Below, piece by piece: positions 1 to 41,139 of a DNA stretch of 41,139 nucleotides; position 1 is the first letter of the stretch; each line of letters starts with the position of its first letter. A program made the position numbers and the translations under genes. Where the stretch lies: NCBI GenBank assembly GCA_002841975.1, contig PHBQ01000020.1:1-41139 (forward strand), given 5' to 3'. The notes beneath the pieces are model-generated. The model made no database searches, was not told where the DNA came from, and worked only from the letters and a program-made list of their open reading frames with translations. The stretch comes from Candidatus Cloacimonetes bacterium HGW-Cloacimonetes-1 (GTDB taxonomy: Bacteria; Cloacimonadota; Cloacimonadia; Cloacimonadales; Cloacimonadaceae).

Positions 1-599
1 AACTGGATACGTTTCAGGGTGATGCCATCGTTCACTCTAACGGCACATACAGCACCATCGGTATTGCTCCAGTCGTCTTTTCTCTGGATCAGCACGATAT
101 CATTATTCATGATCTGCGGTTCCATACTTTGTCCATTTACTCTAAATACCATATAGTTATCGAGTTTGTCCTTGAGGTAGATCCGCGGTAATTCCACGAA
201 ATTATCAAGTTCAAAATTTTCTTCCACTTTGCACGGCATTCCGGCAGAAATTTCCGCCAGCACCGGAAGTAAAATTGTCCGGCTGTAAGTACCATCTGCA
301 AAATCAGATAGCGTACTCTTAGTAGAGACCACCTCTGCCTTCTTGCAGGGCTTGGACTCCGGTTTGGCTTCCCAGGGGGCACTTACATACATGCCACCCT
401 CACCACTGAGGAGCCAATTCAAGTTCACTTTTAAGGCTGTCAATTTAGTGAGAAATTCAGGGTCCGGAGACCTCTTATTGTTGATGTATCTGCTCATGGA
501 ATTGAGTGAAATTCCATTTTGTTTGGCAAAATCTCCGTGAGTCATACTTAGCGATCTGACCAGCATTTTGAGTCGATCACCGACTGTCGTGGCTGCCAT
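1..599 (-). CDS. LexA/CI-like repressor with HTH and S24 autopeptidase (3' end cut by window edge)
   Basis: I translated this gene from ATG at 599; about 199 codons are visible before the left edge and no stop is reached. Residues 5-65 form a phage-type HTH, with GDFAKQNGISLNSMSRYIN as the recognition helix region. The C-terminal half is an S24 peptidase. It has an Ala119-Gly120 cleavage site (EISAGMP), nucleophile Ser158 in NGQSMEP and general-base Lys196 in ITLKR. The spacing of 38 and 38 residues is close to LexA and lambda CI. Members of this family dimerise on operators and cleave themselves when RecA is activated by DNA damage. The start has a good ribosome site (GGGAGTG, 4 nt away). 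The gene is divergent from the transposase operon, the position of the Mu c repressor, so it probably represses transposition and itself. Exact operators are inferred. Confidence 0.88.
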   Translation of the reverse strand, partial: MAATTVGDRLKMLVRSLSMTHGDFAKQNGISLNSMSRYINNKRSPDPEFLTKLTALKVNLNWLLSGEGGMYVSAPWEAKPESKPCKKAEVVSTKSTLSDFADGTYSRTILLPVLAEISAGMPCKVEENFELDNFVELPRIYLKDKLDNYMVFRVNGQSMEPQIMNNDIVLIQRKDDWSNTDGAVCAVRVNDGITLKRIQ

Positions 600-626
600 A
601 TTCACTCCCAGTGGTCATTTTTAGGC

Positions 627-655
627 TTGACCAATACCCATTTGGGTGATAATCT
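627..655 (+). promoter_or_regulatory. candidate rightward promoter of the transposase operon with internal operator
   Basis: TTGACC (627-632), a 17-bp spacer and TAATCT (650-655) read as a sigma-70 type promoter pointing at the transposase genes. The spacer contains the palindrome ACCCATTTGGGT (636-647), with 5-bp arms and a 2-bp centre. That is a natural place for the S24 repressor to block RNA polymerase. The -10 box is imperfect and binding is inferred. Confidence 0.42.
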
Positions 656-668
656 GCGCCTGTGAACA

Positions 669-696
669 AAGATATTAGCCTGATTAGTCAGGTCAA
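669..696 (-). promoter_or_regulatory. candidate leftward promoter of the repressor gene with internal operator
   Basis: On the minus strand TTGACC (696-691), a 16-bp spacer and TATCTT (674-669) form a plausible promoter for the repressor at 599. A palindrome CCTGATTAGTCAGG (679-692) lies in the spacer and touches the -35 box. Its start point would fall near 662, the same place as that of the opposing rightward promoter, so the two promoters face each other. The palindrome differs from the one at 636-647, so it is not certain that one protein binds both. Confidence 0.4.
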
Positions 697-699
697 GAC

Positions 700-844
700 C
701 TTTTTATAGAGTGAGTTTTAGCTGCGGATTTTTCCGCGAGAGTTAGAGAAGTGTTTGGAAGTTGCCGGCATTAACGCAGAAAGGACTTCCCAAGATGTCG
801 CAGTGGTATTAAGTAGCTCCCATATATACAGTTAAGGAGATACC
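700..844. other. untranslated leader between promoters and first small gene
   Basis: This stretch has no convincing gene. It contains a short inverted repeat, GCGGA...TCCGC (724-736), that could fold into a small hairpin. A strong ribosome site, AAGGAGA (834-840), precedes the small reading frame at 845. A minus-one style reading of 745-835 gives some 25 codons without a start and was not called. Confidence 0.4.
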
Positions 845-940
845 ATGAAAACTAAGGCAAACATGCCCAAACGGACACAGCACTGTGAACCGAAAAGGCT
901 GAGCACTGTGACAAAACTACGAACCTTGCGCAGTTCTTAG
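845..940 (+). CDS. possible 31-residue leader peptide upstream of the transposase operon
   Basis: ATG at 845 follows an excellent ribosome site (AAGGAGA, 4 nt spacing) and opens a 31-codon frame ending in TAG at 938-940. The product is basic and rich in Lys, Arg and Thr, with no family I recognise. Two copies of the AGCACTGTGA repeat (879, 902) lie inside it, so its sequence is constrained by DNA sites. It occupies the position of ner in Mu, but no HTH can be seen. It may be a leader peptide or simply a fortuitous start next to a real ribosome site. Confidence 0.35.
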   Translation: MKTKANMPKRTQHCEPKRLSTVTKLRTLRSS

Positions 941-1079
941 CATCGAAACATCCGCCGCAGCTTTTGGAGAGGGACTTAAGGGTCTGTCACACTGGTCAAA
1001 GCACTGTGACAAAGCCCGGTTCCTGCAGATTAACACCAAAAACGGTGAGCACTGTGACAGCTGAATGTGTCACAGTGCT
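879..1079. repeat. AGCACTGTGAC repeat family (four direct, one inverted copy)
   Basis: Copies read AGCACTGTGA at 879-888, AGCACTGTGAC at 902-912, AGCACTGTGAC at 1000-1010 and AGCACTGTGAC at 1048-1058. An inverted copy lies at 1068-1079. A related TGTCACACTGGTCAAA lies at 985-1000. The sites end just before the HTH gene at 1117. They are probably binding sites for the HTH protein, the transposase or a repressor, comparable to the internal activating sequence of Mu. The core TGTGACA also occurs in the repeat array at 29981-30235. Confidence 0.75.
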
Positions 1080-1116
1080 TATCCGAAACACCAGTGATGA
1101 ATATTATGGGATTCTA
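941..1116. other. repeat-containing region before the HTH gene
   Basis: The reading frame of the HTH protein is open back to an ATG at 964. That upstream part runs straight through the AGCACTGTGAC repeats, translates to low-information sequence and has no ribosome site. I treat it as non-coding regulatory DNA and start the gene at 1117. Confidence 0.55.
1048..1079. promoter_or_regulatory. inverted repeat with perfect 12-bp arms
   Basis: AGCACTGTGACA (1048-1059) and its exact reverse complement TGTCACAGTGCT (1068-1079) are separated by 8 bp. It sits about 40 bp upstream of the HTH gene start. This is the only symmetrical site in the repeat group and the best candidate operator for a dimeric protein. 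Confidence 0.6.
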
Positions 1117-1443
1117 ATGAACAAGAAGATTGAAGCTGTCTGGCTAACCATTGAACGCATGGCCGAGATCAAGGGCTGTTCAAATCGAACAGTCTGGCGT
1201 TATATTGATAAGCATAGCATGCATACAGAGAAGCGTCAGGTAAAGATTGGCAGTGCCAAGGTGATTAAGACCTTCGTATTGCCCGATCCTGAGACTCTGG
1301 AATTGGAGTTCTCCGCCAGCATAAGGCAGAGACTAATGCCAGAGGAGTATCTGGAAACTGTGATTCCCATCGGGACACGTCTGGTATGGAGCTTGTTGGT
1401 CTATGGCTATGCTAATGTGATGGATTCAGGAGGAGTGGCATGA
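1117..1443 (+). CDS. small HTH protein of the Mu-like transposon
   Basis: This is a 108-residue protein, taking ATG at 1117 because the upstream extension is made of DNA repeats. Residues 6-32 (VWLTIERMAEIKGCSNRTVW and following) read as a MerR/excisionase or MuA N-terminal type winged HTH. The middle has short beta-rich sequence and the C-terminus is helical. The stop overlaps the transposase start (ATGA at 1440-1443), so the two are translationally coupled. In Mu the N-terminal DNA-binding domain is part of MuA. Here it may be a separate polypeptide that binds the nearby AGCACTGTGAC sites, but it could equally be a Ner/Cro-like regulator. The ribosome site at 1117 is weak. Confidence 0.72.
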   Translation: MNKKIEAVWLTIERMAEIKGCSNRTVWRYIDKHSMHTEKRQVKIGSAKVIKTFVLPDPETLELEFSASIRQRLMPEEYLETVIPIGTRLVWSLLVYGYANVMDSGGVA

Positions 1444-3488
1444 TAGATTATCAATTAGATCTGGATCAGTATCGCAAGTTTTATGCGGAGCTGATGAATC
1501 AGACAGATGCAGATGATAGCTCAAGTCCAGAAGATTTTGCTTGTGCAGTCGAATCTGATCTATCTCAAGACATAGTTCCTGATGTCAGTAATAGATCAGT
1601 GCAGCATGTCCCCGTCCCACAACAAGAACGAGAATTGGATCTGAAGCCCCAACAGCATATCCCGTATAAGAAAACTCAGGAAGCGATGCTGATGGCATCC
1701 TTCTGTCAGATTGTGCTTACCCGGTTAGAAGATTGTGAATCTAAGATCGAAGAGTGGAAACTCATCACTATAGAATACAACCAGAAGATTCTGCTGCCGG
1801 AGCTTTATGCTATCAAGGGTAAGCGAGATGAACGCTCTTTAAGAAGATGGGTGCAGAACTATCAATCCAATGACAATGATATGTATGCACTGGTGAGAAA
1901 AACCGATCCCAATGGTAAGACCAGAAAGATAACTTACTTTGAACAGAACTATCTGATCAACCTCCTGCTCAATCCCAATCAGATCAAGATTGGCTCTGCC
2001 ATCACTATTCTGAAAGGGTATGCCAGATTAGGATTATGCGAGTCTCCCTCAGATGAGCGCACTCTGAGACGCTTCTGTGATGAATGGTTAAGAGATAATC
2101 CCGCCATCAGCAGTCAGGCTCGCAAGGGAAGCAAATACGTTTCAGAGCATATCGTTAAAACCATCATGCGGGATAGTTCACTGCTCAAGGTAGGTGATGT
2201 ATGGGTAGCGGATGGACATACTCTGGCTTTTGATATTATCAATCCCCAAACGGGAAAAGCGCAGCGTATGACCATGATCATGGTGTTCGATTGGGCAAGC
2301 CGGTATCCGGTAGGTGCCAGTTTAGCATTAACAGAAGATAGCCAACACATTCAGACAGCCTTCCGTAACGGTTTTCTAAACTGGGGAGCATTACCTCGTT
2401 ATGTGTATCTTGATAACGGCAAAGCCTTCAAGAGTAAGCTCTTTCATGATAAGTGGGAAAATCACAATCTGGAGACTGAACTGGGAGGTATCTTCCCCAG
2501 GCTCAAGATTGAAGCTGCCTTTGCTGAAAGCTACAATGCCAAAGCCAAAGTGATTGAGAGATTCTTCAAAACCTTTCAGGATCAATTTGAACGCTTCCTC
2601 TCGTCATTTCGAGGATCATGCATAGCTGATAAACCATCCACGTTGATGCGTAATGAGAAGTGGGCAAAGGCACTGTTCGAGAGCAAACCTCCCACCCTTA
2701 GTGAAGCGATGCAGATGATCTCCTTTTACATTCGCTACATGTATGGACAAGCTCCTCATAGTGGATTAGAAGGTAAGAGTCCCTGGGAAGTGTTCAGCCA
2801 GGCTCCTCTCCCGGAAGATAGAAAAGTTGTGCCATCAGAGCTGAACTTTATGATGTTGGCGATGGTCAAAAAGAAGATCCGCAACGAAGGGATCAGATTT
2901 AATAAACTTCACTATTGGGATACAGCTCTGGTCGATTACATCGGCAAGGATGTAGTCATCAGATACGATTTTGCAGATGCCAGATGGATCTTGGTCTATG
3001 ACCTGCAAGATCGCTTCATCTGCCAGGCAGAACTACGCAGGGCACAGCATCCGTTTATCCATCTTGATAAGAGTAATCCTATCCCACACAGTCTGCTTAA
3101 CAAAGAGCATAAGCATATCCTAAAACTGCGACGGATGACCGAGCAAAGAGCTAAGTTTACGGTTAAGCAGACTCAGGCTGTAGTTGATCAGTTCTTGAAA
3201 CCTCTGACAAGCATACCGGATCAAAGTGCAATATTCATCCAGCCACCCATGATCGAAGCTCCCGTACCCGGAGCAGATGAGTTTATGCATGCCCTCGAAA
3301 AGCAAGTGATCAAAAACCTGCCCCCTTTAACTGAATACCGAACTGAAGACAAACTGGCTACCAGTAGTACCGAAACGATGCACAGTATAGAACAAGCCAT
3401 CCCAGACTATCCTGCGGATGACGATGATGTAATCCAACCCAGGCAGAAGAGCTTCGATGAGATGCTCAGATTTATAGGAATTAAATAA
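1440..3488 (+). CDS. Mu-type DDE transposase (MuA/TnsB family)
   Basis: This 682-residue protein, similar in length to MuA (663), would cut and join transposon ends. A DNA-binding region with two HTH-like parts (about 85-235) precedes an RNase H-fold integrase core. The likely catalytic triad is Asp258 (WVADGH), Asp325 (VYLDNGKAF) and Glu373 (KVIERFFK). The first two are 67 residues apart, the same spacing as MuA D269/D336. After it come a Mu-type beta-barrel domain (about 445-540) and an acidic, Pro-rich tail (about 600-682). The tail may contact the MuB-like ATPase. It is the second gene of a coupled operon (HTH, A, B, winged helix). Intact motifs and the full frame suggest an active enzyme. 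Confidence 0.93.
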   Translation: MIDYQLDLDQYRKFYAELMNQTDADDSSSPEDFACAVESDLSQDIVPDVSNRSVQHVPVPQQERELDLKPQQHIPYKKTQEAMLMASFCQIVLTRLEDCESKIEEWKLITIEYNQKILLPELYAIKGKRDERSLRRWVQNYQSNDNDMYALVRKTDPNGKTRKITYFEQNYLINLLLNPNQIKIGSAITILKGYARLGLCESPSDERTLRRFCDEWLRDNPAISSQARKGSKYVSEHIVKTIMRDSSLLKVGDVWVADGHTLAFDIINPQTGKAQRMTMIMVFDWASRYPVGASLALTEDSQHIQTAFRNGFLNWGALPRYVYLDNGKAFKSKLFHDKWENHNLETELGGIFPRLKIEAAFAESYNAKAKVIERFFKTFQDQFERFLSSFRGSCIADKPSTLMRNEKWAKALFESKPPTLSEAMQMISFYIRYMYGQAPHSGLEGKSPWEVFSQAPLPEDRKVVPSELNFMMLAMVKKKIRNEGIRFNKLHYWDTALVDYIGKDVVIRYDFADARWILVYDLQDRFICQAELRRAQHPFIHLDKSNPIPHSLLNKEHKHILKLRRMTEQRAKFTVKQTQAVVDQFLKPLTSIPDQSAIFIQPPMIEAPVPGADEFMHALEKQVIKNLPPLTEYRTEDKLATSSTETMHSIEQAIPDYPADDDDVIQPRQKSFDEMLRFIGIK

Positions 3489-3499
3489 GGAGAATACAG

Positions 3500-4243
3500 A
3501 TGAAACAAGGAAAGCTGGTTAGAACCCGTAATGTGGTGGAAGCTGATGAAGCTATCAATCTGCTCGTAAGACGCCCAAAAAGCGAGATGGTGGGTCTTGG
3601 ATTGCTCTATGGTAAACCTGGCTTGGGTAAGACAACTTATGCCAGTAGAATGGCTCTGTTGCGTAATTATGTTTATCTAAGGCTGGAAGCTACAACCACT
3701 CCCAAGTCCTTTGCCTTACAACTGATCAATGGATTGTACAATTACCTGAATCTGCAATATCCTCCGCGAACCGGTACTACCAATGCCATCTTTAGGAAGT
3801 GCATGGATATCATCGAGGAACATGAGGACATCGTGATCATAGTTGATGAGATAGATTATGCCTTCAAACAACCCCAGCTACTGGGTACGATCAGAGACAT
3901 AGTGGATGAGACTCTGGCAATCGTGATCCTGGTGGGAATGCAGAATGCCCGGGATCGTCTGGCTCAGATCAATGAATACTACTTTGATAGATGCAATTCC
4001 TTCTATCAGTTCGAAGCAGCAAGTTTAAAAGACATAATGCTGGTCGCAAAGGAAATAATGGAAGTGGAGATAGGCCAGGAACAACTCAATACCATCTATT
4101 TCAATAGCGGTGGCAATCTGCGCAAAGCCATGAAGATGCTTCATCTGCTGGAAGCCAATCTCAAGGCTGATCCAGATTACAGCATGACAAATCCAGAAAC
4201 GAGGAAGGTCACATGCTCAGCAACAGCGTTATCTCCAATCTGA
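3500..4243 (+). CDS. MuB-like AAA+ ATPase, transposition target selector
   Basis: This 247-residue protein starts 11 nt after the transposase with an AAGGAG-type ribosome site. Walker A is GKPGLGKTT (about residues 38-46) and Walker B is IVIIVDEID (about 112-120). MuB/TnsC/IstB-family ATPases form filaments on DNA, deliver target DNA to the transposase and give target immunity. At 247 residues it is shorter than MuB (312) and has no clear N-terminal HTH beyond a short basic start. The last ten codons overlap the next gene. The A-B gene pair supports a Mu-like rather than an IS-like element. Confidence 0.9.
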   Translation: MKQGKLVRTRNVVEADEAINLLVRRPKSEMVGLGLLYGKPGLGKTTYASRMALLRNYVYLRLEATTTPKSFALQLINGLYNYLNLQYPPRTGTTNAIFRKCMDIIEEHEDIVIIVDEIDYAFKQPQLLGTIRDIVDETLAIVILVGMQNARDRLAQINEYYFDRCNSFYQFEAASLKDIMLVAKEIMEVEIGQEQLNTIYFNSGGNLRKAMKMLHLLEANLKADPDYSMTNPETRKVTCSATALSPI

Positions 4244-4740
4244 TCTCCAGCTTCAATCAGCCCTTTACGCCTAAGATGCTTGCCAATATGACCGAGAGCG
4301 ATCAGCACGTTGTGGAAGCTATTCTGGATGAGCTGCTCAAGGAAGAGAAGATCAAGTGTATCTCTCAAGGCAACGCTGTCTATGTGCGAGCCAATCGCTA
4401 CTCTACCGGCATCAGTATAGACCCAAACTGCAAATGGAGATACGATGTCAATATGGCAAACCGGTTGCTTGATCTGATCGAAAGTAAAAGCTACCGCTCC
4501 ATCAGAGATCTGGCAATAGACTTCGGGAAGAGCAGGCAACTGGTATTTGTCTATCTTGAAGCCCTAGCCTCGATCAGCATCATCGGTATCAATCCACATG
4601 GCTACTACATCAAAACCAGGTTGGGCATAGAGTATCTCGGACAGCATATCCAGCCTGGGATTCTGGGTGTGCTGAAAAAGTATTCAGGGATATCCCACCT
4701 GAAGGTTCTGAGGATGCGCTGGCGGTATCGGATAGAATAG
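4213..4740 (+). CDS. double winged-helix protein of the transposon operon
   Basis: This 175-residue protein begins at ATG 4213, with GAGGAAGG just upstream, and overlaps the end of the MuB-like gene by 31 nt in another frame. Residues 18-55 (TPKMLANMTESDQHVVEAIL region) and 85-130 (SIRDLAIDFGKSRQLVFVYL region) each look like winged-helix DNA-binding units. I do not recognise a named family. Its position after A and B suggests a transposition accessory or regulatory protein. The C-terminus is basic (RMRWRYRIE), as expected for nucleic acid contact. This is the last rightward gene before the convergent cargo operon. Confidence 0.72.
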   Translation: MLSNSVISNLISSFNQPFTPKMLANMTESDQHVVEAILDELLKEEKIKCISQGNAVYVRANRYSTGISIDPNCKWRYDVNMANRLLDLIESKSYRSIRDLAIDFGKSRQLVFVYLEALASISIIGINPHGYYIKTRLGIEYLGQHIQPGILGVLKKYSGISHLKVLRMRWRYRIE

Positions 4741-4935
4741 ATTATTGAAAAGGGTAGAGATATTGGTGTCAGAGTGCCCATATTTAGTGTAGTTACCACT
4801 AATTTCATCGCTAAAATATTGATAACGTTGGTTTATCATAAAGTAGACTACCAGTTATGTTACAAAAACGTGAGTTTGCAAAAGTAATTTATGGTGATTC
4901 GAAATTAATGATTTCAAAATACAAATTCCCTTGTT
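4741..4935. other. convergent intergenic gap between transposase operon and cargo operon
   Basis: The region is AT-rich, with no gene and no clear hairpin terminator. I looked here for a transposon right end and found no array of TGTGACA-type sites. This argues that the mobile element does not end after the transposition genes but continues into the cargo. Confidence 0.5.
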
Positions 4936-7900
4936 TTAATGAACTATCTTTTTGATTAAATCTAACTCTGGTATTTTAAATGGCTTGAATTTGAAATTCG
5001 TCATATTGCCTTCGTTCACATAAACTGCTTTAAACAGACCCAGACTGGATGCATCATAACTATTCAGCAATTCAATGGAATCTTCTTTGCTCATCTGAAA
5101 GCACACTTTATTATCAAATTCTTTGATTATCTGCCTTGATAATCTTCGCTTGAGATTGGCGTTAATATCGACGTTTATAATGGTGTAAATGTTCACGTCA
5201 GGGCCTTCTTTAATAATTAAATTCAGTTGCTCATTCAAAATCTCTTCCGGAGATTTGTCACCAAATGGCATTGAGTTAGAGAATTCAATATCGATATCTC
5301 TAGCCTTCTGTATTTGATTAATGACAAAAATTGTACTTTCGTATTCCGCAGGATTTGTGGAGCTTTGAGTTCTGGATTTAACAGCTTTCGATAGCTGTAA
5401 TATGTTTTCAGAAAGCTCCTTTTTCTTGCCATAACAAATTGTATTGGGAAATTGTGAATCTAGCAGTTTAATACATTTTTCAAAGTCAGAATCCGGGGTC
5501 GAGAAGTCAATTATATACAGTTTTTTCACCCAGGTTGCCTGAATACACGCTGTAAAAATCATTGCGCCAAGCAAACCTTGAGTTACGCTGCTGTCTCTTC
5601 CAACCAGTAAAATATTCTCCGACCTAGTATTATTCAGGTGAACTGTCAAGGGCTCACCGATTGATATTGGCTCACCCAACCAAAGCGTGAATTTACTATT
5701 TCCAGAGATTTCAGTGATCTGGTTTTGAGAAAACGAGTGTTCTAAATCCGAATATGCATTTCCTTCAAAGATGTATTGTTTGTTATCATTCTCATGCCTG
5801 AAAGTGGAGTACTTTTTCGCGACTTTGCCAATTATATAGTCACGTCTGTCATCTTGAATCCAGGACACCTGGAAGTTGTGATTTCCTTCTATTGAACCAT
5901 TTTCTGGGTTGTAGATTGCTGCTCCGGGGTGCCGGAGAAGTTTAGCTGCTGTATTGTCATCTGACAATATGGAGCGTGAATCGTCATCACTGCATGAGAG
6001 GGCTATGCGAACTGCCATTTGGTTCTTAATCTCGGAAGACAGAGTGCCGGAAAGAGATTGGGTTCCTAAAATCAGATGAATGCCAAAAGCGCGCCCTTGC
6101 CTTACTAGTCGGTTAAAAAACTCTCTTGCTTTGTCTTCATTTACGCTTTTATCTGAAAAAAACTCTTGAAACTCATCAACAATCAGGATAATTCGAGCCA
6201 TTGTTAGTTTGGTTTTGGATCTGTACTCTGATAAATTTTCAACCCCTGTGCTGCGAAAAAGCTTCCCCCTTACATCCAGTTGTTTATTCAGAAACTCAAG
6301 AACACTAAAGCCAAACTCGCTTTCTCCGGCAATAGCTATCACTCTTGCATGAGGTATCTTGTTATCTCCATATACTTTAAATTCCACACCCTTTTTGAAG
6401 TCAATCAAGTAGAGTTCAACTTCAGCCGGAGAGTACTTTATCAGCAGATTGATAATGATAATGTGCAACAAGGTTGACTTTCCTGAGCCGGTTTTGCCTG
6501 CTATCAAAGCATGTTGCCTCGTCCCTTCTCCCAATTCCAGATACTGAATCCTATGGGCACCGGCTGGCCCCAACGGAATGGTTATATTCTTTGCCGAATC
6601 CCCGGTATGCCAGTCTTTTTGCGCAAACTTTGCTATTTCAAGCAGTTTCTCAAATTCAACCGTCACTTTGTGCTGCTTAATAGTGCTTCCAATATTGTCA
6701 AACACTTTGGCATAATGCATCTTATCCGTTAATAATGAGATGCTACAAGCAGAGTTATCAGTTATATTGGGGATAGATAAGCTCTCGTTGCTGATATGCA
6801 TTTCCAGCGGGTCATCTGTGAGATCCTTGATACGAATACCAGATTCTGGTCTAAGCTGATCTGTAACCATTAAAATAGTATGGAATCCGCAGCGGGGACC
6901 GTTTCTCATTATGCTTTGCAGTAACCTGAGCGCTTCCTCTTTATAACCAGTGTCGAACCCGGTTGGAAAGTCGGATATGATTAAGAAGCGATAAGGCTCT
7001 TGAATGCTCCCGTATTCACTATTGTATTCTTCAATTGATTTGTATGTTTTCCTCAGAGTGAATTGTATGATATTCTCCATCATATTCTTGTGCTCTTTGA
7101 GTAAACGAGTGAGCATATCGGTTTCAGTCCAGATCTTGTGATAAACAATCTGCTCATCATAATCTGCCAGTGCCATAAACTCAGAAAATGATTTTCCAAG
7201 ATCAATCGGGTCAAAGAACAGACAATAGCATTTGCCGGCTGGTATTTTATATAAACACCTTAACAGTAAACTTTTAACCATGTTTATAGCAATTTCTTTA
7301 TCTTTCTCGGATGCATAAACAATCATCGGTTTATAATCCGATAAGGTATAATAGAGAGGGAATGATTGCTTCTCTTTATTTACGGAAACGCTCATCTCGC
7401 CGATGTAATAAGATATTGAATCAGCGAAAGTTGCTGTCTTTCTGACGAAATTTGCCAGGTCCGTGATTTCTGACCGGATTGCAGCCAAACTATCTGATAT
7501 TTCCTTTTTTTGTTGCATAAATTGCTCATTAAGCCTGGATAATTTTACTTCACTTTCCTGCTTTAGCTTCAAATTATTGGTACTGTTACTTTCCTCAAGC
7601 AAGGTCTTTCGCTTTTGGTATGCAGCCAGTGCGTTTTGGCAAAATTCGGCATGCTTCGAATTGTCATCCTGGATCTGAGCATTTTTTTGGGAGTCTATTT
7701 GACTGGATCTATCTGTTAAGTGATTTTTACAGTTGGTTTTATGTGCTTTATAATCTCTTGTCAGAGTTTCCATTGTTTCCATGTGTCTTAGGTTTTCCAG
7801 TTCTGTATTTGTTTTGCTTTCGTTTTCGAAACTGCTAAGTTTTTTTCCCAGATCTTTTTTGATTTGCTTTAGCAAATCTTTGGATTTAGTTTCAAGGTTA

Positions 7901-9339
7901 TTATGGTCTGCTTCCAATTTCGATTTTAACATGGTTAACTCGTTCTTATGCTGTTGGGTGAGTTCTTTTTGTCGGGTAGCATATTTCAGATGAAGGCTAA
8001 CTATTTGTGGTATTATTTCTAGTTCCTGCGGTGAAAGACGCTTTCCGTTATAGGTTTGTTTATAGATACTGTCTGAGCGTAGTTCATCGATCTTGGCTTT
8101 GGCGAATGCACAGCTATTTTCTACATACAAATATCTGTTTGAATTAGGGTTGTAACTCTTCAGAACCGCAGAGTACTCGTCTAACAAATTTCCTACAGCT
8201 TGGTTTGAGTCACTGATTTTATTAAAAGTCGCTTCCAGCTTCCTCCAGCTTTCACATACTGAATGAAAGGATTCTCTTAAGGCAAGGATACTTGCCGTTT
8301 TATTGGACAATGCAATTATGCTTGAAACCAAAATACCCGCACTTGAGATTATCATCAGTAATGAGAGTCCTATAACCTGTGAGAAAATGGACAAACCAAG
8401 AATGAACAGCACAATCATAGCTATAATCGTGTTATTGTACAATTTTCTTGATTTAACATAATGATCGGTTCTCCCAAAGTCCTTATAGGTATTGTGGAGT
8501 TGATTATGGAAGTTAGAAAGATATTCATGATACAGTGTCAGGATGTTATTGCCAGCTTTTTCGTCCTGCAATGATTCAGAATTTATGTTTGTATGGGTAT
8601 CCCAACCGGCACTGCTGAGTTGTTCAAGAAAACTATCATTCAGAAGTTTAACTGTATGAAAGCTCTTGGCTTCTTCATTTTTTTTACTGGAATAGTAATC
8701 ACTATTATGAAAATGCTGAGATCCTTTCCAAAATGATTCAATGGAACTGATTACCGGGTAATTGATAATGATTTCTTCCTGCAGCCGAAAGTCGAGTTTA
8801 AGCTTATCATTCTCAATCGCCTCTGCCTCTTTCAGGTTTTTTATCTTAGCCTCATAGGTTTCGATAAATTTAAGTTCACTTTTATTGACTTTCTCCGTGA
8901 GTGCTTTTTTAGATTGCTTAAACTCCTCTGTATACTTATTCTTTAGGGTGTCGTAGTCGTTCTGCGCTTGATTTACAGATTGTTTGAGAGTATTTGTTAT
9001 GGACTTGCACGTATCCTGATATTTGTTTTTTTCGGCGGTCTTGCTGTTATTGTATAAATCCTCATTCTGCTCTGTATTCTGAGTGAACTGATTCTGAAGA
9101 TCTTTCAAGGCTGCATCATTATCCTCGATAATGGACGCCATCTCTTGCTTGTGCCGGCTGTTTTCTGTCTCAGTTTTCTGAGAGTATTCTTTTTCAAGGT
9201 TTTGCAGCTCAGTCTTGTACTTCAGCTTAAAGGTTTCGAGTTCTTTGGAATAATTCGACGAAAGGTTATTCTTCTCCTCAAAATACTTTGAAGATACGGA
9301 AATAAAATTTTGCTTTAGCCTGTGCACCTTGTCATTCAT
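4936..9339 (-). CDS. FtsK/EssC-like membrane ATPase with long coiled coils
   Basis: This is a 1467-residue protein. Residues 1-300 are strongly charged coiled coil. About 303-346 holds two hydrophobic membrane segments. About 450-640 is a second coiled coil. About 720-920 has an alpha/beta segment, and about 925-1170 is an FtsK/SpoIIIE ATPase with Walker A AGKTGSGKST (about 947) and Walker B IILIVDEFQEFF (about 1050). A second, degenerate ATPase-like part (ILLVGRDSS, about 1245) lacks a P-loop Lys. Tandem FtsK domains behind a membrane anchor are the plan of EssC/EccC of type VII secretion. EssC has N-terminal FHA domains, which this protein replaces with coiled coil. It overlaps the 79-residue WXG-like gene by 4 nt and ends the cargo operon. 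A DNA-pumping or defence role is possible instead of secretion. Confidence 0.88.
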   Translation of the reverse strand: MNDKVHRLKQNFISVSSKYFEEKNNLSSNYSKELETFKLKYKTELQNLEKEYSQKTETENSRHKQEMASIIEDNDAALKDLQNQFTQNTEQNEDLYNNSKTAEKNKYQDTCKSITNTLKQSVNQAQNDYDTLKNKYTEEFKQSKKALTEKVNKSELKFIETYEAKIKNLKEAEAIENDKLKLDFRLQEEIIINYPVISSIESFWKGSQHFHNSDYYSSKKNEEAKSFHTVKLLNDSFLEQLSSAGWDTHTNINSESLQDEKAGNNILTLYHEYLSNFHNQLHNTYKDFGRTDHYVKSRKLYNNTIIAMIVLFILGLSIFSQVIGLSLLMIISSAGILVSSIIALSNKTASILALRESFHSVCESWRKLEATFNKISDSNQAVGNLLDEYSAVLKSYNPNSNRYLYVENSCAFAKAKIDELRSDSIYKQTYNGKRLSPQELEIIPQIVSLHLKYATRQKELTQQHKNELTMLKSKLEADHNNLETKSKDLLKQIKKDLGKKLSSFENESKTNTELENLRHMETMETLTRDYKAHKTNCKNHLTDRSSQIDSQKNAQIQDDNSKHAEFCQNALAAYQKRKTLLEESNSTNNLKLKQESEVKLSRLNEQFMQQKKEISDSLAAIRSEITDLANFVRKTATFADSISYYIGEMSVSVNKEKQSFPLYYTLSDYKPMIVYASEKDKEIAINMVKSLLLRCLYKIPAGKCYCLFFDPIDLGKSFSEFMALADYDEQIVYHKIWTETDMLTRLLKEHKNMMENIIQFTLRKTYKSIEEYNSEYGSIQEPYRFLIISDFPTGFDTGYKEEALRLLQSIMRNGPRCGFHTILMVTDQLRPESGIRIKDLTDDPLEMHISNESLSIPNITDNSACSISLLTDKMHYAKVFDNIGSTIKQHKVTVEFEKLLEIAKFAQKDWHTGDSAKNITIPLGPAGAHRIQYLELGEGTRQHALIAGKTGSGKSTLLHIIIINLLIKYSPAEVELYLIDFKKGVEFKVYGDNKIPHARVIAIAGESEFGFSVLEFLNKQLDVRGKLFRSTGVENLSEYRSKTKLTMARIILIVDEFQEFFSDKSVNEDKAREFFNRLVRQGRAFGIHLILGTQSLSGTLSSEIKNQMAVRIALSCSDDDSRSILSDDNTAAKLLRHPGAAIYNPENGSIEGNHNFQVSWIQDDRRDYIIGKVAKKYSTFRHENDNKQYIFEGNAYSDLEHSFSQNQITEISGNSKFTLWLGEPISIGEPLTVHLNNTRSENILLVGRDSSVTQGLLGAMIFTACIQATWVKKLYIIDFSTPDSDFEKCIKLLDSQFPNTICYGKKKELSENILQLSKAVKSRTQSSTNPAEYESTIFVINQIQKARDIDIEFSNSMPFGDKSPEEILNEQLNLIIKEGPDVNIYTIINVDINANLKRRLSRQIIKEFDNKVCFQMSKEDSIELLNSYDASSLGLFKAVYVNEGNMTNFKFKPFKIPELDLIKKIVH

Positions 9340-9575
9340 TGCTCAAATTCCTTATAGTAATAGTTTACAATACTGTTGACTGATCTTTTTGCCTCAGAAT
9401 AATCCTTAATCGAGTTCGTTAACTTTTTACTATATCCCGCACTTAACTCATGAAAGTTAAAGAAAAAGCTTTCGGCTTTTCTATCCCTCCACTTGGTTTT
9501 GAGCCTTTCAATATGAGCAGATACGATACCGTTAATTTGGTTTAAACGCTCCTGGGTTGATTCTTCGCTCATCAT
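9336..9575 (-). CDS. small WXG100-like helical hairpin protein (79 residues)
   Basis: The two-helix pattern has a turn motif W-R-D (KTKWRDRKAE, about residues 28-37) and ends in YKEFE, which matches the YxxxD/E export signal of type VII substrates. At 79 residues it is slightly shorter than classical ESAT-6-like proteins. A GGAGGT ribosome site precedes it, and the start can be 9575 or 9572. It overlaps both neighbours by 4 nt, so it is made together with the FtsK-like ATPase. It is probably a partner or substrate of that ATPase, and could pair with the 91-residue WXG-like protein as EsxA pairs with EsxB. The family call is from motif shape only. Confidence 0.72.
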   Translation of the reverse strand: MMSEESTQERLNQINGIVSAHIERLKTKWRDRKAESFFFNFHELSAGYSKKLTNSIKDYSEAKRSVNSIVNYYYKEFEQ

Positions 9576-10048
9576 TTCTGACCTCCGGTGGTGCTTCTTA
9601 CAGAGAAATAGTTTTGTAAAGATTGTTCAAAATTGCTCAAAGATATTGTCATTTGAGGAATATCCTTGGTAGTAAACTCCTCGAAGTTGTCGATTTTATT
9701 CAGTAGGTTATGTTTGGCCAATTCGAATTGAGATCTTGCGACAATCAGTTCAGAATATAGTTGCTGGAGTTTTTTCTCTTTTTCTATGACGACCAGTAAG
9801 CTTACTACCCCCAAGCCAATCACAAAGACCATTGTTGTTGCCAAAGCTAAGCCAACAGAGGCGAATTGAAGGCTTTTATAATATGAGAGTTTTTTTGTTA
9901 TCATCCCTTCTGTTTCAGCAAGCGAACGGTCGGTACTCGCAATATCTTTTCTGATTTCCTCAAAAAACTCCTGTAGTTTCAAAGCATATCCACATAAAAC
10001 CTCTTTGGATTCTTCGAATACCTTTTCATCCAGAACTTTGACGCTCAT
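9572..10048 (-). CDS. small membrane protein with flanking coiled coils
   Basis: This 158-residue protein has helical, charged residues 1-55, one or two membrane segments at about 57-87 (LQFASVGLALATTMVFVIGL and beyond) and a coiled-coil C-terminal half. No signal peptide or named family is visible. It lies between the two WXG-like genes, 2 nt after one and overlapping the other by 4 nt. It is therefore likely an inner-membrane component of the FtsK-like machine, in the place that EssA/EssB/EsaA-type proteins fill in type VII systems. Sequence similarity to those is not evident. Confidence 0.75.
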   Translation of the reverse strand: MSVKVLDEKVFEESKEVLCGYALKLQEFFEEIRKDIASTDRSLAETEGMITKKLSYYKSLQFASVGLALATTMVFVIGLGVVSLLVVIEKEKKLQQLYSELIVARSQFELAKHNLLNKIDNFEEFTTKDIPQMTISLSNFEQSLQNYFSVRSTTGGQK

Positions 10049-10050
10049 GA

Positions 10051-10326
10051 TTACCTCTGTTCAAGATAATCATCAGCCGCTTTTGCCTTGCGGTATAAAA
10101 ACGGGACTACATCCCTGGAAGCGGCTAAAAAGATTGTTATCTGCTTGAGAGTATTCTTAAATTCATCATCAAATCTCACATATTCCTGATCTTGCCAGGT
10201 TATCCCGAGATTGTCCAGATTGTTCTTCATAGACCTGAAACTGTCTTCCAATTTGTCATTGAAACCATTCAAATACAAGGCAAATTTCCGTAGTTCTTCT
10301 GGGGTAACAATTGCTCTTCTCATCAT
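10051..10326 (-). CDS. WXG100-like protein (91 residues)
   Basis: The length and the central ITWQDQEYVRFDDEF (about residues 44-58) match the ESAT-6/WXG100 pattern of a Trp-x-(Gly/Asp) turn followed by aromatic and acidic positions, between two amphipathic helices. A GGAGG ribosome site lies before ATG 10326 (10323 also possible). It heads a four-gene, tightly coupled unit ending in the FtsK/EssC-like ATPase, as in type VII secretion loci. It could be a secreted substrate or a structural partner. WXG pairs are unusual in a diderm defence island. Confidence 0.78.
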   Translation of the reverse strand: MMRRAIVTPEELRKFALYLNGFNDKLEDSFRSMKNNLDNLGITWQDQEYVRFDDEFKNTLKQITIFLAASRDVVPFLYRKAKAADDYLEQR

Positions 10327-10418
10327 ATCCTCCTTACTGGATTAGAAGTATTTTACCATTAATTTATGAAATATTAGGATCGTTTATTGAATAATTGTTG
10401 CTCTTCAAGCTATAAATC

Positions 10419-10862
10419 TCAATCGTATTCTAACTCACTCAGATCAAACTTAAGTGTGTTGCAGCTCTCGTTAATTGTGCTCTGGGTAGCTTCATCGAAA
10501 CCTTCATGGCAGTCTGCTTCTATTTCGATTTTGATGCTTGCAGTTACAGTGCGACTATCATATAATAGACTCTGATGGCTCTTCCACATTGCCTTTAAGC
10601 GTTGCTGTCCGTCCAATAACTGCTCGGCAACGTTCCTTCCATCTTGTGGAGTTCCAGCCAAGTGTTTACTGCGAAACTGCTCAGGTCCATCAACTCTTAA
10701 AATTAGAGCTGCCCCTGTTGGTAAGCCCTTTAACATTGAGCGAAGTAAGTATGATACTTCGTTGTGAGTCCATGCTTCAAATCTCTGGAATCGGGGTAGG
10801 GTTAATTGTCCTAATTCTATAAGGTTGAACCACTTGTACAAAGGTCTGTTGAATGCTTGCAT
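10419..10862 (-). pseudogene. truncated DUF262 (GmrS-like) protein fused to a copied DUF499 tail
   Basis: Starting at ATG 10862 (AGAGGAT ribosome site) the product has 147 residues. Residues 1-95 are the N-terminal part of a DUF262 domain, with LTLPRFQRFEAW and the conserved LLDGQQRL motif. DUF262 proteins such as GmrSD and SspE use this motif in NTP hydrolysis to control a nuclease, and usually exceed 400 residues. From [14 protein letters not shown] onward the sequence is a near-copy of the end of the DUF499 protein, about 90% identical at DNA level. The gene therefore looks like a recombination product that lost the DUF262 C-terminal portion. It may be a remnant or a new small protein. The frame stays open through the junction. 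Confidence 0.78.
10432..10550 (-). repeat. copy 2 of the DUF499 3'-end sequence
   Basis: These 119 bp align without gaps to 13895-14013, with about 12 mismatches by my count. Similarity begins at the codons for TVTASI and ends at the stop region. Sequences beyond both borders are unrelated. Confidence 0.9.
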
Positions 10863-10936
10863 GTCATATCCTCTTTTATCGTATGTTCGCAACAAAGGTG
10901 TATTTCAATGCTAAGAATCTCAATACGAAATGCCAA

Positions 10937-11584
10937 TCATGTATTACACAAGGTTCGCCAATGATCCATGTAACCATAATTCCTCCAATACTTTGATAGC
11001 TTCGAATCTCCCATTGTTTTTGGGTGTTCTCGAAAACTCCAGAAATCCTCAGGGTGATTTTTGTAACTCTCTATGGCTTTATCGAACACACCACATGATC
11101 TTATCTCTATATTGTTTGTTTTATTGTAGTGAGATCTCCATTTAGCTGCTGATGGTTCAAGCCACGATGCTGCTGATCCGGTTACTAAGACATATTTGAA
11201 TCTGCTTACCGCTCCGAAAATTCTCCTTTTTTCAAGTGGATTCTCATCAAAGTACCTTTGCCAAGAACGAACTTGCTCAATTCCCTTATTGAGCTCTGAT
11301 GTAGGGATTTCACCTTTTGTTAACAGCTGTATGCATGGTTTTTCGATCTCAATGAGAACCCACTCCGGTCCGTCTGAGTTATCATTCAACCAAGCAAAAT
11401 CACATCTTAGCCTTGCCCCAAAGTTTACTTCATGGAATATGGGTTGAATGCCCTGCTTCCTGGTGAACAACTCATAGAAAAGAAATGTATTAGACTTGAG
11501 TAATGTTAGTAGTTTTAGTTCAGAGTTCTCGTCATATGCTTTTTTAAGTTCGTTTTCGGCCTTGGGTAAGTCCCACTCTATCAC
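10937..11584 (-). CDS. Shedu-like (DUF4263) PD-(D/E)XK nuclease
   Basis: This 215-residue protein starts at GTG 11584, directly after the stop of the upstream gene, with AAGGAGG inside that gene's last codons. About residues 54-105 contain ARLRCDFAWL, then WVLIEIEKP, then a Gln in GIEQVRSWQRYF. This D...ExE...Q layout is typical of DUF4263, the nuclease domain of the Shedu (SduA) anti-phage protein. Only the nuclease portion and a short C-terminal helical part are present. Shedu proteins usually have a longer N-terminal sensing region, so this may rely on a neighbour, perhaps the 558-residue protein to which it is coupled. Confidence 0.7.
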   Translation of the reverse strand: MIEWDLPKAENELKKAYDENSELKLLTLLKSNTFLFYELFTRKQGIQPIFHEVNFGARLRCDFAWLNDNSDGPEWVLIEIEKPCIQLLTKGEIPTSELNKGIEQVRSWQRYFDENPLEKRRIFGAVSRFKYVLVTGSAASWLEPSAAKWRSHYNKTNNIEIRSCGVFDKAIESYKNHPEDFWSFREHPKTMGDSKLSKYWRNYGYMDHWRTLCNT

Positions 11585-13261
11585 CTAGACCTCCTTCTTG
11601 GCTAAGTCGTACAGATAGCTAACATAGATCAGAGTCTTGAAATCATGCTCGATTGGAATCCACTCTGCAACAGATACTGGCTTATCAGTTTTGCCTATTT
11701 GAACTTTATGATAATCTCTCAGGTAACCAATTAATGGCTTACCTGTAGCCTTGTGATTATGAAGTATGATCTCTAAGTAAGGTATATCGATAAGACAGTA
11801 ATTAAACGAGCAACCCTTATCGGATAGAGCTGGTTCAAGTTTTGTTAATTCTCCGTGAACCAAGCTTGGAATTAGAACTCCGAAGTCCTTTTGTACTTGG
11901 AGAATGATTGTTTTATCTAAAGTGCACTTATGTATTACTTCTCTGTGTTTCGAATAATCACCAACACATGAGAATAACTCATCAATCTTGGTTAGTGTTT
12001 TCTTAAGAACATTACTAACTCGTTCCACATACTCATGTGTTCGAATTGACGCTGGATCATCTCGAACTACATTTGAGGTTCTTGTGCCTTTAATCTCTAT
12101 GACAATTACATGAAGATCAATACGATCAATAACTACAAAATCAGGGCTTCGTACAACAGAGCCACTACGCTGATACTCGAATTCTGGGATGATAATGTAT
12201 CGCTCCGGCTCTAATGTGAATTCTAGCAAATCTCCGACATAAAACTCATATATAAGCCCCATGGTATTCCTAGTATTCGCATTTAGTTCACTATCTAGGT
12301 ACTCATTGAATCTGATTGGAAATTCTCTAAGACAAGTGAATAGATCATAAAAGTTTGGAATTATCTTCTGATCTTCAACTTGCACTAGGGGGTGCTTTAA
12401 TAATGGGCTTTCATATCGATAACTCGAAGTTTGTATTCCAGGAATATCAGTTTGCGCCATATGATAATACACAGAGTAGTTGAGTCTTAGATCAAATATA
12501 GACTGAGAGAGCAAAGTCATCAGTTTTTCCAGACTATGATGAGATTCAAGAAATGACATTAGCTGTGACACATCATGTAGAAAGGTAGCAGAAGATGATC
12601 GTCGTTGGAGTATTGAATCTAAAACTTGGATTACTGCATCTTTATACTCATCTGCTGTAGTGCAAGCTTTCAAGCTGTAATAGATTGAAGTATCTTTGTA
12701 GATAGATAGTAGATTTTCCGTCAAATCCTTAATGCCAGTATATATGTTTCTACAACTCATGCCAATTAAATTACTCAGAGTTGTTTTTATGTCAATTGAA
12801 GTGGGGAATCTTCTCTGTATTTCAGTTCTAAACTTCGGTTCGGTTACATTGAGAATAAAATCCAGCCTTATCCAATTAGTAAAAATACTTTGGTCTGGGA
12901 TTTGAACAAATTGATGGTTCGTTAGATGAATAATAGCGTTACGAACGATAGCTTCGATTTCGGAAGGGTGAGGGTTTGGATATTGATCAAAGAATCCAGC
13001 TTCCTCAGTTTCAAGTGTTGTTCTCGCTTCTTCATGCATTGATACTACATTGCTAACATCGAGTTTGAGACTGACTAATTGTGAGGTGTCCCTGAAAGCA
13101 ACTATCTTGAGCATTACATCAAGAGTTCTGAAGCTGAAGTAGGAGAATGGAGTTTTGTTCTCGTTTAGCATAGTTTCACAGAAGCTGATGTAGCTCATGA
13201 TTGAAATTGGACATAATATATCAAGTGCTAGCAAATAGGTTCTTTGCTCATTCTCGTTCAC
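11585..13261 (-). CDS. large uncharacterised protein with PD-(D/E)XK-like motif
   Basis: This 558-residue protein belongs to no family I can name. The first 300 residues look helical. About residues 365-400 contain RSPDFVVID then HVIVIEIKGTR, a good fit to the D...(D/E)XK core of restriction-type nucleases, followed by a helical region. No membrane segment or ATPase motif is visible. It ends one base before the Shedu-like gene and follows the small 186-residue gene by 35 nt, so the three form a coupled cassette inside the defence operon. A sensor-effector nuclease role is inferred. Confidence 0.7.
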   Translation of the reverse strand: MNENEQRTYLLALDILCPISIMSYISFCETMLNENKTPFSYFSFRTLDVMLKIVAFRDTSQLVSLKLDVSNVVSMHEEARTTLETEEAGFFDQYPNPHPSEIEAIVRNAIIHLTNHQFVQIPDQSIFTNWIRLDFILNVTEPKFRTEIQRRFPTSIDIKTTLSNLIGMSCRNIYTGIKDLTENLLSIYKDTSIYYSLKACTTADEYKDAVIQVLDSILQRRSSSATFLHDVSQLMSFLESHHSLEKLMTLLSQSIFDLRLNYSVYYHMAQTDIPGIQTSSYRYESPLLKHPLVQVEDQKIIPNFYDLFTCLREFPIRFNEYLDSELNANTRNTMGLIYEFYVGDLLEFTLEPERYIIIPEFEYQRSGSVVRSPDFVVIDRIDLHVIVIEIKGTRTSNVVRDDPASIRTHEYVERVSNVLKKTLTKIDELFSCVGDYSKHREVIHKCTLDKTIILQVQKDFGVLIPSLVHGELTKLEPALSDKGCSFNYCLIDIPYLEIILHNHKATGKPLIGYLRDYHKVQIGKTDKPVSVAEWIPIEHDFKTLIYVSYLYDLAKKEV

Positions 13262-13296
13262 TACTCAATCCTAGGCATATAGACACAAAACACTAT

Positions 13297-13857
13297 TCAT
13301 TTGCTATCTCGATTAATCTTAACCATTAATGCAGGATATTTACTGCTAGCTAATACAGCACTATCAATAATATTGCATCCCTTAAGTGCATAATTAGAGT
13401 ACAATAAACTATTTATGGAGTGTGCCACACTGAAATGTAAATCGTTTTCATAACCTATGAAAGCTCTTGATGATGAAGTAGCAGTGATCGAATTATACGA
13501 TTCGCATCCCGTAACTATAATTGTTAATCCATTGTTCCTCGCAGTATTAATCTGATTGGTTATATCTACAAATGCTTCCCATGTCATAATAAGACGCTGC
13601 CCAGATTGATCGGACATTATTCCTAATTGATTTGAATGGCAAAAAACATGTATAATCAATGGCTCGATTTTGGGGTCATGCAATACACTCCTCAGATAAT
13701 AATCTAGCTCAAGTTGATACTGAAAATCATATTTCAAATTTAAAAAATGCTTAAACTGATGCTGAAGAGTTTCATACCCTCCCCTGAATGGATTGTTTTC
13801 GGGTAAACAGTTAATGAACTCAATCTTTAACAATTCGCTTAGTTTTGAATCAAGCAT
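13297..13857 (-). CDS. small protein with possible caspase-like (CHAT) His-Cys motif
   Basis: This 186-residue protein has a strong ribosome site (AGGAGAT). A beta strand ends in LIIHVFCHSNQLGIM (about residues 77-91) and a second in LTIIVTGCESYNS (about 120-132). Caspase/CHAT peptidases carry a catalytic His after a first strand (HSxxxG-like) and a catalytic Cys after a later strand ((A/G)CES-like), with this rough spacing. The order and local pattern fit, but the protein is short and the match is not conclusive. It could be another alpha/beta hydrolase. It starts 31 nt after the DUF499 gene and heads the three-gene cassette with two nuclease-like proteins. Confidence 0.5.
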   Translation of the reverse strand: MLDSKLSELLKIEFINCLPENNPFRGGYETLQHQFKHFLNLKYDFQYQLELDYYLRSVLHDPKIEPLIIHVFCHSNQLGIMSDQSGQRLIMTWEAFVDITNQINTARNNGLTIIVTGCESYNSITATSSSRAFIGYENDLHFSVAHSINSLLYSNYALKGCNIIDSAVLASSKYPALMVKINRDSK

Positions 13858-13887
13858 AATATCTCCTAATAAGAATTCTCGGGGATC

Positions 13888-16728
13888 TTACTCAAACTCA
13901 CTCAGATCAAACTTGAGTGTGTTGCAGTTTTCTTTGATTGTGCGCTGTGTAGCTTCATCGAAACCTTCGAGGCAGTCTGCTTCGATTTCGATTTTGATGC
14001 TGGCTGTTACAGTTGGGTTATTAATCAAATGCAGAACAATCTCTTCCACAATGGTAGCAAAGTCTGCTTTGGCTCGAGTAGGCTTCAGATTTACTCGACC
14101 ATAAAAGCGCTTCTTGTATTGTACTGGTTTGGGTGTAGGAGGTGTTGTTCCGCTACTTCCGCTTCCGGGAGGAGTTGTGCCACTACCACCGGTTGTACTA
14201 CCAGTAGCAGTTCCACCTGTTCCTGGTTGCGGATCATCTGGTGGATCAACTATCACAACCTTTTTGGACTGATACTCTGCTGCCCACAAAGAGTCAATTA
14301 GCAATAGTGAACTATCAAACACAGGTGTCATGGGCTTCCCATAAGAGAATCCAATATACTCATCGCCTTCCTTGCCATAAGCTAAGCCAAAGAAGTCTCT
14401 GCTCTCTGCTCCAGCATTGATAGCATTCGAGAATGTGTTTTCATTCTTGAGCCTGGGCAGATACAGATAACAACATGTGCTATGCCATACATCCTTTGCT
14501 CTCACTTCTTTCACATCTTCTTTCCAGAACCACTTTTTAAGCAGATTATGCAGATGAATCGGTGCCCACCCGGTAATCAGATGCTCGTTTTCCTTGAGTA
14601 TCCGTTCAACCTCTTCCACAATGCTTGGCACACTTGGATTGATGGTGAAATGCTCAAATTTGTCTCCCGGCACTTTATCCTGCTCGGGTACTAATAACCA
14701 TTTGTATGTTTCTTTTACAATGCGGTCTAATGATTTCTTAGCATCTTCGAATCCGGTCTTTGCCTGACGGTTTTGGTACTGGTCGAGATTTAAAACTTGA
14801 ATATCTTTGTTTATGGATTCCCAAGCCAATAAGGTAAGCACGTGGTCTTTCAGTCTGCCTATTACATCACCATCCGCAGCCAGAAAGATTAAGCGGTTCT
14901 GTTTCAGTCTCGGTTGTTCTCCTCTGGTTGTGAGTATTTTCTTAGCTCCATCACTATTCGGAGTACCGCCAATCGCTAAACTAACTCCAGAACGCTGATA
15001 ATAGGCATCAGGTGGCAAGATAACAAGTCGAAGTGAGTAATCATCCGGAATGTCATCAGAACGCGTGAAAATGTGTATTCCGTCGAAGCAGCCATTGGAC
15101 AGTAATCGCTGAAGCTGATCTTTGATTACCGGTACTACATCGTCCTTATCGTTAAAACGACGTTTGCGGTCTTCCATCTCTCGCCTGAGGTTCGGACTAG
15201 TATCAAACCAGAATAGTCTGTTATCAGCGCTGTTCAGGTAATGCAGTCGATCTATCAGACGTTTCATTGCGTCAATATATACACCCAGAACCTGTCCGGG
15301 TTGTGCCACGCCCAGAAGTATGCGTTTCAAATCTATCCCCCGGGATGTCCTGGAAGTGCTTAGTGCAGCAGCGTGAGGAGCAGAGCCCAAAAAGATAGTT
15401 CTGGTTAACCTACGGCAGACCTGCGCTTGTCCAAATCTGGGCTCTGCTCTTTCGATCAGCACAGGTTCTGAGTTGCTGCCATCAACATCCTTGGTCAGGA
15501 CTGGATTCCATCCCTGAGACAAGTATTTGATTACTTCATTCTGAATATTGGCATCTGCCAAGGGTATGCTTGCAGGCATGATCAGGGGCTCTGTATTGCC
15601 ATCCGTCCATAGTTTGTGAATCACTTTTGCCATTAACTGCAAAACACCTCTGGTTCGCTGAAAATTATCCAGGCAAGACCAATCTTCATACAAGCGATCA
15701 AATACTTCCGGATGGATGGGATATGATTGCTTTAGACGTTCAAAATACCTGGTTTCCTGGGTTTCTTCTGGGAAATCATTTTTATTTGAAATATAGAGAT
15801 CGGCATAGCCACGGCACGTTTCTTCCAAGTTTACTTGGTCTGGGATCGTATTGAACAATCTTCTGCGCACTATTTCAAAAGCTTCTTCTACCGCTACAGG
15901 TTTCCAAAGTGCTTCAGTTCTGCCAAAAATATGCTCTATAGATCTTAGTGTGACAACACCTCGCTCTCCACCTGCCTCTGGGATAGATTCTGGCAAAGAT
16001 GCCAGCAAGATAGCAGTTGGCACAGCCTTCAAGGACTCGGTGAGTGCTTGAAGAAATGACATGTTGGAACCAAAAGTTCCTCCCGAAAAGCTTTTCCCCT
16101 CTTCGAATTGCCGTACATAAGCCACTAACTCATCAACCAGAATGACACAGGGAGCATATCTTTGTAAAAGTGGAATCAGAATCTCTTTTCCTGGTGAAGT
16201 ACCACTCAGGTCTGCATCTTTTACCATTTCATAGCCATCAACTTTACCAAGTTGCCAAGCAAGCTCTCCCCAAATTGTGTTAATCCGTGTTCCCTCTCTC
16301 ATTCTTGAGGTTCCGGGGGCAAGCTGATTACCGTCAATTACCGCTATTCTGGCTTTGGGTAGTTCGGCAATTCCAGCTCTATCGATCAGTGTTGTTACTC
16401 CTTGTAAATCAGAAAGAGCTGCCTCACCTTTGGCAAGATGATAAACAGCCAGCATGGTATGCGTTTTACCGCCACCAAAAGCTGTTTGCAGCTGAATGAC
16501 CGGGTCACCACCATTACCGCTAAGACGATGGATTACAGAATCTAACAGCAACCTCATACCTTCAGTGATAAAGGTTCTTTGAAAGAACATAACTGGGTTT
16601 TGGTATTCTTCACTGGCATCACCGGTATGCACTCGTGAAAGGTCTGCTGCAAATTCTGATTGCTTAAAAGTGCCTTTCAGCACGTCCTGATGCGGTATTG
16701 CGATATCTCGCCAAGCTTTGATAGCCAT
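13888..16728 (-). CDS. DUF499-family ATPase of the methyltransferase-helicase defence core
   Basis: This 946-residue protein has the diagnostic DUF499 N-terminus: FAADL, then EYQNPVMFF, then Walker [10 protein letters not shown] (about residues 82-92) and Walker [12 protein letters not shown] (about 193-203). The middle is helical with a VIHKLW-type segment. About 830-870 is a Gly/Thr/Pro/Ser linker. The end is a compact domain (YGRVNLKP to LSEFE) seen in other DUF499 proteins. DUF499 ATPases occur beside DUF1156 methyltransferases and large helicases in defence islands. Their mechanism is not settled, and a role in sensing or remodelling DNA is inferred. It follows the methyltransferase by 44 nt, with GAGGAT before ATG 16728. 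Its last 119 bp are duplicated at 10432. Confidence 0.9.
13895..14013 (-). repeat. copy 1 of the DUF499 3'-end sequence (likely parent copy)
   Basis: This is the natural end of the DUF499 gene. It matches 10432-10550 at about 107 of 119 positions, in the same orientation. It is probably the source of the copy because here it completes a conserved domain. Confidence 0.9.
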
Positions 16729-16772
16729 GTTTATATCCTCATGTTATTCATTAATCAATATAAGTTTCAAAC

Positions 16773-19679
16773 TCATAATTCTATTTCGATTGGGGTATCT
16801 ATAATGCCGCTATCTTGAGCTTGCTTTTCGATAGAAAGCCAGGCAGTAACAAGATCATTATAGGGTCTGGCATCTTCTGCCCAGCCTTGACGTTCACACA
16901 GAGTATATAGCAAGAAAGCAAGTTGTCTGGCTGTAGCAGCTAACTGTGGAACTGCCGAAGCTATCTCTGCAGTAGCGGATTCTCCACTGCTTTGATGCGC
17001 CCGGATTAGCTGATGCAACACTTCCCAGACAGGAGTCCTGTCATCTTTTAGAGGATTCCAATCCGAAGGATATTCAGCAGGGCGATACAGACGAACTTTA
17101 CCACTACCGGCAACCAAAACTCCGCTATCACGCACACCTTCCACAGAAAGTCCTTTCGCCTTGGCAAGCACTTCTGCTTCACCATAAGCACCTTCTTTCC
17201 AGCCATATTCACTGAACCACTGTAGGCAGAAGCGAGTATCATTATCCCAATCGCCTTCCCGTTCTTTGAAATACTCATCCAGAGCTTTGTTGATGAGGAT
17301 AAGCGCAGTATGGACTGTCATGGGATTGCCATCAGATTCCAAGATGGCTCTGTATTTTGAATACACAGACATACCGGGGCCGATAGCTGATTGAGCTAAA
17401 TCAACAGGAGCTACAGGACTTGAGGTTTCGCTTCCATTTATCATTGTTTCCAATGCTTCTGGGATAGCTTTATATAATTCTCGTATGAAGTCTTTCCGGC
17501 TTATCGTTTCGGGATTCGATTCACGTTTGCGGCATACCAGTATTATGCTTGAAGCTAAGGCATTCGCATCTTTTTTTAAATGATTTGTATATTCCGTGCT
17601 CATAGGCCACGTTCCGCCTATTACAAACCCTGATTGTATCACAGCTTCCAAGAATGTCTCCCAACCAGTTGAAGACGTTCCTGTAACCGATCTTTCGGAT
17701 TGCTTGAAAGCATAGTAAATGCTTACCGGAAATGCATGATTAGTTTGCTCAGCGATTCTATGCATAGCTTGCTTCATCATAGTCATAAAGAACAACTCCG
17801 ATTCTTTCATATTCTTATGCCTATAATGAGATGCGACTATTTCGTCTTTTTTAGGTGTTTCGATTGTTGAGAAGAGTGAACCAAAAATGTCATGCAATAC
17901 TCTTTTCTGCCAAATGTAAAAAAAATCTGATAGGTCTGCATACATTATGTTGTCATAATAGGGAGGATCTGTTGAAACAACTTTCCCTTGGCTAATACTC
18001 TGAGTTGCTGCGTTAGCTTGCTTGCTGTGACCGAGTGATTTTGCCGTTGTATTGGGTAGAAATCTCACTACTTGTTCGATTCCTAACATGAAGTTACCTG
18101 ATGAAGAACAAAATGGATTTGCTTCAGCATAATCCCAAACCATAGCAATTGCTTGCCGGCCTAATGTGCTTGTTATTGAGTCTCTACCTGTATGCCAACT
18201 ACACAATGATGACCAATAATTTACGGCTTTATCAACTGCTATCGATAAATAGACCAAAACACTATCTGCATATGCTTTAGAACCATATCCACCATCATCA
18301 AAAGACAATTCATCAGAAACTGAATTGGTTAGATCACAGTCATGTCTTATTTTTGAATGGATTTCTTTGATCAAATCAGAAAAAGTTACAAGTGCTTTCA
18401 ACTGTCTTTTTGTAAACAAGTCTCCAAATTTACACATGCCATAAAGCGGTAGTTGGTCTGCACTTTTCCCAACAAGCTCTTGCTCCGGCATCCAAGTAAT
18501 ATCTGTAGAAAGTGCAACATTTTCTTGATGTTCGTCTGGCGACAAATACACCCTGCAGTTCTTTCCCTCAGCTACAATTGCCATAAGCTTGGCACCCATT
18601 CTACCTGCTTGACCTTCTGCTTTGATGTATTTCCCATCTATTGGAGTATTAGAAAGCAAGCAATAGAAATTAGATGTTTTCCCTGCAGCTTTAGTTCCTT
18701 TCTTAACTTTCAAAAGATCATTTGGAATACCAACATGTACTTTAAACGCGTATTTATCTCCGCTTAACAACGGAACAATATAGGCTTCCTTATCCTTTTT
18801 GTCGGATAGAAGGAAGGTTGAAGTCAGAGGTACATCAACATGAGAGTATATGGGGTTTGGGCTCTTTACAGTTCTTGCCCAAATATAAGCGATGACTGTC
18901 AGCTTTTTGCCTTGATATTGTGCCAAGTCAGGACGCTCTGTTACTATTTCTGGTGTAACTTCTATAGGAAGATATTGGTGACCGATACGTTTATATGCTT
19001 CTTCTCTTACCCAATGTCCATAGCGACGGACATCTTCTGCCAGCCCGGTTACTCCGTCCCAAGTGTATTGCCCTGTATCAAGCTGTTTTTCATGTTCTGG
19101 AATAGGACCTATTGGGCGTCTGCCCACAAACTTGGGAGGGATCTCGATCATTGCTTTATTGATGAGGACTGCCACTGGATTGAGGTCACTTGCCCATGAT
19201 TCCAGTCCCAACCTCTGAGCTTCCAAAGGAATAGAACCACCACCTGCAAAGGGATCATGGAAAGCAGGAAGTCTATCAGGGTTAAACAGCTCTGACGCTT
19301 TTGGATGGTCTTTATTCAATTCACAGGTAACTTTCCAGCTTTTGCGAATCTCGGCTCTGGCTTCATTTAAAACAGCTTCGTTATTTGTGTTTTCCCACCT
19401 CACCAGTTTCCTTATGATTTCAAAAAGGCGTTCCCTTTCCTTATTCGCGTCAGCTTTTCTCTTATAGCCAATTTTTAGATCTTCATCCCATCCGGGGTCA
19501 TTAACCATCTGGGCAAAAAGCACTGCTCTGGCAGCAGCCAGAGGTCGCCTTGCCCAATACAAATGCAGCGTAGAAGGATGCCCATGTCGAATGGACTTTT
19601 CACGAATGCAAGCTTCGTTAATTTCCTTGAGTGGGAGCGCTACTTCTATCAGCTTCTTGGGTGCTTTTACTTTGTACAT
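16773..19679 (-). CDS. DUF1156-type amino-methyltransferase (DNA modification)
   Basis: This 968-residue protein has an N-terminal DUF1156 signature ([20 protein letters not shown], about residues 34-53). The AdoMet-binding motif is [14 protein letters not shown] (about 141-154). The catalytic motif is TDPPYYDN (about 568-575), typical of N6-adenine or N4-cytosine methyltransferases. A long insertion separates the two motifs, as in the family. The C-terminal 250 residues look helical and may contact DNA or the partner ATPase. It presumably marks host DNA so that the helicase/ATPase partners spare it. AAGGAA precedes ATG 19679. It lies between the SNF2 helicase and the DUF499 gene in one operon. 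Confidence 0.92.
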
Positions 19680-19758
19680 AAATTCCTTTTATCGTTCAGG
19701 TCTTTTTGTTAGTTTCTCATTCATTTATGTGAGCATTTTGCAAGCCCAAATTACGGTA

Positions 19759-19805
19759 GCATTACGGATGAAATACGGATCGCATCCGTATTTCATCCGT
19801 AATGC
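19759..19805. repeat. perfect 22-bp inverted repeat with 3-bp loop
   Basis: The arms 19759-19780 and 19784-19805 are exact reverse complements around CGC. Each arm carries two TACGGAT units. It sits in the 179-bp gap between the helicase stop and the methyltransferase start. There is no T-run after it in the direction of transcription, so it is not a standard terminator. It could be an RNA hairpin that sets the methyltransferase/helicase ratio, a protein-binding palindrome or a small repeat insertion. Confidence 0.85.
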
Positions 19806-19858
19806 ATAAGCAATTCAAGCAAGGATGCATTTTCCGTATTCTATGCTTCATATTTATC

Positions 19859-22800
19859 TTAACACTTTGATAAGCCAGATTGTGGAGACGCCGTCTCCAT
19901 AATGTTGTCATCGGATCTTTTTATCAAGCTTTGGATATCCAGATTGATACTGGTGACCGCCCAATCCGGTTCTTTTGTAAAGGGATTACGGATATAATAG
20001 GGTCCTTCAAAGCTATCACCATCTATGACAACAATAGCCAGAATGAATTTTTCTGCCTGATTCAAGCCATAGAGAACTTCATTGCGGGTAACTGTAATAG
20101 TGGATTGTCCTTTGATCCTGCCTTTTACTTCGATGTGCTTGGTCTCCGGTAAGCGACCATCTTTCATTGGTGGAATACTGGTTATGTCCCAACCACAGTT
20201 GCTCTTTGATACATCGATAACCTCGCAACCGAGTGACTTCTCGTAATCCATAACAGCTTGCATGGCTTTCTGTTCAATCCGGCTTCGTGCTTCAGCATCA
20301 GCAGACCAGTTAGGTTCTCCTTTGATTTGAGCTAACAAGCCTGCAGGGATAACCAGAGCACCGCCGATGATATGAGGTGTTTCAGAGACGATATGACTCA
20401 TCTCCTTCAGTTCCTTGCTTCTGGATTCCAGCCGCTGGGTTAGCTCATCTATGGTGCGATTTACGTTGTCTATATTAACTCTGGTTTGTTTTCCGGCTGC
20501 CAAATCATCTTGAAGTTTGATTTTACGGTCCGACCAGTAATTTATCTCTTTGATTAGTCTTTGATGTACTGCGGTTAAAGTTTTGGAAACATGCTGTTCC
20601 CTGCGGCTTTGCACTTCACTTAAGTGTTCTGATGCAAGATGAGCAGTGGCATAAGCAAGAGCAACACGCTCCAAATCCTCTGAAAGCCAATCGGAAGAGA
20701 GGATGCCTTTAATGAGGGCAAAATCACTGTCTGAAATGGGTTCAAGATCGAGGTGGGGAGCCCAACCGGAATTACTTACAAGTCCTTCGGGAGTGATTTC
20801 TACAAACTGCATCCTGCGGGAGACGCATCTATCACGATTGTAGCCTTCTTTGATGGCATGATCGATGATAATCAGTGCTTTGGGAACAATGCCATCATCG
20901 TTGGGATCAAGCATCACAGAACCTTGTTTCAGTTTATTACGATGAGCTTCCAGCATCAAATCTGTCACAGCCAGCATGAGTGGATGCCCGGGATGGATAA
21001 AGCTTGCCATTGCAGATTCCCGTGTAGCTAAACGCACGAACTGTTTATCAAAGCAGATACGCTCGTACTTGGTAGTTACGGGATTGATATTGCGTCTGTT
21101 TCTGCCCGATATCTGTCTATCCCTTTCGCGAATATTGGCAGGGACATAAGTGATTTCCCACCTACCTGATTCACGTGCTCGCAGTTCACCACGAAGTTGT
21201 TCAAATGCTTTGCTGAAGAAGGCACGGATAAAATAGGGTTGCAGTTTTTGGGCTTCGGCTTTTTCCATCTCTTCCTTTACCGCAAAGAGACGTTTTTCGC
21301 CTATCACTTCCTCACACAAGGCATTGCGGTTGAGGATGTTTTTAATGTGTTCTGTATCGAGAGCACCTTCCACCACTTCAAAGAGTCTGGCTCGTACTAT
21401 GGGGTCATCTCCATAACGAATGGCTTCTATCAGCAAATCCCGCAGGCTTTTTTCTTCAAAAACGTCGCCGAGAATGTCGAATACCCTGCCACCCAGAGCT
21501 TGTCTCTGGATTTCGAGCTTGTTAAAGAGATTCAGGAATACATCGCCTTCCCGGGTTTCCATAGCCACCATGTTCCAGAGATGGCAAACTTCCTGCTGAC
21601 CAATACGGTGGATACGCCCAAAGCGCTGTTCGATGCGATTGGGATTCCAAGGGAGATCATAATTGACCATCAGATTGGCATTTTGGAGGTTTACACCTTC
21701 TCCGGCAGCATCAGTTGCCAGCAAGATGCTAACTCTGGGGTCGTTGCGGAACAGCTCTTGAGCTTTGCGCCTTTCTTCTCGTTTGATACCACCATGAATG
21801 ATGATAACTGCGTCTGGATTGCCAATCAAATCGTTTAAGCGATTATGAAGATAGTTCAGGGTATCACGATGCTCGGTAAAGATAATAAGTTTGCGAATGC
21901 GACCGCTCTGTTCCCGCATATGTGGGTTATTCTCAAAGAGGTTGGAAAGCTCTTCCCACTTTCGGTCAAGCCCGGAGTCCCGCAGATCTTTTGCCTGTTT
22001 GGTGAGTTTGGTAAGGATGATGATTTCGCTCTCTAGCTCCTGAATGGTTTGAGCAGAGGTAGCGCTATCGACCAGTTCCTCTTCCATGTTTTCTTGCTCT
22101 TCGCTGTTCAGATCATCCAGGTCTTCCGGGACATCAAAATCATCAGCCTTGCGAATAAGTTCACCTCGCAGGATCAGCTTTTCCTCTTCCAGTCTGCGAG
22201 TTAGCTTCTCCATGCGGCGTTTTAGGGATTGATAAATCGCTTCCGGGCTCGATGCTAATCGACGTTGCAGAATGGTAAGTGCAAAGCCTATTGTATTACG
22301 TTTTTTACCATCCAGGCGGTCAGCTTTGTTCATCTCTTCACGGACGTATTCAGTTACAGCAAGGTATAGCTCAGCTTCCAGATCGGATAGTTTATATGAG
22401 ACTGAGTAGGCTTTGCGCTCTGGGAAAAGATGAGTGCCATCGAATTTGAGCAGTTCTTCTTTTACCATTCTACGCATAAGGTCGGAAATATCAATTGACT
22501 GAGCACTATCACGAGTTTTGCCGTAAAACCGGTCAGTGTCGAGTAGAGCCAGAAAGGTTTGAAAGTCTTCGTCTTTGCCTTTGTGAGGAGTAGCTGTCAT
22601 CAATAGGAAATGCCGGGTGATACTGCCCACATCTTGGGCAAGTATATAGCGTTTGGTCTTCTTAAGCTCGTTGCCAAACCAAGATGCAGAACACTTGTGA
22701 GCTTCATCTATTACTACTAAATCCCAATAAGTAAGCTTCAGCTTTTCCATCAGTTCTTCATCACGAGAAACCATATCAATTCTGGCAATCAAGTAATCAA

Positions 22801-23395
22801 AATCCTCGAAGGGGTTTCCGCTATGTGATTGGGCTTCCATATCACGGGAGAAGATGAAGAAGTCCAGTCCGAACTTCTCATACATTTCATCTTGCCATTG
22901 CTCAACTAAAGAACCGGGAGCAATAATCAAGATCCGCTTGGCATCGGCTCGCATGATCAGTTCCCGCATATACAGCCCTGCCATGATGGTCTTTCCGGCT
23001 CCCGGATCATCAGCAAGGATATAGCGCAAAGGCTGCCTGGGAAGCATGGATTCATAAACTGCGGTGATTTGATGAGGTAAGGGTTCAACGTTTGATGTAT
23101 GTACTGCCATCATAGGATCAAAGAGGTAGGCGAGATTGATCCGACAAGCCTCCACAGCCAGCTTAAAATCAGCTCCATGTGCGTCAAATGACCAAGGTCG
23201 ACCGGATACTGCAAGCGCAAGATTCATCTCGTCAGTGCGGTAAATCAAGCGTTCTAATAGTGAGCCATCCGTTTTCTTGTAATAAACTGTGAGCGCATTA
23301 GGTCCGATGGGTTCACTCGTGACGATGCGAACCACTTCTCCAGGTTCTAAGCCTTGGATCTGAGCCCCAGCCTTTATGTCTTCTAATCTGATCAT
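19859..23395 (-). CDS. SNF2-type helicase with C-terminal DUF3883-like domain
   Basis: I place the start at 23395 ([16 protein letters not shown]), where family members begin. The frame is open to 23473 but the extra 26 residues look non-coding. The product is 1178 residues. Walker A is DDPGAGKT (about 130), the DEAH box is VVIDEAHK (about 228) and motif III is MTATPHKG. The second RecA lobe has [11 protein letters not shown] and [14 protein letters not shown] (about 565-615). The end (about 1045-1130), with GWDI and HIEVKGR, is a DUF3883-type, nuclease-fold-like domain. DISARM DrmD and related defence helicases share this plan. Together with DUF1156 and DUF499 it forms the presumed anti-phage core. 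Confidence 0.92.
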
Positions 23396-23558
23396 ACCTA
23401 TTCCCATATAGTATCTTAACTGTTTTCTAATCGCACTTTTCAGGCTTGAGAAACAGCTCCTCCAAGGATGCAAACAGAATCAGTTTTTTGATAAATCCAA
23501 ACAGATTATCAAAATATCGCAAGGGCTCTGGCTGTCAATGAGAAAAGCAACTAATAGC

Positions 23559-24140
23559 TCAAGGTTCGTAAAATGAGAGTTCCACTGAACCATCAAGGTT
23601 TGATATTGATGCTATGTCCATGTACTCTTCAGAATTAGCAAAATAACAAAGCATTGTATCTGATGTGTCCCCAATGAATATGTCTCTGTATTGTTTTCTA
23701 AAATAACCAACTGGAGCTAAGAGCATTTTCTTGATACCCTTTATTGCGATATTCTCAAATCCCTTTTGCTGCCTTAATTCAAGTTCAAAGAATGGTAAAC
23801 ATTTCTCCAGGAATGATTCGTATGGATTGATTTGTACATTAATGACATACTTCACACTATCATTGTTATTGCTTTTTTTGGCCTCAATAATGTAAATGTA
23901 ATTGTCTTCATCAATCCCAACTAAATCCATCATACTTTGAGTATCAATTTTTGCTCCTAAGGGGACTTCATATCCGATTAGCTTAATTTCAAGAATTTGA
24001 TCTCCTTGAGTAATTCTTAGGGGTTTCTTGTTCCAATACAAATCCCTCGTCATAGCTTTCTCAGATCGTCTGTCCTTAGGGACAATGCCATGGTTATCAT
24101 CAAATAGCTTATAGTCCTTGGTTCTAATTTCCTGGTTCAT
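23559..24140 (-). CDS. small PD-(D/E)XK nuclease-like protein
   Basis: This 193-residue protein of no family I can name has MMDLVGIDEDNYIYIIEAKK at about residues 84-103. This is an Asp, then two strands, then the E-x-K signature of the restriction-endonuclease fold. A helix with an Asn/Gln-rich stretch (KYVINVQINPYESF) follows, where family members often have a stabilising Gln. Flanking parts are alpha/beta. It lies 85 bp before the extended helicase frame, with an AGGAGTAA-like ribosome site. Its role in the operon (effector or partner of the helicase) is inferred. Confidence 0.6.
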   Translation of the reverse strand: MNQEIRTKDYKLFDDNHGIVPKDRRSEKAMTRDLYWNKKPLRITQGDQILEIKLIGYEVPLGAKIDTQSMMDLVGIDEDNYIYIIEAKKSNNNDSVKYVINVQINPYESFLEKCLPFFELELRQQKGFENIAIKGIKKMLLAPVGYFRKQYRDIFIGDTSDTMLCYFANSEEYMDIASISNLDGSVELSFYEP

Positions 24141-24271
24141 AATTACTCCTTTGTTTTAGTTTATTTTGTGCAGTCTTCTTCAAACTGATCGAAGCGTGCG
24201 TTTCTATTCAGCTCTTTCTTTGTTGTAAGTCCACTTTTATACTTGCTTTCAAAGCAACTGTTTATTTTAGT
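24141..24271. other. short intergenic gap with terminal near-repeats
   Basis: This AT-rich gap of 131 bp has TTTTAGTTTA at both borders (about 24153 and 24264). No gene is visible. The repeated decamer could mark the borders of a lost or inserted segment. Confidence 0.3.
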
Positions 24272-24973
24272 TTACTCATAATCAATCCATGCAAAATATA
24301 ATTCAATGCCATTGATCAATAATGGACCCAATGGAACTTTTTGGGATATCGGGTCATTAAACGAGAATAAGTTTAAAAACTGTTTAAAATCACTGTAGCT
24401 TTTAGCATCTTGTCTAAATGATTGAATCAACACGAGAGCTTTGGTAGCTTTTATTCGCTTAGCTTCCAGAATTGCGCTTGCAGAGCGATGAAATAACTGA
24501 TATCTTAGATTCCCAATTCTTAAGTAAGGAGGTTGATCATAACCCTCTAATCCTAGTATAGATAGAATCCCGCTCAACCTAATACTTGCATTTTTCCCTT
24601 TGTCCCAGCTTTTCCCCTTGTCTCTATACCATTCTGATACTATTGGGCCGAATTCTTCTCCAGCTTTTGCTTCAACAATAATGGGGAGATAACCATTTTT
24701 TGTAGAAGTCAGAACATAAAGATCATTAAACGAATCCTTGCCTTTGCCCGGCATTTGTACTGAGTATTCTGGAAATAGAAATATAGGTTTCATCTCATCA
24801 TCGGGAAAGAGATCCTTTACCGTCTCTGGTAGTTCATCGGATTGTGCCCAAAGCTTTACGAGTTCCTTTGCAGAATAGCCATCTTTCCAGTGTTCAATCG
24901 GATCAGCTAGTAGCTTTCTCCACTCACAGTGAAATATGAGAGGTTGATAGTAGTTGCTTAACACTTCCTTCAT
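24272..24973 (-). CDS. nuclease-fold-like protein, resembles DUF6946
   Basis: This 233-residue protein's N-terminal part (WKDGYSAKELVKLWAQSDEL, about residues 28-47) is a segment I associate with DUF6946-type proteins. About residues 98-125 contain FNDLYVLTST then LPIIVEAKAGEEFG, again a D...ExK-like core. A following helical part includes an Arg/Lys-rich region. The start overlaps the end of the PHP-DnaE-like gene by 4 nt (ATGA), so it belongs to that unit. Function is unknown, and the family name is a tentative match by eye. Confidence 0.58.
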   Translation of the reverse strand: MKEVLSNYYQPLIFHCEWRKLLADPIEHWKDGYSAKELVKLWAQSDELPETVKDLFPDDEMKPIFLFPEYSVQMPGKGKDSFNDLYVLTSTKNGYLPIIVEAKAGEEFGPIVSEWYRDKGKSWDKGKNASIRLSGILSILGLEGYDQPPYLRIGNLRYQLFHRSASAILEAKRIKATKALVLIQSFRQDAKSYSDFKQFLNLFSFNDPISQKVPLGPLLINGIELYFAWIDYE

Positions 24974-27018
24974 AATATCTCCTTAGAATCATTCATTGTA
25001 TTAATGTAAATCTCATCAAATTCAGCATTGAAATTAGCTTTTAACCACGCACTATGATATGCAATTTTTGTAAATGTCATTGCATGATGCTTCGGGAAAG
25101 CCCTTCTGCCATATCTTCTTAGCAAGCTGACAGCATGGCTTATTATTGGCTCAGGGATACCTTTCTCAAATGCTTTGGCAGAAAATATTTCAAGTATTAG
25201 ATTAATGGCTTTGGGCTTTCCATGTATCAGAACTTTCTTAAAGTGTTTGGCTTCTACATCGTTGTATCCTGCTATCTGTTGGACAATGTCAACCGTCTGC
25301 TCAAGATAGATAATCATGCCATAAGTCTCTGCTAAAATGCTTTTAAGTATAGGATGTAGATAGATCTGCTTTTTCTTACGTCTGTTTATATAATCATTGA
25401 TGCGTTTATCAGGTTTGGGAGAGTCAAACACAATAAACGCCATAAGCTCATTGAAAGAGCATGGCTTAAACTTTTGTAATGCTTGCTGGGTGCGACTAAC
25501 CTCGAGATGAAAGACACCCGCAGTATCACCTTGTGCTATCATGGCGTAGGTGATTACATCATTGGGAATGATATCATCAGGGTGCATTATCAGTCCTCGT
25601 TTTTCTTTGATCAGAGCCAAGCAATTCTGCATATTACTTAGAGCATCCAATTCATAAAAGTTCAAGGTAGGATACCCGAGTTGCTCCAAAGTATGAGTAT
25701 CAAATTGACTATACGGTATCCTATGTTTGCTGATCATAATCGGTAAGAGAGCTTTTTTCGGAATTAGAGCATATACAGTTGGCCTATACCCAACATGTTC
25801 AAATATCCCTTCTAAGTCCGGTGTAATGCCTACTACTGTGGAGTAGATGTAGTTTTCCAAAGCAAAACAAGAGAAATCAGTAGATAGCATTATCGCATCA
25901 ATTACGGACTTCGAACCTATGGGCATCATGTCAGTTAGCCATTCGATTTTATCAGCAGATACACCTAACACCTTGCCGACAGCACTAAACAGTCTTTTGG
26001 TGGAGTAGCAACGGTAAGCACTAACATGTACAACCTGCAAATCATTCAAACTGTTTTGCAGAGTTTCTACAACATCAGTAAGCAAGCCCGATGGGATGTG
26101 TAATTTGAATTGCTTTGTAGCGTTGTATGATATATAAGTGCATTCAGGGAGAGTGCTGGTCTGCTCTTTGTTGAATATGTCCGTAACACGATGGTTCATC
26201 TGTATAGGAAGTTCTAATAAAAGATCAAGTTCAACACTCTCAGCAATTTGGATCGTATTTGATATAGCATGTGGTGGGTGGCTGATGAGCTTTTTCATCT
26301 CTAAAGGAGATTTGAAATAGTATTCATTGCATGCAAATCTTTTGCTCTCACCGGATTTGAAGTCAATCCCCTGACGTATGCAATTCAAAGCATCAATAGC
26401 TTCTGATTGCCTTTTATCCATATAATGGCAGTCATTTGTCAGTACTACCTGTGTCTTTGTATCATAAGCCAAATTCAATAGTCTGGACATGGCATAAGTT
26501 TCAGATGGTAGACCGTGGTTCTGGAACTCAAGATAGTACTTGTCACCAAAGATGGACTTATACCAATCGATGACGTTAAGAGCTTCTTCTTGTTTATCTT
26601 CCAGAAGAAGTGTTCCTAATTCTCCCACCGCACTAAAAGAGAGACAAATCAAACCTTCAGAATGTGCTGCTAATTGGCTTTTGGTGGCCTTTGGCTCTGT
26701 ACTGTCATTCTCATAGGCAAGACTGATCAATCTGGATAGATTGTGGAACCCTCCCAAATTTTGCGCTATAAGAATCAATGAGAAAGCTCTACCATCGCTA
26801 AGATCATTTACAACGCTGATCTCCAATCCAATGATGGGTTTAACTTCCGAGTCATGGCAGATCTGGCTAAACCTAAATGCTCCGGCAATTGAGTTTCTGT
26901 CTGTGATTGCCACAGCTGGCATCTTCAGTTCTTTAGCTCTTTTGACCAGTTTCTCTACCTGGCAAGCACCATCGAGCCAACTGTATTCTGTGTGAACATG
27001 TAAGTGAACAAACGACAT
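24970..27018 (-). CDS. PHP-DnaE relative lacking polymerase catalytic residues
   Basis: This 682-residue protein starts as a PHP phosphoesterase domain: HLHVHTEYSWLDG, ITDRNSIAG, KPIIGLEI and LTNDCHYMD, within residues 5-215. It continues as a DNA polymerase III alpha homologue; GDTAGVFHLEVSRTQQAL and TYGMIIYLEQTVDIVQQIAG match the fingers. The palm is degraded: the GxGRGS and PDFDVDF motifs (two Asp) are absent, and KFDFLGL (third Asp) is NFYELDAL. It stops after AWLKANFNAEFDE, without the OB, HhH or clamp-binding parts (normal DnaE is about 1100-1160). So it cannot be a normal polymerase. It may act as a PHP nuclease/phosphatase on a DnaE-shaped DNA-binding scaffold. It lies between the AAA ATPase and the DUF6946-like gene. 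Confidence 0.85.
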   Translation of the reverse strand: MSFVHLHVHTEYSWLDGACQVEKLVKRAKELKMPAVAITDRNSIAGAFRFSQICHDSEVKPIIGLEISVVNDLSDGRAFSLILIAQNLGGFHNLSRLISLAYENDSTEPKATKSQLAAHSEGLICLSFSAVGELGTLLLEDKQEEALNVIDWYKSIFGDKYYLEFQNHGLPSETYAMSRLLNLAYDTKTQVVLTNDCHYMDKRQSEAIDALNCIRQGIDFKSGESKRFACNEYYFKSPLEMKKLISHPPHAISNTIQIAESVELDLLLELPIQMNHRVTDIFNKEQTSTLPECTYISYNATKQFKLHIPSGLLTDVVETLQNSLNDLQVVHVSAYRCYSTKRLFSAVGKVLGVSADKIEWLTDMMPIGSKSVIDAIMLSTDFSCFALENYIYSTVVGITPDLEGIFEHVGYRPTVYALIPKKALLPIMISKHRIPYSQFDTHTLEQLGYPTLNFYELDALSNMQNCLALIKEKRGLIMHPDDIIPNDVITYAMIAQGDTAGVFHLEVSRTQQALQKFKPCSFNELMAFIVFDSPKPDKRINDYINRRKKKQIYLHPILKSILAETYGMIIYLEQTVDIVQQIAGYNDVEAKHFKKVLIHGKPKAINLILEIFSAKAFEKGIPEPIISHAVSLLRRYGRRAFPKHHAMTFTKIAYHSAWLKANFNAEFDEIYINTMNDSKEIL

Positions 27019-27027
27019 TTTATCCTC

Positions 27028-28908
27028 CTAAAACCCAATGCTCTTTCTTGGACTATTGCTTGCCCATGGCAGCTCCAGAGCAGCATATCTGACGATATCA
27101 GCCATCGTAAGACGCTTATGCTCACCAGAACGAGTAATGGCTTCGCTACAAGCATTATTTACGACAAGAGCTATTTGTCCACCAGTGAAGCAGTAAGCCT
27201 GTGCCAGATATTCAATATCGATATCTGCAGCACCGGGGATATCTTTGCTCAGATGCAGTCCCCAGAGCATAATGCGACATTGAAGATCAGGTGGATTGAA
27301 CTTTAGTTTCAGGTTAAACCTACGTAAATATGCATCATCGATGTTTCCATCCAGATTTGTGGTGAGTATCATTATTCCTGGAAAGCTTTCCATTGCTTCC
27401 AAGATGATATTCTGGATTGAGTTGTCTGTTCTGGATGCATAGCTATTTCTTTCGCTTCTGTTATGAATAAGCTGATCAGCTTCATTGATGAGAAACACCG
27501 GTGGATTATCAATTTCGACAGACATTTTATGCATCAGAGCAAATGTGTTTTTTACCAGCTTCTCGGACTCGCTGTAATAACTATCACGTAGAGCAGAGCA
27601 ATCTACTCCAACTAATGGCTTCCCCAGGGCGATAGCTACTGCTCCGGCGGCAAAAGTCTTGCCAGTACCAGGTTCTCCATAAAACAAAGCAATCAGCCCA
27701 TTCTGACTGCCTGTGCCTACCTTCATACCCCAATTGCCCATGTCCTGATAATCCAGTTTTTGAAAACGTCGGGTCAATGAAACTAGGAGAGCCTTATCCT
27801 GTTTTGGGAGGATCAGATCATCGATTGATTGCTCTACCTTAACCACTTGCAAGGCATTGTTATAGGAAAGAAAGGAGTTCAGCAGAGGGCTTTTCACCGA
27901 TTTTATCTCTCCACAGAGTCGTAGCTTCAATTCCTCTGGAATCGACAATTCTCTCCGAGTGGCAAATGTGGTAATATCTTGTGCTTCCAGAATGTGTTGC
28001 ATAATGAGTTTGGCATCAGGCAGTAAATAATGTGAGTAGCTTTTTAGCTCAGAGCTATTTTTGCAGATGATCCCCAGTATATCATTATCTGACATAAAAT
28101 TGTCTTGGGTTACTTCGGTATAGAGAACCAGTAACAGGATACATATTTCAATCTTATCAAGCATGTGGTCTTTAATGAGTTTGATGATGACCAGAGTGTC
28201 TCCTGACAGACTGAGTTTAGCCAGCAATGGTTCAAGGCATAAGAAGAAAACATCCGGTTGGATGCTCTTGGCTCTTCTCCGATGTCTTCCCTCAATTTCA
28301 CCAAAGCAACTGAAGATGGTATTCATGCATTGATTCAAATCACTTATGAAATCAGAATCAGACAGCCAGTCCTCTGCGATTAGTCTACCAATTTCATTGG
28401 GAATACTCCTGCCAAGTATTTTCATTATCATAACATTGCTCAGCATAAACTCGCCTGCAAGCAGGATGATCGGATTGATATGGTAGTCACTCTTGATTGT
28501 TTCATCGAATGATATAATCTTGCGGTCGAGAAGACTCTCGATGTATGCCAGGCAGGTATTGGTATCATAGACATTCATCTTCAGCTCACCACATAAGGCA
28601 TTCCAAGTCATACTTATACCCATACACTCTATGTGCTTTTTCCATAGAATGGCAATGCACAACACATCCATTTTGGTAAGCTGATATTCAACAAATTCGG
28701 GATGCGAAATCAAAGAGGCAATCTCTTTGCTTAGTTTTCGCAGTGCTCCGGGTGTGGGACTTGTTTGGCTTGGTAATATGGCTTTTCTTCTCTTGTTGCC
28801 CATCTCGTGGCTTACTTCAAGAATTGACTCAGGATCATTCATCATCATCACTTTATGCAGAACGTTAACCGGGCACATCAGTTCATCTTGGATCATCATA
28901 TACCTCAT
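27028..28908 (-). CDS. AAA+ ATPase with long N-terminal helical region
   Basis: The first about 380 residues of this 626-residue protein are helical and of no known family to me. A classical AAA+ module follows: Walker A YGEPGTGKTFAAG (about 408-420), Walker B PVFLINEADQL (about 468-478, with Asn where Asp is usual before Glu), sensor 1 ILTTNLD and Arg finger-like YLRRFNLKL. The architecture resembles AAA proteins of the FtsH/Cdc48-type C-lobe used in prokaryotic two-gene conflict systems. It lies 12 nt after the 225-residue gene and 9 nt before the PHP-DnaE-like gene, so the three are surely co-expressed. It may load or remodel the PHP-DnaE protein. That is inference. Confidence 0.85.
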   Translation of the reverse strand: MRYMMIQDELMCPVNVLHKVMMMNDPESILEVSHEMGNKRRKAILPSQTSPTPGALRKLSKEIASLISHPEFVEYQLTKMDVLCIAILWKKHIECMGISMTWNALCGELKMNVYDTNTCLAYIESLLDRKIISFDETIKSDYHINPIILLAGEFMLSNVMIMKILGRSIPNEIGRLIAEDWLSDSDFISDLNQCMNTIFSCFGEIEGRHRRRAKSIQPDVFFLCLEPLLAKLSLSGDTLVIIKLIKDHMLDKIEICILLLVLYTEVTQDNFMSDNDILGIICKNSSELKSYSHYLLPDAKLIMQHILEAQDITTFATRRELSIPEELKLRLCGEIKSVKSPLLNSFLSYNNALQVVKVEQSIDDLILPKQDKALLVSLTRRFQKLDYQDMGNWGMKVGTGSQNGLIALFYGEPGTGKTFAAGAVAIALGKPLVGVDCSALRDSYYSESEKLVKNTFALMHKMSVEIDNPPVFLINEADQLIHNRSERNSYASRTDNSIQNIILEAMESFPGIMILTTNLDGNIDDAYLRRFNLKLKFNPPDLQCRIMLWGLHLSKDIPGAADIDIEYLAQAYCFTGGQIALVVNNACSEAITRSGEHKRLTMADIVRYAALELPWASNSPRKSIGF

Positions 28909-28920
28909 AATTGCTATTAA

Positions 28921-29598
28921 TTAGAGTTCGTACACAGATGTTAATTTATCCAAAGCATAAAGCTTCTGATACTGTGTTTGACCAGTTCTAATCCTCATCA
29001 TGATATGCTTGAACATCTCTTTTTCAGCAGGATCAGAGATATCATTAACAAAATCATCTAAATCTCTATTCGTCAGTTTACGGTATCTGGAGGCTGTAGT
29101 AAAATACTTCAAAGCCTTTTGAGTGTCAGGATTGAGGTGACTGCTGATTTTAACTCGCTTTTGTTCTACGATATAGCCATGCAACTCCATGATGATTTTA
29201 ATCATATATCCGATGATTTGTTTAAACTGGATGAATCCTTCTATATCTTTAGGTCTGGCTGGATAAAAAGCCACCAATCTATAAGACATAGCTTCAGCCG
29301 CCGGTTTTTCCATCTCAGTCGCAGTTATCATGCGGATAATGTTTTCTCTGGAGCTTAGGAAAGACCATAGTCTTTGAGAATCATACTCATTGCTATCCAG
29401 CAGATTTCGCAGTCTGGGGCTCAACAGATGTAATGAAATGGGAAATTGATCGTCAAACACGAACGGTATTCGAATTCCTCCATACAGCTTGTCATTAAGT
29501 TCCTTCAAAATAGCCATTTCCTTCGAAGTTTGCTCATTGTCCATACTTGCAAACAGCTTGGTGGCTCGATAAATTATACTAAGTGCATCGAGTATCAT
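28921..29598 (-). CDS. uncharacterised helical protein, first gene of the cargo operon
   Basis: This 225-residue, mainly helical protein has no membrane segment, metal motif or ATPase motif, and I do not recognise it. Residues 130-185 are basic (KRVKISSHL, YRKLTNRDLDDF). GGAGG lies at the right distance before ATG 29598. It is the first gene of the 16-gene leftward unit and is followed after 12 nt by the AAA ATPase. It is probably a partner or regulator of the AAA/PHP-DnaE pair. Confidence 0.75.
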   Translation of the reverse strand: MILDALSIIYRATKLFASMDNEQTSKEMAILKELNDKLYGGIRIPFVFDDQFPISLHLLSPRLRNLLDSNEYDSQRLWSFLSSRENIIRMITATEMEKPAAEAMSYRLVAFYPARPKDIEGFIQFKQIIGYMIKIIMELHGYIVEQKRVKISSHLNPDTQKALKYFTTASRYRKLTNRDLDDFVNDISDPAEKEMFKHIMMRIRTGQTQYQKLYALDKLTSVYEL

Positions 29599-29642
29599 TA
29601 GCTTAACCTCCTTTATGTTATTAATCTCACGCTATACGTGCC

Positions 29643-29670
29643 AAATTAGGGCAGTATGCGTATTAGTCAA
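29643..29670 (-). promoter_or_regulatory. weak candidate promoter of the cargo operon
   Basis: On the minus strand TTGACT (29670-29665), a 16-bp spacer and TAATTT (29648-29643) would start transcription about 45 bp before the first cargo gene. The -10 box is poor. I see no better match nearby. Confidence 0.28.
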
Positions 29671-29980
29671 GGACTTTCACTCGGACTTAATAAATATCTC
29701 ATGCTTATATATACGTTTTTCAGATTTGAAACTAATCTACCCCGGTGTTCATAAGATGAACTGAGCATTTAATCCTCAGACTGTAATCTGCAATTTACCC
29801 GAAATATAGATGTAACTCAAACAATCTCTCTCATCAAGTTCGATTCGCACATGCATCGAATAATAGATGTCAGCTTACTGCCTTAATCGAAAGCTGTTAA
29901 CGTTTCACAGAATGGATTGGATAACATCCGTCTCAATCAACGAGCAGTTTTCATTGTCACATTATCATCATCTAGGTGTG
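29671..29980. other. AT-rich non-coding region before the repeat array
   Basis: I find no gene, tRNA or strong hairpin in this stretch. It separates the cargo operon start from the repeats. A lone TGTCACA (29955-29961) at its right side could be an outlying degenerate site of the array. Confidence 0.45.
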
Positions 29981-30156
29981 TTTGACAAATCGGTGTCACA
30001 ACCTGCCATTCTGCTGTCATGATTTGACAAAATGCTGTCACTTCTGAATGGCATGGGATTCCGATGATTTGACAAATGAGTGTCACAAACTGAGGGCTTT
30101 TCTGTGGTTTTGTCAAACGTGTGTCACGATTTGACATTTCAGGTGTCACTTTATAC

Positions 30157-30165
30157 TTATCCACA
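30157..30165 (+). promoter_or_regulatory. perfect DnaA-box sequence inside the repeat array
   Basis: TTATCCACA is an exact match to the DnaA-box consensus. A 9-mer can occur by chance in 41 kb with probability of the order of one in three, so its meaning is uncertain. Its place within an iteron-like array is the reason for listing it. Confidence 0.35.
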
Positions 30166-30212
30166 CTTAGTTTACAGGTGATCTGCACTTTTTTCTTGAC
30201 AGATGTCAACAC

Positions 30213-30235
30213 ATTTGACAGTTGATGTGTAAACA
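30213..30235 (-). mobile_element. candidate right tip of the Mu-like transposon
   Basis: Read leftward from 30235 the sequence begins TGTTTACACATCAACTGTCA. This is a degenerate copy of the array site placed at the very edge, with the TGT start usual for Mu/Tn7-type ends. Just outside it lie ATAGC (30236-30240), a possible 5-bp target duplication, and then the start of the core sigma-54 regulator gene. The matching left end would be left of base 1 and cannot be checked. Confidence 0.5.
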
Positions 30236-30256
30236 ATAGCCTTAAGTGAGGTGTTT

Positions 30257-33200
30257 ATGCCGGAATTGTTGCATCAAACAATGCATAGTTTTATTACAGA
30301 AAGGTTTGCCCTGTCCAAAGTACTGGACATTTTAAGAGATACAAATAGCAGCCATTTGGTAGAAATCACGGGGAAATCCGGATCCGGTAAATCCTACTTG
30401 ATAAAACCCATCATCCGGGAGCTGGAAAACACCTATGAATCTATCAATTACTTTACACCTCATCCCATGTTTTTCAATCACTTCACGGAGCTGTTATCGC
30501 TGATCACGGGGATAGCTGCCGGCGAACTGGAAGCTTTGTACGACCAGCATCACCTCAAGTATCGCACCGGCCGCAAATATGACTTTTTCTACTACATCTC
30601 GGAGTATTTGAGCCGGAAAAACTGCTTGAAACCACAGCTGTTGATCATTGATGATTGTGATGTCCTGGACGAGTTCACACGGGACTTTCTGCAATATCTG
30701 ATCCAGTATGCGGAAGATATTGGCTTACAAGTTCTGGTCTTTTCACAAGAGCGTTTGTTTCCATTCTCTATTATCGAATTTATCCCGATCCTGACTCCAG
30801 ACGATCTGCGCATGCTGCTGAGTAAGACCTTCCCCAAGGCCGAAATCGGCTATATTACCGAGGGTGAGATTTTGCACAAGATCACCGATGGCAATCTGAT
30901 GATCATCGAGAAGATATTGAGTGAATTGCTCTTGGATAAAAAGAGTCAGCGCTTTGATCTCTCGCCATTTTTGGATAAAACATTTGATGCCATCGAGATT
31001 TATCATCAGGCCCTGGCATCATTATCTCTTTCTCAGAAAGATCTGATTATCGCCTTTTATATCCTGGACGGCATGATTACCGACGAGCTTCTGAAGAAAG
31101 TGTGGAGTGCCAAAGAACTGAAAGCAGACCTCAAAAAGCTGGTGCAATTAGGTTTGATTTTGGATATAGACGATAAGTACATCATCCAAAAGAAAAGTGC
31201 ATTTGGCGATTGGCTGACCAGTCTTCCGGAGATGCTGAATCCCGAGCTCCTGGAAAAGATCACAGCCCTCTTGGTGCAAAACCATCTGGCACCTCAGGTA
31301 CAAGTGCGCCTTGCTATGAATACAGGAACATTCAATCCTATCATATTTGATATAGTGTGTAGCCTCTTGGACAAAATGAATGACAGTAAAAGTTTGCTCC
31401 AGATCAATGAATATATCCTGATTCATACGCATGATCCTCAGACAACCTTGAAGATCACCCAGAAAATAGGGATGGTTCAATCTGATATGAATCAGAAGGA
31501 CCTGGCGGTGGACTGTTTTCGCCAGTGTCTTCATATTTGCAGTGAACACAAGCTGCCTGCAGAGGAGATCGTCTATCATCTTGCAAACAATCTGTATGCG
31601 GTGAATTCCTCGAACTTTGCCCTGGAAATAATCAAGAAATACTCACCGGATACCATTGACTTCTTTTGGAAAAGCAAGATATTGCTCTTGAAAGCCGATA
31701 TCCAGGCGGAATCTGAAGCCTTTGAAGAAGCCCTTACGGTTTTGGAAGAGGTGATCAGCAGCCTGGGGCAGATCGAAGAACGGCAAAAGCGTTATGTAAT
31801 CCAAGCAGAAGCCAAGAAAACCAAAGGCAAGATCCATTATTACGTCAATGAATGGGATCAATCCGAAGCCGCCTTCAAGGATGCGGAGTCAATGTACAAT
31901 CTGGCAGGTGATCATAACGGCTTGGCCGCAATATACAATAATCTCGGCGTGCTTTACATGTTTCAAGGGGATTGGGATAAAAGTGAACAGTTTTTCTTGA
32001 AAAGCTTAGCGCTGGAAAAAGAATACTATAATCTGAATGGAATCTCGGTATGTTATAACAACTTGGGTGGACTCATGGACGATAAGGGTGATCAAACTCG
32101 CTCTCTCTATTACCTGGAAGAAGCACTGAAGATTCAAAAACTCCTGAGTGAGCCTTATAACATCACCAATATATACAATAATATCGGCGTAACATGGATG
32201 GATCACAGCAATTATGACCGGGCGGAAGAGGCTTTGCTAAAATCCTTGGAAACTGCAGTCAATTTCAGCTTTTACCGCAATATTGTGGCATCGCTGAACA
32301 ATCTGGGTGCCCTCTATTTCAAAAAAGGCAACTGGGCAAAATCCATCGAGTATTACGAGCAAGGCATCAGTAAATCCCAAGAAAGCAAGTTCAATGAGGG
32401 TTTATTGCGGTCTTTCAATAACTTGGGTGAAGTATATGAAAAGCAGGATGAACTCAATCTTGCTTATGACCTCTATTTCAAGGGATTAGAATTGCTCCCT
32501 ACCGTCAGCGACGATTATATCAAAGCCGAACTCTATGGAAACTTGGGTTCTGTACTGTCGCGGTTGCACAAATTTAAAGAGGCATACAGCTATTTGGTGG
32601 AGAGCTTTGACTTTTTCAAATCCCTCAATGCCCGCGATAAAATAGTGGAGGGCTGCCAGAAGCAGGCTTACTATTTTATATTGACCAGAAACTATGAAAG
32701 TGCGGACTACTACATCACTCAAGCACTTAAATTCGCCAAAGAACTGAACAATCATTTCGAGATAGGCAGGGCTCACTACTTGAGAGCTCTCCTCGAAAGA
32801 AAGAATCCTGAACAAGCAAAAGTGCATTTATCCGAAGCCATCAAGCTCTTTGTCGAGACCAGTAACAATTACGAGCTGTCTTTGGCAAATTACGTCCTCG
32901 CTGGCGTATTGTTTGAACTCAAGGAATGGGAACAAGCAATGCAGATCCTCAAGACCAATAAAAAGATCATCCAGCAGTATGGATCCATCAAACTATTGGA
33001 ACAAAACGACATCTTGAAGCAAAAGATATCCCGCGAATATGTGGTGCAGATGAAAGACGTGAAGTTTGAGGAGACCTTGCTAAATCAGTTTTATGAGATT
33101 GCTCAAAACCTGAATACTATTTCGGATCTGGATGTTCTGATCGAGCAGGCACTCAGCAGCTTGGTGGACATCTCCGAGGCAGATGGCGGTATCTTGTGCC

Positions 33201-34555
33201 TTCATGCCAATCCATCGATTCCGGAGTCTTGGGATTACAAGATCTATCAAAACTATTCGCATGATGACAAGAATTATGACACATTTATGAGCTTGGTGAT
33301 GCAGACCTATCAGGCAAATATTGTGGAGAATTATAAGCAACCGCATTTTGCATCCGATTACAACAATATCCTCTTGATCCCGCTTTCTATCCGTAAAAGT
33401 GTTCTGGGAGTAGTGTTGCTCTATAGTCAAAGTGGCACACATTACTTTTCAGAGCGAATAATCAATCTCTTGAGCGCCCTTTCCAGCCAGATCATCGTGA
33501 TCATCGAGAATATCCGTTCCCAGAATCTCGAGAAGACTCATGCGATCATCCGGGAACAGCTGAACGAAGGGAATACTTACGGCAATATCATAGGTAAAAG
33601 CCCGGAGATGATGAAGATATTTGGCGTTATCGATAAAGTGAAGGATACACCGACCTCGGTGCTGCTGGAAGGTCCCAGTGGGACTGGTAAAGAACTGATT
33701 GCCCGAGCTCTGCATTATAGTAGTAACCGTCGCAATAAAGCATTTGTCGCCCAATACTGTGGTGCTTTGCCGGAGACCTTGCTGGAAAGCGAGCTGTTTG
33801 GTCATGTCAAGGGTTCATTCACAGGGGCAGCTTACGACAAGAAAGGACTGTTTGAAATTGCTGATGGTGGGACATTCTTCCTCGATGAGATCGCCGATAT
33901 CAGCCAATCTACTCAAGCTAAATTGCTCCGGTTTTTACAGGAAGGAGAGATCAAACGGGTAGGAGCAACTAAGACAGAAAAGGTGAATGTTCGGGTTATC
34001 TGTGCCACCAATGTATCACTATTGGATAGAGTCAAATCTGGTGAATTTCGTTTGGACTTGTATTATCGCCTGAATGTGATCAAGATCGAAGTTCCGCCTT
34101 TAAAAAACCGTCCGGGGGATGTGCCGCTGCTGGCAATTCACTTCTTGGATAAGTACAACAAGAGAATCAACAAAAACGTTTCCGGGATATCCGATGAATC
34201 CATGAAGATCTTGGAAAACTATGATTGGCCCGGTAATGTTCGTCAGTTAGAAAATGAACTGGAGCGCGCTGTGACTTTGGTGGAAGACAATACCTTTATC
34301 AAACCTGCCGATTTCTCCGAAGAAGTGTTTAAGTTTATTGAGAACATTCAGACTATCAATCTGCTCCGTAAACGACCTACTTTGAAGGATGCGATAGAAG
34401 AATTGGAGCGCAAAATGATCCATGAAACGATGGTGCAATACGACTGGAACCAGACTCAGGGTGCTAAAGAACTGGGCTTGTCCCGTCAAGGTCTAATCAA
34501 AAAACTGAAGCGCTACAATCTGGACAAAGGTGACAGTAATATCAATGACGGATAG
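30257..34555 (+). CDS. sigma-54 activator fused to an N-terminal P-loop/TPR sensor and GAF domain
   Basis: I prefer ATG 30257 (GAGGTG ribosome site, short spacing) over GTG 30251. The product is about 1432 residues. An N-terminal STAND/AAA-like NTPase has GKSGSGKS near residue 41. Helical repeats including many TPRs (AIYNNLGVLYMFQGDWDKSE-type units) span about 390-930. A GAF-like domain lies at about 955-1095. A sigma-54 AAA+ domain has Walker A GPSGTGKE (about 1141) and GSFTGA (about 1186) in place of GAFTGA, and a Fis-type HTH ends the protein (QGAKELGLSRQGLIKKL). It would sense a ligand or protein through the STAND-TPR part and activate RpoN promoters. Targets are unknown. Its start lies only about 20 bp from the presumed transposon tip. 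Confidence 0.9.
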   Translation: MPELLHQTMHSFITERFALSKVLDILRDTNSSHLVEITGKSGSGKSYLIKPIIRELENTYESINYFTPHPMFFNHFTELLSLITGIAAGELEALYDQHHLKYRTGRKYDFFYYISEYLSRKNCLKPQLLIIDDCDVLDEFTRDFLQYLIQYAEDIGLQVLVFSQERLFPFSIIEFIPILTPDDLRMLLSKTFPKAEIGYITEGEILHKITDGNLMIIEKILSELLLDKKSQRFDLSPFLDKTFDAIEIYHQALASLSLSQKDLIIAFYILDGMITDELLKKVWSAKELKADLKKLVQLGLILDIDDKYIIQKKSAFGDWLTSLPEMLNPELLEKITALLVQNHLAPQVQVRLAMNTGTFNPIIFDIVCSLLDKMNDSKSLLQINEYILIHTHDPQTTLKITQKIGMVQSDMNQKDLAVDCFRQCLHICSEHKLPAEEIVYHLANNLYAVNSSNFALEIIKKYSPDTIDFFWKSKILLLKADIQAESEAFEEALTVLEEVISSLGQIEERQKRYVIQAEAKKTKGKIHYYVNEWDQSEAAFKDAESMYNLAGDHNGLAAIYNNLGVLYMFQGDWDKSEQFFLKSLALEKEYYNLNGISVCYNNLGGLMDDKGDQTRSLYYLEEALKIQKLLSEPYNITNIYNNIGVTWMDHSNYDRAEEALLKSLETAVNFSFYRNIVASLNNLGALYFKKGNWAKSIEYYEQGISKSQESKFNEGLLRSFNNLGEVYEKQDELNLAYDLYFKGLELLPTVSDDYIKAELYGNLGSVLSRLHKFKEAYSYLVESFDFFKSLNARDKIVEGCQKQAYYFILTRNYESADYYITQALKFAKELNNHFEIGRAHYLRALLERKNPEQAKVHLSEAIKLFVETSNNYELSLANYVLAGVLFELKEWEQAMQILKTNKKIIQQYGSIKLLEQNDILKQKISREYVVQMKDVKFEETLLNQFYEIAQNLNTISDLDVLIEQALSSLVDISEADGGILCLHANPSIPESWDYKIYQNYSHDDKNYDTFMSLVMQTYQANIVENYKQPHFASDYNNILLIPLSIRKSVLGVVLLYSQSGTHYFSERIINLLSALSSQIIVIIENIRSQNLEKTHAIIREQLNEGNTYGNIIGKSPEMMKIFGVIDKVKDTPTSVLLEGPSGTGKELIARALHYSSNRRNKAFVAQYCGALPETLLESELFGHVKGSFTGAAYDKKGLFEIADGGTFFLDEIADISQSTQAKLLRFLQEGEIKRVGATKTEKVNVRVICATNVSLLDRVKSGEFRLDLYYRLNVIKIEVPPLKNRPGDVPLLAIHFLDKYNKRINKNVSGISDESMKILENYDWPGNVRQLENELERAVTLVEDNTFIKPADFSEEVFKFIENIQTINLLRKRPTLKDAIEELERKMIHETMVQYDWNQTQGAKELGLSRQGLIKKLKRYNLDKGDSNINDG

Positions 34556-37394
34556 TACCACTAGCATTCCGATTCTGACAGATAGCATCAGATTCGTTGC
34601 CATAGATATCGAAACGACCGGTTTGAGTGCCGAAAGAGACGAAATTATCGAGATTGCTGCGATCCGTTTTGATGCTGGAAAGGTAACCGCCAAATACGAT
34701 TCCTTTGTGAAACCAAAGAAGGGATTACCCAAATTTATCGAATACTTGACTCATATCTCGCCCGCTGATCTCAAGAATGCTCCGCCTCCACTCGAGGTGT
34801 TGAAGGAATTCAGGGATTTCATCGGCGACAGCATCCTGGTGGGGCACAACATTTCTTTTGATCTGGGTTTTATCAATCATAATCTGGTGAAGAACGGGGA
34901 ATTACCGCTCATCAACAAGTATTGGGATACTGTGGAACTCAGTAGAGTCTTTTTCCCCTTTACCAATGACCACAAACTGGCTACGATGGTGGACCACTTT
35001 GGGATCAATCTGGCAAATGCCCATCGGGCCGATGCTGATGCAGAAGCCACAGGCCTATTGCTGAATCAAATTGCAGATTATGTAATCCGTCACTTTCCGT
35101 TGATGCTCAATGCACGCTTGCTGGATCTGGCAAAACAAGCATCCAATAACGACGGACTAGACTCGTTTTTGGCTATCCTAGTGGAATATCAAAGACGGTA
35201 TTCCCTAGTGGGGACAAAGACCAAACTACCCCAAAATGACTTGCACAACATCATTGAAAACCAGGTTTCTGATATTCCCATTACGGTGAATCAAGTCTTT
35301 GGTGTGGATGGACTCTTTGCCCAGAGGTTCTCAAATTACGAGATCCGGAACGGGCAGATTGATATGGCCAACAAAGTTCAGCAAGCTTTCGACAACCTGG
35401 AGCATCTGGTGATCGAAGCAGGAACGGGCGTTGGCAAGTCCTTTGCCTATTTGGTCCCGGCACTTCGTTTTGCACTGGCCAGTGGCTCCAAAGTAGTAGT
35501 TTCTACCAACACCAAGAATTTGCAAGAACAGCTGTTTTGCAAAGATCTGCCCCAGCTCAAGGACATGGTTCCCATCTCATTCAAAGCAGTATTGGTAAAG
35601 GGCAGGGAAAACTATGTATGTGAACGCCGCTGGGAAGAGCTGCTCCTGGAACAAACACGTGGGATCACCACTTATGAAGCACAAGCACTGTTGTATCTCC
35701 TCATCTGGAAACAGCTGAGCCACACCGGTGATGTTTCAGAGAACTCGTCGTTTGACAAGTCACGATTTAGCATCGTGTGGCGCAAGATATGTTCCGACCG
35801 CTATCTCTGCATGAATCGCAAATGTCACAACTTTAACAAATGCCATGTCATGGCTCTGCGCAAGCACATAGAGTCTGCCTCGATCGTGATTGTAAATCAT
35901 TCCTTACTCTTGGCAGATCTGAAGTCCGAAAATGCCACCTTAGGAGAATATCAACACCTCATAGTGGACGAAGCACACAATCTTATGGCATCGGCTTCAA
36001 AACACCTTGGATTTGACGTAACATACGCGGACTTGATCAACTTGTTTAATCAGTTGGCTTCACCGCATAAAAAGCATCATACGGGCTTTGTGCGCCAGTT
36101 AAAAACCAACGTTGGCAAAAGCTTGCTCAGTGAAGCTGCCAAAGAGCAAACGGCAAACATCTGTAAAAACATTGAAGATCTGACGGAGCAACTACGTAAA
36201 CCTGTTACTGCGCTCTTCATTAGCGTAGGCAAACAAGTCGATATTGCCGATAAATACGGGAAACTCCGTATCAAGGTCAGCAGTGAAGCACCCGAGCTTT
36301 TTGCATCCTTGCAGGAAGTGATATCCGGATGGCGCAACCTCATGAAGGAACTCAAAGCTCTTTCGAATGTCATGAGTTCCTTTAACAGCAAACTGGTACC
36401 CAATTATGATCTCATGTCCGAATCGATGAATGCTTTTGAAATGCGTGCGTATGAAACCGAAGGCGAACTGCTGACGTTACTGAACCCAGATCTGGACAAT
36501 TATGCGATGTGGCTGGAAAACAACCCCAAGCCCGACCGCAACATCCCATCCTCAGCCATCTGTTATGCACCGATCGAAGTGAATCTGCATCTCAACAACA
36601 TTCTATACAAGAATATCCCGTGCATAGTGTTTACCTCTGCCACCTTGGCTTTGAGAGGGTCATTTAAATACTTCATGGGGCAGAGTGGGCTCAGCTTGGT
36701 CGAAGGTCATATGGTTCGAGAGGTTATTGTCGAATCTCCTTTTGACTATCAAAAACAAACCAAACTCCTGATTGCCAGCTTCTTACCTGAACACAAAGAC
36801 AAGTTTTATTTGAACCAAGCTTTGTCTTGCCTCGAGCAGATTGTCACTTCCACTCACGTGGGAACGATGATACTCTTTACTTCATACTTTGATTTGAACA
36901 ATGTTTACAACCATTTAGGTGACACCCTGTACCACAACAACCGCCCATTTTTTGCCCAAGGCAAAGGTGGAAGCCGTTCCTCTATGCTGAACGAATTTAA
37001 ACGCAACAACAACGGTGTACTTTTGGGTACCAATTCATTCTGGGAAGGCGTGGATGTGCAAGGCGAATCTCTATCGCTATTGATCCTCTACAAACTGCCC
37101 TTCCAGGTGCCCAGTGAACCCTTGGTGGAAGCATATATAGACAAGCTGGAACGCGAGAATCATGACTCCTTTATGCACTACATGCTCCCCAACGCACTAT
37201 TAAAACTGCGACAAGGATTTGGTCGTTTGATCCGGAGCAAGAGCGATAATGGTATTGTCCTCATCATGGACTCTCGAGTTTCCAACAAACGCTATGGTGA
37301 GTTCTTTAAACAAGTATTACCTGCCACCTGTTCAGAGATACGGGATCCCTTACAATTGACGACTGAGATCTCGAATTTCTTTAGCAAAATCTAA
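34545..37394 (+). CDS. dinG: DnaQ-DinG fusion: 3'-5' exonuclease plus Fe-S helicase
   Basis: I place the start at ATG 34545 (AAAGGTGA about 11 nt upstream), overlapping the regulator's end by 11 nt. The product has 949 residues. Residues 15-175 are a DEDDh exonuclease: AIDIETTG, VGHNISFDLGF and HRADADAEAT. From about 250 it is an XPD/DinG helicase, with Walker A EAGTGVGKS, VDEAHN, SATLAL and GRLIRS motifs. Four Cys (VCERR, LCMNRKCHNFNKC) would hold the 4Fe-4S cluster. Exonuclease-DinG fusions are typical of Firmicutes-type DinG and also occur in other phyla. It acts in unwinding damaged DNA, R-loops or G4s. Confidence 0.92.
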   Translation: MTDSTTSIPILTDSIRFVAIDIETTGLSAERDEIIEIAAIRFDAGKVTAKYDSFVKPKKGLPKFIEYLTHISPADLKNAPPPLEVLKEFRDFIGDSILVGHNISFDLGFINHNLVKNGELPLINKYWDTVELSRVFFPFTNDHKLATMVDHFGINLANAHRADADAEATGLLLNQIADYVIRHFPLMLNARLLDLAKQASNNDGLDSFLAILVEYQRRYSLVGTKTKLPQNDLHNIIENQVSDIPITVNQVFGVDGLFAQRFSNYEIRNGQIDMANKVQQAFDNLEHLVIEAGTGVGKSFAYLVPALRFALASGSKVVVSTNTKNLQEQLFCKDLPQLKDMVPISFKAVLVKGRENYVCERRWEELLLEQTRGITTYEAQALLYLLIWKQLSHTGDVSENSSFDKSRFSIVWRKICSDRYLCMNRKCHNFNKCHVMALRKHIESASIVIVNHSLLLADLKSENATLGEYQHLIVDEAHNLMASASKHLGFDVTYADLINLFNQLASPHKKHHTGFVRQLKTNVGKSLLSEAAKEQTANICKNIEDLTEQLRKPVTALFISVGKQVDIADKYGKLRIKVSSEAPELFASLQEVISGWRNLMKELKALSNVMSSFNSKLVPNYDLMSESMNAFEMRAYETEGELLTLLNPDLDNYAMWLENNPKPDRNIPSSAICYAPIEVNLHLNNILYKNIPCIVFTSATLALRGSFKYFMGQSGLSLVEGHMVREVIVESPFDYQKQTKLLIASFLPEHKDKFYLNQALSCLEQIVTSTHVGTMILFTSYFDLNNVYNHLGDTLYHNNRPFFAQGKGGSRSSMLNEFKRNNNGVLLGTNSFWEGVDVQGESLSLLILYKLPFQVPSEPLVEAYIDKLERENHDSFMHYMLPNALLKLRQGFGRLIRSKSDNGIVLIMDSRVSNKRYGEFFKQVLPATCSEIRDPLQLTTEISNFFSKI

Positions 37395-37436
37395 CCGATA
37401 ACCAATTGCAGATTTGAATTCTCAAGGGGAGGAAAC

Positions 37437-38372
37437 TTGAGCTATAAAACTATGATCTTAAACCGCTTTCCGGAACTGTATGAGACTGGAATCATCCGCT
37501 TCGACGAGAGTATGAGACTTCACACCAGCTTCCGGATCGGTGGTCCTGCGGATATATTTTGCACTCCACACTCGGTGTATGTGATGGCAGAACTTCTCAA
37601 GTTTGCTGTGAGCAGCCAGATACCTTATCTCGTCATCGGCAAAGGCTCGAACCTTTTGATCGGTGACAAGGGCTTTCGCGGAATGGTAATCTCTACTCTA
37701 ATGCTTAACAAAATTGTACGATTTGGTACTTCAATATACGCGGAGTGTGGTGCCACACTGAAGGATCTCTGTGATTTGGCGCAGGTGAGTGGCCTCTCCG
37801 GCTTAGAATTTGCCAGCGGAATACCAGGTAGCGTTGGCGGTGCCGTCTTTATGAATGCCGGTGCTTACAATGGCGAGATCAAGGACGCATTGAGTAAAAG
37901 CATGTGTCTCACTCGGGAAAATAGTGCTTCCGCCTTTCCATTGCAATTTGTTCCTCTTAGCAACCTTGACCACCTCTTTGCCTATCGCTCCAGCATCCTC
38001 AGCCGCGACCATCTGATCCATCTGTATTCGGTATTTGAGCTCAAACCCGTACCCCCGGAGGATATCAAAGCCAAAATGGATGAACTTGATGCCATGCGCA
38101 GCAGTAAACAACCGCTCGATCTTCCCAGCGCCGGAAGCATATTCAAACGCCCTCCCGGACATTTTACCGGACAACTTATAGACGAGTGCAATCTCCGTGG
38201 CCACCGCATTGGTGGAGCTGCCATTTCCGACAAACACTGTGGATTCATTGTCAACGTGGGCGGCGCTACGGCTCAGGATGTCCTCGACCTGATAGCTTTT
38301 GTGTCAGCAAGCGTGCGAGATCGGTTTGGAGTAGAATTGGAACCGGAAATCCGCCTGATTGGAGAAAAATGA
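37437..38372 (+). CDS. murB: UDP-N-acetylenolpyruvoylglucosamine reductase
   Basis: This 311-residue protein uses TTG 37437 with a strong GGGGAGGA ribosome site. It has an FAD-binding N-terminal half (TSFRIGGPADIF, then VIGKGSNLLIGDKGFRG, then GLEFASGIPGSVGGAVFMNAGAYNG broken into its usual blocks). The catalytic part has SAGSIFKRP (proton-donor Ser) and the terminal Glu in LEPEIRLIG. Its length fits type II MurB. It makes UDP-MurNAc for peptidoglycan in the cytoplasm. It follows dinG by 42 nt and overlaps the permease gene (ATGA). Confidence 0.95.
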   Translation: MSYKTMILNRFPELYETGIIRFDESMRLHTSFRIGGPADIFCTPHSVYVMAELLKFAVSSQIPYLVIGKGSNLLIGDKGFRGMVISTLMLNKIVRFGTSIYAECGATLKDLCDLAQVSGLSGLEFASGIPGSVGGAVFMNAGAYNGEIKDALSKSMCLTRENSASAFPLQFVPLSNLDHLFAYRSSILSRDHLIHLYSVFELKPVPPEDIKAKMDELDAMRSSKQPLDLPSAGSIFKRPPGHFTGQLIDECNLRGHRIGGAAISDKHCGFIVNVGGATAQDVLDLIAFVSASVRDRFGVELEPEIRLIGEK

Positions 38373-39145
38373 AGCCCCAAACATCGGCGATCCTGTACCC
38401 TCTATCCTTTTTTGTTTTGCTGATGCTGGGATGGCAATACATCAGCACCAGAGCACTGCTGTCATTTTGGATCTTCCCTTCTCCCAAAGCTGTATTCATG
38501 GTCTTTTGGGAGCACTATGACCTGCTTTGGTATCATCTCAAGTTCACTTTATACGCCACACTATCCGGACTATTGATCAGCATAGTCTTGGGTATGGTAT
38601 TGGCGATCTTAATGGACTTGTTTACACTCTTCAAAAAGACTATTTACCCCTATATCGTGGTCACGCAAACTGTTCCGATCATTGCTGTGGCACCGCTCTT
38701 AATCATCTGGTTTGGTTATGGAATATCCGCCAAAATCTTTACAGTGATCCTGATCTGTTCCTTTCCGATCGCCATGAACTTGTACGATGGCTTCCGCCAA
38801 GTTTCGATAGACCATATTCGCCTCATGCAATCCATGGGAGCCGGCAAGTGGAAGATATTCCGTTTTCTGAAGCTACCATCAGCATTGCCGAATCTCTTCA
38901 CAGGTCTCAAACTGGCAGCCACCTACAGTGTGATGGGTGCGATCATCGGAGAATGGTTAGGAGGATATGCAGGCCTGGGTATATACATGACCAGAGCCAC
39001 CAAATCGTACCAGACAGCCAGTGTTTTTGCTATCATTGTCTTGATTGTGATGCTTAGTATGCTACTCTTTGGATTGATGAGTTTACTGGAAAAAATCTAC
39101 CTGCGTCGCTACAAACAACAAGCCATGGAATACGAAGAGATATAA
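38369..39145 (+). CDS. ABC transporter permease of the SsuC/TauC/ThiX class
   Basis: I place the start at ATG 38369, overlapping the murB stop with GGAG upstream; the open frame begins earlier but inside murB. This 258-residue protein has about six membrane helices. The cytoplasmic EAA loop is present in IRLMQSMGAGKWKIFRFLKL (about residues 148-167). The family takes up sulfonates, nitrate, taurine or pyrimidine precursors. No ATPase or binding-protein gene is in the window, so partners must be encoded elsewhere or lie in a different operon. The substrate cannot be told. Confidence 0.9.
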   Translation: MKPQTSAILYPLSFFVLLMLGWQYISTRALLSFWIFPSPKAVFMVFWEHYDLLWYHLKFTLYATLSGLLISIVLGMVLAILMDLFTLFKKTIYPYIVVTQTVPIIAVAPLLIIWFGYGISAKIFTVILICSFPIAMNLYDGFRQVSIDHIRLMQSMGAGKWKIFRFLKLPSALPNLFTGLKLAATYSVMGAIIGEWLGGYAGLGIYMTRATKSYQTASVFAIIVLIVMLSMLLFGLMSLLEKIYLRRYKQQAMEYEEI

Positions 39146-39151
39146 AAAAAA

Positions 39152-39172
39152 GAGGGGTACATCGTACCCCTC
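39152..39172 (-). terminator. intrinsic terminator between permease and lipoprotein genes
   Basis: GAGGGGTAC and GTACCCCTC form a perfect 9-bp stem, interrupted by 3 bp. On the minus strand it is followed by a run of T (complement of the A-run at 39144-39151). It ends the lipoprotein transcript and may also stop the permease transcript, although on the plus strand it lacks a T-run. Confidence 0.88.
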
Positions 39173-39196
39173 ATCAGACATAAAGTAATTTGTTAC

Positions 39197-39478
39197 CTAT
39201 TCGCCTGTTACAATTGTCTCATACTTCCAGATAAAGATCATCCAAGTCATATTGTAGTTAACTGTAGAGATCTTGGTAATTCCACCATTTTGAGCGGCTT
39301 TATGGATGGCAACATCTTTGGAAGCCATTGGCGGGAAACCTAAGAAACCGGTCTGAGAGTAAACACCGACTTTTGTACCCAGGGGATTTGATGTCGCTGA
39401 TACCGGAAGATTGTAGGAACATGCCGATAACACGAGAATCAACAACAAGGCTAATCCGATCAGAGTTTTTGTTTTCAT
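39197..39478 (-). CDS. small TRL-like lipoprotein
   Basis: I place the start at ATG 39478 because AAGGAG lies upstream and a signal peptide follows at once (MKTKTLIGLALLLILVLSAC). The lipobox is LSAC with Cys20. The mature part, with GTKVGVYSQTGFLG, AAQNGGITKISTVNY and YETIVTG, matches the pattern of TRL-like (tRNA-associated locus) proteins. These are small exported proteins of unknown function that often occur in tandem. It has its own promoter and terminator, so it is a single-gene unit. Confidence 0.85.
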   Translation of the reverse strand: MKTKTLIGLALLLILVLSACSYNLPVSATSNPLGTKVGVYSQTGFLGFPPMASKDVAIHKAAQNGGITKISTVNYNMTWMIFIWKYETIVTGE

Positions 39479-39506
39479 AATGAACTCCTTGATTTTTAAT
39501 GACACA

Positions 39507-39535
39507 TAGATATTTCTTAACACTTTACATGTCAA
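39507..39535 (-). promoter_or_regulatory. promoter of the TRL-like lipoprotein gene
   Basis: On the minus strand TTGACA (39535-39530), a 17-bp spacer and TATCTA (39512-39507) form a good sigma-70 promoter, about 30 bp before the start codon. It lies directly after the pyrophosphatase stop. Confidence 0.68.
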
Positions 39536-39540
39536 GAAAA

Positions 39541-41139
39541 TTATTCTTGTCCCATTGCGCTTTCTGCAGGAAGTTCTTCCTGAGCTGGCATAGCGGGAGC
39601 GGCATTGTATAATACTTCATTGTTATACTGAGACTTCTCACCTTTTGGAGTATATAGTGCTTCAATTCTGGGGGAGTAAGCTACAATAAAACCCGCAAAT
39701 ACGATAGAGATCATGCTCATGAGCTTGATCAAGATATTGATGCAAGGGCCAGATGTATCTTTGAAGGGATCTCCGACTGTATCACCGACTACGGTGGCTT
39801 TGTGACAGTCAGAACCTTTGCCGCCATGGACTCCGGTTTCTACATATTTCTTGGCATTGTCCCAGGCTCCACCGGCGTTGTTCATCATGGTAGCCAGGAT
39901 AAAGCCGGTGGTCAGACCACCCACCAATACTCCCAGTACTCCGGCTACGCCAAAGATTAACCCCACCACGATAGGTGTCAAAATACCGATTAATGCGGGT
40001 AGGATCATTTCCTGTTGTGCACTTAATGTCGATATTCTCACGCAGTTTGCATAATCCGGCTTCGTTGTTCCCTCCAGGATACCTGGCATCGTCCGGAACT
40101 GCCGACGAACTTCTTCGACCATCTTTCCTGCTGCTTTTCCAACTGCTTTGATAGTGAGAGCTGAAAAGACAAATACTACCATACCACCCAAGAAAATACC
40201 CATCAGGAACTTTGGATTCAGCACGAAAATCTTGTAATAATCTATGTATTGCATGATTGAAGCATTATCAGCTTTGATATTTGCAGAGTACTCCTGTGTA
40301 TAAGCTATATGAAGATATGGCACTTGCCCGATTTTCTGACCCATGAGTACTATACCGTTACGAACTTCTTCCATATAAGCTGCCAAAAGAGCCATACCTG
40401 TCAAAGCCGCAGAACCGATCGCAAATCCCTTGCCTGTTGCAGCTGTAGTATTGCCAACGGAATCGAGATTGTCGGTACGTTCCCGAACTTCTTCAGGAAG
40501 ATGACACATTTGGGCATTTCCACCGGCATTATCAGCAATAGGTCCAAAGGCATCCATTGCCAGTGTCACACCTAAAGTTGCCAACATTCCGACTGCACCA
40601 AAACCTATGCCATAGAGTCCCATTTCAATGGATTCAAACCCACGACTAAAGCTAAATGCCGCCATCACTGCCACGACGATTGTGATAACAGGAGCGGCAG
40701 TTGAGAGCATTCCCAAGCCAATTCCTTCGAGGATCACGGTCGCAGGGCCAAATTCGGCTTGATCTGCAATTGCCCGTGTTGGTTTATAACTGTGTGAAGT
40801 ACTACGCTCTGTGAACCAACCGATCAGGATACCTGCCAACAGGCCTGTTATGGCCGAAAGGAAGATACCAAAGGAATACTCCGCAGGTAGCATACTTCTT
40901 GTGATAAAATATGCCGCGATTGCGATCAGGAGAGAGCTAAAATATACGCTTTTATTGAGGGCAAACATCAGTTCTTTGGGGCCTGCATTTTCTTTGGTTG
41001 ATACCATAAATATACCGAAAATAGAGAGGAAGGCACCAACTCCTGCCAAAGCCATCGGAGCTGTAACAAAGCGTATCATCCAAGTACTGATCCAGCTGGC
41101 ATCATGAGAAATACCCATTTGCATTACGGCACTCATTCC
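39541..41139 (-). CDS. hppA: membrane-bound ion-pumping pyrophosphatase (5' end cut by window edge)
   Basis: The C-terminal 532 codons are visible. The frame runs past the right edge, and the N-terminal helices with the first catalytic motif are missing. Visible parts include GGNAQMCHLPEEVRERTDNL, SVGNTTAATGKGFAIGSAA and the final catalytic loop (GGAWDNAKKYVE, then KGSDCHKATVVGDTVGDPFK). Ala and Gly in GNTTAATGKG are the residues of K+-dependent members, which pump Na+ or H+ across the membrane using pyrophosphate. The Na+-specific Glu lies in the unseen or N-terminal part, so the ion is open. The C-terminal tail of about 35 residues (PAMPAQEELPAESAMGQE) is an unusual Pro/Glu-rich extension. 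Confidence 0.95.
   Translation of the reverse strand, partial: GMSAVMQMGISHDASWISTWMIRFVTAPMALAGVGAFLSIFGIFMVSTKENAGPKELMFALNKSVYFSSLLIAIAAYFITRSMLPAEYSFGIFLSAITGLLAGILIGWFTERSTSHSYKPTRAIADQAEFGPATVILEGIGLGMLSTAAPVITIVVAVMAAFSFSRGFESIEMGLYGIGFGAVGMLATLGVTLAMDAFGPIADNAGGNAQMCHLPEEVRERTDNLDSVGNTTAATGKGFAIGSAALTGMALLAAYMEEVRNGIVLMGQKIGQVPYLHIAYTQEYSANIKADNASIMQYIDYYKIFVLNPKFLMGIFLGGMVVFVFSALTIKAVGKAAGKMVEEVRRQFRTMPGILEGTTKPDYANCVRISTLSAQQEMILPALIGILTPIVVGLIFGVAGVLGVLVGGLTTGFILATMMNNAGGAWDNAKKYVETGVHGGKGSDCHKATVVGDTVGDPFKDTSGPCINILIKLMSMISIVFAGFIVAYSPRIEALYTPKGEKSQYNNEVLYNAAPAMPAQEELPAESAMGQE

Follow-up and report, generated by a model that had tools for sequence, protein, structure and literature searches.

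The locus lies in a window of 41,139 nucleotides of contig PHBQ01000020.1 from Candidatus Cloacimonetes bacterium HGW-Cloacimonetes-1 and consists of an operon on the minus strand (4936-10326; all operon features below are on this strand) with four intact ORFs of, in gene order, 91, 158, 79 and 1,467 amino acids: a WXG100-like hairpin protein (WXG1; 10051-10326), a coiled-coil protein (9572-10048), a second small hairpin protein (WXG2; 9336-9575) and an EccC/EssC-type ATPase with N-terminal coiled coils (4936-9339). Genes 1 and 2 are spaced by 2 nt, while genes 2 and 3 as well as 3 and 4 overlap by 4 nt, so that the translational coupling proposed in the initial annotation, along with its coordinates, can be considered real. 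A toxin or immunity gene was not recognised in the operon, nor was a nuclease gene. The host genome is that of a diderm (six Omp85 matches); the operon carries no outer-membrane component, and the Omp85 proteins are present elsewhere in the cell. The 91-aa protein is the one WXG100 match in the whole genome, and neither YukC/EssB (PF10140) nor YukD/EsaB (PF08817) gave a match there, B. subtilis being among the matching controls in the former search and the matching control in the latter. The ubiquitin-like YukD/EsaB is also missing from T7SSd. An EccB search of the genome gave no match, as was the case for the control genomes.

WXG1, with a W44-Q-D46 turn, matches Pfam WXG100 at E 8e-6 and 26.4 bits, slightly below the cut-off of 27.3. 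Held-out profiles, built without the window's sequences and then run over its 170 ORFs, recovered WXG1 at E 1.6e-28 (26 homologues) and returned WXG2 as the best match of the WXG2 profile (E 2e-4) and the second match of the WXG1 profile (E 3.5e-5); profile-profile comparison of WXG2 with WXG1 gave E 7e-7. In the PDB, the WXG1 family profile hits H. pylori HP0062 (3fx7, E 1.7e-17) and EsxB (E ~1e-9). WXG2 was modelled by AlphaFold as a helical hairpin (H4-28/H32-78, pLDDT 88) with W29-R-D31 at the turn; a Foldseek search of the PDB with this model gave no credible match, which can occur for a lone two-helix hairpin. The initial description of two small hairpin proteins with W-Q-D and W-R-D turns is thus borne out by the profiles and, for the 79-aa protein, by AlphaFold. 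Its 'export-like' YxxxE motif did not survive the comparison with homologues: it is unconserved, occurring in 1 of 32 WXG2 proteins (the window's own) and in none of 27 WXG1 tails, and we rejected it as an export signal and regard it as a chance match. YxxxD/E is absent from the C-terminal tail of all 27 WXG1 proteins as well. What is conserved in the WXG1 family is a C-terminal tail with an invariant Tyr, usually YLxQR at the extreme C-terminus and YLEQR in the window.

The gene between the two hairpin proteins occupies a 'carrier/effector' slot that holds coiled-coil proteins of ~175-215 aa in planctomycetes and coiled-coil-nuclease proteins elsewhere. The 158-aa protein was placed in this slot by its position and by a weak profile match: the held-out carrier profile ranks it first of the 170 ORFs, yet only at E 0.025, and its homology to the planctomycete carriers is weak. 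A Kyte-Doolittle scan revealed a single hydrophobic stretch (aa 59-92; 9773-9874) with a strongly hydrophobic, Gly/Val/Leu-rich core, in line with the membrane coiled-coil protein initially postulated for the operon; a nuclease domain was not found in the 158-aa chain. A hydrophobic core of this kind, encoded in the effector slot, could be taken to indicate an interbacterial toxin system in which the WXG/ATPase machine delivers the 158-aa protein as a small effector that damages membranes, all the more as a relative on a Helicobacter plasmid encodes in that slot a protein with an HNH/colicin-DNase domain and, after it, a SUKH immunity protein, a pair that follows the logic of protein-toxin export. 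We nevertheless consider this quite unlikely for the window, where no immunity gene follows the 158-aa gene and where the hydrophobic stretch lies mid-chain, flanked by coiled coils, instead of forming a C-terminal toxin domain; moreover, the planctomycete carriers in the slot, which are devoid of the hydrophobic stretch, look non-toxic. As the 158-aa protein lacks a toxin domain, a role as anchor or carrier is more likely for it than one as a toxin. The carrier of a Phycisphaerae operon (L032:6303-7283) bears a C-terminal Imm33-like domain (E 5e-11), and the carrier of locus L027 resembles it by eye.

The 1,467-aa protein matches Pfam FtsK_SpoIIIE at E 1.8e-30 and EssC TIGR03928 at E 1.3e-46, the latter match being partial and far under the model cut-off. 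Its family profile places EccC (4nh0, 2e-58) and YukB (9e-42) ahead of FtsK (1e-26) in the PDB, and the AlphaFold model of aa 598-1467 (pLDDT 86) comprises three alpha/beta domains, for which Foldseek ranked the EccC cytoplasmic domain first (9e-30 over 877 columns), with FtsK following from rank 8. EccC is hence the nearest relative of the ATPase core in sequence and fold. The middle domain alone scores about equally against FtsK and EccC, such that it is the three-domain architecture and the WXG partners that carry the EccC assignment. The candidate 'just an FtsK' was rejected: ordinary FtsK matches in the window's order cover the middle domain only. FtsK gamma, the DNA-orienting domain, and FtsK_4TM are absent from the Pfam matches of the protein up to E 10. 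No FHA domain was found in the ATPase; long N-terminal coiled coils are read from its sequence and the modelled part begins helical, which substantiates the notion of coiled coil in place of FHA domains.

Walker A and B motifs are limited to the middle domain (about aa 907-1202; 5734-6621; Walker A GKTGSGKS at aa 948-955, 6475-6498) in 43 of 43 aligned homologues, and no Walker A was found among them in the first (aa 657-880; 6700-7371) or third (aa 1207-1467; 4939-5721) ATPase-fold domain. The 'tandem FtsK-type ATPase' of the initial annotation is therefore FtsK-type with one active domain, the two flanking domains being degenerate. In profile-profile alignments, with six proteins on the EccC side, the middle domain scored 230 against EccC D1, 140 against D2 and 72 against D3, and the third domain 71 against D2, 60 against D1 and 41 against D3; the whole chain aligned in a D0-D1-D2 register with 301 versus 160 for D1-D2-D3, and this register was seen with four different EccC references. 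A domain-swapped control of the whole-profile alignment still reached 261 compared with 301 for the true order, so that D0 and D2 were assigned from domain order and individual scores. Equating the middle domain with EccC D1 is robust, that of the first domain with D0 is positional, and D0-D1-D2 is the best register, from which it follows that D3 is missing. In classical systems, the C-terminal signal of the substrate docks on D3 (PMC9436818, PMC6954902). With D3 absent, the conserved WXG1 tail (YLEQR here) would replace the YxxxD/E-D3 interaction and is a likely docking signal.

Membrane segments were called by simple hydropathy scans (Kyte-Doolittle). A transmembrane hairpin in the ATPase (aa 300-346; 8302-8442) had been overlooked in the initial annotation. 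A hydrophobic segment ahead of the ATPase core is found in 42 of 47 evaluable PVC-type (planctomycete-type) homologues. At several loci without the ATPase hairpin, a gene for a transmembrane protein adjoins the ATPase, namely in Deinococcus, cyanobacteria, Lachnospiraceae, Brevibacterium and Hazenella, and the membrane anchor may thus be supplied in trans where the hairpin is lacking. Small transmembrane proteins next to hairpin-less ATPases are encoded at L024:8180-8608, L088:11520-11855, L092:7838-8440 and L106:2773-3207. By the same scans, the TerY-P/CoCoNuT/Helicobacter branch has neither an ATPase hairpin nor an adjoining transmembrane protein.

The four genes travel together, as the initial annotation had anticipated: WXG pair, coiled-coil protein and ATPase co-occur in operons across phyla. 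In a tblastn search of plasmids, Caballeronia and Rhodococcus gave full-length ATPase relatives, and Deinococcus, another Rhodococcus and Helicobacter gave partial matches; small WXG-like proteins are encoded in their neighbourhoods, along with a coiled-coil protein. A scan of genome contigs identified 80 loci, mainly from Planctomycetota, the others belonging to Verrucomicrobiota, Electronema, Chloroflexota, cyanobacteria, Bacillota, Actinomycetota and Pseudomonadota. Iterated profiles applied to ORFs near the ATPase detected 106 WXG-type ORFs across 64 loci, many of which hold two, one immediately before the ATPase, and the order WXG1, coiled coil, WXG2, ATPase recurs in PVC-type loci. Where 2 kb or more of sequence lie upstream of the ATPase, which is the case for 42 planctomycete-type loci, one or more WXG genes are present at 35 loci and two or more at 21; both counts are lower bounds, since genes on draft contigs are missed by simple ORF calling. 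The minimal plan of type VII secretion, a WXG pair, a coiled-coil protein and an EccC-like ATPase, is accordingly found again in homologous operons.

In a tree of the middle domain, the window groups with Electronema (100/86) and then with Litorilinea (99/90) in the planctomycete-type clade and is separate from the Pseudomonas/Caballeronia/Helicobacter clade. Planctomycetota, Electronema and Chloroflexota make up the window's branch, whose ATPases mostly have a transmembrane hairpin; the branch of the window copy itself is long. Copies were found in 28 of 196 planctomycete genomes and in 1 of 125 genomes of the host phylum (the window's own), and the host has therefore probably acquired the operon horizontally. 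A phage-borne origin was rejected, with one distant match in viral contigs. Such rarity within the phylum and the long ATPase branch might suggest that the operon is a passive, possibly decaying passenger of a mobile accessory island and devoid of present function in its host, the more so as it is flanked by transposition genes on one side and, on the other, by a defence cluster that has recombined and contains a duplicated 129-nt segment. This strikes us as very unlikely, however, given that the four ORFs are intact and that their start/stop overlaps, the Walker motifs, the WXD turns and the C-terminal tail have all been kept.

To the left of the operon are transposition genes encoding a Mu-type transposase and a TniB-like ATPase; together with small flanking genes, the transposase and the TniB/AAA ATPase span 964-4740, likely the left end of a transposon adjoining the operon. 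To its right follow Shedu, a GmrSD_N fragment and a complete HMA (helicase-methylase-ATPase) system (13888-23473), each gene of which is full-length relative to its PADLOC model, confirming that the neighbours are defence genes; VWA and McrBC were not found among the annotated neighbours in the window. A duplicate of the 3' end of hmaC forms the tail of the truncated GmrSD_N gene (10419-10895), giving a 129-nt direct repeat (10422-10550 and 13885-14013, 88% identical); its copies bracket Shedu and two further genes, and it is a probable recombination footprint. A 558-aa protein (11585-13261) with weak matches to the Shedu C-terminal domain (E 0.0014) and GapS1 (E 0.0016) may be a nuclease and a distant member of that superfamily. 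Further to the right, a gene for a 682-aa PHP and Pol III alpha-like protein (24970-27018), shorter than full DnaE, adjoins genes for an AAA protein with IetA-like matches and for DUF6946.

The enrichment in defence islands that had been predicted for the operon was not apparent in its relatives: with crude gene calling, 140 neighbour proteins of planctomycete-type copies and 135 control proteins matched 48 and 40 PADLOC families, respectively, at E<=1e-10, mainly the kinase models PD-T4-6 and C3a189 in both sets, which is no clear excess. Near the copies, mad3 was additionally matched in 3 members and each of two DRT models in 2, numbers too small to support a claim. A different branch of the ATPase family does sit within CoCoNuT/TerY-P defence operons. 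As the planctomycete relatives lack clear enrichment, the defence neighbourhood is a trait of the window's island and not of its branch. These data also bear on the notion of a membrane DNA-translocating or DNA-degrading defence machine, whose ATPase would pump or sense invading DNA while the small helical proteins would be regulatory. The location next to Shedu and the complete HMA system would be in line with such a function, as would the FtsK/SpoIIIE domain, which is also matched by the PADLOC SspH and mad8 ATPase models and whose middle-domain fold fits FtsK structures well in Foldseek. Yet defence enrichment is lacking around the planctomycete relatives, the architecture is the three-domain one of EccC with one active domain, neither FtsK gamma nor FtsK_4TM is among the Pfam matches, and WXG100 proteins are partners in protein secretion. 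A DNA-directed machine thus seems unlikely to us, and protein translocation is more likely than DNA translocation.

We therefore favour, as the probable reading of the operon, a minimal protein translocase of the EccC/EssC type that is tethered to the inner membrane. Here, the ATPase would be anchored at this membrane through its own hairpin and would probably oligomerise, ATP being hydrolysed by the D1-equivalent domain only. The two WXG hairpins would form a dimer that, together with the coiled-coil protein, might constitute the cargo or a cargo adaptor; the WXG1 tail could then serve for docking on the ATPase, and the membrane coiled coil would fill the slot that carries a nuclease in some relatives. 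Both translocation and its direction are what we infer, next to the observed gene set, homology, domain states, membrane segments, tail and co-occurrence. Work on type VII secretion has been confined almost entirely to Gram-positive bacteria and mycobacteria. In diderms, a compact relative of four genes, without D3 and the usual accessory parts, would reveal the minimal core of the machine and offer a small system for reconstitution.

The initial annotation was not aware of any described system with exactly this gene set. The kind of operon has, however, been predicted in print (PMC3482391, PMC4978471, PMC11090510), and the window copy is a variant of it; experimental demonstration of transport by any member was not found in the literature searched, nor was a described planctomycete WXG100/T7SS. 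Compared with classical T7SSa/T7SSb and with T7SSc-j (PMC11217815, PMC9436818), the window shares an EccC/EssC-type ATPase with a transmembrane pair and an active D1 as well as WXG100 proteins, but has three NTPase domains instead of four (D0-D3), D3 being absent, and differs in the lack of YukD/YukC from the genome, the lack of a conserved YxxxD/E and the diderm host. The 'WXG100 secretion system' of H. pylori, HP0062/HP0066 (PMC4978471; HP0062 structure 3fx7, PMC3397514), is likewise a cluster of a small hairpin protein and an FtsK-type ATPase, and the WXG1 profile match to HP0062 is in keeping with this likeness; an HNH/EndoVII nuclease and a DnaK homologue, which are listed for the H. pylori clusters (PMC4978471), have no counterpart in the window.

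The EssC-like modules associated with CoCoNuT (Bell et al. 2024, PMC11090510) have in common with the window an ATPase with an N-terminal coiled coil and a single active domain, a pair of WXG100-type proteins and a coiled-coil partner; for stand-alone operons, that paper cites Anantharaman 2012. The ATPases of these modules are described as free of transmembrane domains, and a coiled-coil-nuclease protein and a DNA-mimic-like protein lie between VWA genes, whereas the window has transmembrane hairpins, lacks nuclease, VWA and McrBC, and falls on a separate tree branch; 'no transmembrane domains' does not hold for the window's branch. The 'mobile versions of T7SS' with an accessory distribution in planctomycetes, verrucomicrobia and cyanobacteria, among other phyla, consist of solo WXG proteins and a YueA-like ATPase with three HerA/FtsK domains, the middle one alone active (Zhang et al. 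2012, PMC3482391, Table 1 note 6). The window agrees with this prediction in its WXG proteins and in three ATPase domains with Walker A/B in the middle one only, and also has the N-terminal coiled coil; it departs from the description in encoding two WXG-type proteins and two membrane proteins, and the membrane hairpin, carrier protein and domain register do not feature in the Zhang note. The picture of the predicted 'mobile T7SS' can hence be revised in that many members are membrane-anchored and that the active domain corresponds to EccC D1, not D2. Whether one may go further and speak of a distinct diderm class of type VII-like systems, characterised by a membrane-anchored D0-D1-D2 ATPase without D3, a new C-terminal signal (usually YLxQR) on the WXG pair and a coiled-coil carrier open to nuclease or immunity fusions, is a proposal that we put forward tentatively.
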